Source of the DNA: Sulfurimonas sp. CG01_land_8_20_14_3_00_36_23
GTDB lineage: Bacteria; Campylobacterota; Campylobacteria; Campylobacterales; Sulfurimonadaceae
DNA: 64,000 nt
NCBI GenBank assembly: GCA_002781365.1
Contig: PETN01000016.1
Coordinates: 124,001 to 188,000, forward strand
Reading direction: 5' to 3'
Made by a program: the position numbers and the translations under genes. Shown here in pieces: positions 1 to 64,000 of this stretch. Numbering within the stretch: the stretch's first letter is position 1; each line of letters opens with the position of its first letter. Under the pieces are notes generated by a model, which worked only from the letters and a program-made list of their open reading frames with translations, did no database searches and was not told where the DNA came from.

Positions 1-1
1 A

Positions 2-448
2 ACTCTGATTGACAGTAAAAAATTGAAAATTTCTGAAGATAATTTACCTAGAACATTTAAAGAGATAGAAGAGAATACAAAGCTAGATGCAAGTGAAGTG
101 TATCGACGTTATGATTTGCATATACATGTTCCAGATGGTGCTACGCCTAAAGATGGTCCCAGTGCTGGTATAGCGATGGTGAGTGTTATCTCTTCTATTT
201 TAAGTTCAAAAAAAATTCGTTCAGAAATTGCGATGACTGGAGAAGTCTCTTTAAGTGGAGACGTATTGCCTATTGGGGGACTCAAAGAGAAGCTTATAGC
301 AGCACACAAGGCAGGTATGAGCAAAGTTCTTATTCCTGCAAAAAACTATGAAAGAGATTTAGAGGATATTCCAAAAGAAGTTAGAGATTCAATGGAGATT
401 GTTGGCGTTACACGCGTAGAAGAAGTTCTCAAACAGATTTTAATTTAA
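2..448 (+). CDS. lon: ATP-dependent Lon protease, C-terminal fragment
   Basis: This is the 3' end of lon; the reading frame is open from base 2 and the gene begins before the window. The visible part is the Ser-Lys dyad protease domain. The catalytic serine lies in DGPSAG, and the catalytic lysine is in the segment GGLKEKLIAAHKAG that follows the GEVSLSGDVLPIG strand. Lon degrades misfolded and regulatory proteins in the cytoplasm. The AAA+ and substrate-binding domains are outside the window. The gene converges on the receiver gene that follows, and a hairpin overlaps its stop codon. Confidence 0.96.
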   Translation, partial: TLIDSKKLKISEDNLPRTFKEIEENTKLDASEVYRRYDLHIHVPDGATPKDGPSAGIAMVSVISSILSSKKIRSEIAMTGEVSLSGDVLPIGGLKEKLIAAHKAGMSKVLIPAKNYERDLEDIPKEVRDSMEIVGVTRVEEVLKQILI

Positions 449-458
449 TCTCTGTTTG
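430..458. terminator. Hairpin between convergent lon and receiver gene
   Basis: CAAACAGA (430-437) pairs perfectly with TCTGTTTG (451-458) around an AT-rich loop that contains the lon stop codon. It lies between two convergent genes and could terminate in both directions. Confidence 0.55.
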
Positions 459-478
459 AAAATCAATTTACTTTTTAT

Positions 479-856
479 CTAAATAATTACAGTCGCAATT
501 TTTTTCATTAAATCATCATTTCTGATTGGTTTCATGAGAAATCCATTTGCGCCAAACTCTAAGGCATCATTTTTCTTTGTCTCATCTGTTGTTAAAACAA
601 TGATTGGTAGCTGACGAAGATTATCGTCTGCACGGACCACTTTGAGCATTTCAATCCCACCCATAATAGGCATAATAATATCTAAAAGAATTAAGTCAAT
701 ATCATTTCTGCTTTTTAAAATGCCTATAGCATCGGAACCATTTTTCGCTTCAATTATCTCCGCTACTGCTCCACTTTTGGTAAGCATAGACTTGAGAAGT
801 TTTAAGTTTATTAAATCATCATCTACTGCTAAAACGATTAAATCTTTTCTTTGCAT
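479..856 (-). CDS. Single-domain response regulator (CheY-like receiver)
   Basis: A 125-residue stand-alone receiver domain with no output domain. The acidic cluster VDDD is near residue 11, the phospho-acceptor is Asp59 in LILLDIIMP, the conserved Thr is in VLTTDE, and the Lys is in FLMKPI. It is the last gene of a leftward operon, 10 bp after the hybrid kinase, so it is probably a phosphoacceptor or phosphate sink for that kinase or for the HPt protein upstream. With no output domain it must act by protein contact. Confidence 0.9.
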   Translation of the reverse strand: MQRKDLIVLAVDDDLINLKLLKSMLTKSGAVAEIIEAKNGSDAIGILKSRNDIDLILLDIIMPIMGGIEMLKVVRADDNLRQLPIIVLTTDETKKNDALEFGANGFLMKPIRNDDLMKKIATVII

Positions 857-866
857 TGGGTTCTTC

Positions 867-3800
867 CTAAATAAATTTTTCGAATATAAGTCGTAGTAAA
901 TCTTTATTGATTACATTTCTAATAATCTCATGCACATACAAAGCGTCATCTTGACTTTCTGCTGTTTTTTGATCACTTATAAGTACCAGATAGGAGGTTA
1001 GTCCACTCTTTTTGTTCTCTTCTTTAATAATTGAAGAGAGAACAGGTATATCCAACCCTGCTAACTCTTTATCAAATAAGACAAGTTTATAGGAATGTTC
1101 TTTAGTTAATGATTCCAACTCTTTGATGTCACCAGCTACTTCGTAAGTATACCCCAAGGCAAGAAGAAGTTGAATATAAAGCTTAGATTCAAAAGAACTT
1201 TTTTTGGCTATCAGTATATCTGCTTTAAAGGTACTTTTCTTCTCCTCTGCTGCTTGTATAAAAATTTCTTCAGGTTCTTTCTCTGGTAAAGTTACTGGAA
1301 CATCTGCCTCAATCTCCTCTGAAACCTTGATGGGGGAAGTGGCATCAACAACTGAAATTTTTTCATCTTCTGGAGCCTTTGCCTCCTCTTCTTCAACAAT
1401 AAAATCAGCTAGAAAATGGTTGAGTAAAGAGAGAATTTCTGAGCGAACAAGAGGTTTTGTTGTATATTCATCAAGTCCTGCCTCTAAAAATCTTTCTCTG
1501 TCTCCTTTTAACGCATTTGCTGTCAGTGCTATGATAGGTACATGAGGCTGACTAAAATCCTCTTCATAGTCTAAGATTTCTCTTGTTGCTTCAACCCCAT
1601 CTAATATTGGCATTTGAATATCCATAAAGATAAGATCAAAGTTTCCATCTTTTCTTTTTTGAAAAGCATCAAGACCATTATTGGCGAGTGTAACAGTTAG
1701 TCCTAAATCTTCTAGAGTACGCTTGATGAGTTTTTGATTAATGACATTATCTTCAGCAATAAGAATATTGGCATTAAATTTTGATGCAATACCATGCATT
1801 TTCTTACGATTAGTCTTTTTTGCTTTCTTAGCATTGAAATTTTCAATATTGTAATTTTCAAGAGCTTGTTTGACTTTTGAAATATTTAGAGGCTCATAGA
1901 TGGTTTTAAATATATTTATATTTAAAGACTCTATTTTTTTCATATAGTAAGACTTCGTTAGAAGAATTAGAGCTTGTGGTAGTTTTTCTAACTTTAGTAG
2001 CATATCTTCTGTTGCATAATCATAATCAACAAACAATAAATCGTAGCTAACCTGTCTTTGAAGTGTTTCTAACTCTTCTAAATCTTTAAATAGAGTGTAG
2101 CTGACACCAAAAAAGTCTAGATATTCATGAAGGTATGTCTCTTGTCTTTTGCTCTTGTGTGAAGATGCTAATACTAAAGCATTTAAGTTTGAATAACTAT
2201 CTTCCTTGCTCTCGTTTAAGGTTTCAACTTCTTCAAAATCTAGAGTAAAGAAGAATGTAGTACCTTCTCCTGCTTCACTATGGAGGTCAAGTTTACCACC
2301 CATCAGTTCGACAAACCTACTTGAAATAGTTAATCCAAGACCTGTACCACCGTATTTACGGGTAATAGAAGTATCGGCTTGTGAAAAAGCTTCAAATATT
2401 CTTGATTTTTGTTCACTCGTAACACCAATTCCACTATCTTGTATTTCAAATCTTATTCTCGTTTTTCCCGGTTCATCAGAATAGATTTTTCGGATATCAA
2501 CATTGATACTGCCGGCACTACTTGTGAATTTTACAGCATTAGAGAGTAGGTTAATAATAACTTCTTTTATCTTTGTTGGGTCACCTTTAAGAGGATGTTC
2601 TAACTCTGGGTCTATAAAACAACCCAAGTCAATATGTTTCTCACTTGCACGTACAGCATAAACATCCACAGCGCTTTCAAACTCATCAATTGCATTGAAT
2701 ATTGTGTCTTCAATTTCAAGTTTATTGCTCTCAATTTTAGAAAGGTCAAGAATGTTGTTTATAATTTCCAATAGATTTTCTGAGCTTTTTTCAATAATCT
2801 CAACAAATTCATGTTGCTCTTCTTTTAGTCCTGTATCTTTTAAAAGTTCAGTAAAGCCAACAATTCCATTGAGTGGAGTACGAATTTCATGTGACATATT
2901 TGCAAGGAACATAGACTTCGCTTCACTTGCTTCTTGTGCAAATATTTTATCTTGTCTTGTTCTTTCAATGATTTTTTCTAGTAGTGCATATGCCTCTGCC
3001 GTTCCCTTTGAGGTTTGTAAATCAATATCAGTTTTGTCTGTATCTATATCTTCATTATCTTCAGCAACTCTCTTGAGTACATTTTCAAGGTTTTTAATGT
3101 TTGTTGCAATTTCATTCGATAATAGATATCCTAAAATTGCTAGTATGACTGCAATAAACCATACACTCAAAGTGACAGCAAGGAGCTGTAAAGCATTCTC
3201 TTGAACTGTTTGCGCTCTTGTATCCATACTAGTAAGAAGTAACTCTTCTGCTTTTGATAGGAGATTCGTTTTCTCAGAGAGCATAGTGAACCATATCCCT
3301 GGACTTGTTTCATATGCACCACTATTTGCTGCTGATAAAATAGCGGTTCGTTCACTGTTGATATCTTGCAAAAGCTCAATGCTGTCTTCACTTTTAAATA
3401 AAGCATTAAGCTGTGCAATCAGTGCCGCATTATGTAAGCTATCATAGTTAATAGCATCTGCTTTTCCGATAAACGATATCCATTTATTTAGTTCATCGTC
3501 TTCTGCCTTTGTTGAACGAGCAATTGTATAAGATATTAAGTCTCTCTCAGCAGCTGTGTACTCTTTTGCTCTTACCATTGTTATGTATATTGACGATAAT
3601 TCAGTAATATCTTGATCTGTTTGATTACTAGTAATTTGCTCTAGTTGTACAATGGCTTTATGTTGAACATTCCCATAAACAGTTTCATACACTTCATTGA
3701 AACCAGCTTCTTGTTTATCAACAAGTAGTCTGATTTTTTCTATTTTTTTCATTGAACTTGCCATAGAGTCTATGTTGGAGCATGTGGTACAAGTTTCCTT

Positions 3801-4130
3801 GCCATTTGAGTGGTCATGCAGTGCAACATTATTTGTAGTATGTTCAAAATACTCTTTAAATTTAGTGTCAACAATCTTTCTTTGTTGTATAAGTGATTTA
3901 AGTGTATTTTGAGATAAACCACCAAGGTACATGACGGTCATACCTCTTTCTCTAGATATATTTCCTACCAGTTCATTTAAATGTCTGTTTTCTGATAATT
4001 TATCTTCAAGAAGTTGTGCTGATTGAAAGTTTGTATACGATTCATATACAAAATAACTTGTCAATAATAAGAGAATAAATATCGGTAAAAGACTGATAAG
4101 TCTAAGTCTGTTTTTTAATCCTAAATGCAT
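867..4130 (-). CDS. Hybrid sensor histidine kinase with NIT-type periplasmic sensor
   Basis: A 1087-residue membrane kinase. A transmembrane helix at about 10-28 and a second at about 315-340 flank a periplasmic helical domain. That domain contains [15 protein letters not shown], typical of the NIT (nitrate/nitrite-sensing) family, plus an unusual CTTC pair near residue 115. HisKA carries His414 in [11 protein letters not shown], followed by a HATPase domain ([10 protein letters not shown]). A degenerate receiver-like segment follows. A canonical receiver has Asp837 in [10 protein letters not shown] last receiver-like domain at about 960-1087 keeps an Asp in LFDKEL. The acidic linker before it is low-complexity. 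The gene sits between the HPt scaffold and the single receiver, implying a multistep phosphorelay. The ligand is inferred from family only. Confidence 0.88.
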
Positions 4131-4139
4131 CTTATAAAC

Positions 4140-5954
4140 CTATAAATTCGAAATTTGTTTTAGTGTGATAATGATTTTGTCTATAGCTTTTTTGGCTACG
4201 CCTGCATCTTTTGTGTCAATTAAGCTCTCTAGCTCTTGATTGAAGTCATTGATTCTCATGTTGTCACTCATGCTCTTGATTTGTATAGCACTCTCTTTCC
4301 ACATGCCAAAATTATTTTGTTCAATAGACTTTTCAACCTCTTCTACTAAGAGGGAGGTTTCACTTAAATAATCTTTAAACAGCTCATCAAAACTCTCTTT
4401 ATCAATGCCAATTTCATGAGCGGCTGAATCTTTGTCGTATGAGAGTTCAAGCTCTTCCTCGTCGGCTTCCATTAAATCTATCTCTATCTCTGGCTCTGCT
4501 TCTAGAAGTTCTTCTTTCTCTTCACTAAAATCAACTTCTTCTACTTCTTCTCTCTTGAGCACTTCATCAGGCTCAAATAGATCTATATCTTCATCTATCT
4601 GCAACAACTCCTCATTGATTTCGAAGTCTTCCTCGTCTTGTACAGGCTTTGGCTCCTCGTAAGGAGTGTTATCCATATAAGACTCTTCTAGTGTAGGAGC
4701 AACTGCTACGGGTTCATCTTCTACTTTGAAGCTAATCTCGAAGTCATCTGTATCAATCACTTCCTCTTCTTTTGTTTCAGTTTGGGATATTTGTGGTGGT
4801 GATACAGGCGTGTTCTCTATACTTTCACCTGACAACTTGGCTATTATCTTATAGAAACGGTCTAAATTAATTTTTATTTCATCGTAATTACTTGAAGTAT
4901 TGACAATAGATAAAACTTCAAAAGCATCTTCTACTCTTAGATTAGCTGCAACCCCTTTGAGTTTATGAGATAAAACTTTGACATTCTCCATATCCCCATT
5001 CGTCAAAGAAGTATAGATTTCTTCCTTAAATTCAGCAGCTTGAGCAATGAAGTCTCCAATAAATTCTTCGATTAAATCAATTGGAAGTCCAAGTTCATCG
5101 GATGCGACCTTAGGATTATAGATGTACTCGTTCTCGAAGTTTGCATCACTACTTGAAGATGGCAGTGGAGTTTTTTCGACTATACTCTCTTTTTGTACTG
5201 TGCTCTCTTTAATTTTAGTTGCACTCTCTTGCGGTATAGTCTCTTCAAAATCTAAATCATCCATGTCTAAATCAAGTTTAATATCTTCATCTGCAAAGTT
5301 ATTAGAAGTTGAAGTGTTTATTTCTTGGGGAACTTCTCTCTCTTGAATCTTTGGTTTTTCTTCTAGGAAAATTTCATCATCATATTCATCTTCTATAACC
5401 TCAGTTGTTGAAGTGTCGAAGGTGTCGATAATAACACTCTTATCTTCAAACTCATAAGGGTCTTGCGCAACAGCTCCGAAGGACTCTATCTCAATAATTT
5501 CATCTTGAGGGTTTGTTGGAAGTTCTTCTAGGTTTTGGTTGGCAAAGAGTGCTGTTTTTGCAGTTGTCGTTTTTGGCGCTGGCTTCTCTTGAATAGCATG
5601 TGCTATTTGCCCATTTTCTATTGAAGACAACTCTCTTAAATTTGCTAGAGTAATGAAATATGCTTTTTGAGATGGATTGTCGATAAGATAAGCTGTATTA
5701 ATATGAATAGTCGCTCTATAATTTTTATTTTTAGCATGGATGATTACTTTTGAATCTTCACTACTTTGAGCACATGCAATAAAGTCTATCCAGTGTACAT
5801 GTTTAAAGTTATGCACATAGCCAGGAGTTTTCACAAACAAATCTGCGAAATCAGCTGATTCGCTTCGAAGTTGTAATAAATTTGAGAAGCCAAGAGCTTT
5901 TAAATCTGCTTCATCGATTCCTAAAAATTCTTTTTGGTAATTGTATATCAGCAT
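4140..5954 (-). CDS. HPt-domain phosphorelay scaffold with PAS-like N-terminus
   Basis: A 604-residue cytoplasmic protein. Residues 1-110 look PAS-like. A long, very acidic, low-complexity linker follows, then an HPt domain with phospho-acceptor His330 in LSHKLKGVAANL. After a second acidic linker, a second HPt-like helix bundle lies at about 500-600. At the position expected for its histidine it has Gln558 (IQIKSMSDNMRI), so it is probably not phosphorylated and may only bind partners. It lies 9 bp upstream of the hybrid kinase and 9 bp downstream of the PAS gene in one operon, so its likely role is to pass phosphate between the hybrid kinase and receivers. No output domain is visible. Confidence 0.75.
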   Translation of the reverse strand: MLIYNYQKEFLGIDEADLKALGFSNLLQLRSESADFADLFVKTPGYVHNFKHVHWIDFIACAQSSEDSKVIIHAKNKNYRATIHINTAYLIDNPSQKAYFITLANLRELSSIENGQIAHAIQEKPAPKTTTAKTALFANQNLEELPTNPQDEIIEIESFGAVAQDPYEFEDKSVIIDTFDTSTTEVIEDEYDDEIFLEEKPKIQEREVPQEINTSTSNNFADEDIKLDLDMDDLDFEETIPQESATKIKESTVQKESIVEKTPLPSSSSDANFENEYIYNPKVASDELGLPIDLIEEFIGDFIAQAAEFKEEIYTSLTNGDMENVKVLSHKLKGVAANLRVEDAFEVLSIVNTSSNYDEIKINLDRFYKIIAKLSGESIENTPVSPPQISQTETKEEEVIDTDDFEISFKVEDEPVAVAPTLEESYMDNTPYEEPKPVQDEEDFEINEELLQIDEDIDLFEPDEVLKREEVEEVDFSEEKEELLEAEPEIEIDLMEADEEELELSYDKDSAAHEIGIDKESFDELFKDYLSETSLLVEEVEKSIEQNNFGMWKESAIQIKSMSDNMRINDFNQELESLIDTKDAGVAKKAIDKIIITLKQISNL

Positions 5955-5963
5955 TGATATTCC

Positions 5964-6389
5964 TTATAATTCTGCTTCGAGCATTTTTTGATAGATTTCT
6001 GAAGTCTCTTTTACATCTTTTCTTGAAGCGACTTTTCGAGCGGCCATATAACCTGTGATTTCATCAGCTTCATTTTTAATAGGCATGATTTCGGTATCCA
6101 CCCAATAGTATAAGCCATCTTTACGAAGATTTTTCACTAAACCATTCCAAATTTGACCACCTTTAATAGTTGCCCACATTTTTTCAAATGCCGCTTTTGG
6201 CATATCTGGATGTCTTATAATATTATGTGGGCTTCCTACAAGTTCTTCAACTGTGTAGCCTGCTATTGCACAAAACTGTCGATTTGCAAATGTAATAACA
6301 CCTTTTAAATCAGTTTGACTGATAATAACTTTCCCTTCATATATATATTCTTGATCTATGGGAGTTACTTTATGCATTAAAAACCTCAA
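5964..6389 (-). CDS. Small PAS-domain sensor protein (Aer-like PAS)
   Basis: A 141-residue protein that is essentially one PAS domain plus a short C-terminal helix. Segments such as ITFANRQFCAIAGYTVEELVG, the PHNIIRHPDMPKAAFEKMW helix and WNGLVKNLRKDG match the Aer/redox-type PAS common in Campylobacterota, which usually binds FAD. It has no transmembrane or signalling output domain and is the first gene of the leftward PAS-HPt-kinase-receiver operon. It may feed cytoplasmic redox information into that relay. Cofactor and partner are inferred. Confidence 0.85.
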   Translation of the reverse strand: MRFLMHKVTPIDQEYIYEGKVIISQTDLKGVITFANRQFCAIAGYTVEELVGSPHNIIRHPDMPKAAFEKMWATIKGGQIWNGLVKNLRKDGLYYWVDTEIMPIKNEADEITGYMAARKVASRKDVKETSEIYQKMLEAEL

Positions 6390-6448
6390 TTTATATAAAA
6401 AATAACTATAATTCTCACAAATATATCATAAATGATTGAAAATAAAAC

Positions 6449-8251
6449 TTATTTATAAATATTTTTAATTACTTTTGCATCTTTAATATTTAAAATTGAG
6501 CTGATTTCTTCTAGGGTTTTTCCTTTCAAAGATTCAAATGTTTCAAAATGATTTAACAGCTTTACAATTTTTGCTTGAGATATCCCATTTAAGTTGAGCA
6601 GTTTGGACTCTTTATCAAGTTTAAGTTTTGTTTTTTTATGAAAAGTGATGGCACTTCTATGGGCTTCATCCCTTAAGTTCTGTGCCCATTGGAGTCTTTT
6701 ATCGTTTGGACTTAGCTTAAAACTCTTATCTTTTGTGTGTAAAATGTCGTGCGCTTTCCCTTTTGCACGATGCGATTTCGCATCAATTTTTTCTTTTGAG
6801 ATGGCAATCACATCGATAAAAACACCACTAGATTCTAAAATTTCCATTGCAAGTTTTAAAAGTGTTGTTCCCCCATCAATAATCCATAAGTCTGGTGGAG
6901 AATTTTTGGCAAAAGAGTTTACTCGTCTTGTTAAAGTTTCACGCATTTGTGCATATTCATCTTTTGCTTCTAGATGATAAGTTCTGTAGTTTTTCTTATC
7001 AAACTGTGCATTCTCATAGACAATCATTGCTCCAACAGTTGCAACTCCTGCCATGTGGGAGTTGTCAAAAACTTCCACTCTGTTTGGTACTCTTTGGAGG
7101 GATAATAGCTCTTTAGTTTCAGATAAAAGTTTACTCAAATCACTACTTTTATCTCTTTTTAAAAGCTCTTTAGCATTTAAAATAGCTAAATCAATGAGTT
7201 GCTTTTTGTCCCCTTTTAAAGGTGCTTTTATTATGGCTTTTTTCTCAAAAACTCTGCTTAAATGTTCCTCTATAATATCTATCCCCGCAAACTTTTTCAT
7301 GACTAAAATAGGTGCAATAATTGGCGGTTTTTCATTTGCATAAAAATCAAGAAGCACTCTTTGATAAAGTTCATCTTCGTCGTACCCCTCATTGAGGTTT
7401 ATGAAGTCGTGTGAGGATGAGATTATTTTCCCATTTCTCATAAATATTCGTACAACCACAGCTCTTGTATCCGAGTTATGTAAAACAAAAATATCATAGT
7501 TCTCATCACTTGCCAAGTCTATTTCACTTTTTATTTCCGAGCGGTTTATCCTCTCAATTCTATCTCGAAGTTCACCTGCCTCTTCAAAGCGCATCTCCTC
7601 AGCATAAAAACTCATCTTCTCAGTCAGTTTGTTGATAAGCACTTTTTTATTTAAAATCAGTTCTAAAGCTAAATTTAGTTCCTCTTGATATTTGGCATGT
7701 GGAACTTCTAACTCGCATGGAGCAAGACATTTGCCTATTTGGTAATAGAGACAGGCTTTTTTTGATTTTAAACAGACCTTTTTTTGAACCAATTTACATG
7801 TTTCATAGATAGAGTCTAAGATGTCTCTAGCCCCTACAGAGTAAGGACCAAAGTAGGTAACATCAGCATTTTTAATAATTTTTCTTGTTATATCAAATCT
7901 TGGATACTTTTGAGCGTTATCTATATAGATATAGGGATATGTTTTATCATCACGAAGTAAAATGTTGTACTTTGGAGCTAACTGCTTTATGAGAGAATTT
8001 TCTAAAATCAGAGCATCGTGTTCAGAATTTACAACGATGTAATTCATACTTACGGTTTGGCTAATCATTTTTGTGATTCTTGAAGAGAGCGTGGAATTTG
8101 CCCGTAGTTCAGGTGTAAAATGAAAGTAGCTCTTTACTCGATTGGAGAGATTTTTGGCTTTTCCGACATAAAGAAGGTGTCCATTTTTATCAAAGTATTG
8201 ATAGATGCCCGAAGAAGAGGGAAGCTGTTTTATGGTCTGTTCAAGTGTCAT
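6449..8251 (-). CDS. uvrC: UvrABC excinuclease subunit C
   Basis: A 600-residue nucleotide-excision-repair nuclease that makes both incisions around DNA lesions with UvrA and UvrB. The N-terminal GIY-YIG nuclease begins [24 protein letters not shown] Cys cluster lies near residue 165 ([17 protein letters not shown]). A UVR motif follows ([16 protein letters not shown]). The RNase H-like 5' nuclease includes [19 protein letters not shown] and LWIIDGG, and a helix-hairpin-helix ends the protein. The length is normal. It is translationally coupled to the DciA-like gene upstream by a 4-bp overlap. One copy of the dispersed GGCATGTGGA motif lies inside at 7694. Confidence 0.97.
7694..7704 (+). repeat. 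Dispersed motif GGCATGTGGAA, in uvrC
   Basis: 11-base match to the dispersed motif. In uvrC, on the opposite strand, it is read as Pro-His-Ala. Confidence 0.85.
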
Positions 8252-8685
8252 TTTTTTGCTTTTATGATTTCTTGTATGCTTTTGACAAGAGAATTGAGTT
8301 TCTCATCTTGAATATCTACACTGAAATTACCTGTGGCTCTCTCTGGATAATACATCTCTACTTTTTTGATTGGACTCTCTTTTTTTAGAGGGGTATGTGT
8401 GACAAAAGCTTTAATATCTTTAAAGGGTGTATCCGCACACTCTTTGGGCATGTGGAACTTTAAAGCACTTTTAATATTTTCTATATTATTATCAAACTCT
8501 TGTTTGCCTGCTGGATGACTAAGCACGAAAAAAAGCGTATCATTTTTTATGTATGAGAACTTTATCATCTTCTGTAGCGCAGGTATAAATATTGATTCTA
8601 TTCTCTTGATACATTTGTATCGAGAAAGCTTAGAAAATTGAGGTTTATTTTGAATAGAATTTATAATTTGACTAGCATTTTTCAT
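8248..8685 (-). CDS. DUF721/DciA-like protein
   Basis: A 145-residue protein. The first 95 residues have the DUF721 pattern: an N-terminal helix, then a segment like [29 protein letters not shown], which is where the family has its beta strand and hydrophobic helix. DciA proteins of this family load the replicative helicase in many bacteria that lack DnaC, so a replication role is plausible. The call rests on pattern recognition alone. It is coupled to uvrC by an ATGA overlap. Its 5' end overlaps the 5' end of the divergent lipoprotein gene. A motif copy at 8447 is read here as Phe-His-Met-Pro. Confidence 0.6.
8447..8457 (+). repeat. Dispersed motif GGCATGTGGAA, in DciA-like gene
   Basis: 11-base match. 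On the coding strand it is read in the register Phe-His-Met-Pro, different from the Pro-His-Ala register in uvrC. Confidence 0.85.
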
Positions 8686-8835
8686 CTGGTAATTATAGCA
8701 ATGTTTTTATTAGGTTTGAGTGCTTGCGGGTACAAAAAAGGTCCATATTATTTAGATAAGACACCAAGTGGTGATAATAATGTAAAATTTATTATAAAAG
8801 AACCAAGTAAAGATGCCAATGAAACAGTTAAATAA
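8638..8835 (+). CDS. Small lipoprotein (LptM-like)
   Basis: About 65 residues. A hydrophobic N-terminus leads to the lipobox LGLSAC followed by GYKKGPYYL, which resembles the small outer-membrane lipoproteins LptM/YifL (ACGxKGPLY). The mature part is about 35 residues, polar and without a recognisable domain. The start is uncertain. ATG 8638 gives a full signal peptide but overlaps the divergent DciA-like gene by 48 bp, while ATG 8701 leaves too short a signal. LptM assists LptD maturation in Enterobacteria, and an lptD is also in this window. Its stop overlaps the nadB start. Confidence 0.6.
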   Translation: MRFILNRIYNLTSIFHLVIIAMFLLGLSACGYKKGPYYLDKTPSGDNNVKFIIKEPSKDANETVK

Positions 8836-10315
8836 ACATATAAAATATGATGTCATCATCATAGGTGCTGGAGTTGCAGGGCTTTATGCAGCTATAAATC
8901 TGCCGAAAAATAAAAAAGTCCTTGTTATTAACAAAAGAGAGACTTTCAAATGTAACACTTTTTATGCACAAGGGGGTGTCGCTCTCGCTGTAGATAAAGA
9001 GGATATACCTCTGCATATCAAAGATACTTTAGAAGCTGGTTCTGGGCTTTGCAGCGAAGAAGCTGTGGATGTTTTGAGTCAAAATTCTAGAGAAGTCATC
9101 GATGATTTAATAAGTCATGGCTTTGAGTTTGACAGAGATAAAGATGGAAATCTTCTCTATACAAAAGAGGCGGCACATTCAAAAGAGAGAATTGTTCATG
9201 CAGGGGGAGATGCAACAGGCAGGTACTTACACTACTTTTTACTGACTCAAAATCCACATGCTCTGATGTCCGATGCTAGAGTTGTTGATTTGCTTATAAA
9301 AGATGGCGAATGTTACGGAGTCACCGTACTTGACCATAGAGAGAGTAGAAACTTATATGCTGATAGTGTCATTATTGCAAGTGGTGGAGTTGGTTCACTT
9401 TTTGAATATCACACGAATGCTCCTTGTATAAGTGCTGACATGCAAGGTCTTTGTGTTTTAAAAGGTATAGAGTTGGAACGCATGGAGATGTTGCAGTTTC
9501 ATCCTACTGTTTTTGTAAACAGTAACAATGCACAAAAAATGCTCTTAACGGAGGCACTAAGAGGCGAGGGTGCTACGATTGAGGATGAAGAGGGAAGAAG
9601 ATTTTTATTTGATTATGATGAGAGAGGAGAACTTGCCTCACGTGATATTGTAAGTAAAGCAATCTATATGCACTCTAAAAAAACTGGGATGAAGGTTTAT
9701 CTCTCTTTGAAAAACTTTGAGTATCTCTATTTTATAAACAGATTTCCAAATATCTATAAAAATTTAACAGATTTAGGTTTTGATGTACCTATGCAAAGAG
9801 TTCCCATATCTCCTGCTTTTCACTATGCAATCGGGGGCATCAAAAGTGACCTGTGTGGTCGTGTTCCAAGTGTAAAATCACTCTACGCTATAGGTGAAGT
9901 TGCATCAACGAGAGTTCATGGAGCAAATAGACTCGCTTCAAACTCATTGGTTGAAGGCTTGGTGTTTGCAAAAAAAGCGGTAGAAGATATCTTAAATAAT
10001 CCGCATAAAAAAGAGAGTATCGAGTTTGAAGTTTCTGATGAGGTAATGAGTTTAAAAGATGATAAAGAGAAAAAGAATCTACTTCGTCATATTATGTGGA
10101 AAAATGTATCAATCGTGAGAACAAAGAGAGGTTTAAATGAAGCATTAAGTGAAATTAATGCTCTTTTAAATCAAAAAATAGGTAAACTTCTCAAATTTCG
10201 TTTACTGACTGCAAAAGAGATTGTAGAGTCGGCCCTTGCTCGGGACGAGTCAATCGGGGTACATTTTATAAAAAAGGACAATAATGATGAAATTATTGAT
10301 AATGCTAATGCTTAG
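8813..10315 (+). CDS. nadB: L-aspartate oxidase
   Basis: A 500-residue flavoprotein that oxidises L-aspartate to iminoaspartate, the first step of NAD synthesis. An N-terminal FAD-binding GAGVAGLYAAINL motif, the substrate-region motif YAQGGVALAV, the conserved HAGGDATGRYLH block, LASNSLVEGLVF and the C-terminal helical region are all present. The start is ATG 8813 or ATG 8819; both overlap the lipoprotein gene. The last 32 bp overlap nhaD, so translation of nhaD is probably coupled. Confidence 0.96.
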   Translation: MPMKQLNKHIKYDVIIIGAGVAGLYAAINLPKNKKVLVINKRETFKCNTFYAQGGVALAVDKEDIPLHIKDTLEAGSGLCSEEAVDVLSQNSREVIDDLISHGFEFDRDKDGNLLYTKEAAHSKERIVHAGGDATGRYLHYFLLTQNPHALMSDARVVDLLIKDGECYGVTVLDHRESRNLYADSVIIASGGVGSLFEYHTNAPCISADMQGLCVLKGIELERMEMLQFHPTVFVNSNNAQKMLLTEALRGEGATIEDEEGRRFLFDYDERGELASRDIVSKAIYMHSKKTGMKVYLSLKNFEYLYFINRFPNIYKNLTDLGFDVPMQRVPISPAFHYAIGGIKSDLCGRVPSVKSLYAIGEVASTRVHGANRLASNSLVEGLVFAKKAVEDILNNPHKKESIEFEVSDEVMSLKDDKEKKNLLRHIMWKNVSIVRTKRGLNEALSEINALLNQKIGKLLKFRLLTAKEIVESALARDESIGVHFIKKDNNDEIIDNANA

Positions 10316-11669
10316 CATTAGTTTGACATATGCAAGTGGTGGAGCCTCTTCCGAGGTAATCCCTGATTTAACTTTTACATGGGTAGGTATCACATGTTTG
10401 ATGATATTTATAGTCGCTTACTACTTTGTAGCTACAGAGGAAAAGTATCATATTGATAAAGCAAAACCTGCTCTTTTTGCAGGAACAGTCATGTTTATGC
10501 TTATTGCAGGATATTATGCACTTAACCATTTAAACATGGATTTAGTCCATGTTCAAGCACAACATCTTATTCTTGAAATAGCGGAAATTTTCTTCTTCTT
10601 ATTTGTTGCTATGACCTATATAGAGACTTTAATTCATATGAATGTTTTTGAAAAACTAAAATATAGCCTCGTTTCAAAAGGGTATAACTACAGAAAACTT
10701 TTCTGGCTTACAGGTTTTTTAGCATTTTTTATCTCGCCAATTGCAGACAACCTCACAACTGCACTTATCCTCTCAACTGTTTTAATAACAATAGAGCGTG
10801 AGAATAAAAACTTTCTTGTCCCTGGTGCTATCAATATCGTTGTAGCGGCAAATGCAGGTGGTGCTTGGAGTCCTTTTGGAGATATTACAACGCTTATGGC
10901 TTGGACATCAGGTAAGGGTGCTTTTTCAGATTTCTTATTTTTGTTCCCTGCTTCTATCGGAGGTTATTTGATAACAGCTTATCTGCTTAGCAGATTTGTT
11001 CCTAGAACAAAACCAGATTTTGATGCTACAGCAGAAAAAGCTCCAGAGATGATGCATGGTGCAAATATTGTTATAGGACTTGGTATTTTCACTATTATCT
11101 CCGCTGTTTTATCGCATCAAGTTCTTCATCTTCCAGCTATGTGGGGAATGATGTTTGGTCTTGCTGTGCTTAAAGTTTTCCAATATGGATTAAAGAGAAA
11201 ATACAACTCAAAACTTAATATTTTTGAGTCTATGAGTAAGATAGAGAACAACACACTTCTCTTTTTCTTTGGTATCTTAGCTTCTGTTGGAGCACTCTAC
11301 TTCTTAGGCTGGCTAGCTTTAGCTGCTGTAGTATATGACCCTTCAGTTCTTGGACCAACTTGGTCAAATATCGGAGTTGGTTTTCTCTCAGCTATTGTAG
11401 ATAACGTACCAGTAATGTCAGCAATCTTAAAAGCAAATCCAGTGATGGGACTTGACCAATGGATGCTTGTAACTTTAACTGCTGGTGTTGGTGGTTCATT
11501 GATTAGTTTTGGCTCAGCTGCAGGTGTTGGTGTAATGGGTAAACTACCAGGAATTTATACTTTCGGCTCTCATATGAAATATGCATGGACTATCTTTATA
11601 GGGTATGCTGCTTCGGTTACTATCTGGTATCTTCAGTTTGAGATACTCGGTCTTTATATAAAACATTAA
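10284..11669 (+). CDS. nhaD: Na+/H+ antiporter NhaD
   Basis: A 461-residue inner-membrane protein of the ion-transporter (ArsB/NhaD) superfamily that exchanges cytoplasmic Na+ for H+. It opens with a cleavable-looking signal segment ending TYASGG, as in other NhaD proteins, and then has about a dozen hydrophobic helices. The characteristic ISPIADNLTTALILS and NAGGAWSPFGDITTLM segments, and the repeat-related AIVDNVPVMSAI and GGSLISFGSAAGVG segments, are visible. This antiporter type is common in marine and moderately halophilic bacteria. It overlaps the end of nadB and is followed by a hairpin. Confidence 0.93.
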   Translation: MMKLLIMLMLSISLTYASGGASSEVIPDLTFTWVGITCLMIFIVAYYFVATEEKYHIDKAKPALFAGTVMFMLIAGYYALNHLNMDLVHVQAQHLILEIAEIFFFLFVAMTYIETLIHMNVFEKLKYSLVSKGYNYRKLFWLTGFLAFFISPIADNLTTALILSTVLITIERENKNFLVPGAINIVVAANAGGAWSPFGDITTLMAWTSGKGAFSDFLFLFPASIGGYLITAYLLSRFVPRTKPDFDATAEKAPEMMHGANIVIGLGIFTIISAVLSHQVLHLPAMWGMMFGLAVLKVFQYGLKRKYNSKLNIFESMSKIENNTLLFFFGILASVGALYFLGWLALAAVVYDPSVLGPTWSNIGVGFLSAIVDNVPVMSAILKANPVMGLDQWMLVTLTAGVGGSLISFGSAAGVGVMGKLPGIYTFGSHMKYAWTIFIGYAASVTIWYLQFEILGLYIKH

Positions 11670-11684
11670 CAAACACTCTTTTTA

Positions 11685-11713
11685 AGCTTTTACACTTCTC
11701 GTGTGTAGAAGCT
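11685..11713 (+). terminator. Hairpin after nhaD
   Basis: An 11-bp stem with one G-U pair, AGCTTTTACAC (11685-11695) with GTGTAGAAGCT (11703-11713), and a 7-base loop. The downstream tract is pyrimidine-rich but not a clean T-run, so termination efficiency is uncertain. Confidence 0.55.
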
Positions 11714-11797
11714 ACTCTCCTCCCTCAAATCAAACATTAATATTATTTATAGTATCCTTTCAAACTTACTTATTATATCTCTTAAAAGGTCCCTCCA

Positions 11798-13348
11798 ATG
11801 ACAAATGTTAGTATCATAGTTTTAGATTTTGGTTCTCAATATACTCAACTTATAGCGCGTCGTCTCCGTGAAGATAAAATTTATTGTGAAATTCTTCCTT
11901 ACCATACTTCCGTAGAAGATATTAAAGCAAAAAATCCTAAAGGTGTTATTCTTAGCGGTGGTCCATCTTCTGTATATAACAAAGATGCTTACGTCGTTGA
12001 CCAAGGTGTTTACAACATGGGGATTCCTATTCTTGGAATCTGCTATGGAATGCAGAGAATCGCAGTCGATTTTGGTGGAAGTGTTATCCGTTCAAGTCAC
12101 CATGAGTATGGAAAAGCTGAGCTTACAATCAAGCAGATTGGAGAGGGTTGCTCTCCTCTTTTAGCAGATTGTGATGATGGGCGTATTGTTTGGATGAGTC
12201 ATAGTGATAAAGTGGATGTTCTTCCAGAGGGATTTATCCCGATTGCAACATCACAAAACTCTCCTTATGCAGCCATAGCAAATGAAGAAAAACGTGTCTA
12301 TGCTATGCAGTACCATCCAGAAGTACAGCACTCTGAAGAGGGTTATTTAATGCTTCGTAACTTTGCAAAAAATATTTGCGGAGTGACTGAGAAGTGGAAA
12401 ATGGAACACTTTTTAAAAGAGCAAATCAAATCTATTCGCCAAAGAGTAGGAACTGGAAAAGTTCTTTGTGGTTTAAGCGGTGGAGTGGATAGCTCTGTTG
12501 TTGCCGCTCTTCTTTATGAAGCGATAGGTGATCAACTTGTTCCTGTATTTGTAGATAATGGACTTTTAAGAAAAGGCGAAAGAGAGCAGGTTGAAGAGAT
12601 TTTTAGAATCAATCTTAAAGTGCCTTTAATCACTGTAGATGCAGTTGATAGCTTTTTAGGAAAATTAGCTGGCGTAAGTGACCCAGAGACAAAAAGAAAA
12701 ATCATTGGGCATACTTTTATAGAAGAGTTTGAAAAAGAGGCTAAAAAACATGATGGTATCAAGTTTTTAGCACAAGGGACACTCTACCCTGATGTGATTG
12801 AGTCGATTTCAGTCAATGGTCCATCTGAAGTTATCAAATCTCACCACAATGTTGGTGGTTTGCCAGATTGGATGGATTTTGAGCTTATCGAACCTCTACG
12901 TGAACTTTTTAAAGATGAAGTTCGTAAAATCGGCTTAGAGTTAGGCTTACCAGAAGCGATGATTAACCGTCATCCATTCCCTGGACCAGGACTCGCTATT
13001 AGAATCATGGGAGATGTAAATGTACCTGATTTAACGCTTCTTCGTGAGGCGGATGTTATCTTGATAGATGAGTTAAAAGCAAGTGGGTACTATGCTAAAA
13101 CATGGCAAGCATTTGTAGTCCTGCTCAATGTAAAATCTGTTGGTGTTATGGGTGATAACCGTACATACGACAATACAGTTTGTGTAAGAGTCGTTGAAGC
13201 AGTGGATGGAATGACAGCAACATTTGCACATCTTCCACATGATTTACTAGAGAGAATTTCTCGTCGTATTATTAATGAAGTGGACGGAATTAATAGAGTT
13301 GTATACGATATTTCATCTAAACCACCTGCTACAATCGAATGGGAGTAG
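11798..13348 (+). CDS. guaA: GMP synthase (glutamine-hydrolysing)
   Basis: A 516-residue bifunctional enzyme converting XMP to GMP. The N-terminal class I amidotransferase has the nucleophile Cys in GICYGMQ and the His-Glu of [10 protein letters not shown]. The central ATP pyrophosphatase has the P-loop [11 protein letters not shown]. The C-terminal dimerisation domain ends with the conserved PPATIEWE. It has its own upstream region after the nhaD hairpin and lies 44 bp before hemD. Confidence 0.98.
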
Positions 13349-13392
13349 AGATTTAATATCTCGCTCCACCCTCAACCAAAAAGGGCTGACAG

Positions 13393-14028
13393 ATGCCAAA
13401 ACCTATTTATCTTTTTTCAACTTCAAAACATCCAGAGGCTATCAATGTCGCTTCCTTGGAGATCGAGCTTCTTAAACCTACTATAGATTTTTCCAAATAT
13501 GACTATCTTATTATTACTTCAAAGCAAGCGAGTGAGGCTTTAAAACAGTATGATAAAAGTGAATACATTCATATACCAAGCTTATGTGTTTCAAAAAAAA
13601 GTGCAGAGGCTTATGAAGCTTTGGGTGGAAAAGTTTTGGCATGTGGAAATGGGTATGGAGAGGATTTGTCTAAAACAATTCAAAAGTTTCCACATGCCAA
13701 GAGATGGCTCTATTTACGTGCGGAAGTGATAGCCTCAGATTTTATTTCCACATGCCAAAGAGAGGGTTGCAATATTGATACTGTTGTTGTTTATAAAAGC
13801 CAATGTTCACAAAATATACGGCATGTGGAAATAGAGCAAAACGCAGTTCTTATTTTTACTTCACCCTCAAGCGTAAACTGCTTTTTAGATAATCATACTA
13901 TTAATCAGGATTCTAAGATTATTGTCATTGGTGAAACAACCGCAAAAGCTTTACCTCGTGATATTGAGTATATTGTCTCAAAAGAGAGAACAATTGAGAA
14001 CTGTATGGATATTGCTTTACGTCTATAA
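13393..14028 (+). CDS. hemD: Uroporphyrinogen-III synthase
   Basis: A 211-residue enzyme that closes hydroxymethylbilane to uroporphyrinogen III for haem and sirohaem. The family is poorly conserved, but the bilobed pattern is clear: YDYLIITSKQASEAL in the first lobe, WLYLRAEVIASDF as hinge, VVVYKSQ, AVLIFTSPSSVNCFL and IIVIGETTAKAL in the second. Four copies of the dispersed 12-13-base motif fall within 195 bp (13638-13832) and are read in four different registers. This is the densest cluster in the window. Confidence 0.88.
   Translation: MPKPIYLFSTSKHPEAINVASLEIELLKPTIDFSKYDYLIITSKQASEALKQYDKSEYIHIPSLCVSKKSAEAYEALGGKVLACGNGYGEDLSKTIQKFPHAKRWLYLRAEVIASDFISTCQREGCNIDTVVVYKSQCSQNIRHVEIEQNAVLIFTSPSSVNCFLDNHTINQDSKIIVIGETTAKALPRDIEYIVSKERTIENCMDIALRL
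13638..13650 (+). repeat. Dispersed motif, full 13-mer, in hemD (1 of 4)
   Basis: GGCATGTGGAAAT, read in hemD as Ala-Cys-Gly-Asn. Confidence 0.92.
13687..13698 (-). repeat. Dispersed motif, 12-mer, in hemD (2 of 4)
   Basis: TTTCCACATGCC on the plus strand, read in hemD as Phe-Pro-His-Ala. Confidence 0.92.
13744..13756 (-). repeat. Dispersed motif, full 13-mer, in hemD (3 of 4)
   Basis: ATTTCCACATGCC on the plus strand, read in hemD as Ile-Ser-Thr-Cys, a register different from the second copy. Confidence 0.92.
13820..13832 (+). repeat. Dispersed motif, full 13-mer, in hemD (4 of 4)
   Basis: GGCATGTGGAAAT, read in hemD as Arg-His-Val-Glu-Ile, a register different from the first copy. Confidence 0.92.
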
Positions 14029-14052
14029 AAGAAAAATCAAGTATCCTTTTTG

Positions 14053-14058
14053 TATAAT
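14053..14058 (+). promoter_or_regulatory. -10 element of the putative 6S RNA
   Basis: TATAAT preceded by a T-rich stretch, as expected for sigma-70 promoters in Campylobacterota, which often lack a -35 box. It places a transcript start near 14066. Confidence 0.55.
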
Positions 14059-14065
14059 GACACTA

Positions 14066-14298
14066 ATAATCTGAGTGGTTCGAGACTTCGTGTATATGAG
14101 GGTTCTACATTTTCAAACTGCGAATACGTAGAGCTTTAGTGTGTTGGTGTTTTCGCTTGAGGTATGTTGACTCTGCCGATGAAAATGTCGCCGTTATAAA
14201 GCACTCTCTTCGCCCAAATTCGGCTTTTAGAACCAAGCCAATTACGAGACGGCCGCTTGGGTTATTGTCTACGAGTTTTTAACTGAGGTCTATTTTTT
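14066..14298 (+). ncRNA. ssrS: Probable 6S RNA upstream of purD
   Basis: About 230 nt without a credible reading frame lie between hemD and purD, are less AT-rich than ordinary spacers here, and are framed by a TATAAT box and a terminal T-run (14293-14298). The segment holds several helices, for example ACCAAGC pairing with GCTTGGGT around 14234-14265. As I recall, the 6S gene of Campylobacterota sits directly upstream of purD, so position supports the call. The hallmarks of RNase P RNA, SRP RNA and tmRNA are absent. Ends are approximate. 6S RNA binds sigma-70 RNA polymerase in stationary phase. Confidence 0.62.
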
Positions 14299-14342
14299 AT
14301 ATCTTATTTAATCACTTTTTTTTAAACTATAATGGAGCATAA

Positions 14343-15611
14343 ATGAAAATATTAATTTTAGGTAATGGTGGGAGAGAGTTCTCTATCGCGCGTGCAATTT
14401 CAAACGAAGATGCAGAACATGAACTTTTTTTTCAACCTGGAAATGGTGCAACAGGTACACTGGGTACAAACCTAAATATTAAAGATTATAATGATTTAGC
14501 ATCATGGGCAAAAGAGAATAAAATAGAACTCACAATTGTAGGTCCAGAAGCTCCCCTTGTAGATGGTGTTGTAGATATTTTTAAAGCAGAAGGTTTGGTG
14601 ATTTTTGGACCTAGCAAAGAGGCAGCGCAACTTGAAGGCTCTAAAGTTTACATGAAAAACTTTTTAGCAAAATATGCAATCCCGACAGCCAGATATATTG
14701 AGACGGATTCGATTGAAGATGCTTTTAAATTTGCGGACAGTTTAACTGCTCCAATCGTTGTAAAAGCGGATGGACTTTGTGGTGGTAAAGGTGTAATTAT
14801 TGCACAAAATCATGACGAGGCAAAAATCGCAATTAGCGAAATGCTCAGTGGAAAAAGTTTTGGAGATGCGGGACTTAAAGTTATCGTGGAAGAGTTTTTA
14901 GATGGGTATGAACTCTCTATGTTCGCTGTTTGTGATGGAGAGGATTATATTTTACTTCCAGCCGCACAAGATCACAAAAGACTTCATGATAATGATGAGG
15001 GTCCAAACACAGGTGGGATGGGTGCATACGCTCCGACACCACTTGTGGATGAAGCCCTTTATCAAAAAGTACGAGAGAGAATTATCCGACCAACTCTCGA
15101 TGGCATGCAAAAAGAGGGCGCACCTTTTGAAGGTGTACTTTTTATTGGCATCATGGTTGTAAACGGCGAGCCTATTACTTTAGAGTTTAACGTGCGTTTT
15201 GGTGATCCTGAGTGTGAAATCCTTATGCCACTTATGACATCAAGTGTTTCAGATATGTTTCTCAAAGCATCTACAAACAGATTGAATGAGATAAAAGTAG
15301 AGTTCTCAAAACAGTTCGCAGTTGGAGTCGTGATGGCGAGTAAAAACTATCCATACTCCAACTCAACGCCTGCTGAAATAATTGTAGATGAAGTGCATCA
15401 TGAAGAGGTGAAAAATTTTACTCATATCTCCTATGCAGGTGTGAGCATGGAAGATGGTGTTCTCTACGCGGATGGTGGAAGAGTCTTAGTCTGTGTTGGC
15501 TTAGGCGATAGTATCAAAGAAGCGAGAGACAGAGCTTACATGCGATGTGGTCAAGTTCACTTCGCAGGCAAACAACTTCGTACAGATATAGCGTATCAGG
15601 CACTCCAATAG
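14343..15611 (+). CDS. purD: Phosphoribosylamine-glycine ligase
   Basis: A 422-residue ATP-grasp enzyme making GAR, step 2 of purine synthesis. The N-terminal [13 protein letters not shown] motif, the ATP-grasp loop [14 protein letters not shown], the [23 protein letters not shown] signature and the metal-binding [10 protein letters not shown] are all intact. A GGAG ribosome site lies 5 bases before the ATG. A TATAAT at 14328-14333 directly abuts that GGAG and would give an almost leaderless transcript, so it may be coincidental. The RDD gene follows without a gap. Confidence 0.98.
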
Positions 15612-16061
15612 ATGAATGAAGAGTTACAAAACAGACTTTATAATGAAGGGATTGTTTTAGCAGAGACAAAAAAGAGAGCAATAGCTTTTGTGATAGATGA
15701 ACTCTTATTGTCATTTTTACTTGTATTTGCCTTATGGGACGCTTTCTCATCCGCTGCAACAACAGAAGAAATCATCAATTTAACGAATGCTTTTGTGTTG
15801 GAGTATATGTCAATGAAGATTATTTATCAAGCTTTTTTTGTCATGCAGTATGGAGCTACTTTAGGTAAAATCGCAATGAAAATTAGAGTGATAGAGATAA
15901 AAACGCTTCAAAGTCCCAATGTTCTTAGTGCCTTAAACCGCGCAATATTCCGTGTCATCAGCGAGATGTTTTTTTATCTTGGATTTTTGTGGGGAGTGTT
16001 AGATCCTTCACGCCAAGCATGGCATGATAAAACAGCAAAAACCTTGGTTGTAGATGCTTAA
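15612..16061 (+). CDS. RDD family membrane protein
   Basis: A 149-residue inner-membrane protein with about three hydrophobic helices. It has the RDD-family pattern: KKRAIAFVIDELLLSFLLVFALWDA at the start, QYGATLGKIAMKIRVIEI in the middle, and WGVLDPSRQAWHDKTAKTLVV at the end. The arginine and two aspartates that name the family can be matched. Its start abuts the purD stop, and its last 8 bp overlap lptD, so the three genes probably form one operon. Function is unknown; some RDD proteins have been implicated in ion transport. Confidence 0.82.
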   Translation: MNEELQNRLYNEGIVLAETKKRAIAFVIDELLLSFLLVFALWDAFSSAATTEEIINLTNAFVLEYMSMKIIYQAFFVMQYGATLGKIAMKIRVIEIKTLQSPNVLSALNRAIFRVISEMFFYLGFLWGVLDPSRQAWHDKTAKTLVVDA

Positions 16062-18222
16062 ACTCCTCTCTTTTTTTTTATTGGTTTGCATCTCCTTTTT
16101 AAATGCAGATGATAAAGTTGAAATCTATGCAACTTCCATGGAATCTCAAGGCGATATCGTAAAAGCACATGGTGAAGTGATGGTCATCTACAAAGATTAC
16201 TATTTGAGTGCTAAAGAAGCAGTGTATGACAAAAGTAGCGGTGAACTTGAACTCTTTGGAAATATCCGAGCAACGCAAGGAAAAGAGTATAAGCTTCTCG
16301 GCGACAGAGCAAAATTAAACATAGAAAAAAAAGAGAGAAGTTTTAAACCTTTTTTTATGCTTGAGAATAGTTCAAATGTTTGGCTTTGTGGAGATGAAGG
16401 CATAACAAATGATAAAGATATAGATATTGAGTCTGGGGTTATGAGTGGCTGTGATCCTACCGATCCACTTTGGACTATGGAGTTTTCATCCTCCTCTTAT
16501 AATTCAGACACAAAATGGCTGAATCTCTACAATACAAGAATCTACATCTATGACATACCAGTTTTTTATACGCCCTATTTTGGCTACTCTTTAGACACAA
16601 CAAGACGAACAGGACTTTTACAACCAGGAATAGGAATCTCTGATAAAGAGGGTCTCTTTTTTGAACAACCTTTTTATATTGCAGAGCAAAACTGGTGGGA
16701 TTTAGAGTTTAAGCCTCAAACAAGAACAAGTCGTGGATATGGTATTTACTCTACATTTAGATTTGTTGATAGTTGGATTTCCAAGGGAGAGTTCACTGCT
16801 GGATATTTTAAAGAGAAACCATCCTATTATGAAACAAATAATTTGGCGCATGATACACATTATGGATTGAAATTTAACTATGAAAATAGTGACTTCATCA
16901 ACCAACTCTTTGGAAGTTCACTGCAGGGTCAATCAGGACTCTATGTGGATGCAAACAATATGAATGATGTTGATTATATCAATCTCGCAAGCAATGATAC
17001 AACTCAAAATGCAACTTCCACGCAACTTCTCTCAAGAGTCAACATGTTTTACAACACAGATAAGAACTATTTCGCTTCCTATTTTAAATATTATAAAGAT
17101 TTAACGCTAGAAAAAAATGAAGAGACCCTTCAAAAACTACCTACATTTCAATACCACTACTATCTTGATAGCTTATTTGGAAACCATCTTTTGTATAACT
17201 TTGATTTGCAAACGAACAATATTCATAGAGATATAAATAAAAAAGTTGTTCAAACAAATCTAAATATACCTGTTACTCTTCAAACAACACTCTTTGATGA
17301 ATACCTTAATATCTCTTATAAGGCTCAGGTTTATGGACAACACTCAAGTTTTAGTGGCGATGAAGATACCCCGACAGGCATTTACAACGATGGAATTTTT
17401 CTAAGAAATTATAATGTTCTTCAAGCGTCAACACAATTAACTAAAGCGTATGAAGATTTTACGCATGTAGTGGGCTTTGGTGCAACTTATACGCTCAATG
17501 GCTCTCAAAGTAGAACGGGGTTTTATGAAGAGAATAAAGAGTTTTGTTCCGAAGCAGTAAATAAAAGCAGCGCACAGTGTGAATTTTACAATATTAGTGG
17601 CGTGCAGGAATATCTGCAATTAAGTTTTTCACAATATCTTTATGACATAGCAGGGGCACAAAAAATACATCATAGAGTTGCTCAGAATATTGCTTATGAA
17701 GAGAAAACCAGTTTAGGCGAGTTGGAAAATGAACTTGTTTATCAAATAACGAGTAATATTAATCTCTATAGTAATGCTTTTTATAATTATGATGAAAACT
17801 CTTTATCTAAATTTTTTAATCAGATTTCTTATAATGCCTATGGGTTTAATATTTCTCTGTCTCATTTATACAAAGATACATTTTTTGAAGCAACAGATAT
17901 TTCTTCACCTTATACAAGCTATATTACATCAAGTGCTAGTTATACTTACGATTCACATTACTCTTATAACGTCAGGTTTGATTATGATATGGAGTATGCA
18001 TTAAAAAAGAGTGCAGAGATAGGTTTCATGTACAAAAAAAGATGTTGGGAATTTGGACTAAGATATGTTGAGAACAATAGACCTGTCTTGGCTCAAGATA
18101 GCTCCTCTTCCGTGTATGATAGATACCTTTATTTTACGATTGTTCTAAAACCAATCATGGCACCTGGAACTCAGTCCTCAAATTTTGCGGCTAGACTTCC
18201 TGATAACTTACGAGGATTGTAG
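16054..18222 (+). CDS. lptD: LPS-assembly protein LptD
   Basis: A 722-residue outer-membrane beta-barrel that inserts lipopolysaccharide into the outer leaflet, working with LptE. A signal peptide ends near LLVCISFLNADD. Residues 20-110 form the OstA/LptA-like jellyroll (IYATSMESQGDIVKAHGEVMV, YDKSSGELELFGNI). The rest is a tyrosine- and asparagine-rich barrel with LDTTRRTGLLQPGIGIS and the near-terminal IVLKPIMAPGTQS. Cysteines are present in the jellyroll-barrel junction (WLCGDEG, SGCDPTDP) and the barrel. The gene is slightly shorter than enterobacterial LptD, as usual in this phylum. Confidence 0.93.
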   Translation: MLKLLSFFLLVCISFLNADDKVEIYATSMESQGDIVKAHGEVMVIYKDYYLSAKEAVYDKSSGELELFGNIRATQGKEYKLLGDRAKLNIEKKERSFKPFFMLENSSNVWLCGDEGITNDKDIDIESGVMSGCDPTDPLWTMEFSSSSYNSDTKWLNLYNTRIYIYDIPVFYTPYFGYSLDTTRRTGLLQPGIGISDKEGLFFEQPFYIAEQNWWDLEFKPQTRTSRGYGIYSTFRFVDSWISKGEFTAGYFKEKPSYYETNNLAHDTHYGLKFNYENSDFINQLFGSSLQGQSGLYVDANNMNDVDYINLASNDTTQNATSTQLLSRVNMFYNTDKNYFASYFKYYKDLTLEKNEETLQKLPTFQYHYYLDSLFGNHLLYNFDLQTNNIHRDINKKVVQTNLNIPVTLQTTLFDEYLNISYKAQVYGQHSSFSGDEDTPTGIYNDGIFLRNYNVLQASTQLTKAYEDFTHVVGFGATYTLNGSQSRTGFYEENKEFCSEAVNKSSAQCEFYNISGVQEYLQLSFSQYLYDIAGAQKIHHRVAQNIAYEEKTSLGELENELVYQITSNINLYSNAFYNYDENSLSKFFNQISYNAYGFNISLSHLYKDTFFEATDISSPYTSYITSSASYTYDSHYSYNVRFDYDMEYALKKSAEIGFMYKKRCWEFGLRYVENNRPVLAQDSSSSVYDRYLYFTIVLKPIMAPGTQSSNFAARLPDNLRGL

Positions 18223-18226
18223 TAGG

Positions 18227-18880
18227 ATGAAAACATATAAGAATATTTTCAAAAGTAGAGAAGACGCCGCTAAAAAGTTACATGATGTTATCCCGATGCA
18301 AAAGCTTAAAGATGAGTCTTGGAAGTTGGTTGCAGTCTCTTCTGGGGGGCTCTCCCTCTCTTCATTCTTAAGAGGGCGTTTCTTGAACCCTATAGAGTTT
18401 CTCTTCTCAGAAGCAATCTATGCGCCAAATAATGATGAATGCGAAATAGCAAGAGTGAGTGAGGGCGAAGAGATAGTTATAAATGAAGCACTTGTCACTG
18501 CATTTGAGATAAAGTATGATTATATTTATGGCGAAGCACGAAGAAAACATGAAGAGAAAATACTGAGTTATATCTACCAGTACAGAAAAGGAAGACACTT
18601 TCCATCTATGAAAGGTCAAGTGGTACTCCTTGTAGATGAGGGGAGTGAAACAGGGCTAAAGCTGATATCTGCTGTTAAAACGATTTTGGCTCAACGTCCC
18701 AAAGCTATCTATATAGCAGTGCCTATTTTGCCAAGTGATGTGCTGGAAAAATTAGATGAGTTTGCTGATGATGTTTTTTACATTCATCAAATAGATGATT
18801 ATGTTGAAACATCACTCTACTATGAAGAGTTTGAGACGATAGACGAAGATACAATTGAAAAATTACTTGAGGATAAATAA
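18227..18880 (+). CDS. Phosphoribosyltransferase-like protein
   Basis: A 217-residue protein starting at ATG 18227; an upstream ATG at 18185 overlaps lptD out of frame and is less likely. It has a type I PRTase fold: WKLVAVSSGGLSLSSFL near the start and GQVVLLVDEGSETGLKLISAV where the PRPP loop should be. The loop is divergent, with DEGSETG instead of the usual DD-x-x-x-TG-x-T, so activity is uncertain. Campylobacterota commonly have this gene near lptD and pnp. It overlaps the pnp start by one base (TAATG). Confidence 0.7.
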   Translation: MKTYKNIFKSREDAAKKLHDVIPMQKLKDESWKLVAVSSGGLSLSSFLRGRFLNPIEFLFSEAIYAPNNDECEIARVSEGEEIVINEALVTAFEIKYDYIYGEARRKHEEKILSYIYQYRKGRHFPSMKGQVVLLVDEGSETGLKLISAVKTILAQRPKAIYIAVPILPSDVLEKLDEFADDVFYIHQIDDYVETSLYYEEFETIDEDTIEKLLEDK

Positions 18881-21048
18881 TGAAATATGATGTAAATGTA
18901 GAGTTGAAAAACAGAGTGGAAGAGTACTCTTTTGGAAGTGTAGCCAAACAGGCAAATGGAGCGGCTTGGTTAAAATCTGGAGATACGGTTATTCTTGCGA
19001 CAGTTGTTATAGATGAAACAGAGATAGTAAAAGATGATTTCTTGCCTCTTACAGTGCAATATATTGAAAAAACATATGCGGCTGGAAAATTACCAGGTGG
19101 TTTTTTTAAGCGTGAGACAAAACCAAGTGATTTTGAGACTTTAACGTCTCGTATTGTTGACCGTTCTATTCGTCCACTTTTCCCTAAAGGGTTTGGTTAT
19201 CCTACACAGATTACAATTCTTGTATTTAGCGCCGATAAAGAGTCCGATTTACAAGTCTTGGCACTCAATGCTGCATCTGCTGCACTCTATACTTCAAACA
19301 TAGATATTAATACCTCTGTTTCCGCTGTTCGTGCGGCGAAAGTTGATGGTGCACTTGTTTTAAACCCAACGCTCTCAGAGCTTAAAAACTCAACACTTGA
19401 CCTCTACCTCTCAGGAACTAGCAAAGAACTTCTTATGATAGAGATGCGCTCTTTTGGCGGTGAGAAAGTAGAAGTAAATGATATGTTTATCGACCCTATG
19501 CTCGACCCAACAATGGCAACAGGAGTTCTCTCCACACATATCTCAAATGCAATGCCTGAAGATGAGCTAATAAATGTATTTGAAAAAGCAGAGGCACTTC
19601 TTTTTGCATCCAATGCAAAGTATGAAGAGCAGTTCGCATCGTTTAAAAAAGAGACAATAGAGATGGAGTATAAGGCACATACAATCAATGATGAAATGGT
19701 TGAATATGTTAGAAGCATACATTTAGAAGATATAAAAATCGCTATGACTCAAATGGCAAAATCAGAGCGCTCAACAGCACTCAGACATCTAAGAAAGAAA
19801 ATCCTTTTAGAAAAAGAGGAGTGGGTTGAGGTAGAGTTAAAAGATGCGATTGAGAAGGTTAAAAAAGAGGAAGTTCGTGCACAAATTTTAAATGAAAGAG
19901 TGCGTGCAGATGGAAGAGCTCTCACTGAAGTCAGACCTATTACCATCAGCACAAATGTTCTCCCAAGTGCACACTCTTCATGCCTCTTTACACGTGGAGG
20001 AACACAAGCTCTAGTGGTTCTGACTATGGGTGGACCAAAAGATGCACAAATGTTTGAAACACTCACAGAAGAGGGAACTCAAAATGAGAACTTTATGGTG
20101 CATTACAACTTTCCAGGCTTTTCTGTAGGAGAAGCTTCACCGATTATGGGTACGAAAAGACGTGAGCTAGGACATGGAAACTTAGCAAAACGCGCCCTAG
20201 AGCCTATTGTAAACTTAGACGGTCAAACAGTTCGTCTTGTTTCAGAGATTTTAGAATCTAATGGTTCTTCATCTATGGCTACAGTGTGTGGTGGTTATAT
20301 GGCGCTTAAAGCCGCTGATATAGAGACAAGTGATGTGGTCGCTGGTATCGCTATGGGGATGGTAAGTGATGGGGATAGATATGCTATTCTCTCAGATATT
20401 ATGGGTCTTGAAGATCATGATGGAGATATGGATTTTAAAGTAACTGGTTCGAAAGAGGGTATCACTGCAATGCAGATGGATATTAAACTAGGCGGAGTAA
20501 GTTTAGATGTTCTTAAAGAGGCACTTTACCAAGCCAAAGCAGGAAGAACGCACATTATCGATATTATGATTGCCTCTGAAAAAGAGATAGAGTTGAATGA
20601 TGGTGTTTTACCAAGTGTTGATTTCTTTCATATAGATCCAAGTTTTATAGGTGAAATCATAGGCCAAGCAGGTAAAACAATTCGTGAAATGATAGAAAAA
20701 TTTGAAGTAGCCATTGATATTGATAAAAAAGATGGAAAAGTTAAAATCACTGGTAAAAACAAAACAGGTGTGGCTGGTGCAAGAGGACATATTGAAGGGA
20801 TTGTAAATAGTCCAAAAATTGCTAAGATAAAATATGAAGTTGGTGACAAACATGAAGGAACTGTGAAAAAAATCGTTGATTTCGGTGCTTTTATAGAACT
20901 CCCAGATGGAACAGATGGACTTCTTCACATCTCTAAAGTAGCAGACCATAAAGTAGAAAAAGTTTCAGATGTCTTGAGCGAAGGTGAAAAAATTTCAGTT
21001 GAAATCTTAGAATTTAAAGGGAATAAAATCTCTTTAGGTCGAGCCTAA
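18880..21048 (+). CDS. pnp: Polynucleotide phosphorylase
   Basis: A 722-residue trimeric 3'-5' exoribonuclease that degrades RNA phosphorolytically. Two RNase PH domains are visible; the second, catalytic one includes FMVHYNFPGFSVGEASP and LSDIMGLEDHDGDMDFKVTG with its metal-binding aspartates. These are followed by a KH domain (FIGEIIGQAGKTIREM) and an S1 domain (VDFGAFIELPDGTDGLLHIS). Length is typical. Its start is coupled to the PRTase-like gene. Confidence 0.98.
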   Translation: MKYDVNVELKNRVEEYSFGSVAKQANGAAWLKSGDTVILATVVIDETEIVKDDFLPLTVQYIEKTYAAGKLPGGFFKRETKPSDFETLTSRIVDRSIRPLFPKGFGYPTQITILVFSADKESDLQVLALNAASAALYTSNIDINTSVSAVRAAKVDGALVLNPTLSELKNSTLDLYLSGTSKELLMIEMRSFGGEKVEVNDMFIDPMLDPTMATGVLSTHISNAMPEDELINVFEKAEALLFASNAKYEEQFASFKKETIEMEYKAHTINDEMVEYVRSIHLEDIKIAMTQMAKSERSTALRHLRKKILLEKEEWVEVELKDAIEKVKKEEVRAQILNERVRADGRALTEVRPITISTNVLPSAHSSCLFTRGGTQALVVLTMGGPKDAQMFETLTEEGTQNENFMVHYNFPGFSVGEASPIMGTKRRELGHGNLAKRALEPIVNLDGQTVRLVSEILESNGSSSMATVCGGYMALKAADIETSDVVAGIAMGMVSDGDRYAILSDIMGLEDHDGDMDFKVTGSKEGITAMQMDIKLGGVSLDVLKEALYQAKAGRTHIIDIMIASEKEIELNDGVLPSVDFFHIDPSFIGEIIGQAGKTIREMIEKFEVAIDIDKKDGKVKITGKNKTGVAGARGHIEGIVNSPKIAKIKYEVGDKHEGTVKKIVDFGAFIELPDGTDGLLHISKVADHKVEKVSDVLSEGEKISVEILEFKGNKISLGRA

Positions 21049-21204
21049 CTATTTATCTCATTTAAACTTCAATTTATTACTTTTTATGTATACTCCGCAA
21101 ATCAATTTCTAGTAGGGAAATCTGAGCATTTATGTTTGGGTTGCTTCATTGAAAAATGGGGTTACGCTATCCGAAAGTAGTTGTAATAAATATAGGAGAT
21201 AAAT

Positions 21205-21519
21205 ATGAAAAAAGTTTTATTTTTAATGGTAGCTCTTGCTACTGCTGCATTCGCTAATGATGGTGAGGTTGCTAACCAAACTCTTAAAGCATACTCAATG
21301 ATCGCTGCTGGTCTTGGTCTTGGTCTTGCTGCATTAGGTGGAGCAATCGGTATGGGTCATACTGCTGCTGCAACAATCGCTGGAACTGCTCGTAACCCAG
21401 GTTTAGGTGCTAAACTTATGACTACAATGTTCATCGCTCTTGCAATGATCGAAGCTCAAGTTATTTATGCACTAGTAATTGCGTTAATCGCACTTTACGC
21501 TAACCCATACTTAGGTTAA
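21205..21519 (+). CDS. atpE: ATP synthase F0 subunit c
   Basis: A 104-residue proteolipid. Two transmembrane hairpin helices follow a signal-like N-terminus ending AAFANDGEVANQ, an extension seen in Campylobacterota atpE. The ion-binding carboxylate is the Glu in LAMIEAQVIYAL. The residues around it (no Ser-Thr pair) suggest H+ and not Na+ coupling. The loop RNPGL is conserved. It stands alone with its own upstream region, ribosome site AGGAG and terminator, as is usual in this phylum where it is unlinked to the other atp genes. Confidence 0.96.
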   Translation: MKKVLFLMVALATAAFANDGEVANQTLKAYSMIAAGLGLGLAALGGAIGMGHTAAATIAGTARNPGLGAKLMTTMFIALAMIEAQVIYALVIALIALYANPYLG

Positions 21520-21538
21520 TCAACCAAAAGTACCTCAA

Positions 21539-21559
21539 GTCAATCCTTTTAGGATTGAC
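21539..21559 (+). terminator. Terminator after atpE
   Basis: A perfect 8-bp stem, GTCAATCC with GGATTGAC, and a 5-base loop. It lies 19 bp after the atpE stop and 23 bp before the tRNA gene. Confidence 0.7.
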
Positions 21560-21582
21560 AACTTTAACTTTTCTTTAAAAAT

Positions 21583-21667
21583 GCGACCGTGGTGGAACGG
21601 TAGACACGCTACCTTGAGGTGGTAGTGCCTTACGGGTGTGGGAGTTCAAATCTCCCCGGTCGCACCA
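21583..21667 (+). tRNA. tRNA-Leu (anticodon GAG)
   Basis: An 85-nt class II tRNA. The acceptor arms GCGACCG and CGGTCGC pair perfectly. The anticodon loop CTTGAGG carries GAG, reading CUC/CUU leucine codons. A long variable arm and the T-arm GAGTTCAAATCTC follow, and 3' ACCA is encoded. It sits between atpE and the interrupted GGDEF gene. Confidence 0.97.
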
Positions 21668-21783
21668 TCCTTTTTTTACAAGCCTTCAAAATCCTAAACT
21701 ATAAGAATCCTACAATTAAGTGCAATTATCATAAAATTTATATTGAAACCATAGAGAAGTTTAGTATTACTAAGAACTCTATT

Positions 21784-21796
21784 GGCATGTGGAAAT
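21784..21796 (+). repeat. Dispersed motif, full 13-mer, intergenic
   Basis: GGCATGTGGAAAT in the gap of about 205 bp between tRNA-Leu and the PocR-GGDEF gene. I see no credible gene in that gap. Confidence 0.9.
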
Positions 21797-21872
21797 GGGA
21801 CTTGTATAGGTTATATAAAGATGTTTTTAAATAAAATTAGAGCAATAAATTTTTAGTATTGAAAGTGGGGAA

Positions 21873-23861
21873 ATGGTAGAGAGTAAAAAGATGGTTATAA
21901 CTACACAAGAGTGGGAAGAGAATCTTAAATTTAGTAATTTAGTGGATATCGCTGCCTTTGAACGATTGATGGAAAGTTTATACAAAGCTACTGGAATTCC
22001 AAATGGACTTGTAGCCGAAGATGGTGAACTTCTTTCTCAGATTGGTTGGACGAATGCCTGTGCCCTATTTCACCGCATCAATACACAAACAAATCAGCAG
22101 TGTCAAGAGAGTAATATTGAGCTTATGCAGAGCCTGCATGAGGATGATATAGCTTGTTCCAAGTGTAAAAATGGACTTCTTGATTATGCGACACCTATTG
22201 TCATTGAAGGTCATCGACTTGCAACTTTATTTTTGGGACAAGTTCTAAGTGAAACGCCTGAAATGGAGTTTTTTCGTAAAAGAGCGAAAGAGTTTGATTA
22301 TGACGAAGCCAAATATATTGAAGCCATTCGTGCTGTACCTATTGTCGAAAAAGAACAGATGGAATCTCTTATGGAATGCATGGTTGGGATGGCTCAAATG
22401 TTAGCTTCCAGTGGTTTGGCAAGACTGCGCCAGATAACGCTTGAGCGTGACTTGAATAAGAGTGATGAACAGCGTATAGAACTTGAAGATATTTTGAATT
22501 TCGCGCCTATAGGAATCGGCTGGTCAAATAGTGATGGCAAGATAGAATATGTAAACCATCAGTTTACGAAGCTCTTTGGCTACACGCTTGAGGATTTACC
22601 TGATATTAAAACATGGTTTAACAAAGCATACCCAGATCCAGAGTATCAAAAAGTGCTTATTAATCCATGGCGTCTAGAAGTGCTTGCTGCAAAAGAGAAG
22701 AGTACACCTATCCCAGAATTGGAAGCTACTATAACATGTAAAGATGGAAGTAAACGACATGTTTTTATTCGTGCTTCATGGGTTGGTGAGAAACGACTGA
22801 TGAATTTTAGCGATATGACTGCGCATTGGAAAAGTGAGCAAAGAAATCAAGCGCATGACGCAATGCTTGGAATGGTTGCAAAGGGTTCAGCTTTAAGTGA
22901 GATACTCCATAATATTGTGCATACGATTGAGAATGAAGAATCCTCTTCCCTCTGCAGTATATTATTGCTTGATGAGGATGGAAAACATTTGTTGTCTACT
23001 GCAGCACCTAGTCTTCCTGAGTTTTATAACGATGCAATCAATGGTGTAGAAATCGGTATGGGAGTTGGTTCTTGTGGTACAGCTGCTTTTCTTGCGGAAC
23101 GTGTTATTGTTGAAGATATTATGACACATGCATACTGGTAGCCCTATAAGCAACTTGCACAAAGTGCAGGCTTGAGAGCGTGTTGGTCGGAGCCAATTCT
23201 TTCTACTGATGGTCAAGTTCTGGGTACTTTTGCAATATACCATAAAGTACCTGCTCATCCAAATGCTGAGGATATTGAGCGAATTAGTTTTGCCGCGAAT
23301 CTTGCTGCAATTGCAATAGAACATAGAAACTCACGTGAAGAGCTAGAGCGTCGGGCATATACTGATTATTTGACTGGACTTTCCAACCGACGTTATTTTA
23401 TCGAGAAGGCAGAAGCTGAACTGGTGCGTCATCATCGCTATGGTGATACTATCTCTTTACTTATGTTTGATATTGATTATTTTAAACAGGTAAACGATCA
23501 GTATGGACATAGTGTAGGCGATTTAGTACTGCAAAAGATTGCTGAAATTTGTCGCACAATTTTGCGTGAAATAGACATAATTGGTCGTATTGGTGGCGAA
23601 GAGTTTGCTGTCTTATTGCCAAAGACTGATGTAGAAGAGGCAAAAAATGTTGCCCAACGCTTGCGTATTGCGATGTCAGAAGGAAAAGTAGAAATGCCAA
23701 CAGATATAGAGCCTCCGAAGTTTACAGCATCTTTTGGTGTCATGTCTAGTGACAAAGATGCTATTGACATTGATGAACTTTTAAATCAAGCAGATGATGC
23801 ACTTTATAAAGCAAAAGAGAGTGGACGTAACAGAGTTTGTGTAGCAGAAAAAATAAAGTAG
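21873..23861 (+). pseudogene. PocR-PAS-GAF-GGDEF diguanylate cyclase interrupted by an in-frame amber codon
   Basis: One reading frame of 663 codons is broken only by TAG at 23139-23141. Before it lie a PocR ligand-binding domain (VDIAAFERLMESLYKATGIP through CSKCKNGLLDYATPI), a PAS domain (LNFAPIGIGWSNSDGKIEYV) and most of a GAF domain. After it, with no frame change, come the rest of the GAF domain (LRACWSEPILSTDGQVLGTF) and a GGDEF domain with an intact GGEEF active site and RxxD inhibitory site. The stop replaces one residue in the middle of GAF (HAYW-stop-PYKQLA). All other codons look maintained, so the mutation is recent, or a sequencing error, or is read through. Confidence 0.85.
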
Positions 23862-23873
23862 GCATGTGGAAAT
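23861..23873 (+). repeat. Dispersed motif, full 13-mer, at gene end
   Basis: GGCATGTGGAAAT begins at the last base of the stop codon of the GGDEF gene, upstream of the terminator hairpin. Confidence 0.9.
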
Positions 23874-23889
23874 AAGGTAGTTTGACATC

Positions 23890-23921
23890 CGAGGGCATTT
23901 ATGCCTTCGAGATATTTTTTT
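23890..23921. terminator. Terminator between convergent GGDEF and nitroreductase genes
   Basis: An 8-bp stem, CGAGGGCA with TGCCTTCG (one G-U pair), and a TTTA tetraloop, followed within 5 bases by a run of seven T. It serves the plus-strand gene and may act in both directions. Confidence 0.75.
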
Positions 23922-24525
23922 ATAAGTAACTTACTATTTCAGAGAGTTCCGAGCGGTGGAGCGGTGGTTGTTCATTTACACGGTAACCAAATGGGACTAG
24001 TAAAGCAAGAGCATATTTTTCAGTCTCTAATCCTATGATTTTTTCAACACTATCTTTGTCAAAACCCTCCATAGGACAGGAATCGATTCCGATAGACGCA
24101 CCTGCAGTCATCATATTTCCTGCAGCGATATAGACTTGTTTTGCAGACCAACTCTCTAAAGCCGCATCCTCTCGAGGGTCTATAAACTGTTTATACATAC
24201 CACGCACGCCATCTGGATAGTGAAACTTATCAAACTCACTTTGAATGTACGCATCACTACTACGAACCTGCTTTTTGTAGACAATAGCTATAAGCTCGGA
24301 AGCAGTTGTAACTTGCGCTTGATTCCACGCAACTTTTTTAATCTCTTCTCTCATAGCTTTATCACGAATGACAAAAAAATGCCACTGTTCCATTCCGAAT
24401 GAACTAGGACTTAAACGCCCAGCTTCTAAGATAAAGTTTAAATCCTCTTGGCTCATTGCTTTTGTCTCATCAAACAGTTTACACGCATGGCGAAAATGCA
24501 TCGCCGCTTCAAAATCATTTCTCAT
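23920..24525 (-). CDS. NfsB-type nitroreductase
   Basis: A 201-residue FMN-dependent NAD(P)H oxidoreductase. The N-terminal FRHACKLFDE region (the usual R-x-x-R-x-F/Y segment), EAGRLSPSSFGMEQWHFFVI and the C-terminal GLETEKYALALLVPFGYR with a terminal Ser-Glu-Leu fit the family. Substrates are probably quinones or nitro-compounds, inferred from family. It is divergent from an HxlR-family regulator with a 104-bp spacer, a classic pairing in which the regulator controls the reductase under electrophile or disulfide stress (for example HypR-HypO in Bacillus). Confidence 0.9.
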   Translation of the reverse strand: MRNDFEAAMHFRHACKLFDETKAMSQEDLNFILEAGRLSPSSFGMEQWHFFVIRDKAMREEIKKVAWNQAQVTTASELIAIVYKKQVRSSDAYIQSEFDKFHYPDGVRGMYKQFIDPREDAALESWSAKQVYIAAGNMMTAGASIGIDSCPMEGFDKDSVEKIIGLETEKYALALLVPFGYRVNEQPPLHRSELSEIVSYL

Positions 24526-24590
24526 GGTAGAACTCCTTTATTATTTTCTAAGGGGGCATTTTATATTATACTAATTATTAAATCAAGAAC

Positions 24591-24604
24591 GTACTAAAAA
24601 GTAC
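24591..24604. promoter_or_regulatory. Candidate HxlR operator
   Basis: The inverted repeat GTACT-AAAA-AGTAC lies in the divergent spacer, 25 bp before the HxlR gene and 65 bp from the nitroreductase start. HxlR proteins bind short TACT/AGTA-type inverted repeats in known cases. A nearly identical 15-mer occurs at 55471. Confidence 0.5.
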
Positions 24605-24629
24605 TATACACACTAAAAGGTAACTATAT

Positions 24630-24980
24630 ATGATTGAATCTCCCTTTAACTGCCCATTTGAGCTGACTATAGAGTTGATAGGAGGCAAATGGAAAGGACT
24701 TATTTTATGGCATTTGTATGATAAAAAGGTGTTGAGAAATGGTGAAATGCTTAGACTTATGCCTAAAATAACGCAAAAAATGCTGACTCAAAAACTTCGG
24801 GAGATGGAAGAGGATGGATTAGTCACACGCGTTATCTACGAACAAATACCGCCAAAAGTGGAATACTCTCTCACAGAACATGGAAAAGCACTTTGTCCTG
24901 TTCTAGAGATGATGACTGCATGGGGTGCAAAGTATGCAAATGACAAAAATATTTCGATTGCATGTAGCAGTCATACATAG
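24630..24980 (+). CDS. HxlR-family transcriptional regulator
   Basis: A 116-residue winged-helix protein of the MarR-related HxlR family. Cys8 sits in the conserved CPFELTIELIGGKWKGLILWHL start, followed by the recognition helix (ITQKMLTQKLREMEEDGLVTR) and the wing (PPKVEYSLTEHG). The N-terminal cysteine is the redox sensor in YodB and HypR. It is divergent from the nitroreductase, so it most likely represses or activates it. It is followed 8 bp later by a DUF2798 gene. Confidence 0.93.
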   Translation: MIESPFNCPFELTIELIGGKWKGLILWHLYDKKVLRNGEMLRLMPKITQKMLTQKLREMEEDGLVTRVIYEQIPPKVEYSLTEHGKALCPVLEMMTAWGAKYANDKNISIACSSHT

Positions 24981-24988
24981 GAGAAAAA

Positions 24989-25213
24989 ATGGTTTCAGTA
25001 AAATATCTTCATCAGGTACAGGCACTTTTGCTCTCAGGTTTTATGAGTTTTATAATGTCAGGAGCGATTTCATTTATCAATCTTGGATTCGTTGATAATT
25101 TTATAGCTATTTGGTTGCATGCATGGCTTGTCGCGTATGCTATAGCATTCCCCTCTGTTTTGCTTGTTTTTCCAGTGGCGCGTAAACTTGCGATGAGAAT
25201 CGCATCGAAATAA
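24989..25213 (+). CDS. DUF2798 small membrane protein
   Basis: A 74-residue protein with two transmembrane helices (LLLSGFMSFIMSGAISFINLG and AWLVAYAIAFPSVLLVFPV) matching the DUF2798 pattern. It is co-transcribed with the HxlR gene (8-bp gap, AGGAG ribosome site). Function is unknown. Linkage suggests it belongs to the same stress response, but that is only context. Confidence 0.8.
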   Translation: MVSVKYLHQVQALLLSGFMSFIMSGAISFINLGFVDNFIAIWLHAWLVAYAIAFPSVLLVFPVARKLAMRIASK

Positions 25214-25234
25214 TTTCATAAAAGTTCCTTGATA

Positions 25235-25261
25235 GTTCCATGATAATGCAGACTATGGAAC
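25235..25261 (+). terminator. Weak hairpin after DUF2798 gene
   Basis: GTTCCAT (25235-25241) pairs with ATGGAAC (25255-25261) around a 13-base loop, with a run of seven T about 15 bases later. It could end the HxlR-DUF2798 transcript. Confidence 0.4.
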
Positions 25262-25347
25262 CTTTATGAGACTATTTTTTTGGTATAAGTTTATACGTAA
25301 ATAATTTAAAACGAGAAAACTATGAAATTAAATCAAAAAAAATTAGT

Positions 25348-26919
25348 ATGAGTAACATAAAGAGTGTCAAATCCTACGTAAGAGTAGCACTATTTTTACT
25401 TTTTATATTTAGTATCGTTGTATTTTTAGATAGATATAAAACGCACTTGAACTCAATTTATGAGAATGGACACAACATTAAAACAGAACTTGAGGCTAAT
25501 GTTCAAGGCGGTATAGAAGCAGTTAAATATTTGAATGCTACAGCACATCTTATTCTTGATAATAAAGAGTATATGCGATTGAAGTTTGCACCTCTAGTTG
25601 AAGAGTATAATGCAAAGGGCAATTACACGGCAGATAAAGTTTTTGATAAGAGCGTCGCATACGAGGATAAAGCTAACATATCTGGATATGGTGGACTAAA
25701 AAAAGATAAAGCAACACTCCAAGAGATGGAGATGAGCTTCTATCTTATACGCTACTTTAAACTCATAAAAGAGCAAAACAGAGATTATGCTTGGGTCTAT
25801 TATTACTCAAATAAAGATTTTATTACTCTCTACCCATTTGTAGAATCTAAGGATTTTGCTTTACTGCCAGAATATAAAAATAAACCATTGATGCGCTATG
25901 CAACACCAGAGATAAATCCGAAGAAGGAGCTCTTTTTTACTCCGCTATATGTTGATAATGGCGGCTTAGGACTTATGGTAACGATTGGATTACCTTTGTA
26001 TGATAAAGAGACGTTCCTCGGTGTTACAGAACTTGATATAACACTTGAGTCACAAAGTGCCATGTTAGAAAGATTGGATATATTAGCATGCCATAGCCTC
26101 ATAATAAACAAAGAAAATGAAGTTATCGCAGTGAATAATATTGCCGAGCCAAATACAAAAGATGTGATTAAAGCTGATACTTTACTAAGTGATAAATTGC
26201 TAAATATGCAAGATACACAAGGGGAAGTTTTGTTGATAGATGGTAAATATGTTTACTCTCAAAAGTTTACTAACGCTCCTTGGAAGTTTATTTACTATGA
26301 AGATGCATTCGTAGTTATACTCAAATCTTTTGTTTATGCCTTACCTCTTTTTCTAATGATGGCATTTCTCTTTTATCTCGGTAAATTGTATAGCCGCACA
26401 CATCAACTAAGCATAGAATTAAATGAACAGGCAATACGCGATTATATGACAGGGTGCTATAACAGACGCTATTTTTACGAAGCTGGCGAACCGATATTTT
26501 TTAACAACCAAAGAAAAGGTACATCCATTGCAGTGGTAATGATGGATATTGATGATTTTAAAACTATAAATGATGTATATGGACATCATATAGGGGATAT
26601 TGCTATTCAAGAGGTTCCTCATATCTTAGGTCAAAGTTTACGAAAATCTGATTTAGTGGCTAGAGTTGGTGGTGAAGAGTTCTGTATGTTGTTAGAAGAT
26701 ATCACATTGGAGGATACACAAAAGTTATTTGAAAGAGTAAGAGAACATTTTGAAAAAAATGTCATAAAGGCAGATGGAATTGAAATAGGCTATACTGTAT
26801 CTTTTGGCATAGCTTATGGTCTGCCAAATTCATTGGAAGAGATGATTAGCTTGTCGGATAAAGCTCTGTATCATTCAAAAAATAGTGGTAGAAATCTAGT
26901 AACAATTAGACAACTGTAA
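25348..26919 (+). CDS. Membrane diguanylate cyclase with Cache-type sensor
   Basis: A 523-residue protein. A transmembrane helix at about 12-28, a periplasmic Cache-like domain (EMSFYLIRYFKLIKEQNRDYAWVYYYSNKDFITLYPF, LYDKETFLGVTELDITLE), a second helix at about 330-350, and a GGDEF domain with GGEEF preceded by the inhibitory RKSD site. It makes cyclic di-GMP in response to an unknown small ligand. A 9-codon frame starting at ATG 25323 ends by overlapping this ATG (GTATGA) after a run of eight A. One extra A would fuse the two frames. Confidence 0.88.
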   Translation: MSNIKSVKSYVRVALFLLFIFSIVVFLDRYKTHLNSIYENGHNIKTELEANVQGGIEAVKYLNATAHLILDNKEYMRLKFAPLVEEYNAKGNYTADKVFDKSVAYEDKANISGYGGLKKDKATLQEMEMSFYLIRYFKLIKEQNRDYAWVYYYSNKDFITLYPFVESKDFALLPEYKNKPLMRYATPEINPKKELFFTPLYVDNGGLGLMVTIGLPLYDKETFLGVTELDITLESQSAMLERLDILACHSLIINKENEVIAVNNIAEPNTKDVIKADTLLSDKLLNMQDTQGEVLLIDGKYVYSQKFTNAPWKFIYYEDAFVVILKSFVYALPLFLMMAFLFYLGKLYSRTHQLSIELNEQAIRDYMTGCYNRRYFYEAGEPIFFNNQRKGTSIAVVMMDIDDFKTINDVYGHHIGDIAIQEVPHILGQSLRKSDLVARVGGEEFCMLLEDITLEDTQKLFERVREHFEKNVIKADGIEIGYTVSFGIAYGLPNSLEEMISLSDKALYHSKNSGRNLVTIRQL

Positions 26920-26931
26920 AAGAAGCACTTT

Positions 26932-28860
26932 TTGAAAACATATATAAAAGAAATAAAACAGATGATTAACAAGTCATTAGCAAAGTCAACACTATTAAGT
27001 ATTGGAATTCGTATCTCTATAATAGTAACGATTATGGCATTTCTAAGTTATCATCATATTGTTAATATTCTTGAAGAACAAACCCTCGATAAACTTGAAA
27101 AATATATTACTGAAAGAGCAGATAAAGAGTCTATAATTTTTAAGCTTGCCCAAGATAATCACAACACCTTTAAACAGGCATATCTTGAACTATGGTCTAA
27201 ACGTAAAACTGCCAATGCTAATCCACGATTTGACCAATTATTCAATAAACAAAATGATGGAACACTACGATTAACCACGTCCGCATTTACAGGTTTTGAG
27301 CGCTCACATACATCATCAAGTGACTATAAAGGCGAAAGTCGTTGGATAAGCGGATTTATCGGAAGAGGTGCACCTGTAGCAAACAAGGAGTTTCGTAATC
27401 GTGTTCTACTCTCATATGATTTAGTTGATCAGTTCGCTCAAGGTTGGTCGAATCGATTTGCTAATACCTATGTTTCATTGCCTGAGGGCGTTAATATTGT
27501 TTATTGGGAGAATCTTAATTGGGCGGCAGGTGCTAGCTCGGATCTTGATATTCCAGAAGAGGAGTGGGTTTATATTGCCAATAAGAAAAACAATCCACAA
27601 CGTAAATCAGTTTGGACAGGTCTTTATTATGATCAAACGGCTGATGAGTGGATGGTTTCGTGTGAAACTCCTATAGATGATGAAAAAGGAGAACACCTCA
27701 TTAATGTCGGTCATGATATCCTTCTCAACAACCTATTTCAACGTGTATTTGATGATCGCCTAGAAGGTACACATAATTTTATTATAAGAAAAGATGGGCG
27801 TTTAATCGCACACCCATCTTATGTAGAACTCATCCAAAAAGCCCACGGATTACTAAATATTTCTGAACTAAAGGATACGAAAATCGTATCACAATATCAA
27901 AATATATCAGAGTCTATAGATAAGTATGGAAATAAACCTCAAATCATTAATGATAGTGCATCCGATGTATTTATAGCGATTGCACCAATCGAAGGACCTG
28001 AGTGGTATTTTGTCACTGTATATCCAAAAACATTGTTAGCGTCTCCTGCGCAACTAACCGCGCAGTTTATCTTTTTTTTAGGTTTTATCTCCCTTATTGT
28101 TGAACTCGTCATGTTGTATCTAGTGTTATTGAAAAAAGTGCTTCATCCTATGGAGCGATTTGAAAAGGCATCTAAATTGATAAGCGAAGCCCAATACAAT
28201 CTCTCTCCAGTATTAAGTGATGTGAATCTTCGCAAAGATGAAATGGGCAGACTGAGTGCGGCTATGCTCTCAATGGCAGAACAAATACATAAAAATACAC
28301 TTACTATGGAGGAGACAATTAAGCTCCGTACTAAAGAACTAGAGCTAGCAAAATATTTGGCTGAACAACAAGCACGAACAGATTCACTGACTGAACTTGC
28401 AAATAGAAGATCCTTCTTTGAAATAGGTTCCTTGGCACTTCAACAGACAGAAGAAGGAGGTGGCACGCTCTCAGTTGTTATGCTTGATGTTGATAAATTT
28501 AAGAACATAAATGATACTTATGGGCATGCTGTTGGTGATGAAGTGTTAAAAAGAATAGCTACTGCCCTACAACAATCATTGCGCCCCACTGATTTATGTG
28601 CGAGATTAGGAGGGGAAGAGTTTGCAATCTTACTTCATAACACTGATTTGCATGGCGCAAAGAAAGTGGCTGAAAAAATAAGAGTATTATTTACTACAAT
28701 TGTGATTGAGGCTGATGGTGAAAAAATCCAATTTACGGCAAGTTTTGGTGTGTCACAACTTACAAGTAAAGGTGAACAACTTGATGATTTACTGAAACTA
28801 GCAGATGAGAGACTCTATAAAGCAAAGAATTCTGGTCGAAATTGTATTGTAAGTCAATGA
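26932..28860 (+). CDS. Membrane diguanylate cyclase with Cache and HAMP domains
   Basis: A 642-residue protein starting at TTG 26932, or at ATG 26962. A transmembrane helix is followed by a long periplasmic dCache domain (ANKKNNPQRKSVWTGLYYDQTADEWMVSCETPI is typical), a second helix at about 380-405, HAMP and a GGDEF domain with GGEEF and the inhibitory site RPTD. It lies 12 bp after the previous cyclase, so the pair is likely co-transcribed. Different sensor domains suggest they answer different signals. Confidence 0.88.
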   Translation: MKTYIKEIKQMINKSLAKSTLLSIGIRISIIVTIMAFLSYHHIVNILEEQTLDKLEKYITERADKESIIFKLAQDNHNTFKQAYLELWSKRKTANANPRFDQLFNKQNDGTLRLTTSAFTGFERSHTSSSDYKGESRWISGFIGRGAPVANKEFRNRVLLSYDLVDQFAQGWSNRFANTYVSLPEGVNIVYWENLNWAAGASSDLDIPEEEWVYIANKKNNPQRKSVWTGLYYDQTADEWMVSCETPIDDEKGEHLINVGHDILLNNLFQRVFDDRLEGTHNFIIRKDGRLIAHPSYVELIQKAHGLLNISELKDTKIVSQYQNISESIDKYGNKPQIINDSASDVFIAIAPIEGPEWYFVTVYPKTLLASPAQLTAQFIFFLGFISLIVELVMLYLVLLKKVLHPMERFEKASKLISEAQYNLSPVLSDVNLRKDEMGRLSAAMLSMAEQIHKNTLTMEETIKLRTKELELAKYLAEQQARTDSLTELANRRSFFEIGSLALQQTEEGGGTLSVVMLDVDKFKNINDTYGHAVGDEVLKRIATALQQSLRPTDLCARLGGEEFAILLHNTDLHGAKKVAEKIRVLFTTIVIEADGEKIQFTASFGVSQLTSKGEQLDDLLKLADERLYKAKNSGRNCIVSQ

Positions 28861-28869
28861 AGGACTCTG

Positions 28870-29445
28870 TCAATTCCTTATAAACCCTCTTAAATAATCC
28901 TCAAGAATCTCTACAGAATCAACATACTCTTGAGGATTTCCACTCGCTTTTACGGAGAGAATAGCTCCTTCGAGTGCGGCAGTAATAAAAAGTGCAAGTT
29001 TCTTCGTATCACATGCGCGCATCTCTTTTACTTCAATCGCTTTGTCGAGAATATCTTTGATGTACCTTCTAAGCTCTTCATAAATAAGCTTCATCGTTTT
29101 GTTGAAATCTTCATCAAGATTGGACATCTCTTGAACTATATTTGCAATGGGACAACCTCGTTTAAAATCTCTTTGCGTCGTATCTTTAAAGGCTGCTAGC
29201 AGTGTTTCTAAATAACCGCTACTGAGTTGAAGTATCTTGCTATATTTTTCAAAGTTTCTTGTAGAGATTTTCTCTTGTATCGCAGCGAGTGCCATCTCTT
29301 TTTTAGAGCTAAAGTGGTGGTACATAGAACCTTTATGGACACCCGCATTTCTTAAAATATCTACGAGTGCCGCCCCTTGGTAGCCGTGAGAGAAGACCTC
29401 TTCAAATGTTGCGTCTATTAGTTTTTGTCTTGTTGTTTCTTTCAT
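28870..29445 (-). CDS. TetR-family transcriptional repressor
   Basis: A 191-residue regulator. The N-terminal helix-turn-helix (FSHGYQGAALVDILRNAGVHKGSMYHHFSSKKEMALA) is typical. The C-terminal ligand domain begins RDFKRGCPIANIVQEMS, like the TetR_C subfamily of AcuR/NemR-type regulators, with a cysteine at the GCP motif. It faces the AhpD-like gene across a 94-bp spacer holding a 16-bp inverted repeat around a promoter, so it probably represses both directions. Confidence 0.9.
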   Translation of the reverse strand: MKETTRQKLIDATFEEVFSHGYQGAALVDILRNAGVHKGSMYHHFSSKKEMALAAIQEKISTRNFEKYSKILQLSSGYLETLLAAFKDTTQRDFKRGCPIANIVQEMSNLDEDFNKTMKLIYEELRRYIKDILDKAIEVKEMRACDTKKLALFITAALEGAILSVKASGNPQEYVDSVEILEDYLRGFIRN

Positions 29446-29469
29446 AAAAAGAATTATAGCATTATATAC

Positions 29470-29519
29470 TTGACTATTTGGTCTAATTCCATTACAATGC
29501 CACTAGACCAAACAGTCAA
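29470..29519. promoter_or_regulatory. Twin TetR operator with embedded promoter
   Basis: Two 16-base arms, TTGACTATTTGGTCTA (29470-29485) and TAGACCAAACAGTCAA (29504-29519), are reverse complements with one mismatch. Each arm is itself roughly palindromic. The promoter TTGACT (29470-29475), 17 bases, TACAAT (29493-29498) reads toward the AhpD-like gene, with its -35 box inside the left arm and its start site at the right arm. A bound TetR dimer pair would block it. Confidence 0.8.
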
Positions 29520-29539
29520 ATATAAACAAAGGATATAGC

Positions 29540-30073
29540 ATGCCACTAATCAAAACATACGAACCAGATGAAGCAACAGGTGAGTTAGCAGAACTTTACA
29601 ATATTATAAAAGCTATGCGAGGGAACATAGGAAACAATGCAAAGCTTTTTAGTGTAAGCCCTGAACTGTTACGTCAGCAGATGGATTTTATAAAATACTA
29701 TATGAAACACTCCACACTTTCCATGCCTCTGCTCGCATCTATCCGTGTTTTAGTTTCAAGCGGCGAAGATTGTGATTTTTGTATTGACTACAATAGTACG
29801 ATGCTTATTAACATGGCAGGCTGGACACACGAGCAAGTCCAAGAGATGCGCCAAGATATAGATAAAGCTAACTTGTCTGAGCGAGAGAGAGCAATGTTGA
29901 AAATCGCCATGAAATCTATCCAAAATCCACATGCCGTAAATGTAGATGATTTAGACACACTTCGTGAGATGAATTGGAGCGATAAAGATATTTTAGATGC
30001 TGTAAATCACGCTGCAAGAATGCTCGCAATCGACACTATTTTTAATGTATTTAAGATAGAAAAAGAGAACTAA
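29540..30073 (+). CDS. Carboxymuconolactone decarboxylase/AhpD-like protein
   Basis: A 177-residue protein of the AhpD-like superfamily. The core SSGEDCDFCIDYNSTML carries the CxxC pair typical of the peroxidase-like members; the usual downstream His is Asn here. LSMPLLASIRVLVSS before it and WSDKDILDAVNHAARMLAIDTIFNVF after it complete the helical fold. The promoter lies between twin TetR operators, so it is likely induced by an electrophile or oxidant. The exact reaction is unknown. Confidence 0.82.
   Translation: MPLIKTYEPDEATGELAELYNIIKAMRGNIGNNAKLFSVSPELLRQQMDFIKYYMKHSTLSMPLLASIRVLVSSGEDCDFCIDYNSTMLINMAGWTHEQVQEMRQDIDKANLSERERAMLKIAMKSIQNPHAVNVDDLDTLREMNWSDKDILDAVNHAARMLAIDTIFNVFKIEKEN
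29936..29945 (-). repeat. Dispersed motif, 10-mer core, in AhpD-like gene
   Basis: TCCACATGCC, read as Pro-His-Ala-Val. Confidence 0.7.
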
Positions 30074-30117
30074 TAGTCATAAAAATATTTCATGTATTAA
30101 CTAACAAAATTAAGATG

Positions 30118-30123
30118 TATAAT
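30118..30123 (+). promoter_or_regulatory. -10 element upstream of EamA gene
   Basis: TATAAT, 32 bp before the EamA start, in an AT-rich spacer. No clear -35 box. Confidence 0.45.
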
Positions 30124-30155
30124 TCCCATTTAAATTTAGGCTACTAAGGTTTTAA

Positions 30156-31046
30156 ATGGAAGAGTCAAAAAATACGACTCCCTATTTTATAGGGATGGTT
30201 GTTGCTATGCTTTTTTGGGGTATCGCTTGGACGGCAGGGAAGATGGCGGCGGAGCACTCCAATGCCGAAGTTGCTGCTTTTTGGCGTTATGCTATCTCTT
30301 TTGTGACCATTATTCCTGTTGTTTGGTATATGAAAATCCCTCTTAAAACAGATAAGATAGGCTTTTTATATATGCTTGGAGCAGGGCTTCTTACTTCCCT
30401 TTTTAACTACCTCTTTTTTGCAGGACTTTCTCACGGACAAGCGGGCTATGGTGGTACGATGGTTACGGCGCTTGCACCTATCTTTACCTACTTAATGTCT
30501 ATTGCTGTTTTGGGTACAAAAGTCTCAAACAGACAAGTTTTCGCATTCTCTATCGGACTCTTTGGCGCACTTATACTGCTTCGTGTTCCCTTTGAAGGAT
30601 TCGCTTTTTTAAATATGGAGAGTTCCTACTTTTTAGAGTGTGCTATAGTGTGGGCAGCAGTTACCATTCTTTCGCAAAAAGCTTCTAAAAGAGCACACAT
30701 TATGTTCTACACAGTTGTAGTTTTTGGTATAACAGGTTTTACAAATATGCTTTTTGCACTCCCTTACCATCCCTTTGATTTTGGTGCATACGACAGCGTA
30801 TTTTGGTACACCATACTATTTATAGGAGTACTTCCTGGAACTTTCAGCACCGCACTCTTTTTTCTCTCAGCAGGAAAAATCGGAGCGCATAGAACAGGAG
30901 TTTTCATGTTTATCGTCCCCATCGGTGCGATTATTTCAAGCTGGATAGTTTATGATGAACAGATTGCTCTCTCTACAGTTTTAGGGTGTGCTCTTGCATT
31001 TGTCGCTGTGCTGTTGTTCAACATGAAAAAATCTTCAAAAGTTTAG
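30156..31046 (+). CDS. EamA/DMT-family membrane transporter
   Basis: A 296-residue inner-membrane protein with ten hydrophobic helices in two EamA repeats. MLFWGIAWTAGKMAAEHSNAEVAAFWRYAISF at the start and ALFFLSAGKIGAHRTGVFMFIVPIGAIISSWIV in the second repeat are family-typical. It is likely a metabolite or drug exporter; the substrate cannot be read from sequence. It is followed by GNAT and MFS genes at short distance in a probable operon. Confidence 0.9.
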   Translation: MEESKNTTPYFIGMVVAMLFWGIAWTAGKMAAEHSNAEVAAFWRYAISFVTIIPVVWYMKIPLKTDKIGFLYMLGAGLLTSLFNYLFFAGLSHGQAGYGGTMVTALAPIFTYLMSIAVLGTKVSNRQVFAFSIGLFGALILLRVPFEGFAFLNMESSYFLECAIVWAAVTILSQKASKRAHIMFYTVVVFGITGFTNMLFALPYHPFDFGAYDSVFWYTILFIGVLPGTFSTALFFLSAGKIGAHRTGVFMFIVPIGAIISSWIVYDEQIALSTVLGCALAFVAVLLFNMKKSSKV

Positions 31047-31061
31047 GGTAAGGAAAGAAAA

Positions 31062-31625
31062 ATGAAACTAAAAATTGCAGAACTTAGCGACATAAATAAA
31101 GTCCTCAAACTCCATTTTCGCTATCAGATAGACTCCATAAAAGAGGAAGATAAAAAAGATGGTTTTGTTACAACTGCTTTTACAAAAGAGCAACTCACAG
31201 AACTCATAGAAAAAGAGCAGGGCTTGTTTATTGCACTCAAAGAGGATGAAGTCGTAGCTTATGTGATGTCCGCTTCATGGCACTTTTGGTCACGCTGGCC
31301 GATGTTTGCCTTTATGATAGAGCATCTTGGAGAGTTGGAATATCTAGGGCAAAAACTAAGCGTAGAGAACTCCTACCAATATGGACCTGTATGTATAGAT
31401 AAGAGTGTGCGTGGAAGCGGAGTGCTTGAGGCGATATTTGATTTTGCAAGAGAAGCAATGTCAAAAAGATTTCCTATTTTAGTGACCTTCATCAACAAGG
31501 TAAATCCGCGCTCTTACGAAGCGCATACGAGAAAACTCGGACTTGAAGTTCTCCATGAATTTAGCTATAACTCTAACAACTATTACGAACTAGTGTATGA
31601 GACATCTAAAAAGGTACAAGCATAG
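31062..31625 (+). CDS. GNAT-family acetyltransferase
   Basis: A 187-residue protein with a GNAT fold: MKLKIAELSDINKVLKLHFRYQ at the N-terminus, FIALKEDEVVAYVMSASW in the middle, and GPVCIDKSVRGSGVLEAIFDFAREAM as the acetyl-CoA loop (the R-G-x-G pattern is recognisable but loose). LVTFINKVNPRSYEAHTRKLGLEVLHEFSY ends the domain. The acceptor is unknown. It lies between EamA and MFS transporters. Confidence 0.78.
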   Translation: MKLKIAELSDINKVLKLHFRYQIDSIKEEDKKDGFVTTAFTKEQLTELIEKEQGLFIALKEDEVVAYVMSASWHFWSRWPMFAFMIEHLGELEYLGQKLSVENSYQYGPVCIDKSVRGSGVLEAIFDFAREAMSKRFPILVTFINKVNPRSYEAHTRKLGLEVLHEFSYNSNNYYELVYETSKKVQA

Positions 31626-31626
31626 T

Positions 31627-32790
31627 ATGAATCAATACATTTTACCAAGAGGTTTTATCTTTATCCTTGCAATGCTCACAGCCATCACTCCGCTTGCAAT
31701 CGATGTCTATTTACCCTCTTTTACACAGATAGCAGCACAGTTATATACCTCGATAGACCAAATCGAGATTACGCTGAGTTTGTATCTTTTAGGGTTTGCT
31801 TTGGGACAACTTCTTGGTGGACCTTTGTCTGATAGATACGGAAGAAAAGTTTTTATCTTCGGCGGGCTTACGCTTTACATCCTATTTTCTTTTTTGATTA
31901 GTCTCTCTCAAAGTGTTGAACAGCTTTGGATTTTTAGATTTTTTCAGGCTGTTGGCGGCGGGTTCGCGGTTGTCAATACAAGCGCAATAGTAAGGGATGT
32001 CTATCACGGAAAAGAGGGTGCAAAAATCTTTTCCATTATCTCTATGATTATCATGATAGCACCAATGCTAGCCCCTGTTATCGGGGTTGGAATCTTATAC
32101 TTTTTCTCTTGGCAATATATATTTCTCTTTTTATCTCTTTATGCTTGCATCTTGTTGTTTTTTATAACAAAACTGCCAGAGACTTCACCACAAAACAGAG
32201 CAGTTGGACTCTTCTCAAGTTATACAAAAATATTTAAAAATCTCAATGCAATGTTACTCATTCTTGCCAGCGGATTTGGTTTTTCAGGGCTGTTTGTATT
32301 TATAACAAAAGCTTCATTTATCTATATGGAGTACTTTAAACTAGATACAGGTTACTTTAGTCTCTTCTTTAGTTTGAATGTTGTCAGTTTGATGCTCTTT
32401 AGCAGGTTCAATATAAAACTGCTTGAAAAATATTCATCTATGCGACTCTTTATCAGCGGGATAACTCTGCAACTTCTAGTCGCAGTTATTTTATTTACCT
32501 TTTCATCAAGTGCAAGTTTAGTCATAGTGGTGGTTGGCTTTATGCTTTTTATTGGAGCTTTGGGCTTTGTTTTTGGAAATGCCATATCATTACTGCTTGA
32601 ACATTTTGGAGATATGAGTGCAACCGCAACGGCACTCAATGGTGTGGTAGGTTTTATGATTTCTGCTTTTGTAGGGTTTTCAGCTAGCTATTTTCATAAT
32701 GGAACTCTAGCACCTATATTTTTGCTGATGATGGGAACTTCTTTCTTATCATTGAGCATTTTAATATTGCTACTAAAAAGAAGAGTGTAA
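31627..32790 (+). CDS. MFS multidrug transporter (Bcr/CflA type)
   Basis: A 387-residue inner-membrane protein with 12 helices, read from ATG 31627; an earlier in-frame ATG at 31597 overlaps the GNAT gene and adds a charged tail. LTAITPLAIDVYLPSFTQIAAQL is the Bcr/CflA motif, and GQLLGGPLSDRYGRKVFIFGG is MFS motif A. WQYIFLFLSLYACILL and LPETSP follow the family. It probably exports a drug-like compound by proton antiport. Confidence 0.92.
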   Translation: MNQYILPRGFIFILAMLTAITPLAIDVYLPSFTQIAAQLYTSIDQIEITLSLYLLGFALGQLLGGPLSDRYGRKVFIFGGLTLYILFSFLISLSQSVEQLWIFRFFQAVGGGFAVVNTSAIVRDVYHGKEGAKIFSIISMIIMIAPMLAPVIGVGILYFFSWQYIFLFLSLYACILLFFITKLPETSPQNRAVGLFSSYTKIFKNLNAMLLILASGFGFSGLFVFITKASFIYMEYFKLDTGYFSLFFSLNVVSLMLFSRFNIKLLEKYSSMRLFISGITLQLLVAVILFTFSSSASLVIVVVGFMLFIGALGFVFGNAISLLLEHFGDMSATATALNGVVGFMISAFVGFSASYFHNGTLAPIFLLMMGTSFLSLSILILLLKRRV

Positions 32791-32841
32791 TATATTTTTT
32801 ACATAAGAAAATCATTTTTGCATAAAACATAAGGTGAAACA

Positions 32842-33282
32842 ATGAAAAAAGTACTCTATTGGATTGTCGGTATCGCGATTGTGATTCAGTTTATCAGACC
32901 TGATTTTAAAAATCCAAAAGTGGATAACACATTGACTCTCAACACAAATATAGAAGTTATGAGTGTACTGAAAAATTCATGCTACGACTGCCACTCAAAT
33001 GAGACAAAAAAACCTTGGTATCACAATGTCGCTCCACTATCATGGATGATGTCAGGTCATATAAAAAGCGGACGCCAAGCACTGAACTTTTCAAAGTGGC
33101 AAAGTATAGATACTCAAATAAAACTAAAGCAACTCAAGCGTGCAAAACAACTTATAAAAAACGAGATGATGCCAAAAGGTGAGTATCTTCTGATGCATGA
33201 AAATGCTGTTTTAGATGAAGAAAAAAAAATGATACTGGAAGAGTTTTTCGATGCGCAGATAAAAAAATTGTCGCATACATAA
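32842..33282 (+). CDS. Haem-binding-domain protein (cytochrome c-like)
   Basis: A 146-residue exported protein with an uncleaved or cleavable N-terminal helix (VLYWIVGIAIVIQFI). CYDCHSNETKKPWYHNVAPLSWMMSGHIKSGRQALNFSKW contains a CxxCH haem-attachment site and matches the haem_bd (PF14376) pattern. It is likely a periplasmic monohaem protein. Function is unknown. It converges on the FIST-GGDEF gene with the palindrome of the dispersed motif between them. Confidence 0.88.
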   Translation: MKKVLYWIVGIAIVIQFIRPDFKNPKVDNTLTLNTNIEVMSVLKNSCYDCHSNETKKPWYHNVAPLSWMMSGHIKSGRQALNFSKWQSIDTQIKLKQLKRAKQLIKNEMMPKGEYLLMHENAVLDEEKKMILEEFFDAQIKKLSHT

Positions 33283-33302
33283 GAGTATAGATTTAAAATA
33301 AC

Positions 33303-33330
33303 GGCATGTGGAAATATATTTCCACATGCC
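33303..33330. terminator. Perfect 28-bp palindrome made of two dispersed-motif copies
   Basis: A full 13-mer GGCATGTGGAAAT (33303-33315) is followed after two bases by its exact complement ATTTCCACATGCC (33318-33330). It lies 20 bp after the haem-binding gene and 15 bp before the end of the convergent FIST-GGDEF gene. Such a hairpin can serve as a bidirectional terminator, as paired uptake sequences do in Haemophilus and Neisseria. No T-run is adjacent. Confidence 0.75.
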
Positions 33331-33345
33331 AAGAGAATCTCGTCT

Positions 33346-35094
33346 TTACGCCTTGCTGTTCGAGACACTCTCTTTTTGAGATACTCTGTTTCGACCGCTA
33401 TTTTTTGATGCATACATCGCATCATCCGCTCGGTTGAGTGTCTGTTCTATACTATGCTCTTTCTCAAAGTTCACTTCGGATACGCCAAGACTTATTGTGA
33501 ACTTTATGCTATTTTTCTCTATTTTAAGAACTGTTTGCTCGACCTTTTTTCGTATCTCCTCAGCAACTACAGCACTTCCATCTAAATCCGTTTGGGGGAG
33601 TAAAACCACAAACTCTTCGCCTCCATATCTACAGATAACATCGCTGGTTCTTAAGGCTTTTTGTAAAAGTTTTGAGAGTTTTATAAGTACAGAATCTCCT
33701 GTTCTATGACCAAAAGTGTCGTTGATATTTTTAAACTTATCAATATCAAGCATGATAATAGATAAAGACTCTTGCTCTCTTTTTGCTATTTGAAAAATAT
33801 TTGTGGATATATCTGTAAAGTATCTTCGGTTGTAGAGCTTTGTCATCGGGTCGGTGGAGGCTAGAATTTTTAACTCTTTTTGAATCGAGTCTATCTCTTG
33901 TGTTGAAACACTGATAAGATGTGATAGAGCGTGTACTGTTGAACTCTTTTTATGGTTGCTGTGGAGCGTTACTTTTTTATTGCTTAGTGTAGAAGATTCA
34001 CTAAGTGCCAAGAGGGACATACTTTGATTTAAGAGCTCTTTATTCTCAGGAGAACAATAAAATTCACCGTAAGTATAAAAGCCGTTTGTGGGAGCTATCT
34101 GATTATAAACTAAAGTTTCATACTCTATCGCTTCTGGGATAAATCTTCTTCTTGCCATACAGGAGTAGATAAAGATAGTCTCAACAGGCACATTGAAGAG
34201 TTTATCGACATGCGTTTGCGTCCGTCCAAGGATGGCATCAATGTCACCATAGCCAAATCGCACTTCATCCCCTTCATGAAGGTTGCCTGCAAAAATCAGA
34301 GAGCCATCCTCTTCTCTTCCAATAGGCGCTCTGGCAATATCTAACCCATCTCTTTGGATAATAAGAGGAAACTCTATGCCAATATAGGGAAGTTGCTCCC
34401 CTATATCTTCGCCGAGATAGTAAATATAGGTATCCACCGCACTTCTGCCATCGATGGTAAAGACTCTGTTATCTTTGGCTTTTGTAATCGTGAGTTTTTT
34501 CCCCATCGCAATCCAGTTAAAACTGTAGTCGGTAAAAACATTTAAGCTCTCAGAACTGAGCGAGACCCCGACAACCCCTCTGGAGACTACTTTCTCTTTT
34601 GTAAAAATATATGTTTTTTTAAAAGTCGCATTATCTCCTGCGAGACCTCCTGCCACTATTATCTTGCTTGCAATGCTATGAATCCCTTTTAGATACTCTT
34701 CCCCATTTCCTTCAAGCCCGTCAATAAACGAGATGATGACTTTGGAATTTTCTTCAACAAGAGCCGATGCCAACTCCTGACCTGCCTGATAATAGTTCTC
34801 AAATGTATCAGAGATATATGTTTTGAGTTTTACTTTTTCAAAGAGAGTAAAACTGATGACTGTTTTGTTTGTAGAAACATATCCATCTTTAATCTCCCCA
34901 TCCGTAGTGGAACCTATCAACTGCGCCAGAGGAAAATGGTTCGCAAAAAAATTGGTAAGTTTGGTAATGGCTGCTAACTCATTATTTGAAGTAAATATTT
35001 GAATGAGAAGTTGAGAAGAGTCTTGAATGTCATTCTGTTTGATAAACGCTTGCAGATGTATTTGCGAAGTGAAATAGGCAGTAATCGTTTTCAT
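33346..35094 (-). CDS. FIST-domain diguanylate cyclase
   Basis: A 582-residue cytoplasmic protein starting at ATG 35094, which has a strong GGGAGG site upstream; an earlier in-frame ATG at 35130 lacks one. The N-terminal FIST and FIST_C sensor (STTDGEIKDGYVSTNKTVISF, VAGGLAGDNATFKKTYIF, APTNGFYTYGEFYC) is thought to bind small ligands such as amino acids. A coiled linker leads to a GGDEF domain with GGEEF and the inhibitory RTSD site. It is the fourth cyclase in the window. Confidence 0.93.
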   Translation of the reverse strand: MKTITAYFTSQIHLQAFIKQNDIQDSSQLLIQIFTSNNELAAITKLTNFFANHFPLAQLIGSTTDGEIKDGYVSTNKTVISFTLFEKVKLKTYISDTFENYYQAGQELASALVEENSKVIISFIDGLEGNGEEYLKGIHSIASKIIVAGGLAGDNATFKKTYIFTKEKVVSRGVVGVSLSSESLNVFTDYSFNWIAMGKKLTITKAKDNRVFTIDGRSAVDTYIYYLGEDIGEQLPYIGIEFPLIIQRDGLDIARAPIGREEDGSLIFAGNLHEGDEVRFGYGDIDAILGRTQTHVDKLFNVPVETIFIYSCMARRRFIPEAIEYETLVYNQIAPTNGFYTYGEFYCSPENKELLNQSMSLLALSESSTLSNKKVTLHSNHKKSSTVHALSHLISVSTQEIDSIQKELKILASTDPMTKLYNRRYFTDISTNIFQIAKREQESLSIIMLDIDKFKNINDTFGHRTGDSVLIKLSKLLQKALRTSDVICRYGGEEFVVLLPQTDLDGSAVVAEEIRKKVEQTVLKIEKNSIKFTISLGVSEVNFEKEHSIEQTLNRADDAMYASKNSGRNRVSQKESVSNSKA

Positions 35095-35291
35095 TGAACC
35101 CTCCCATAAAAGTATAGTGTTAAATGACACACTCTATTAATACATCGTAGCATAAGTTTTATATTTATACGTCAGCTTTTATTTAAAAAAGTTTAAAGGA
35201 AGAAGTTTTGACAAATCAAAGTATAAAATAGATACCATTCTTACTGAAAAATCAAAAGAGCTACTTTACAATAAAGAGAGCTACGAGGAAC

Positions 35292-35304
35292 ATTTCCACA
35301 TGCC
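35292..35304 (-). repeat. Dispersed motif, full 13-mer, containing a start codon
   Basis: ATTTCCACATGCC: its ATG is the start codon of the following gene (Met-Pro-Lys). Confidence 0.9.
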
Positions 35305-36220
35305 AAAACTCGCACTTCTTTTTTTACTTTCACTCCTCTGTTTAGATGCACAGATGCAAGAGTATTCGATTTTACCTGAGAAGAAAAATAGGGTGAAATC
35401 TATGCAAATCCATATCCTCGATTCAAAAGAGCTAAAGTTTAAAAAGCTCCATGGCATCAAAGTGACAGAACTCTCTGCTTTAGCCTACAATGAGGGTACT
35501 TTGTATGCCTTGTCTGATAGAGGCAATCTGTTTCATTTTGCGTTAAATATAGAAAATGAGAAGATTGAGAGTCTCGTCTTGAAGCAAGCCTACAACTTAA
35601 AAAATAGAAAACATAAAGATTTGAAAAAAGATATGCGTGACTCTGAGGGTTTAGCTTTTGTTGATGGCTCTTTGGTTATCTCTTTTGAGACCCAGCCAAG
35701 AGTTGAACTCTTTTCCTTAGAGGGCGTGAAGAGAGAAGAGAAAAAGATACATAAAGATTTGCGAGATAAGAAGCGTTATCAAAATGAGAACAAAGCGCTT
35801 GAAGCGGTCGCTTATAGTGAGAAGTATGGAGTTGTAACCGCACCAGAAGTTGCTTTAAAGAGAAAAGATAAAGCGTATCACACACTCTACGCAGAGAAAA
35901 AAAGTTGGGACTTCTTGGCATGTGGAAATATTACTGCTTTAGAGTTTATCAATGAGAATGAACTACTCGTCCTTGAGAGAGTCTATGATAAAAAAAGTCT
36001 CAAAGGTTTTATAGCTTTAACAAAAGTTTTTTTAGATGCGTGTAACAATGGAGTCTGCAACTCTAAACTTTTAGCGAAACTTGAGAGTAAAAAAGGGTGG
36101 AGAATTGATAACTTTGAAGGTTTGAGTAAAGTAGCTCAAAACAGATATTTGATGATAAGTGATGATAACGATAGTAAAAATCAAAAAACACTTTTAGTGC
36201 TTTTTGAAATTAGTGATTAA
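35300..36220 (+). CDS. Exported phytase-esterase-like beta-propeller protein
   Basis: A 306-residue protein with a signal peptide (LALLFLLSLLCLDAQ). ELSALAYNEGTLYALSDRGNLFHF, DMRDSEGLAFVDGSLVISFE, NKALEAVAYSEKYGVVTAPE and RIDNFEGLSKVAQNRYLMISDDN are the repeated blocks of the esterase-like phytase domain (PF13449). It is probably periplasmic, with unknown substrate. The start codon lies inside a motif copy, and a second copy at 35917 is inside the gene. The 3' end overlaps convergent trpA by 11 bp. Confidence 0.8.
   Translation: MPKLALLFLLSLLCLDAQMQEYSILPEKKNRVKSMQIHILDSKELKFKKLHGIKVTELSALAYNEGTLYALSDRGNLFHFALNIENEKIESLVLKQAYNLKNRKHKDLKKDMRDSEGLAFVDGSLVISFETQPRVELFSLEGVKREEKKIHKDLRDKKRYQNENKALEAVAYSEKYGVVTAPEVALKRKDKAYHTLYAEKKSWDFLACGNITALEFINENELLVLERVYDKKSLKGFIALTKVFLDACNNGVCNSKLLAKLESKKGWRIDNFEGLSKVAQNRYLMISDDNDSKNQKTLLVLFEISD
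35917..35929 (+). repeat. Dispersed motif, full 13-mer, in phytase-like gene
   Basis: GGCATGTGGAAAT, read as Ala-Cys-Gly-Asn. Confidence 0.92.
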
Positions 36221-36950
36221 TCTCGTTTTTTAAGATTTTAGCGAGCTGGGAACACTCTGCGATTTTTTGTTTGTAGCTGAGCTCCTCTTTTAAAAGTATC
36301 TCTACAAAAGCACTTCCGACGATGACACCATCCGCACCTTTTACCTTCTCTTTTGCAGTTTTTGCATTGACCCCGAAACCTACATAGACTGGGGTTTGAG
36401 AATACTTTTTGATGGAAGCTAGAAAAGGGGCTAAATCTTCACTTACCCCTGAACCCGTGATACCTGTATATGCAACCATATAGATAAACTTTTGTGCATC
36501 TGCAACGACCTCTTTGATGCGTTCCTCTGTATCAGTAGGCGCTACAAAGCTAATGTTACTAAGAGTATTGGCTTGAAATAAATCTGTATAAGCAAGAGCC
36601 TCTTCATGCGGTAAATCGGGGATAATAAGCCCACTTACACCAAGCTCTTTGGCATGTGGAATTAAGAGATCCATCTTTTGTTGATAAAAGCTGTTGAAGT
36701 ATCCCATCCAAAGTGTATCTACTTTTGGAGCAACGCTTTTTGAGATTTCTAAAAGATGTTTAAACTTGAAACCAAGGGAGAGTGAAGCGTGATTTGCTTT
36801 TTCTATTAAAGGTCCATCTGCTACTGGGTCTGAAAAAGGAACGCCAAGTTCAAGTGTGTCTACTCCATTCTCTCCGAGTGCAAGTGCTAAATCTACTGTA
36901 AATGATTTCTCAGGATACCCTGAAGTTATATATGCTACTAATTTTTTCAA
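36210..36950 (-). CDS. trpA: Tryptophan synthase alpha chain
   Basis: A 246-residue TIM barrel that cleaves indole-glycerol phosphate to indole. LELGVPFSDPVADGPLIEKAN carries the catalytic Glu, with IPDLPHEEA, YMVAYTGITG and VGFGVNAKTAKEKVKGADGVIVGSA following. It starts at TTG 36950, immediately after the stop codon of the HPt gene. Other trp genes are not nearby. A motif copy at 36651 is read as Ile-Pro-His-Ala. Confidence 0.96.
   Translation of the reverse strand: MKKLVAYITSGYPEKSFTVDLALALGENGVDTLELGVPFSDPVADGPLIEKANHASLSLGFKFKHLLEISKSVAPKVDTLWMGYFNSFYQQKMDLLIPHAKELGVSGLIIPDLPHEEALAYTDLFQANTLSNISFVAPTDTEERIKEVVADAQKFIYMVAYTGITGSGVSEDLAPFLASIKKYSQTPVYVGFGVNAKTAKEKVKGADGVIVGSAFVEILLKEELSYKQKIAECSQLAKILKNEINH
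36651..36661 (+). repeat. Dispersed motif, 11-mer, in trpA
   Basis: GGCATGTGGAA, read on the opposite strand as Pro-His-Ala. Confidence 0.85.
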
Positions 36951-37352
36951 TTATTTATCCAAGTCTGGTATTTTTAATAATGCGTACTGTATTTTACTGA
37001 GTTCTCTGTCATTTTTAATATCTTCTAGCCACTGGGCAAACATATCGCTGATAGCAAGGAGCCAATTGATGGTTTCATTGGTTATAGGTTTATCGCTTGA
37101 CCTGAGGATTTCTAGCTCATCTTCTACAAAAGCAGAGAGCTTTTGCATAGGAATGATTTTAAGATACCCAGAGGCTGATTTTATATTATGAAAAACACGA
37201 AAGAGCTCATTTATGCTTTTTTCATGAAGTGCAGGTTTTGATAAATCTATAATCATCATCTCCATGCTATCGACCATCATAGAGTAGTGGTCTAAGAACT
37301 CATCGACTATTTCAAAATCGAAGTTAGCATCCAAATAACTTTTTACGCCCAT
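36951..37352 (-). CDS. HPt-domain protein
   Basis: A 133-residue helical protein with one HPt domain; the phospho-acceptor is His55 in FRVFHNIKSASGYLKI. It has no kinase or receiver partner adjacent, so it may serve a distant hybrid kinase. Its stop codon directly precedes the trpA start (TAA then TTG), so the two are co-translated although their functions look unrelated. Confidence 0.82.
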   Translation of the reverse strand: MGVKSYLDANFDFEIVDEFLDHYSMMVDSMEMMIIDLSKPALHEKSINELFRVFHNIKSASGYLKIIPMQKLSAFVEDELEILRSSDKPITNETINWLLAISDMFAQWLEDIKNDRELSKIQYALLKIPDLDK

Positions 37353-37431
37353 AAAATTATTCTCCTATATTGTTCAGATTATAGCAATATTTAGTTAAAA
37401 TTGCATTATCAAACTATTGTGAGCACTATAA

Positions 37432-38223
37432 ATGAATAAGAAAATGAGTATATCTTCTATTAAAAAAACCAAGAATGTTAGACCTTTGGTGATGATAACC
37501 GCTTATGATGCACTTTTTGCAAGACTCTTCCAAGAGAGCGCAGATATCATCCTAGTAGGGGACAGTCTAAACATGAGTTTTGCAGGAAGAAGCGATACTC
37601 TGAGTGCAACAATGGATCAGATGTTGTACCATGTAAATGCAGTTTGCAGAGGCGCTCAAAACAGTTTTGTTATTTGTGATATGCCCTTTGGAACCTACGC
37701 AGATAAAGAGACAGCACTGAAAAATAGTATAAGAGTTTTTCAAGAGAGTCCAGCGGATTGTGTCAAGATAGAAGGCGGCGAAGATAAGGCAGAGATTATT
37801 AAACATCTTACCTCCAATGGCATTGCTGTTTGTGGTCATATAGGTCTTTTGCCTCAATCAGTACGAAGTGAAGGCGGCTACAAAGTAAAAGGGAGAACGC
37901 AAGAGGAGCAACTGCAACTTATTAAAGATGCAAGAGCTGTAGAAGAGGCGGGTGCTTTTTGTATGGTGATTGAGGGTGTGGTTGCTGAGGTTGCAAGTGA
38001 AGTCGCAAACTCTGTGGCTATTCCTGTCGTTGGGATAGGTGCAGGTGCAAATGTCGATGGACAGGTACTTGTCTTCTCCGATATGTTAGGACTTTTTGAA
38101 GAGTTCACTCCTAAATTTGTAAAAAAATATCTTGATGGAGCTACTTTAGTCAGAGAAGCCTTGAAAAGTTACTCCGATGAAGTACAAAGCAGAGAATTTC
38201 CTCAAGAAATTCATACTTATTAG
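37432..38223 (+). CDS. panB: 3-methyl-2-oxobutanoate hydroxymethyltransferase
   Basis: A 263-residue TIM barrel making ketopantoate, the first step to pantothenate and Co[31 protein letters not shown] (metal-binding Asp), [19 protein letters not shown] and GHIGLLPQS are conserved blocks; the Glu in MVIEGV is catalytic. It lies 11 bp before ruvB. Confidence 0.97.
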
Positions 38224-38234
38224 ATTGGCATAAA

Positions 38235-39248
38235 ATGAACAGAATGGTAGAGTTAGAGACTTTTAACGCAGAGGAAGAGAGTGCAGAGGTCTCTCTGCGT
38301 CCTGATGCTTGGAGTGAATACATAGGTCAAGAGCAGATTAAAAAGAATCTTGGCGTTTTTATCCAAGCAAGTAAACAAAGAGCTGAGGCACTCGATCATG
38401 TTCTTTTCTTTGGACCTCCAGGACTCGGTAAAACAACACTCGCCCTCATTATCGCAAATGAGATGAATGCAAACATTAAAGTTACAGCCGCACCAATGAT
38501 AGAAAAAAGCGGTGATTTGGCTGCGATTCTCACAAACTTAGAGGAGGGTGACATTCTCTTTATAGATGAGATTCATCGTCTCTCCCCTGCAGTTGAAGAG
38601 ATTCTCTACTCCTCTATGGAAGATTTCAGAATCGATATTATTATAGGCAGTGGTCCTGCGGCTCAAACTGTAAAAATCGATATTCCGCGTTTTACACTTA
38701 TCGGTGCGACGACACGTGCAGGGATGCTCTCCAATCCACTTAGAGATAGATTTGGTATGAGTTTTAGAATGCAGTTTTATAGCTCTGCGGAGTTAGCGCA
38801 GATTATTGCTCAGGCTTCGAACAAACTCAACAAAGAGATTATCAATGAAGCGTGTGTGGAGATAGCAAAAAGAAGCAGAGGAACGCCTCGTATAGCGCTT
38901 CGTCTTCTTCGCCGTGTTCGGGATTTTGCAGATGTTGCAGATGAGCCAGAGATTCAGCATGCAAGAACAAAATATGCTTTAAATGAGTTGGGTATTAACT
39001 CTAACGGTTTTGATGAGATGGATTTACGCCTTTTGCGTCTTTTGGTCTCTGCAAATGGAAGAGCGATGGGGCTAAGCACAATCGCCGCGGCGCTGAGTGA
39101 AGATGAGGGAACCGTCGAAGATGTTTTAGAACCCTACTTAATCGCAAATGGGTATTTAGAGAGAACGGCAAAAGGAAGACGCGCTACAAGAGCGACGTAT
39201 GAGATTTTAAACATGCCATTTCCAGAAACTGAGGGAGGAATTTTTTAA
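38235..39248 (+). CDS. ruvB: Holliday junction helicase RuvB
   Basis: A 337-residue AAA+ motor that drives branch migration with RuvA. Walker [12 protein letters not shown], Walker [13 protein letters not shown], sensor [18 protein letters not shown] and the C-terminal winged helix ([16 protein letters not shown]) are intact. Start is ATG 38235 or 38244. The last base of its stop codon is the first base of the next gene's ATG. Confidence 0.98.
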
Positions 39249-40306
39249 TGAAACCACAATATTTTGTAGCAATCCTTTTTGCAACTTCGCTTTACTGGAT
39301 GTATCTTCTCTACGCACCCTTTTTGCTAGGTATCACGATCTCTATACTTTTAGCAATCTCTACGGCAAATATACAAACTTTGTTTGAAAAACTCTTTGGC
39401 TCCAAGTTGCTAGCGGCGCTTGGTTCAAGTTTTTTACTGGCAATTCTCTTCTTTGTGCCTCTTGGATATTTCTTAGCAACACTAACTATAAAACTAAACT
39501 CTTTAGAGCCTGAAGTTTTTGAAAATATTGTGACTGTAGTGAAAAGCTTTATAGCAAATCCACCTGAATATCTCCTCTTCTTAAAACCTTATGCAGTCGA
39601 TGCAATCAAAGATATGAGTGTAAACTCGGTTGCAAATTATGTTTTTAGCATGACAGGGAAGATAGGCTCTTTTAGTGCAGGCTATTTGAAAAATGCCTTT
39701 TTAGTTATCATCTTTTATTTTTTCGCGCAATACAATAGTAGCTTTGTAGTGGAACTTCTTAAGCGAATTGTTCAGATGTCCGCAGATGAGACGACTACTA
39801 TTGTAAGAGAGTTATCCTCGGTTATGAGTGTTGTTTTTTACTCTATCTTAGTCAATGCAATGTTTCAAGGCGTTCTCTTTGGTATAGCAATCTCATTTAT
39901 GGGCTACAACGGACTTCTTTTTGGCGTGATGTATGGTTTTGCCTCTTTGATTCCTGTTATCGGTGGGATTCTTATGTGGCTCCCTTTTATGCTTTATGAG
40001 TTCTCAATAGGGAACAGTACAAATGCGATTTTTATTGCGCTTTACTCTATAATCGTTATCTCAATTATCGCAGATACTTTTATCAAACCACTTGTTATCA
40101 AAGAGATTAATGTACGACTTTTAAAAGAGGATGATGCAAGAATGAATGAACTTATCATCTTCTTTGCCATTATCGCAGGACTTGCGACTTTTGGGTTTTG
40201 GGGAATGATACTCGGACCTGCAATCACAGCATTTTTCTTGACAATTTTAAAGCTGTTTGAGGCGAGAACCAAAGAGTTTGAAGTTAAAGTAAATCAAGAT
40301 TCATAA
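39248..40306 (+). CDS. AI-2E transporter family membrane protein
   Basis: A 352-residue inner-membrane protein with about eight helices, formerly the UPF0118/PerM family. LYAPFLLGITISILLAISTANIQTLFEKL near the start and GLLFGVMYGFASLIPVIGGILMWLPF in the middle, then the conserved IIADTFIKPLVI and FFAIIAGLATFGFWGMILGPAITAF, define the family. Members transport varied substrates including sodium; specificity is unknown. It is coupled to ruvB and overlaps the convergent acyltransferase by 13 bp. Confidence 0.9.
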   Translation: MKPQYFVAILFATSLYWMYLLYAPFLLGITISILLAISTANIQTLFEKLFGSKLLAALGSSFLLAILFFVPLGYFLATLTIKLNSLEPEVFENIVTVVKSFIANPPEYLLFLKPYAVDAIKDMSVNSVANYVFSMTGKIGSFSAGYLKNAFLVIIFYFFAQYNSSFVVELLKRIVQMSADETTTIVRELSSVMSVVFYSILVNAMFQGVLFGIAISFMGYNGLLFGVMYGFASLIPVIGGILMWLPFMLYEFSIGNSTNAIFIALYSIIVISIIADTFIKPLVIKEINVRLLKEDDARMNELIIFFAIIAGLATFGFWGMILGPAITAFFLTILKLFEARTKEFEVKVNQDS

Positions 40307-41178
40307 ATTTCAGGATGGTCGTTTTTCCATCTGCGGTGGAGCCAGAACCAAAATTTTGGCTCCTCTCGTATGAGTTTTGTGAGCCAATCTGCTTGAAGTT
40401 GTGTCGCTTTTAAAATATCACTTGCTTCATCATCCGTTTTTTCAACTGGAATCTCATCAAAAAGCATAAGTGTATAGTTCTCTTCGTCATCCGTTCTAAT
40501 ACTCACAGGGATAATCGCCGCATTAAACTTTCTCGCAAGGTATGCAGGTGTAGAAGTCTGGCGTATGCTTTTTCCCATAAAATTGACCATAACTCCCTCT
40601 TTAGGGTTGATGTTCGTATCGATTAAAATCCCACAACCAACCCCTTTTTTGAGATACTTCACAAGTGGACGCACCACATTTGTCTTCTCCATAGAGATGT
40701 TTCCAAATCTATCGCGAGACTCTAAAAGCCACTCTTGATAGGTTCTGTTTTTCATGTTTTTATAGACTGCAACGATAGGCTCGATAAAGGCACCGATAGA
40801 ACTGCCGCCAAGTTCCCAAGAGGAGTAGTGTGTCGTTGCATAGATAACTGCTCTCCCTTCTTTATGTACTTTTTCAACTGCTTCTCTATTTTGTACGGTG
40901 ACCTTATTTGCCAAATCCTCTTTACTCATGTGCCTAATTTCCATCACATACATAAAGTTGAGTGCTAGATTTTTAAAAGCATATTTTGTAATCTCTTTTT
41001 TCTCTTCTTGAGAGAGCGTGTTGTCAAAGGCAAAGTCGAGATTGTCATAAGAGACTTTTCTATATCTCGAAGAGGCATGGTATGCTAAAAGCGCAAGGCT
41101 TGTAAAAAAGCCTTTTCTCACTTTTTTTGGCAGAGCCATTAGAAGTTTTTCCAGTAGTAAAAATAGTTTAAATCCCAT
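40294..41178 (-). CDS. Lipid A acyltransferase (LpxL/HtrB family)
   Basis: A 294-residue inner-membrane acyltransferase that adds a secondary acyl chain to Kdo-lipid A. An N-terminal helix, the catalytic H-x4-E motif in TTHYSSWELGG, IDTNINPKEGVMVNFMGK and FWLHRRWKNDHPEIY at the end are family marks. It overlaps the heptosyltransferase start by one base, so lipid A acylation and inner-core assembly are co-expressed. Confidence 0.93.
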   Translation of the reverse strand: MGFKLFLLLEKLLMALPKKVRKGFFTSLALLAYHASSRYRKVSYDNLDFAFDNTLSQEEKKEITKYAFKNLALNFMYVMEIRHMSKEDLANKVTVQNREAVEKVHKEGRAVIYATTHYSSWELGGSSIGAFIEPIVAVYKNMKNRTYQEWLLESRDRFGNISMEKTNVVRPLVKYLKKGVGCGILIDTNINPKEGVMVNFMGKSIRQTSTPAYLARKFNAAIIPVSIRTDDEENYTLMLFDEIPVEKTDDEASDILKATQLQADWLTKLIREEPKFWFWLHRRWKNDHPEIYES

Positions 41179-42194
41179 TATTTTAGTAACTCCAAAGCTT
41201 TTGTTTTGATTGACTTAACCTCTATCTCTTTGATAGAAAAATCATTTTTATCTATTTTGTTAATATCTACTTTTGAGGGAGATTTTATACCGATGTTCGA
41301 AGCTGTTTCATAAATCATGCGTGTTGTCGTTGGACCAAAAAGTGTGATGGAGGGAATATTTTGCGCCCATGCCATGTGTGTTGGTCCCGTGTCATTTCCT
41401 ATAAGCAGATCAACCTTTGAAACCAAGTCGATGAGTTGTGTCAAAGAGAGCTTTGGTGCTAAGCTTGCATAAGTAGAGTTCTCACAAATCCACATGCCAT
41501 CTTCTCTCTCTTTCTCACTTCCCCAGAGGATGATGCAGTTTTGCCCAAGTGCATCACAAAGTTTTGCGACACACTCTTTTGGATATTTTTTAGACTCCCA
41601 TGAAGCGCCTATAACAAGAAGAATATTTTTTTTATCACTAGATAAAAGAGCTTCCATCTCCGCTGTGAGTTTGGCATGTGGAAATATTGCTTCTTTGTTT
41701 AAAAGCATCTCTTGGGTTATCTCAAATCCAAGCGCGTCTGCTACTAAAAAAGTGTTTCTTGTAACAATGTTCTCATCATACGCAACATGCGAAGTGGTTT
41801 TGTAAAAAAAAGATGCCAAACCCTCTCGTGCAGAATCTTTGTCATAGCCATGTACATTCTCTCCAATGAGTCTAGCAACGAGGGCAGATTTGAGAAGTCC
41901 TTGAATGTCGATGATAAGGTTAAAAGTACCTAAAGAGCGAAGCGCTGAAAAACTCTTCTTTAAAAGTGAAAAGCTTTTTTCTCGTTTGAGTTTTTTGAGG
42001 TTGAGCGTATGCACGGCAGAAATGAGGGGATGATTTGTCAAAAGAGGAGCAAAAACCTCTTCTGTTATCCATTCGATTTTGGCATGTGGAAATTTTTTGT
42101 GAATAAACTGGAGTACAACGGCTGTGTTGACAATATCTCCAAGTGCTGAGAGTCTTACTATCGCTATACGTTTTGTATCTTTTTTCATTGGCAA
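41178..42194 (-). CDS. waaC: Lipopolysaccharide heptosyltransferase I
   Basis: A 338-residue GT9 enzyme that transfers the first heptose to Kdo of LPS. RIAIVRLSALGDIVNTAVVLQFI, LVIGASWESKKYPKE, and the nucleotide-sugar site LLIGNDTGPTHMAWAQNIPSITLFGPT are characteristic. The downstream gene is the lipid A acyltransferase. Three motif copies lie in it (41489, 41673, 42081), the second densest gene after hemD. Confidence 0.94.
   Translation of the reverse strand: MPMKKDTKRIAIVRLSALGDIVNTAVVLQFIHKKFPHAKIEWITEEVFAPLLTNHPLISAVHTLNLKKLKREKSFSLLKKSFSALRSLGTFNLIIDIQGLLKSALVARLIGENVHGYDKDSAREGLASFFYKTTSHVAYDENIVTRNTFLVADALGFEITQEMLLNKEAIFPHAKLTAEMEALLSSDKKNILLVIGASWESKKYPKECVAKLCDALGQNCIILWGSEKEREDGMWICENSTYASLAPKLSLTQLIDLVSKVDLLIGNDTGPTHMAWAQNIPSITLFGPTTTRMIYETASNIGIKSPSKVDINKIDKNDFSIKEIEVKSIKTKALELLK
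41489..41498 (-). repeat. Dispersed motif, 10-mer core, in waaC
   Basis: TCCACATGCC on the plus strand, read in waaC as Gly-Met-Trp-Ile, a third register of the forward motif. Confidence 0.75.
41673..41685 (+). repeat. Dispersed motif, full 13-mer, in waaC
   Basis: GGCATGTGGAAAT, read on the opposite strand as Phe-Pro-His-Ala. Confidence 0.92.
42081..42093 (+). repeat. Dispersed motif, full 13-mer, in waaC
   Basis: GGCATGTGGAAAT, read on the opposite strand as Phe-Pro-His-Ala. Confidence 0.92.
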
Positions 42195-42253
42195 AATTAT
42201 ATCTAATTTAGTTGTTTTGTAGCATAATGAGAGAAAATCTTTGGGGACTGTTT

Positions 42254-43642
42254 ATGAGAAAATTTAAAATCAAAATGATTATCTTGGCATGTGGAATCTT
42301 ATTTCCACATGCCATAAATGCAGAGATAAGTGGAATAGGCTTCGCTCAGACAAACCAAGAAGCGAAAAAAGAGGCACTTGCTGATTTGGCACAGGTTATA
42401 AAAAGTGAGGTGCGTAGTAGCTTTGAATCTAGCACAACTAACACAAGTTCAAAAGCAAAGTCCAACATCAAAATAAGTTCAAACTTACCAATACTTGGAG
42501 CGGATTTCACTTTTGTAGACCGCGCTTTGGAGGTGGAAGCGAGTGTGAAACTGACTCCCCAAAAGGTAAATAGACTCTACACACAAAAACTTCAAAATCT
42601 AAACACAGAGATAAATGCACTCCTCAAAGAGGTGAACAATGCAACCACATCCACTCTGAAACTCAAGCTCTATGAAGCTATCTTTTCACTCTTAAATGAG
42701 TATGACAGATATGAGAGTGTTGCGGTTATTTTGGGTGCAGAGCTTGCACAAAGAGCTCCAATCACAAAAGCAAAAGTACAGGTTGCGTTAGAAAAACTAA
42801 ACTCAAGTATAGACTCTTTAGCGATGGCAGCTACAATCTTGGCAAAAAGTTTTACAGAAGAAAAAATCTTTGTCTATCCCCCTCTGCTTCAAAACAACAC
42901 GAGTGTAGCTGAGTTTGGTTCACTTTTTCAAAAAGAGTTACTCTCCAAACTCAAAAGTGCAAAAAGCCCAAAAGATGCCTCATTCTTACTCGTTGGAGAG
43001 TACATACTCACAAAAAATGCAATGGTTTTGCACTATGCACTTTTAGATACAAAAACAAATGAAGTCGTGCGTTCAAAAACAATCAATATAAATCCACATG
43101 CTTATAAAGATGTAGTAACCCAGTCAAAAGAGGTCGATTTTGATGCACTTTTAAATGCTGGTGTAATAAGTTCAAGTGATTTAAAAGTATCTCTTAACTC
43201 TAACAGAGGAAGCGAAAATCTGCTCTTTAAGAATGAGGAGGAGATAGAACTTTTTGTAAAACTTAACAAGATGGGCTACCTCTACATCGTTGGCTACACA
43301 CAGACAAAAGAGAGAAAACTCTCCTACCTTTTAGAACTCAGTGAAGGTGAGGGTGATAGTCGGTTTGTAAAGTTCGTAAATGCAGATGATGCTTCAAGAT
43401 GGATAAGTCTGGGGATATTTACAATCGAGCCTCCTTTTGGAGTTGAGAGCATACAAGTTATAGCCTCAAACCAAAAAATAACTTCACTTCCACATGCCGA
43501 GTATGACGAGCAAAGCGGTTATCATATTATCTCAAAAGATATAGAAAAAGCACTCTCACAAACTCGCGGACTCAAGAAAAAAGTGAGTCAAAAAGTAGAG
43601 ATGAGTGAAGATGTTATGAGTTTTACGACTATGAAGAAGTAA
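42254..43642 (+). CDS. Exported LPP20-like/DUF4384-type protein
   Basis: A 462-residue protein read from ATG 42254, which has GGGGA 11 bases upstream; in-frame ATGs at 42212 and 42227 are less likely. A signal peptide (KMIILACGILFPHAINA) precedes an LPP20-like domain (ISGIGFAQTNQEAKKEALADLAQVIKSEV). A long helical middle follows, then a beta-rich region (NEEEIELFVKLNKMGYLYIVGYTQTKERKLSYLL) like DUF4384. DUF4384 is often linked to caspase-fold proteins in bacteria, and a caspase gene follows 43 bp later. It is probably periplasmic. The domain calls are pattern-based. Confidence 0.75.
   Translation: MRKFKIKMIILACGILFPHAINAEISGIGFAQTNQEAKKEALADLAQVIKSEVRSSFESSTTNTSSKAKSNIKISSNLPILGADFTFVDRALEVEASVKLTPQKVNRLYTQKLQNLNTEINALLKEVNNATTSTLKLKLYEAIFSLLNEYDRYESVAVILGAELAQRAPITKAKVQVALEKLNSSIDSLAMAATILAKSFTEEKIFVYPPLLQNNTSVAEFGSLFQKELLSKLKSAKSPKDASFLLVGEYILTKNAMVLHYALLDTKTNEVVRSKTININPHAYKDVVTQSKEVDFDALLNAGVISSSDLKVSLNSNRGSENLLFKNEEEIELFVKLNKMGYLYIVGYTQTKERKLSYLLELSEGEGDSRFVKFVNADDASRWISLGIFTIEPPFGVESIQVIASNQKITSLPHAEYDEQSGYHIISKDIEKALSQTRGLKKKVSQKVEMSEDVMSFTTMKK
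42286..42313. repeat. Inverted pair of dispersed motifs inside a signal-peptide coding region
   Basis: GGCATGTGGAAT (42286-42297) and ATTTCCACATGCC (42301-42313) form an 11-bp stem with a 6-base loop. The pair encodes Ala-Cys-Gly-Ile-Leu-Phe-Pro-His-Ala, the hydrophobic core of the signal peptide. Confidence 0.9.
43488..43498 (-). repeat. Dispersed motif, 11-mer, in LPP20/DUF4384 gene
   Basis: TTCCACATGCC, read as Leu-Pro-His-Ala. Confidence 0.85.
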
Positions 43643-43679
43643 AACAGTTTATTGCATCCAAAAAAACAAAAAAGGAAAT

Positions 43680-43690
43680 ATCCACATGCC
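43680..43690 (-). repeat. Dispersed motif containing the caspase-gene start codon
   Basis: ATCCACATGCC (10-base core at 43681-43690); its ATG at 43686 is the start codon of the WD40-caspase gene (Met-Pro-Lys), as also seen at 35292. Confidence 0.75.
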
Positions 43691-46526
43691 AAAGTTACTT
43701 CTTCTCATCCTCCTAAGTACAACTATCTTTGCTTCAAGTGAAGCGATTTTAAAACTTGACACGCAAGGGCATACAGGAATGATACGGGATGTTCTTGTCT
43801 CAAAAGATAAGAGTGAAATTATCAGTGCGAGTGATGATAAAACCATACGAGTTTGGGACGCTGTAACGGGCAAAGAGAAGCGAAAGATACTTGGCAATAT
43901 CGGTGGAGGGAGTGAGGGGAAAATCTTTGCAATAGCTTTGAGTGCGAACAATAGCTATTTGGCTGTTGGGGGATATTTAAATAACAACGGCGATTATGAA
44001 TATGGAAATATCCGAATCTACAACTACAAAACAGGAAAAATAGTTCGACTTCTTAAATCACATACGAGCACCGTTGTTGACCTTAGTTTTAGCAGTGATG
44101 ACAAATACCTTATCTCAAGCTCCGTTGATAAAACAGTCAAAATCTGGCAAACCTCTGATTGGACGCCTCAAGAGAGTATAAATGTGCATACAGACTCTGT
44201 GTATGCAGTGAAGATGATAAAAAGAGAGAGGGGCTATGATATCTACTCCTCAGGATATGACAAGAAAATTGCACTTCACAGATATGAGAACAAAACCCTA
44301 ACCTATATAAGTAGTAACTCAGCAAATGATAAAGTGCAAAATATAGCAAGTAATGGGGTGGATATAGCTGTAAATGGTTTTGGCAAAGAGATTTTAATTT
44401 TTGATAGAAATTTGAATTTCAAAAAAGCTATAAAGAGTGAAACAGTGCCGATAGGTTTGGCATACAGTCCAGATGGAAAAAGTTTAGTAGCAGGAACGAG
44501 CGGTTATCCATTTAATGTAAATGTTTATGAAACAGCTACTTATACAGAGATATCATCCTTTAAGAGACATACTAATTCAACACTCGCAGTTGATTTTATA
44601 GATAACAATACTTTAGTGAGTGCTTGTAGTTATGATGGAATTTATGTCTGGGATAAAAGAAGCACTGAGGTTATAACCGAGATAGCTGGAGTTGGGGAGA
44701 GTGTCTGGAGTGTTGGCATCCGAGGTGATACTGTTGCTTGGGGAACAATAGGCAGGGATATCCATAATGAAACTACTTGGGAGGTAAGTAAATCTATCAA
44801 CTTAAAAGATTTTACAATCTCAGATAAAGTCATCAATCAAGATTTTAGTAAAATAAAAACAAGAAATGGTGCTTGGTCTTTAGAGCATAAACGCGGTGGA
44901 GATTACAACTATCGAGATGCAGTTTTAGAGATAAAAAAAGATGGTGTTGTGCAGGCGAGTGTTGTGAAAAGCAGTAGAAATGGACTTGAACATATGTACT
45001 ATGGCTGGTACAAAGATTTTATTATCAGTAGTGGAGCGAGTGGTTTTATTAAAATATACAACAAAGAGGGTCATGAAGTGGCATCTTTGGTTGGTCATAC
45101 TGGAGTTATCTGGCACATGGCGCTTGAAGGGGATAGGCTAGTAAGTGGGAGTGATGACCAGACGCTCATTCTTTGGGATTTGTCTTCTTTGGATGCGAGG
45201 AGTGAAAACCTCATTATCCATCCAACTTTAAGCCTTTTTATCTCAAAAGAGAACGAGTTTGTTGCATGGACAAATTCAGGCTATTTTACATCGAGTGTTG
45301 GCGGAGATAAATATGTGGGGTATTATATAAATCAGGGTGCAGACAAAGAGGCCATTTATGTTGGAAGTGATAAGTACTTCGATACGCTCTATCGCCCTGA
45401 CATCCTAAAATATGCTTGGGAGACTGGAAGTGAAAAAAAAGCAATCGCCTTTGCAAATAGAACAAAAAAAGTTCAAAAGGTTGATGTCGTTACTTCTCTT
45501 CCTCCTATCGTTTATTTAAAATCAGATACAAATATAAAAACAAGTCAAGATACAACAACCATCTCTTTTAGTGTAGAGAGTAAAGAAAAAGTAGAAGAGA
45601 TTATTATTACACTCAATGGAAAAAGTTTAAATACACGTGCTTTAAAAAGAAAGGCAGAGACAAATATTCAGACAATAGTAGTTGATTTGGAAGATGGAGA
45701 GAATATTGTATCACTCAAAGCGAGAAATCAATTTGCCATGAGTGATGAAGTACTTGTTAATATTAAAAAAATTGGAAAACCTAAAGATATTTATAAGCCA
45801 ACACTTTATCTCCTAAGTATTGGAGTGAGCCGATATGAAAATCCTGAGTATAATCTTGGCGTAGCGGATAAAGATGCGTTAAGTATGACAAAAATGTTTC
45901 AATCTCAAAAAGGCAAAATTTATAAAGATGTTATCTCTAAAACCTTGATAAATGAAAAGGCTTCAAGTGGAAATATTTTGGATGCTCTTGACTGGATAGA
46001 TAAAGAGGTCACCAGTAAAGATGTCGCTATCATCTTTATAGCAGGTCATGGAGTCAATGATGAAAAAGGGAATTATTACTTTTTAAGTACAGACGCAAAT
46101 CTTGAAAATTTAAGAAGAAGTGCGGTGAAGTGGAGCGAGATACAAGATACGATTCAAAACCTTCCATCAAAAGTTATACTTTTAGCAGACACTTGTCACA
46201 GTGGAGATATAACTGGGAGCAGAAGAGATATAACAAGTGCAGTTAAATCTATTATAAACTCAGGGAGTGGAAGTATTATTATGACGGCGACTACAGGCAG
46301 TGGTTATTCTTACGAGCAAAAAGATTGGGGACATGGAGCGTTTACTCTTAGTTTTCTTGATGGACTAGAAAAAGCAAAAGCAGATTATGACAAAGATGGC
46401 ACCATCACCATAAAAGAGATAGATTTATATGTGACGAGTAGGGTCAAAGAGTTGACAAAGGGTAAGCAAAAACCAACAACGATAATACCAAACAGTGTAC
46501 CTGACTTTGCAATAGGTGTTAGATAG
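43686..46526 (+). CDS. Exported WD40-repeat caspase-like protease with EF-hand-like loop
   Basis: A 946-residue protein. A signal peptide (KLLLLILLSTTIFASS) is followed by a WD40 propeller (HTGMIRDVLVS...ASDDKTIRVWD, HTSTVVDLSFS...KTVKIWQ, HTGVIWHMALE...QTLILWDL). A beta-sandwich-like region spans about 600-700. The C-terminal caspase (peptidase C14) domain starts YLLSIGVSRYENPEYNLGVADKDA and has the dyad His788 (IAGHG) and Cys837 (ADTCHSG). A calcium-type loop DYDKDGTITIKE lies at 900-911. It is likely periplasmic or surface-exposed. The DUF4384-like protein upstream is its probable partner. Confidence 0.88.
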   Translation: MPKLLLLILLSTTIFASSEAILKLDTQGHTGMIRDVLVSKDKSEIISASDDKTIRVWDAVTGKEKRKILGNIGGGSEGKIFAIALSANNSYLAVGGYLNNNGDYEYGNIRIYNYKTGKIVRLLKSHTSTVVDLSFSSDDKYLISSSVDKTVKIWQTSDWTPQESINVHTDSVYAVKMIKRERGYDIYSSGYDKKIALHRYENKTLTYISSNSANDKVQNIASNGVDIAVNGFGKEILIFDRNLNFKKAIKSETVPIGLAYSPDGKSLVAGTSGYPFNVNVYETATYTEISSFKRHTNSTLAVDFIDNNTLVSACSYDGIYVWDKRSTEVITEIAGVGESVWSVGIRGDTVAWGTIGRDIHNETTWEVSKSINLKDFTISDKVINQDFSKIKTRNGAWSLEHKRGGDYNYRDAVLEIKKDGVVQASVVKSSRNGLEHMYYGWYKDFIISSGASGFIKIYNKEGHEVASLVGHTGVIWHMALEGDRLVSGSDDQTLILWDLSSLDARSENLIIHPTLSLFISKENEFVAWTNSGYFTSSVGGDKYVGYYINQGADKEAIYVGSDKYFDTLYRPDILKYAWETGSEKKAIAFANRTKKVQKVDVVTSLPPIVYLKSDTNIKTSQDTTTISFSVESKEKVEEIIITLNGKSLNTRALKRKAETNIQTIVVDLEDGENIVSLKARNQFAMSDEVLVNIKKIGKPKDIYKPTLYLLSIGVSRYENPEYNLGVADKDALSMTKMFQSQKGKIYKDVISKTLINEKASSGNILDALDWIDKEVTSKDVAIIFIAGHGVNDEKGNYYFLSTDANLENLRRSAVKWSEIQDTIQNLPSKVILLADTCHSGDITGSRRDITSAVKSIINSGSGSIIMTATTGSGYSYEQKDWGHGAFTLSFLDGLEKAKADYDKDGTITIKEIDLYVTSRVKELTKGKQKPTTIIPNSVPDFAIGVR

Positions 46527-46544
46527 CTGTCTATTAAATTTTGA

Positions 46545-46550
46545 TATAAT
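46545..46550 (+). promoter_or_regulatory. -10 element upstream of coiled-coil protein gene
   Basis: TATAAT in a T-rich context, 29 bp before the ATG, separating this gene from the caspase operon. Confidence 0.5.
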
Positions 46551-46579
46551 CGAACAACGAAAGAGTTAAAAGGATTTTT

Positions 46580-47059
46580 ATGGAATTGAATTATTTAGAT
46601 ATTTTATTGATTATTGCGGGTGTTGCTGTGGGTTATTTGCTCAGTTATATTAAGTCTCGGTTTGAAGTGAGAATTTACAAGAGAGAGTTACGAGAGTATA
46701 AAGAGCATTTAAACCGTCAGATGAAGATAACGGATGAAGGGAATAAAAATATAGAAAAAGAGTTAGCGCAATATAAAAAAGAGAATGAAAATTTACGTAT
46801 ATCTGTAAAGAGTTTAGGACAAAAGCCAGGACGTGCTGAACTGAGACTTTTAAACATTTATGATGTCGCTTTGAGAAAGATGATGTTAAAAGCTCCAGGT
46901 TTTTCTTCCGCATGGGAAGTCTCTCTTCAAGAAGCTGAGCGAGAGTATGAAGAGAATGAAACAGGGTTGAAGTCGATTATCAAAAAAGTTTTTAGACCAA
47001 GTATATCTCAGCAGATTGAGAGTGAATACACAGGCGAACAAAAAGAGGGGTTTAACTAA
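46580..47059 (+). CDS. Membrane-anchored coiled-coil protein, unknown function
   Basis: A 159-residue protein not recognised beyond its architecture. One N-terminal transmembrane helix (YLDILLIIAGVAVGYLLSYI) is followed by about 60 charged residues predicted to form a coiled coil, then a small helical tail (LRLLNIYDVALRKMMLKAPGFSSAWEVSLQEAEREYEE). The soluble part is probably cytoplasmic because of the basic flank after the helix. It has its own promoter and is followed by hisH. Confidence 0.7.
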   Translation: MELNYLDILLIIAGVAVGYLLSYIKSRFEVRIYKRELREYKEHLNRQMKITDEGNKNIEKELAQYKKENENLRISVKSLGQKPGRAELRLLNIYDVALRKMMLKAPGFSSAWEVSLQEAEREYEENETGLKSIIKKVFRPSISQQIESEYTGEQKEGFN

Positions 47060-47067
47060 GCCTTGGA

Positions 47068-47073
47068 TATAAT
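47068..47073 (+). promoter_or_regulatory. -10 element upstream of hisH
   Basis: TATAAT 37 bp before hisH, directly after the preceding gene. Confidence 0.5.
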
Positions 47074-47110
47074 TCGATTTACATAAAAGATAAAAAGTGA
47101 AAATTACATA

Positions 47111-47722
47111 ATGATAGCAATAGTTGATTATAACATGGGAAATTTGGCAAGTGTAAAGAATGCATTTGCGAAGTTGGGAAAAGAGACCGTAGTTGAGAGT
47201 AATCCCGAGAATTTTAAAAAATATGAGAAGCTCATTTTGCCTGGTGTTGGTGCTTTTGGAGATGCTATGGAGCATTTAAGAGAGCGAAATATGATAGATG
47301 CTATACAAGAGTATGCCGCGAGTGGTAAACCTATGCTAGGTATCTGTTTAGGTATGCAACTTCTCTTTGATAGTAGTGAAGAGTTTGGAGCAACACAAGG
47401 ACTAGGTCTTATCAAAGGAAAAGTAGTAGCTTTTGATACAACAAAATTCTCAGAACCACTCAAAGTTCCACATATGGGGTGGAATAAAATGTTTACAAAA
47501 TCACACCCTTTGTTTAAGGGTCTTGATGAGGAACACTATCTCTACTTTGTTCACTCTTTTCATGCTGTGTGCGACAACGAAGAAGATGTTATAGGAACTA
47601 CGGAGTATGGCTATAAATTTGCTTCAGCTGTGGCATGTGGAAATATTTATGGTATTCAGCCTCATCCAGAGAAAAGTCACAAAAATGGACTTGCAATTTT
47701 AGAAAATTTTATCAATTTATAA
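47111..47722 (+). CDS. hisH: Imidazole glycerol phosphate synthase, amidotransferase subunit
   Basis: A 203-residue class I glutaminase that supplies ammonia to HisF for IGP and AICAR formation. The nucleophile Cys is in [16 protein letters not shown] and the His-Glu in IQPHPEKSH; the N-terminal [11 protein letters not shown] is typical. hisA follows 22 bp later; hisF is not in the window. A motif copy at 47632 is read as Ala-Cys-Gly-Asn. Confidence 0.97.
47632..47644 (+). repeat. Dispersed motif, full 13-mer, in hisH
   Basis: GGCATGTGGAAAT, read as Ala-Cys-Gly-Asn. Confidence 0.92.
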
Positions 47723-47744
47723 GAGAGAAGGAAGTTTAACAAAC

Positions 47745-48455
47745 ATGACACTTTACCCAGCAATAGACTTAAAAGACGGAAAAGCGGTTCGCCTTACAAA
47801 AGGGCTTATGGAGAGCGCAAAAATATATTCAGATGAACCATGGAGTTTAGTAAAAAAGTTTGAAGAGATGGGTGCGGAGTGGGTGCATTTAGTTGATCTC
47901 AATGGAGCTTTTGCAGGTGAACCAAAAAACTTGGAACAGATAGTGAAGATTCGCCAGAACTGTAATGTGAAGCTAGAACTAGGCGGTGGCATCCGTGATG
48001 AAGAGACTATCAAAAAAATGTTAGCGATAGGAATTGATAGAATCATTTTAGGTTCTATTGCTGTAAAAGACCCTCAATTTGTACGAGATATGGCTTCTAA
48101 ATATCCTATCGCGGTTGGAATTGATGCTATAGATGGTTATGTAGCTGTTGAAGGCTGGGGTGAAGTGAGCAATATGAAAGCGACAGACTTAGCTAAAGAG
48201 TTTGCAAATGCAGGCGTTGAAGCTATCATCTGTACAGATGTCGGTAAAGATGGAACATTAAGTGGTGTAAATGTAGAGTTTACTTTAGAAATTGCAAGAG
48301 CAAGCGGTGTGAGTACAATCGCAAGTGGCGGAGTGAAAGATGCAAGTGATATAGAAGCTCTTTTAGCTACTAATGAAGTAGATGGGGTCATTATAGGAAA
48401 AGCGTATTATGAGGGTACACTAGACCTTACAAAGATGTTTAAACTCATTAATTAA
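47745..48455 (+). CDS. hisA: ProFAR isomerase
   Basis: A 236-residue TIM barrel catalysing the Amadori isomerisation of ProFAR to PRFAR in histidine synthesis. The catalytic Asp is in [13 protein letters not shown], with [34 protein letters not shown] and [12 protein letters not shown] following. It forms an operon with hisH. Confidence 0.97.
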
Positions 48456-48521
48456 GAGACAAATTAACAAAATTTAGATATTATTATCGATTGAATATGC
48501 AAAAATATAAAAGGATTTTAC

Positions 48522-48896
48522 TTGAAATTACTTGTTGTTGATGACAGCTCTACGATGCGTCGTATTATAAAAAATACTTTGGCTCGCCTTGGTTATCAGG
48601 ATATTCTTGAGGGTGCTGATGGTCTTGAGGGCTGGGCTGCGATAGATGCAAACCCTGATGTAGAGATGCTGATTACTGATTGGAATATGCCTGAAATGAA
48701 TGGACTTGAACTTGTTAAAAAAGTTCGTGCAGATGAGCGTTTTAAAGATTTACCAATTATTATGGTAACCACTGAAGGTGGTAAAGCGGAAGTAATTACA
48801 GCTTTAAAAGCTGGTGTTAATAACTATATAGTGAAGCCATTCACACCACAAGTCTTAAAAGAAAAACTTGGTGCTGTAATGGGTGTTGCGGAGTAA
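48522..48896 (+). CDS. cheY: Chemotaxis response regulator CheY
   Basis: A 124-residue receiver that binds the flagellar switch when phosphorylated. DDSSTMRRIIKNTL at the start, phospho-acceptor Asp53 in LITDWNMPEMNG, Thr in VTTEGGKAEV and Lys in IVKPFTP match chemotaxis CheY closely. It starts at TTG 48522 with AGGA 8 bases upstream. Order cheY-prmA-ftsH matches H. pylori. The last base of its stop codon is the first base of the prmA ATG. Confidence 0.95.
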   Translation: MKLLVVDDSSTMRRIIKNTLARLGYQDILEGADGLEGWAAIDANPDVEMLITDWNMPEMNGLELVKKVRADERFKDLPIIMVTTEGGKAEVITALKAGVNNYIVKPFTPQVLKEKLGAVMGVAE

Positions 48897-49723
48897 TGCA
48901 GGAGAGCTATTTTGAGTTAGTTGTTAAAGTATCATCTTGTCATGCGCTCTTCTCTGACTTTTTAAATGATACTCTGCCAGTAGGTTTTGAAGAGATTGAT
49001 GATGGCTTTATCATACGAAGTGAAGATGAACTTGACACAATTGTCTGGGGACTAGAACAGTTTACAGAAGCTCTACAAAAAGCTTTAGGTAAAAACATAG
49101 AACTTGAGTGTATCCAAACAAAACAGAAAAACAGTGACTGGGTTGAGAGTTATCAACAAAGTATTTCACCTTTACAAATAGATAATTTTTATATTCACCC
49201 TACTTGGAGTGAAGAAAATCCAGAGTTGATTAACATAGCTATAAATCCAGCGCTTGCATTTGGAACAGGACATCATCCAACAACTGCATCCTCTTTAAAA
49301 GCGATTGGAAAATATGTTGTCTCAGGTGCTAAACTGCTTGATGTCGGGTGTGGTAGTGGAATACTAGGTATTGGTGCTATCAAAATCGGTGCAGAGGTAG
49401 ATGCATGTGACACTGATATTATCTCTGTAGAGAACACAAGAGAAAATGCCATTTTAAATGGCGTTGCATTTTCAAACCTCTGGGAAGGCTCTTGCTCTGC
49501 TAGTGAGAAACAATACGATGTCGTTGTAGCAAATATAGTTGCAGATGTTTTGACTTTTATAGCAAAAGATTTGAAAAGTGCTCTTAAAGAGAGTGGTGTT
49601 TTGATTTTGTCAGGTATTTTAGATAAACATGAGAAAAAAGTTTTAAGTTTTTATAAAGAGCTAGAACTTTTAGAGCGAATAGCTCAGGATGAGTGGGTAA
49701 CACTTATCTTAAAAAAAGGATAA
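48896..49723 (+). CDS. prmA: Ribosomal protein L11 methyltransferase
   Basis: A 275-residue SAM-dependent methyltransferase that trimethylates L11. The C-terminal Rossmann domain has motif I LLDVGCGSGILGIGAIKIGA preceded by INPALAFGTGHHPTTASSL, and VVVANIVADVL as motif IV. It is coupled to cheY and 10 bp before ftsH. Confidence 0.95.
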   Translation: MQESYFELVVKVSSCHALFSDFLNDTLPVGFEEIDDGFIIRSEDELDTIVWGLEQFTEALQKALGKNIELECIQTKQKNSDWVESYQQSISPLQIDNFYIHPTWSEENPELINIAINPALAFGTGHHPTTASSLKAIGKYVVSGAKLLDVGCGSGILGIGAIKIGAEVDACDTDIISVENTRENAILNGVAFSNLWEGSCSASEKQYDVVVANIVADVLTFIAKDLKSALKESGVLILSGILDKHEKKVLSFYKELELLERIAQDEWVTLILKKG

Positions 49724-49733
49724 GAGAACAGCT

Positions 49734-51731
49734 ATGGCAAATAAAGACCAAAACAATAAGAACGATAATAACTTTTTTAATAAAAATCCACTCATCACTT
49801 TTGCAATTTTTTCAGTTGTAATCATCATGGTATTCAAACTCTTTGTAGGTGACACAGACCCTTTAAATGGAACTGTGACTGGAAACAGTAGAGTCCAACA
49901 AGTCAACTACTCTGAGTTAAAGTCTTTAGTTGCTTCTAAAAGTTTAACAAAAGTTGAGATAGGTCAGACGTATATCAAAGCTATCGGTACAGACGGAAAA
50001 GTCTATACGACTAGAATTGTAAAAGGTGACTCAAAGTTAGTCGAAGATTTGGATAAGCAAGGGATACAATATAATGGTTTTAGTGAGACGAATTGGTTCA
50101 CTGAGATGTTTGGCTGGCTCTTCCCATTTTTAATCATTATCGGAATCTGGATGTTTTTTGCAGGTAGAATGCAAAAGAGCATGGGTGGCGGAATCCTTGG
50201 CATGGGTAATTCTAAAAAAATGGTAAACTCTGAAAAACCTAAAACAAAGTTTGATGATGTAGCTGGGGTTGAAGAAGCAAAAGAGGAGGTTCAAGAGATA
50301 GTGGACTTCTTAAAATATCCTGCCCGTTATGTAGAAATAGGTGCAAAAATTCCTAAAGGAGTTCTTCTTGTGGGTTCTCCTGGTACTGGTAAAACATTAC
50401 TAGCTAAAGCTGTTGCAGGTGAAGCAGAAGTACCATTTTTCTCTGTTAGCGGTTCTAGTTTTATAGAGATGTTTGTTGGGGTTGGTGCTGCACGTGTTCG
50501 TGATCTGTTTGAACAAGCGAAAAAAGATGCTCCAAGTATTATCTTTATTGATGAGATAGATGCTATAGGTAAAAGTCGTGCCGCTGGTGGTATGATGGGT
50601 GGAAATGATGAGCGAGAACAAACACTGAACCAACTTCTAGCAGAAATGGATGGATTTGGCACAGATACTCCTATTATTATTCTCGCTGCTACAAATAGAC
50701 CTGAAGTTCTTGATCAGGCACTTCTTCGCCCAGGTCGTTTTGATAGACAAGTTCTTGTAGACAAACCAGACTTTGAGGGGCGTATTAAAATCTTAAAAGT
50801 GCATATGCGTGATGTTAAGATGGATGATGATGTAGAGATTGAAGAGATTGCAAGGCTTACAGCAGGACTCGCAGGTGCAGATTTAGCGAATGTTATCAAT
50901 GAAGCAGCACTTTTAGCGGGTAGAAAAAGTCAAAAAACTGTAACTCAAAAAGATCTTTTTGAATCAGTTGAGAGAGCTATCGCTGGACTTGCTAAAAAAT
51001 CTCGCCGTATTAATCCTAAAGAGAAGAAGATTGTTGCGTACCATGAGAGTGGACATGCACTTTTAGCTGAGACTACTGTTGGAGCGAAGAAAGTATCTAA
51101 AGTTTCTATCGTCCCTCGTGGATTGGCAGCTCTTGGATATACACTCAACAAGCCTGAAGAGAATAAATTTATGATGCAAATGCATGAGATGTGGGCTGAA
51201 GTAGATGTACTCCTTGGAGGTCGTGCGGCTGAACAGGTTTTCATTGGTGAAATTTCTACTGGTGCAGGAAACGATTTAGAACGTGCAACGGATATTATTA
51301 AATCTATGGTTCAAACTTACGGAATGAGTGATGTTGCTGGTCTAATGGTTTTAGAAAAAAGCAGACAATCCTTCTTAGGTGGAGGACAGCAAGCGACTCG
51401 TGAATATAGTGATAAGATGGCAGAGAACATGGATGAATTTATCAAGACATCTCTCTCGCAACACTATGAAACGGTTATTGCAAGACTTGAAGAGTATAGA
51501 GGTGCAATTGAAGATATGGTTGCTCTCTTATACAAGAAAGAAAATATTACAGGTGAAGAAGTTAGAGATATTATTGTTAATTTTGAAAAAGAGAATGGTA
51601 TAGAATCTAAGCTTTCTGAGGTAACAGATTCTATCACTGAAGAGTTAAAAGAAGATGCTAAAATGGCAAAAAATTCACCTAAAACTCTAAAAGTCACTGA
51701 GGACGAGGACAAGAAGAGCGATGAGAACTAA
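49734..51731 (+). CDS. ftsH: ATP-dependent zinc metalloprotease FtsH
   Basis: A 665-residue inner-membrane AAA+ protease. Two transmembrane helices (about 20-40 and 125-145) flank a small periplasmic domain. Walker [14 protein letters not shown], Walker [17 protein letters not shown], the second region of homology [21 protein letters not shown], and the zinc site HESGH starting at His437 are intact. It degrades membrane and regulatory proteins. It overlaps the next gene by 11 bp. Confidence 0.98.
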
Positions 51732-52353
51732 TCTTTATCCTGTCTCGCATGAGGGTTGGAAATATATTGCTTATGCTGCTTTAGCATTTATTCTATTTTC
51801 AATATTTGATATTGATTTTTTTCAATTTTTATCTCTTGGCTCACTCCTCTTTTTTATAGTTGTGTTTCGCAATCCAGAGAGAGAAGCTCCTTTATTTGAG
51901 GAGTTTAGTGTTGTAAGCCCAGTTGATGGCTTGGTTGTTTCAATAGAAGAGTTACAAGATAAAGAGTATTCCTATAAAGTAAAAATAGAGAGTAACTATT
52001 TAGATGTCTCTGTTTTAAGAGTCCCATTGAAATCTTCTATAAGAAGTATTGAACTAAAAAAAGGGGCACGACTCTCTTCTTCAAATCCTCTTTTTGAAAA
52101 AATAAATGAGTATTGTGCACTGACTTTTGAAGATAAAAACTCTAATAAAATAAAAGTTGTGCATAGACTTAAGCAGAGTTTTGATTCTATCCATATTGAT
52201 GCCTTCGTTAATCAAACAAGATTGCAAGGCGGAAGATATGGAGTGATGCTCAATGGTGTAACAACGCTTTACCTTCCACTCAATTTCAGGTTAAATGTGA
52301 ATGTAGGAAATCAAGTAAAAGCTTCAGAAACATTGGTCGGATACTTTTCTTAA
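51721..52353 (+). CDS. Phosphatidylserine decarboxylase-related protein lacking the pyruvoyl serine
   Basis: A 210-residue protein with two N-terminal transmembrane helices and a Psd-like domain (SPVDGLVVSIEEL, SNYLDVSVLRVPL, NVNVGNQVKASETLVGYF). In active short-type enzymes the self-cleavage site is FGSR before the VDxYLP strand. The aligned segment here is YGVMLNGVTTLYLP, with no Gly-Ser. Self-processing to a pyruvoyl enzyme is therefore not expected. It lies between ftsH and pssA, so it may still bind phosphatidylserine or regulate PssA. Confidence 0.78.
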   Translation: MRTNLYPVSHEGWKYIAYAALAFILFSIFDIDFFQFLSLGSLLFFIVVFRNPEREAPLFEEFSVVSPVDGLVVSIEELQDKEYSYKVKIESNYLDVSVLRVPLKSSIRSIELKKGARLSSSNPLFEKINEYCALTFEDKNSNKIKVVHRLKQSFDSIHIDAFVNQTRLQGGRYGVMLNGVTTLYLPLNFRLNVNVGNQVKASETLVGYFS

Positions 52354-52354
52354 T

Positions 52355-53074
52355 ATGAGAACAAATCCGGCTAATTTAGCTTATATTATTCCTAATATTT
52401 TTACTGCGGCCTCTATTTTCTCCAGTATTATTAGTATAATCAGCTCTATAAACAGTGACTTTGTTCAAGCTGCGTGGCTGATTATGTTAGCCCTGATATT
52501 TGATGGCTTAGATGGTCGAATAGCGAGACTAACAAACACATGTTCAAGATTTGGTGTCGAGTTTGATTCCTTAGCAGACATGGTCTCATTTGGTGTTGCA
52601 CCAGCTCTTTTAATGTATTTATTTATTGGGCACGAATTTGGACGTTTAGGTATTTCAGTGGCTGCGCTCTTTGTTATTTTTGGAGCAATTAGATTAGCTA
52701 GATTTAATGTGATGACTACAAAAATTGAACCCTCTGTATTTATAGGCGTACCTATTCCAACAGCGGCAGTCTTTATCTCTCTTTTAGTGCTTCTCTTTAA
52801 TAAATACTCTCTGGGTCAAGATTATGGGCTAGTTATTGTGATTTTTTCTATAGTTGTTTCACTGCTAATGGTAAGTAATATACGCTATCCTAGCTTTAAA
52901 AAAGTTGACTATAACCCTAAACATGCTATGCGATTTTTTGTAAGTATACTGGTTGTTGCGTTAACTATTTTTATGTTTCCTATAGAAGGATTCTCGCTCT
53001 TGTTTGTTTTATATTTGTTGTATGGACCAGCAAGAGCACTCGTTTTAATTGGCAAACGCTTCAGTAAAAAATAG
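52355..53074 (+). CDS. pssA: CDP-diacylglycerol-serine O-phosphatidyltransferase
   Basis: A 239-residue inner-membrane enzyme that makes phosphatidylserine from CDP-diacylglycerol and serine. The CDP-alcohol phosphotransferase motif D-G-x2-A-R-x8-G-x3-D-x3-D is complete (DGLDGRIARL then FGVEFDSLAD). About eight hydrophobic helices. It starts one base after the Psd-like stop codon. Confidence 0.95.
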   Translation: MRTNPANLAYIIPNIFTAASIFSSIISIISSINSDFVQAAWLIMLALIFDGLDGRIARLTNTCSRFGVEFDSLADMVSFGVAPALLMYLFIGHEFGRLGISVAALFVIFGAIRLARFNVMTTKIEPSVFIGVPIPTAAVFISLLVLLFNKYSLGQDYGLVIVIFSIVVSLLMVSNIRYPSFKKVDYNPKHAMRFFVSILVVALTIFMFPIEGFSLLFVLYLLYGPARALVLIGKRFSKK

Positions 53075-53095
53075 CGAATAACTTTTCTATTTTTT
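53066..53095. terminator. AT-rich hairpin over two convergent stop codons
   Basis: AAAAAATAG (53066-53074, ending with the pssA stop) pairs with CTATTTTTT (53087-53095, beginning with the TPR gene's stop on the other strand). It is a possible bidirectional terminator but weak, being almost all A-T. Confidence 0.4.
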
Positions 53096-55423
53096 AGGAT
53101 GTTGTTTATCAAACATTAAGAGGTCTCTGTCTATCTCGAAGTTGAAATATTCGGAATTAAATCCATTGTTCCCAACTTTGGAGAGCTGAATTGCTGCTCC
53201 TTGGTTATTCTTCACTTCCATATACAATAAACCTAAGGCATATCTACTCTCTAAGAAAAGAGGATTTTTCATTTTAGACAATTCAAGGAGTGCAATAGCA
53301 TTTGCATGATGATTAGCAGCGGTAGATGCTACGGCACCAAGAAAAAGTGTATGTGCATCCCTTACTCTTAAATCATCTATAAGTTGATTATAGAGTGTGA
53401 AGGATTCTTCGAAGGCCTTATCATACAAAGATGCTAATGCCAAAGCACTTGTTAGTTCATGCACTGACTCTTTGGTGCTTTCTAAAACTGCTTTAAGTTG
53501 TTCTCGTAAATAGTAGAGTTTCCCTGTAATAAGGCTCTCTTGAATATATAAATAGCGAGTAATGTAGGGACCAAAATAGAGATCATTAAAATGAAATTTC
53601 TGCACTTTTAGGTAGTTTAAAACCTCCGAAGCATAGGCAGTAGGTTGAAGTTGAGAGAAGGCAGAATCTATATACATTAAGTGAGGTAAAATGTCATTTG
53701 GTAGTAGAAAGGTTAACTTCTGAGCTGATTTTTTTGCAAGGTCTAGTTTGTTTACTTCAAGAGCGATGATAATATCTAGTGCCAAGTATAATGGTCTTTG
53801 CTTAAAGTCGTTGTTGAGCCAGTCAGTAGATGCAAGCAGATTGTTTTCACTAATATTGATAAGCGTTTTATAAAGAGTAAGCTCCTCACTGTCATTTTCT
53901 TCCATAAGCGCATCTTTGAGTATAGAGTTTAGCTTAGGATTCTCTTTTTGTATAAGCTGACTTGTCATAAGTGCATAAACACCTGAGAGATAGTTTTTTG
54001 CATCTAAATGATAGGAGAGAACAAAATGCTTATGTGCATCAATCATATTCCCCATCTGAGCATAGGTTAATGCTAAGTTGTACTGAAGTATAGAGTGCTT
54101 TGGTTGGATTTTTACGACTTTTTGAAACTCTTCATTAGCTTCTCTGATTTTAAAAGAGAGGGCTTTCTTGATCGCTAAAATGATACCTTTATTTACACTT
54201 GAGGAAGAAGAACTTTTTTTAAGATACTCTTCTGCTGTATCAACATCATCAATAAGGATATTAGCATTTCCTTTTCTGATATAGCTAATCGTCTGATCCG
54301 CATTGAAAATTTTGTAGGGTGAAAAATAGAAGATTTTTTGGTAATTAATAAGATTACTTGTAGCTATGAGTTTTCTATATTGGCTCTGTGCTTGGAGTGG
54401 TTCAAACAGAGACTCTTTTAATGTTACTTTTATTGGATAAATTTTATATACCTCTTCTGGGAACATATCAGTAATATTTTTTATATCATTGCTACCTCTA
54501 GTTATTTGACCTGCTTTTAAATTGATGAGTCCCAGGGCTAAGCCAGCTTTTACTGGTTCGATATTGTTTTGCACCGCATACTCTAAATGTTTTTTTGCAA
54601 GGGTTAAATCTCCCACATTTGCATATAAAAGTCCTATATTGAAAGAGTCTTTTTTGTCAAAATTATCTTCCATCACTTCTATGGCATCATATTCATTACC
54701 AAAAAGTGCATTTATTTTTGCACTCAGATGTTTTTGAATCTCTGGATACTCTTTGGAGGTTGGATTTTTAAGCGCACTCAGAGCTTCAAGATAGTTCCCT
54801 TTATAGTAGTTTATAAGTGCATAATAATAGGAGTAAATAGGAGAGTCTATCTCTTTTGAAAGATAGGCATAGGCTAAGTCAATATAGTAGTTAAAGCTCG
54901 CTTCATCTTCTAAATGCAGAGAACATACTGCCGCATTTATAGCACTTACACATCTTTTTTCATCATTTAAAATAGCTCTCTTAAATGTCTCAAGTGCGAC
55001 ATCATACTGCTCATTTTTTAGCTGTGCCACACCTAAGTTATATTCGGAGATAGCTTCACTAAAGGAAGCGATTTTTTCATAGAGGAAAAGTGCTTCTTCT
55101 TTTGAACCTGAAGAGTATAAGTAGTTCGCTTTTGCTATCATGTTTTCAAGTTTACTAGGTTCTATAATTTGTTTTGTCTCTTTTGTGAATTTTTCATCAG
55201 GAAAGTCCAGCGGTATTACCTCTGAGGGAGGAGAGGATTTAAAAATAATAATAGTAACAATGGCAATAAGGATAAGAACAGCAATTGCTAAAGCTGCAAA
55301 AATTATATTTTTTTGTTTCTTTGGATCTTCCTCAGAGAGTATCTCCTCTTCTGCATGAATGTCCTTAAAACCAGCTGCATCGCTATCTTCGATAATAATT
55401 ATATCTTCTAGTTCTTCAGCCAT
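53087..55423 (-). CDS. Large membrane-anchored TPR protein
   Basis: A 778-residue protein. Residues 1-45 are acidic and cytoplasmic, a transmembrane helix at about 42-62 (IIFAALAIAVLILIAIVTIIIF) follows, and the rest is periplasmic and mostly TPR-like helical pairs (KEEALFLYEKIASFSEAISEYNLGVAQLKNEQYDVALETFKRAI is the clearest). No catalytic motif. A near relative is usually found in Sulfurimonas-type genomes. It is a scaffold of unknown partners, possibly linked to motility or envelope assembly; that is speculative. Confidence 0.78.
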   Translation of the reverse strand: MAEELEDIIIIEDSDAAGFKDIHAEEEILSEEDPKKQKNIIFAALAIAVLILIAIVTIIIFKSSPPSEVIPLDFPDEKFTKETKQIIEPSKLENMIAKANYLYSSGSKEEALFLYEKIASFSEAISEYNLGVAQLKNEQYDVALETFKRAILNDEKRCVSAINAAVCSLHLEDEASFNYYIDLAYAYLSKEIDSPIYSYYYALINYYKGNYLEALSALKNPTSKEYPEIQKHLSAKINALFGNEYDAIEVMEDNFDKKDSFNIGLLYANVGDLTLAKKHLEYAVQNNIEPVKAGLALGLINLKAGQITRGSNDIKNITDMFPEEVYKIYPIKVTLKESLFEPLQAQSQYRKLIATSNLINYQKIFYFSPYKIFNADQTISYIRKGNANILIDDVDTAEEYLKKSSSSSSVNKGIILAIKKALSFKIREANEEFQKVVKIQPKHSILQYNLALTYAQMGNMIDAHKHFVLSYHLDAKNYLSGVYALMTSQLIQKENPKLNSILKDALMEENDSEELTLYKTLINISENNLLASTDWLNNDFKQRPLYLALDIIIALEVNKLDLAKKSAQKLTFLLPNDILPHLMYIDSAFSQLQPTAYASEVLNYLKVQKFHFNDLYFGPYITRYLYIQESLITGKLYYLREQLKAVLESTKESVHELTSALALASLYDKAFEESFTLYNQLIDDLRVRDAHTLFLGAVASTAANHHANAIALLELSKMKNPLFLESRYALGLLYMEVKNNQGAAIQLSKVGNNGFNSEYFNFEIDRDLLMFDKQHPKK

Positions 55424-55470
55424 TGCCTACCTTGTATATACTTTATATTCGTTCTATTTAAGCAATAAAA

Positions 55471-55485
55471 GTACCAAAAAGTACT
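55471..55485. repeat. GTAC-N6-GTAC element like the HxlR candidate operator
   Basis: GTACCAAAAAGTACT differs at one base from GTACTAAAAAGTACT at 24591. It lies in the divergent spacer between the TPR gene and bioD. Confidence 0.4.
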
Positions 55486-55509
55486 CTTTTTTCAATCCTT
55501 GATAAACAA

Positions 55510-55515
55510 TATAAT
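55510..55515 (+). promoter_or_regulatory. -10 element upstream of bioD
   Basis: TATAAT 38 bp before bioD. No convincing -35 box. Confidence 0.45.
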
Positions 55516-55553
55516 GATATACTCCAAACACTTAATTTATATGGGTTTTTTAA

Positions 55554-56201
55554 ATGAAAAAAAGAATTTTTGTCACTGCAACAAATACAGACATTGGTAA
55601 AACCTACACCACAAAACTACTTCTCAAAGAGTTTGCTTCGCGTGGAATTTTAGTTGGAGTTCTTAAACCTATTGAAACAGGTGTGATAGATGGGATAGCC
55701 AAAGATGGGGAAGCGCTTTTGGAGTGTGTAAAGCAACTCAACCCTAAACTCTGGTCTTTAGATATTGATGATATTGTACCCATTACGTACGAGCTGGCCG
55801 CAGCACCTTTTGTTGCTTCAAACAATACACCATTGGATTTAAAAAAAATACTTTTAAAACTTGAAGAGTTAGAAGCCTCCTGCGACCTTGTTATTATAGA
55901 GGGAGCAGGTGGACTCTATGTTCCTATAGATGATAACTATAAAATGATTGATTTAATTACAGCACTCAATGCAGTTGCTCTTTTGGTTACGCACTGCTCC
56001 TTAGGGTGTATTAACGATACTCTGCTCAGTCAAAAAGCACTTCGAGAGAGAAAAATTCCACATGCTGTAGCTTTTAATTGTAAAAGTGAGGATGAGAGCT
56101 TTTTAACACTGAGTGAACCTTATTTTAAGCAAACAGGTTTTGAAGTGTTAAAAGTTGATGAAAATATTGACACCCTATGCGATGTCTTGTATAATCTGTA
56201 A
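55554..56201 (+). CDS. bioD: Dethiobiotin synthetase
   Basis: A 215-residue P-loop enzyme that closes the ureido ring of biotin with CO2 and ATP. The variant P-loop ATNTDIGKTYTTKLL, KPIETGV, and IIEGAGGLYVPI are characteristic. It is first in a tight run with pyrB and pabB; biotin, pyrimidine and folate steps are thus co-transcribed without an obvious pathway link. A near-motif (TTCCACATGC) is at 56056. Confidence 0.95.
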   Translation: MKKRIFVTATNTDIGKTYTTKLLLKEFASRGILVGVLKPIETGVIDGIAKDGEALLECVKQLNPKLWSLDIDDIVPITYELAAAPFVASNNTPLDLKKILLKLEELEASCDLVIIEGAGGLYVPIDDNYKMIDLITALNAVALLVTHCSLGCINDTLLSQKALRERKIPHAVAFNCKSEDESFLTLSEPYFKQTGFEVLKVDENIDTLCDVLYNL

Positions 56202-56221
56202 ATTTTTCATAAAAGAGATAC

Positions 56222-57094
56222 ATGCAACATTTACTTCGCACAGATGATTTTACAGTTGAAGAGATAAATGAGATTTTAGCGGATGCTAAACTCTTTAGTG
56301 ATGGTCGATTTGATAGAATTTTAAAAGATAAGATAATTATTACGCTTTTTTTTGAAAATTCAACTCGAACAAGAAGCTCTTTTGAAATTGCCGCTAAAAG
56401 ACTTGGGGCTGAGATGGTTCATCTTGATGTTTCAAAAAGCTCTACAAAAAAAGGTGAAACCTTAGTCGACACTGCAATGAATCTCGATGCGATGGGTCCA
56501 CATGCAATCATTGTAAGACATGAAAATGCAGGTGTTCCTAAAATTCTCTCCGACCATACAAAAGCGTGTATTATTAACGCTGGGGATGGCGCACATGCAC
56601 ATCCAACGCAGGCACTTCTGGATTTATACACTTTAAAAGAGCACTTTGGCGAGCTTAAGGGTAAAAAAATTGCGATTGTCGGGGATATAAAAAACTCACG
56701 TGTGGCAAACTCAAATATAGAACTCTTAACACGCTTTGGTTTAGAGGTTATTCTCGTTGCTCCTCCGCAGTTCTTACCAAAAACTACGCTGCGAACAACC
56801 CATTTTTTAGCTGAAATTATAGATGAAGTGGATGCAATTATGAGCTTGAGAACACAGACGGAGAGACACTCTTCACAAAACTACGCCTCTCTTAAAGATT
56901 ATGCGAGTGATTTTTGCATCACTTCAGAGCTTTTAGGGGAGAGAGATATTATCTTGCTCCACCCTGGCCCTGTGCACAGAAACATAGACATTGATGACAC
57001 ACTGCTTGCAGATAAAAGATGTAAGGTTTTAGAACAGGTAAGTAACGGAGTAAATATTCGGATGGCGATACTCAAAAAGTTAATCGCTGATTGA
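56222..57094 (+). CDS. pyrB: Aspartate carbamoyltransferase catalytic subunit
   Basis: A 290-residue enzyme forming carbamoyl-aspartate in pyrimidine synthesis. The carbamoyl phosphate loop [20 protein letters not shown], the [14 protein letters not shown] block, [10 protein letters not shown] and [13 protein letters not shown] are intact. No pyrI regulatory subunit is adjacent. It is slightly shorter than E. coli PyrB. Confidence 0.97.
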
Positions 57095-57101
57095 TACCTC
57101 T

Positions 57102-58040
57102 ATGAACTTTGAAGATTTAAATGCGCTTGGTGCGGCGAGAGAGCCATTTTTCTTTCTCTGTGATTTTAAAGCGCAGAATCTTGAATATACTCTTTTAAAA
57201 GATTTAAAAGAGAGCGATATAGAGTTCTGTATTGATGAGAACTATCTCCAAAAAGTGCATGAACATAGATTTAAAAAAACTCCAAACCCTTTTGCAGAGT
57301 ATAAAAAAAAATTTGATTTTGTGATAGAAAAAATCAAATCTGGCGAGACCTACTTACTCAACCTAACACAACCTACAAAAATAGAGACTCCACTGACCCT
57401 AAAAGAGATATATGCTCTGGCAAATGCTCATTATAAACTGAGATATAAAGATAAGTTTGTATGCTTCTCTCCTGAAAAATTTATACAACTCTCAGGGGAA
57501 AGAATCCATACCTACCCGATGAAAGGGACAATCGACGCTTCACTTCCACATGCCAAAGAGCAGATACTCAATAACAAAAAAGAGATGGCAGAACATGTTA
57601 TGGTTGTGGATTTACTTCGAAATGATTTATCGATTGTGGCAGAGGATGTGAAAGTTGAAGTCTTTCGATATGTTCAAACTATCGACTCTGGTGAAAAAAA
57701 ACTTCTACAAGTAAGCTCACATATTAGTGGTTATGTCGGAGCCAATTGGCATGTGGAAATTGGGAATATCCTCAAAGCACTTTTGCCCGCTGGAAGTATA
57801 AGTGGCGCACCAAAAAAAAGCACATTAGAGATTATAGAAGAAGTTGAAGGGTACGAGAGAGGATACTTTAGTGGTGTTTTTGGCCTCTACGATGGAGAAA
57901 AGCTCGACAGTGGTGTTATGATTAGATTTATAGAAAAAACTGAGGATGGTTTTATTTATAAAAGCGGTGGCGGTATAACTTTAGATAGCGATGCGATTTT
58001 AGAGTATAATGAACTCCAAGATAAAATCTATTTGCCATAA
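57102..58040 (+). CDS. pabB: Aminodeoxychorismate synthase component I
   Basis: A 312-residue chorismate-binding enzyme converting chorismate to aminodeoxychorismate for folate. It is a short form lacking a long N-terminal domain. GETYLLNLTQPT, YPMKGTIDA, VDLLRNDLSIVA, AGSISGAPKKSTLEII and FIYKSGGGITLDSDAILEYNE are the active-site blocks. Two motif copies are inside (57544, 57748), read as Leu-Pro-His-Ala and Trp-His-Val-Glu. Confidence 0.93.
   Translation: MNFEDLNALGAAREPFFFLCDFKAQNLEYTLLKDLKESDIEFCIDENYLQKVHEHRFKKTPNPFAEYKKKFDFVIEKIKSGETYLLNLTQPTKIETPLTLKEIYALANAHYKLRYKDKFVCFSPEKFIQLSGERIHTYPMKGTIDASLPHAKEQILNNKKEMAEHVMVVDLLRNDLSIVAEDVKVEVFRYVQTIDSGEKKLLQVSSHISGYVGANWHVEIGNILKALLPAGSISGAPKKSTLEIIEEVEGYERGYFSGVFGLYDGEKLDSGVMIRFIEKTEDGFIYKSGGGITLDSDAILEYNELQDKIYLP
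57544..57554 (-). repeat. Dispersed motif, 11-mer, in pabB
   Basis: TTCCACATGCC, read as Leu-Pro-His-Ala. Confidence 0.85.
57748..57760 (+). repeat. Dispersed motif, full 13-mer, in pabB
   Basis: GGCATGTGGAAAT, read as Trp-His-Val-Glu-Ile. Confidence 0.92.
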
Positions 58041-58059
58041 AGAAAAAGAGAAAAATAAA

Positions 58060-59451
58060 ATGAAAGCAATGCATAATTTTTTTACAAGTGGACATGAGTT
58101 GACATCTGATTTACAAAGCAGATATCAAATGACAAATATTGCATTAATACTCTCGAGTGCAGGTTTGTGTTATGGGATTATAGGAAATTATTTTAGAGAT
58201 ATATCCGGACTCATACCTATTGAACTCTTCTTGTTGTTTGTCAACGGCATACTCTGGTATACACTCAGAACTTATAAAAATTCTTTTGAGTATGTGGTAA
58301 AGATTATTACAGCGCAGTTTACATTTTTATTTTTGTTTCTTGTTTATACGAATGAACCGAATGCCTTAAAACATGTATGGCTTTTTACCTACCCAATAGT
58401 GTTACTCTATTTTCAAAAAAACAAAAATGGGATTTACTGGGTTGTTTTTACGATTTTAGCTTTAATTATCGCACCTTTACAGGGTTTTGTGGAAGTTCAA
58501 TATAGTTTGTTTCAAGTAACTTATATAGCCTTTGTTTTAATTATTGTGACTATTATGGTCTACTTTTTTCAAGTGAAAATGAATGAGGCCAAAGATATTA
58601 TTTTAGAACAGCAGGCAAGATTGCGCGGCTATAACGTGAACCTTGAAAAACAGCTCGAAGAGAAAGTTAAAAACCTAGAGGAGCTAAACGAATCGCTTGA
58701 GTTGAAAGTTGAAGAGAAAATCAAGGAACTCATAAAAACAGAAAAACTTTTAACAACTCAATCCAAACAAGCTGTAATGGGTGAGATGATTAGCATGATT
58801 GCACATCAGTGGAGACAACCCCTCTCTATGATAACCCTTCAAATATCAAACTTACAGATTCAAAAACTATTAGGAAAAAAAGTTGAAGAAGAAGAACTTT
58901 ATAGAATACTTGAAGAGATAAGCAACACTATTATTTACCTCTCAGAGACTATTGATGATTTTAAAACTTATTTTCATCCTGACAGAAAAGTAGAACAAGT
59001 GAAGATATTTAAGCTCCTCACTCGGGCACTAAACTTTAGCCAAGTGAGATTAACCGAGACACATATAAAGGCGCAAATAGAGTTTACACATGAAGAGATA
59101 GAGATCAATACCTATGCCAATGAGATGATACAAGTTATCTTAAATCTGCTCAATAATGCTATAGATATTCTTGCTCAAGAGAAGAGAGCAGAGGCTATGA
59201 TAAGAATAAGTGTAAAAGATAGGAACGATACTTTAGAGATTAGCGTGCAAGATAATGCGAGTGGAATAAAGAAAGAGGATTTACCACATATCTTTGAACC
59301 CTATTTTAGTACAAAAGGCAAAAATGGAACAGGCTTAGGACTCTATATGAGTCAAATGATAATTGAAAAACAGTTCAAAGGAGAGATAAAAGTAGAAACA
59401 TCGCCTAAGGGCTCTACTTTTATGGTAACGATTCCTAAAAATATCTCCTGA
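58060..59451 (+). CDS. Membrane sensor histidine kinase
   Basis: A 463-residue kinase read from ATG 58060; an in-frame ATG at 58009 overlaps pabB. Six or so hydrophobic helices fill residues 20-180, with little periplasmic mass, so the signal is probably sensed in the membrane. A coiled coil at about 185-235 leads to HisKA with His249 in MIAHQWRQPLSMITLQ and a HATPase domain (NNAIDIL, GTGLGLYMSQMII). There is no adjacent response regulator. The next gene overlaps its stop codon by one base. Confidence 0.87.
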   Translation: MKAMHNFFTSGHELTSDLQSRYQMTNIALILSSAGLCYGIIGNYFRDISGLIPIELFLLFVNGILWYTLRTYKNSFEYVVKIITAQFTFLFLFLVYTNEPNALKHVWLFTYPIVLLYFQKNKNGIYWVVFTILALIIAPLQGFVEVQYSLFQVTYIAFVLIIVTIMVYFFQVKMNEAKDIILEQQARLRGYNVNLEKQLEEKVKNLEELNESLELKVEEKIKELIKTEKLLTTQSKQAVMGEMISMIAHQWRQPLSMITLQISNLQIQKLLGKKVEEEELYRILEEISNTIIYLSETIDDFKTYFHPDRKVEQVKIFKLLTRALNFSQVRLTETHIKAQIEFTHEEIEINTYANEMIQVILNLLNNAIDILAQEKRAEAMIRISVKDRNDTLEISVQDNASGIKKEDLPHIFEPYFSTKGKNGTGLGLYMSQMIIEKQFKGEIKVETSPKGSTFMVTIPKNIS

Positions 59452-60128
59452 TGAAGAAGCTACTCTTTTTATATTTTGGTGTTGGCTTCTTCCTTTTTTT
59501 GAATATTTTTTATCACTCGTTTTATGAGGCACAAGAGTTTTCCTTTTTTACATATACTCTAACTCCTCTTGGACTTTTACTGCTTTTTTACCTTTTTTCA
59601 GTGACGCTTATTTTTTTTATGCGTAAGAGTTCTATGCTTTATTTTAAAGCAAAAGAGACTCTTTTCGCCTCTACATTTGTTCACTTTTCTCTCTCTTTAT
59701 CTCTTGTTTTATGCATGCAATATACAGAGTTTTTACTCTTTCAATTTGCTTATCTTCTTTTCATTGTACGTTATGAGAACAAAAGAGTAAACGTTCTCTT
59801 CTCTCTTTTGTATCTTACTTTTGTGCATCACTCTCTGCTTCAGCTTTTTATATCTGAGTTTGTTTTTCTCTATTTTATAAATCTTTTTCTTCTCTCCTAT
59901 CTCCTCTATAGGGTGGATTTAGGGATAAGAAAAGGAGACGTTTTGGCATGTGGAATCTTCTTCTTACTCCTTCTTTTTATGTGGAATATTTCTGAGGCGT
60001 TTAGATATAGTTTATATGTCTGGCTGGATATAGTAGATGTGCAAAATGATGCCTCACCAGTTGTCGTTTTTGCTTTAACCATCCTGCATTCATCTCTTCT
60101 CTTTTTTATAGAGTTTAAAAAAAAATGA
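59451..60128 (+). CDS. Hydrophobic membrane protein, unknown
   Basis: A 225-residue, very phenylalanine- and leucine-rich protein with about six to seven transmembrane helices and short charged loops. I recognise no family. It is coupled to the histidine kinase by a one-base overlap, so it may help that kinase sense or anchor. A motif copy at 59945 is read as Ala-Cys-Gly-Ile. Confidence 0.65.
   Translation: MKKLLFLYFGVGFFLFLNIFYHSFYEAQEFSFFTYTLTPLGLLLLFYLFSVTLIFFMRKSSMLYFKAKETLFASTFVHFSLSLSLVLCMQYTEFLLFQFAYLLFIVRYENKRVNVLFSLLYLTFVHHSLLQLFISEFVFLYFINLFLLSYLLYRVDLGIRKGDVLACGIFFLLLLFMWNISEAFRYSLYVWLDIVDVQNDASPVVVFALTILHSSLLFFIEFKKK
59945..59956 (+). repeat. Dispersed motif, 12-base variant, in membrane protein gene
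   Basis: GGCATGTGGAAT, matching the first 11 bases, read as Ala-Cys-Gly-Ile. Confidence 0.85.
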
Positions 60129-60140
60129 TACTTATTGGGA

Positions 60141-60146
60141 TATAAT
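60141..60146 (+). promoter_or_regulatory. -10 element upstream of tal
   Basis: TATAAT 26 bp before the tal start. Confidence 0.5.
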
Positions 60147-60172
60147 AAAGAAAAATTATTTAGGATTTTTGT

Positions 60173-61153
60173 ATGTATATAGAAGATTTGAAGTTCTCGT
60201 TATGGGCAGATTTTATTGAACGGGATTATCTTGATAATGAGTTCAAAGATTTGATAAACAAGGGTGTAATAAACGGAGCAACGTCTAACCCAGCTATTTT
60301 TAAAAATGCTATCTTAAACTCTCCTGCTTACAAAGAGCAACTCACACTTCTCAGTGCTTTTGATTCCAAAGAGAAATATGAGGCGCTTGCCATCCATGAT
60401 ATTACCAAAGCGGCTGATATATTAAAACCGCTTTATGATGCTGGAGATGATGGCTATGTAAGTATTGAAGTGGACCCTAGCCTTTGCGATGATGCTCTTG
60501 CCACAATTGCTGAAGGGAAGAGACTTTTTAAAAGAATAGATAAAGAAAATGTAATGATTAAAGTTCCTGCAACTCCTGCAGGCTATGAAGCGATGCGTGA
60601 ACTTACCGCATGTGGAATTCCAGTGAATGCAACGCTCATCTTCAAAAAAGAACAGGCTCTTTTATGTGCCAAAGCTTTTCAAGAGGGCATCGAAATCTAT
60701 GGTAAAAATGTAGATACAGTCATAAGTATTTTCGTAAGCAGAGTAGATAGAGCATTGGATGCGTTGCTCCAAGCGCATGGGATAGAGGTCGCTTTGAGTG
60801 GTATCTATAACAGTGCGGATATTTATGCAGCTATTGAGGAGATGAAAGTACCTGGTTGCAGGACACTTTTTGCAAGTACTGGTGTGAAAGATGACTCACT
60901 TCCTCCTTACTATTACGTAAGCGGGCTTTTGGCATATAACAGTGTAAATACAGCACCAGTGAAGACCATCAAAGCTTTTCATGAAAATGGTACGAAAGAG
61001 AGAGTTTTACCACTCTCAGATGAGCTAATTCAAAAACATTTTCTTAAAATAAAAGAGGCTGGCATAGATTTTGAAGCAGTTTTAGATGCTCAAATTGCAG
61101 ATGGATTGCTAGCATTTAAAGATGCATTTAAAGATATATTGGAGGCATTATGA
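60173..61153 (+). CDS. tal: Transaldolase
   Basis: A 326-residue class I enzyme of the pentose phosphate pathway that moves dihydroxyacetone units between sugar phosphates. The GATSNPAIFKNAI block, the Schiff-base Lys in NVMIKVPATPAGYEAM, VNATLIFKKEQA and SIFVSRVDRALD are characteristic. Its end overlaps the pilT start by 4 bp (ATGA). Confidence 0.94.
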   Translation: MYIEDLKFSLWADFIERDYLDNEFKDLINKGVINGATSNPAIFKNAILNSPAYKEQLTLLSAFDSKEKYEALAIHDITKAADILKPLYDAGDDGYVSIEVDPSLCDDALATIAEGKRLFKRIDKENVMIKVPATPAGYEAMRELTACGIPVNATLIFKKEQALLCAKAFQEGIEIYGKNVDTVISIFVSRVDRALDALLQAHGIEVALSGIYNSADIYAAIEEMKVPGCRTLFASTGVKDDSLPPYYYVSGLLAYNSVNTAPVKTIKAFHENGTKERVLPLSDELIQKHFLKIKEAGIDFEAVLDAQIADGLLAFKDAFKDILEAL

Positions 61154-62349
61154 GTAGTGAAGAGAAAAATTATGTAGATGCGACAAAACTGACCTATGAA
61201 CAACTCAAAAAAGTTGGAAAATATTTACAAAAGATGATAGAAGTAGGTGGAAGTGACCTTCATATCAAAGCGAATGCTGTTGTTCGTGCTAGAATCAATG
61301 GAAATATTGTCCAGTTCGGTGGTGGCATATTTGCAAAAGAGGATGCACTCACTTTTGTAAAAGAGATATTAAAAGGAAGATATGCTGAATTTGTTGAGAA
61401 AAAAGAGATAGATTTTGTCTATCCTTTTAGCGACACAAGCCGTTTTCGTGTCAATATATTTTTTCAAATGGATGGAATCTCTGCGGTTTTTCGTACAATT
61501 CCTGTTAAAATTCCAGCAATGAGCGAGTTACATCTTCCTGATATTATTCAAAAGTTTACACAACTCGAACGTGGTTTAGTTTTGGTTACGGGAGTTACAG
61601 GAAGTGGTAAATCTACAACTTTGGCTTCGATGATTAATGAGATAAATCTTACAAAAAAGAAACATATTATTACCATTGAAGATCCAATCGAATTTGTTCA
61701 TAAAGATAGAGGATGTATCATTAACCAGCGTTCAGTAGGACAAGATACGCTCTCCTTTGGAACAGCGCTTCGAGCTGCTCTTCGTGAAGACCCAGATATT
61801 ATCTTAGTTGGAGAGATGCGAGATCGTGAGACAATCAACTTGGCACTTCATGCCGCAGATACAGGACACTTGGTTTTCTCAACACTTCATACCATAGATG
61901 CAAAAGAGACAATTAACCGTATTATTGCAACATTCTCTACAGAAGAACAAAATCGTATTCGACTCTCCTTAGCAGGAGTAATCCAAGGTGTGGTATCTCA
62001 GCGTCTCATCCCAACTGTGGACTCAAAACGTAGAGCTGCTGTTGAAGTTCTCGTTCGTACACCGACGATTGAAAAACTTATCATGGAAAATCGTGATTAT
62101 GAAATTCGTGATGTTATCGAAAAAGGGAGAGAACACTATAAGTCCCAAAGTTTTGACCAATCCATCTTAGATCTTTATAATGAGGGAGTTATCTCAAAAG
62201 AGATGGCTTTAGAACATGCTACTAGTGCTGCTGACTTAGAACTTAGAATGAGTGGTTTAACAGCTGGAAAACTCTCTGAGCAAAACGGTGATACAAAAAA
62301 TGGAGCGATAAGATTAGAGTCTAGGGATGATATTTTTGATTTGAAATAG
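61150..62349 (+). CDS. pilT: Type IV pilus retraction ATPase PilT
   Basis: A 399-residue hexameric secretion ATPase. Walker [16 protein letters not shown], the Asp box [12 protein letters not shown], Walker [17 protein letters not shown], the His box [10 protein letters not shown], and [19 protein letters not shown] at the PilT C-terminal motif place it with retraction and not extension ATPases. Pilus retraction drives twitching and, in many bacteria, DNA uptake, which is relevant to the dispersed motif. It overlaps tal by 4 bp. Confidence 0.92.
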
Positions 62350-62370
62350 GGGCTTATAAGAACTATTTAA

Positions 62371-62398
62371 TTGATATTAAAGCTTGTTTAGATACAAT
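62371..62398 (+). promoter_or_regulatory. Promoter of rplY-pth
   Basis: TTGATA (62371-62376) and TACAAT (62393-62398) with a 16-base spacer, ending 31 bp before rplY. Confidence 0.6.
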
Positions 62399-62429
62399 TG
62401 CGCCTATTTTAAAATTACAAGGATTTAAT

Positions 62430-62966
62430 ATGTTAGAAGGCATAGTTAGAGAGAGTATTGGTAAGAAGGGCACAAAGGCACTTCGCCGTGATGGTTATCT
62501 GATTGCAAACATTTACGGAAAAGGTCTTGAAAATATTCATGCAGCATTCAAGTCAAATGAGTATATCCGTACTGTTCGCAACAAAGAAACTTTATCATTC
62601 CCAGTTAGCGTTGGTGGTAAAGAGATGAATGTTGTTGTTCAATCATATGAGTCACACCCAGTTACGGGTATTTTGTTACACGTTGATTTAATGGTAGCAC
62701 AACCAGGTGTTGTAGCACACTATCACGTTCCTGTTGTAACAAGTGGTATCGCCTTTGGTCTTAAAAACAAAGGTTTAGTAAATATCTCAAAACCTCGTTT
62801 AAGAGTAAAAGCAGCGATTGAAAATGTTCCAAACAGCATAGTTGTTGATGTAACACCAATGGATGTTGGTGACTCTAGACTTATTCGTGATATAGCTAAA
62901 ATCGAAAATGTAACATTTACAGATTCAGAGCGTGTAGCTGTAGTAAGTATTATTAAAGCTAAATAA
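62430..62966 (+). CDS. rplY: 50S ribosomal protein L25 (CTC family)
   Basis: A 178-residue long-form L25 that binds 5S rRNA, with the N-terminal L25 domain ([42 protein letters not shown]) and the C-terminal TL5 beta domain. It is 2 bp before pth, a widespread pairing. Confidence 0.96.
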
Positions 62967-62968
62967 AA

Positions 62969-63526
62969 ATGCTCATAGTCGGACTAGGAAATCCTGGAAC
63001 GACTTATGAACACAACCGCCATAACATAGGTTTTATGGTGATTGATGCACTTATAAAAAGATTTGGTGCTCAAAAACTCTCCTCCTCATCGTTTAAAGGT
63101 GAACTTTTTAAATTTTCTCAAAATTTTCTTTTAAAACCACTTACATATATGAACCTCTCTGGTGAATCTATCCAAGCTGTTAAAAATTTTTATAAAATTG
63201 AACAAGTTGTTGTCATCCATGATGATTTAGATTTGCCTTTTGGAACACTTCGATTTAAACATGGTGGCGGTCATGGCGGTCATAACGGCTTAAAGTCTGC
63301 AGATGAGAAGATTTCTCAAGAGTATATACGCATCCGTATGGGCATAGGAAAACCAGAGCATAAAGGGGAAGTTGCATCTTATGTTTTAAGTGACTTTAAT
63401 GCCCCAGAAGAGAAGCATCTTGGCATGTGGATTTCTCATGTTTGTGATGCAGTTGAGTATTTACTACAAAATTCTTTAGAAGATACAAGTAGCCAATTTA
63501 CAATTAAAAAATTTCAGCTAAAATAG
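62969..63526 (+). CDS. pth: Peptidyl-tRNA hydrolase
   Basis: A 185-residue enzyme that releases tRNA from stalled peptidyl-tRNA. LIVGLGNPGTTYEHNRHNIGFMV carries the catalytic His, with LLKPLTYMNLSGES, VIHDDLDLPFG and GGGHGGHNGLKS following. A motif copy at 63422 is read as Gly-Met-Trp-Ile. Confidence 0.97.
   Translation: MLIVGLGNPGTTYEHNRHNIGFMVIDALIKRFGAQKLSSSSFKGELFKFSQNFLLKPLTYMNLSGESIQAVKNFYKIEQVVVIHDDLDLPFGTLRFKHGGGHGGHNGLKSADEKISQEYIRIRMGIGKPEHKGEVASYVLSDFNAPEEKHLGMWISHVCDAVEYLLQNSLEDTSSQFTIKKFQLK
63422..63431 (+). repeat. Dispersed motif, 10-mer core, in pth
   Basis: GGCATGTGGA, read as Gly-Met-Trp-Ile, the same register as the 41489 copy. Confidence 0.75.
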
Positions 63527-63551
63527 CAGTTAATTTTCTTAACGGATTTGT

Positions 63552-64000
63552 ATGCTGGCTTTTAAATATATCGCTTTACATTATATAAAATATTTCTTCA
63601 TTATCTTACTCGCCCTCGTACTTTTTTTAGTTGGATTTGATTATATGGAAAATGCAAGCGATCTTGCATCTTCTGCGAACTTATTGCTGATTTATCTCGT
63701 TTATAAAGCATTTTTTGCTGTCGATATGCTTCTGCCTCTCTCCCTTATATTTGCTATGATATCTACAAAAATATTTTTAATACGCTCCAACGCACTTGTC
63801 TCTTTTTACTCTCTTGGGTACTCTAGAGTGGAGGTGCTCAGACCATTTGTTGTGGTCTCAAGCACTATAATCGTTATCTTTATCTCTTTACATGCTTTGC
63901 CAAGTTTCTCAAGAGCAGATGAATTTTCAAACAATATACGAAAAAACGCTGAGTATTTAAGTCCGACACGCGATCTTTTCTTCACCTACAAAAAGCAATA
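63552..64000 (+). CDS. LptF/LptG-family LPS export permease, N-terminal fragment
   Basis: The first 149 codons, open to the window end. The start MLAFKYIALHYIKYFFIILLALVLFLVGFDYME and VDMLLPLSLIFAMISTKIFLIRSNALVSFYSLGYSRVEVLRP are typical of the YjgP/YjgQ permeases LptF and LptG, which move LPS out of the inner membrane with LptB. Three transmembrane helices are visible. Which of the two it is cannot be told from the fragment. It follows pth by 25 bp. Confidence 0.88.
   Translation, partial: MLAFKYIALHYIKYFFIILLALVLFLVGFDYMENASDLASSANLLLIYLVYKAFFAVDMLLPLSLIFAMISTKIFLIRSNALVSFYSLGYSRVEVLRPFVVVSSTIIVIFISLHALPSFSRADEFSNNIRKNAEYLSPTRDLFFTYKKQ

Follow-up and report, generated by a model that had tools for sequence, protein, structure and literature searches.

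The window, by which we mean the whole 64,000-nucleotide stretch analyzed here, comes from a genome that guaA placement assigns to Sulfurimonas, and its open reading frame at 13393–14028 encodes HemD (Pfam HEM4, PF02602, E = 9.7e-27; the match to the NCBIfam uroporphyrinogen-III synthase model PRK05928, E = 1.6e-27, lies under that model's own cut-off). The gene has guaA on one side and a purD-leader RNA on the other (the purD RNA motif, Rfam RF01069, scores 70.6 bits at 14128–14262 on the plus strand, in the hemD–purD gap). A preliminary description had reported four copies of one word, GGCATGTGGAAA, within 13638–13832 of hemD, each in a different strand and frame register, and a letter search of the 64-kb window bore this out: all four are exact 12-mers, two forward and two reverse. 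We refer to this word as d1.

13393–14028, plus strand: hemD (uroporphyrinogen-III synthase; open reading frame and PF02602), host of the four copies
13638–13649, plus strand: d1 copy A, GGCATGTGGAAA, read (L)ACGN
13687–13698, minus strand: d1 copy B, read FPHA
13745–13756, minus strand: d1 copy C, read (I)STC(Q), in a slot where d3 genomes have their own word (see below)
13820–13831, plus strand: d1 copy D, read (R)HVEI, in another slot where d3 genomes have their own word

Comparison of HemD sequences from 76 species places the four copies at sites where codons have been replaced, without insertion. Motif-free relatives do not keep the same residues there, their segments mostly lying 4–7 mismatches from the word, and the four sites vary more than HemD does on average (mean entropy 1.98 versus 1.46, P = 0.04), as expected from the earlier suggestion that these segments are lineage-specific and poorly conserved. 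The copies are also clustered beyond the genome's own word density (4 copies in 636 bp, Poisson P = 7.5e-5, or about 0.03 after correction for hemD being 1 of 418 open reading frames tested), an excess that low constraint explains only in part.

The word extends well beyond hemD. With up to one mismatch permitted, the window contains 24 matches against 0.24 expected from shuffles, so chance is excluded as the origin of the word in the window. Matches outside hemD, including two convergent pairs, are as follows.

4296–4307, minus strand: d1 word, exact
7694–7705, plus strand: d1 word, last base differs
8447–8458, plus strand: d1 word, last base differs
21784–21795, plus strand: d1 word, exact
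23861–23872, plus strand: d1 word, exact
33303–33330, both strands: convergent d1 pair, a 28-nt perfect inverted repeat forming a terminator-like hairpin between convergent open reading frames
35293–35304, minus strand: d1 word, exact
35917–35928, plus strand: d1 word, exact
36651–36662, plus strand: d1 word, last base differs
41673–41684, plus strand: d1 word, exact
42081–42092, plus strand: d1 word, exact
42286–42313, both strands: another d1 pair in convergent orientation, close to the 5′ end of the open reading frame 42212–43642
43487–43498, minus strand: d1 word, last base differs
43679–43690, minus strand: d1 word, one mismatch
47632–47643, plus strand: d1 word, exact
57543–57554, minus strand: d1 word, last base differs
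57748–57759, plus strand: d1 word, exact
59945–59956, plus strand: d1 word, last base differs

Across the genome (2.43 Mb in 102 contigs) GGCATGTGGAA occurs in 734 exact copies, 354 forward and 380 reverse, with none for the reversed-word control; this abundance on both strands supports selection (the preliminary view) or drive acting on the word at the DNA level. The consensus drawn from 182 copies in 465 kb is TTTGGCATGTGGAAAT, with a core, GCATGTGGA, that is near-inviolate: against 128 perfect 11-mers there are 48 forms with a single mismatch, and in 42 of these the variable position is the first base or the last. The word is non-palindromic, and its flanks are graded over about 15 nt (T-rich upstream, A/T downstream). 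As side observations, CTCTTTGG often stands just before the core, and CAAAAGAG / CTCTTTTG are mildly overrepresented in the window and at most Sulfurimonas loci, whatever their dialect. Genome-wide, near-exact and strand-balanced words could be the sites of a chromosome-organizing, replication, repair or partition protein (of the KOPS, Chi, matS or nucleoid-protein kind), and TGTGGAA does resemble part of a DnaA box; the overall strand count, however, gives no orientation skew of the KOPS/Chi type.

Copies fall mainly within genes but are enriched between them, with 105 genic and 29 of 141 (about 21%) intergenic in about 8% of the sequence, a split that rests on a simple ORF caller placing 92% of the sequence in open reading frames and on small numbers. 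The genic copies occupy all six registers, with a preference among them (12/11/35 on the reverse strand, 11/13/23 on the forward). Convergent pairs within 60 bp are mostly intergenic (6 of 8), and the pair at 33303–33330 sits between an open reading frame whose stop is at 33282 on the plus strand and one ending at 33346 on the minus strand, its hairpin folding as RNA at −20.3 kcal/mol (z about −6 on either strand). Such placement of pairs between genes argues against sites for a chromosome protein. The terminator-like hairpins would be compatible with the words being remnants of some mobile element once dispersed in the genome, or of a regulatory or terminator repeat, an explanation we find barely credible: flanks are unrelated from copy to copy beyond a few bases, the HemD copies replace codons without insertion, and about three quarters of copies lie in genes, in all six registers. 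Dense word use is also seen in two adjoining open reading frames at 41178–43642 of the window, one holding three d1 words and the other four (FPHA is the reading of many of the copies), and in priA, with six (L084 495–2384; G000:C1, about 60.5–62.4 kb).

A survey of 135 Sulfurimonas genomes (draft assemblies, with a carrier defined by at least 30 copies) reveals d1 to be one of four hyperabundant words, the others having been seen at other loci and confirmed on longer stretches: d1, GGCATGTGGAA, is plentiful in some genomes, with a maximum of 946 copies, and stands at 0–7 in most; d2, TGATGCTAAG, has 911 copies in one genome; d3, TTACATGTAAG, reaches 208; and d4, TAAACGCAGY, reaches 646. Strand balance holds for d2, d3 and d4 as well. 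One word attains at least 30 copies in 65 of the 135 genomes, more than half having none of the four, and two words at that level are found together in none, against 9.3 expected if the words were independent (a statistic that ignores kinship). Five genomes (G061, G096, G149, G143 and G137) hold only 33–104 d1 words and look like lineages losing the dialect. On the guaA tree d3 forms one clade, while d1 requires four changes and d4 two, both being polyphyletic; kinship among the genomes, and the framing of hypotheses once the data had been seen, affect the exclusivity and tree tests alike. Beyond the genus, d1 stands at 0–1 copies in the 16 other families sampled, including other families of the order. 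A fifth word sought de novo in the wordless genomes G104, G131 and G012 gave nothing comparable in 25–64 kb.

This distribution bears on the chromosome-protein explanation, which we judge unlikely: the words change wholly between close relatives and recur in distant ones, whereas the genus would be expected to conserve a DNA-binding protein with a housekeeping role, and more than half of the genomes do without any of them. The four are also dissimilar in form. Whereas d1 and d2 are non-palindromic, d3 (TTACATGTAA) is palindromic, and d4, although non-palindromic, is short and degenerate; d3 and d4 could differ in nature from the other two.

The gene hemD is a hot spot for word writing in all four dialects. 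In nine d1 genomes hemD contains 2–6 d1 copies at recurring slots, centered in the alignment at about positions 1, 42, 179, 250, 300, 358, 432 and 516, even though their HemD proteins are only 57–69% identical to that of the window. The local word is enriched in hemD of d2, d3 and d4 genomes too. Of the d1 slots, 358 and 432 are filled by the d3 word where d3 is the dialect, and d2 or d4 words stand at slot 516. From this sharing of slots between dialects, together with the residue variability, HemD is read as a permissive gene, overwritten time and again with whichever word its lineage uses. At two of the sites, part of the peptide (Thr-Cys, His-Val) recurs in d3-word genomes because d1 and d3 have a common core, CATGT (ACATG), and the sites consequently look like reusable writing slots. 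The earlier interpretation is supported, with the refinement that reusable slots describe the sites better than random drift does. Exchange of HemD between d1 species was considered as the cause of shared slots and set aside, the slot-masked tree being poorly resolved and having no clear d1 clade. In G061 the HemD sites lie 2–3 mismatches from the d1 word, again the appearance of a lineage losing its dialect.

Slot sharing also helps to weigh the possibility that the words arise from restriction–modification or repair bias (as HIP1-like words), being a methylation target or the product of a mutational process. The palindromic d3 would suit it, since HIP1 and many methylation sites are palindromic; we nonetheless hold it to be very unlikely, as d1, d2 and d4 are non-palindromic, the graded d1 flanks of about 15 nt exceed the usual restriction–modification site, genomes as a rule avoid restriction–modification targets and do not accumulate them, and a bias of this kind predicts neither word exclusion nor the sharing of hemD slots.

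Taken together, the abundance, near-exactness, strand balance, tolerance by proteins, use at terminators and exclusivity of the dialects lead us to read the Sulfurimonas words as DNA-uptake words fixed by biased transformation, an uptake role that we infer with a probability of about 0.77. Uptake sequences are known to accumulate by biased uptake and recombination (PMC7811141). On the uptake reading, TTGGCATGTGGAAAT (core GCATGTGGA) would serve the present Sulfurimonas lineage as its DNA-uptake sequence. A type IV pilus would bear a sequence-specific receptor that captures word-bearing DNA, the pilus and the ComEC channel would import this DNA, and the imported fragments, by recombining, would spread and maintain the word through molecular drive at any site where proteins tolerate it. 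Elsewhere in the genus, lineages would use other words, one dialect per genome, and HemD, weakly constrained and with about eight permissive slots, would fill with the word of its lineage.

The genome of the window encodes type IV pilins, a T2SS-like operon and an MSHA-like locus (a DUF6701 protein and minor pilins). Of the 135 genomes, 123 have ComEC, which is equally frequent in wordless ones, so competence genes do not discriminate; pilins, found in 14 of 14 genomes sampled, do not separate word-rich from wordless genomes either. We observe that priA immediately follows a pair of pilin genes, that comEC is found some 5 kb beyond, and that this pilin–comEC neighborhood recurs across the genus. 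A literature search of open-licence papers found no uptake or transformation experiments in Sulfurimonas.

If the words are uptake sequences, a receptor would be expected to follow the dialect, and a minor pilin encoded between aclA and the rRNA operon is a tentative candidate, with the odds somewhat against it. The protein (about 215 aa; G000:C92:32136–32792 in the window's own genome) bears the motifs LSHIRYTQHL near its N-terminus and FDxLGRP and PETGY near its C-terminus; its gene directly follows aclB–aclA (ATP-citrate lyase), tRNA-Ile/Ala lie beside it, and the rRNA operon itself is presumed. Its profile matches solved structures almost only at the pilin N-terminal helix, and the GspH/FimT Pfam model (PF12019) has no match in 26 genomes. 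In the pilin tree the d4 genomes that have the gene, six in the sample, all fall together in a single clade (support 100/99), as do the d3 genomes (100/100). The adjoining aclBA genes scatter these six over three positions (a single d4 clade is rejected, p = 1e-35), and for ComEC a single clade of nine d4 genomes is rejected (p = 5e-8). Similarly, ComEC and PriA together place G101 with d3 and d4-A, and placing its pilin with d3 is rejected (p = 0.018). The d1 pilins are not one clade (p = 0.001, or p = 0.056 with G104 added). G104 has a d1-like pilin but lacks d1 words and the other three words (L243, L272, L162); it may represent a recent receptor acquisition, or may carry a word as yet unfound. 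The gene is missing from the word-rich drafts G080, G103, G014 and G105, possibly owing to contig breaks at the rRNA operon. As a separate observation, aclBA (L221, L283, L228) seems to have been transferred between species, grouping G101 and G104 with part of d1, against ComEC/PriA.

It is an even bet that the words are uptake sequences whose receptor is another pilin or an outer-membrane protein, the aclA-adjacent pilin tracking d4 by chance or through co-transfer of pilus genes. A second major-type pilin groups five of the eight sampled d4 genomes (96/91), which indicates that pilins move promiscuously, and G104, wordless with a d1-like aclA-adjacent pilin, is an exception that fits. Set against this, no pilin but the aclA-adjacent one brings the six sampled d4 genomes together, and the T2SS pseudopilins have no dialect signal. 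The T2SS-like cluster (G000:C44) was itself rejected as a receptor source: it is present in 10 of 14 genomes, and its pseudopilins do not group by dialect.

Returning to uptake by a dialect-specific pilin, we put at evens the broader proposition that Campylobacterota possess an independently evolved uptake-sequence system, with several unrelated words, in which receptor minor pilins that move between species rewrite the word of their host, partitioning a genus into at least four mutually exclusive mating types for DNA exchange. Neisseriaceae and Pasteurellaceae have been named as the only families known to have sequence-specific DNA uptake (PMC12616744, 2025; PMC7811141); uptake words of the two families are also treated in a terminator survey of 2026. 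Our search of open-licence papers found no uptake sequences reported in Sulfurimonas or Campylobacterota, and a review of the genus Sulfurimonas does not mention competence. Should the uptake reading be right, the words would constitute a third, independent case, in another phylum and in abundant marine and vent chemolithotrophs; with unrelated words in a single genus, and dialects shared by distant species, it would become possible to test comparatively whether uptake specificity originates and changes through selection or molecular drive, a question of long standing, and the Sulfurimonas pilin offers a receptor candidate whose specificity is directly assayable.

Among known systems, HIP1 of cyanobacteria resembles d1 as a hyperabundant short word running through coding sequence. 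Unlike d1, which has neither property, HIP1 is a palindrome and is conserved in many genera. The DUS of Neisseriaceae, recognized by the minor-pilin receptor ComP, is, like d1, a non-palindromic word of 10–12 nt present in hundreds to thousands of copies on both strands. It comes in lineage dialects and forms inverted pairs at terminators (PMC3630211, PMC1852404), and it has a minor-pilin receptor, which in Sulfurimonas is a candidate only. The differences are that Sulfurimonas belongs to a different phylum, Campylobacterota; that d1 (GGCATGTGGAAA) and d2–d4 are unrelated to the neisserial GCCGTCTGAA and lack its CTG core; that the Sulfurimonas dialects are mutually unrelated (only d1 and d3 share CATGT) whereas those of Neisseria are near variants; and that copies per genome reach 946, against about 1,900–5,900 for most Neisseria dialects (PMC3630211). 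Inverted word pairs at terminators have been described for DUS and USS alike (PMC1852404). The USS of Pasteurellaceae shares with the Sulfurimonas words a short core with AT-rich flanks, balanced strands, dialects and depletion in constrained genes; its cores, AAGTGCGGT / ACAAGCGGT, are unrelated to them, and its predicted receptor is the minor pilin PpdA/ComN (PMC12616744), the Sulfurimonas candidate being a different minor pilin, beside aclBA and the rRNA operon. The palindromic d3 and the short, degenerate d4 are less DUS- or USS-like than d1 and d2. By sequence, then, the Sulfurimonas words belong to neither DUS nor USS, and yet they appear to work like them.
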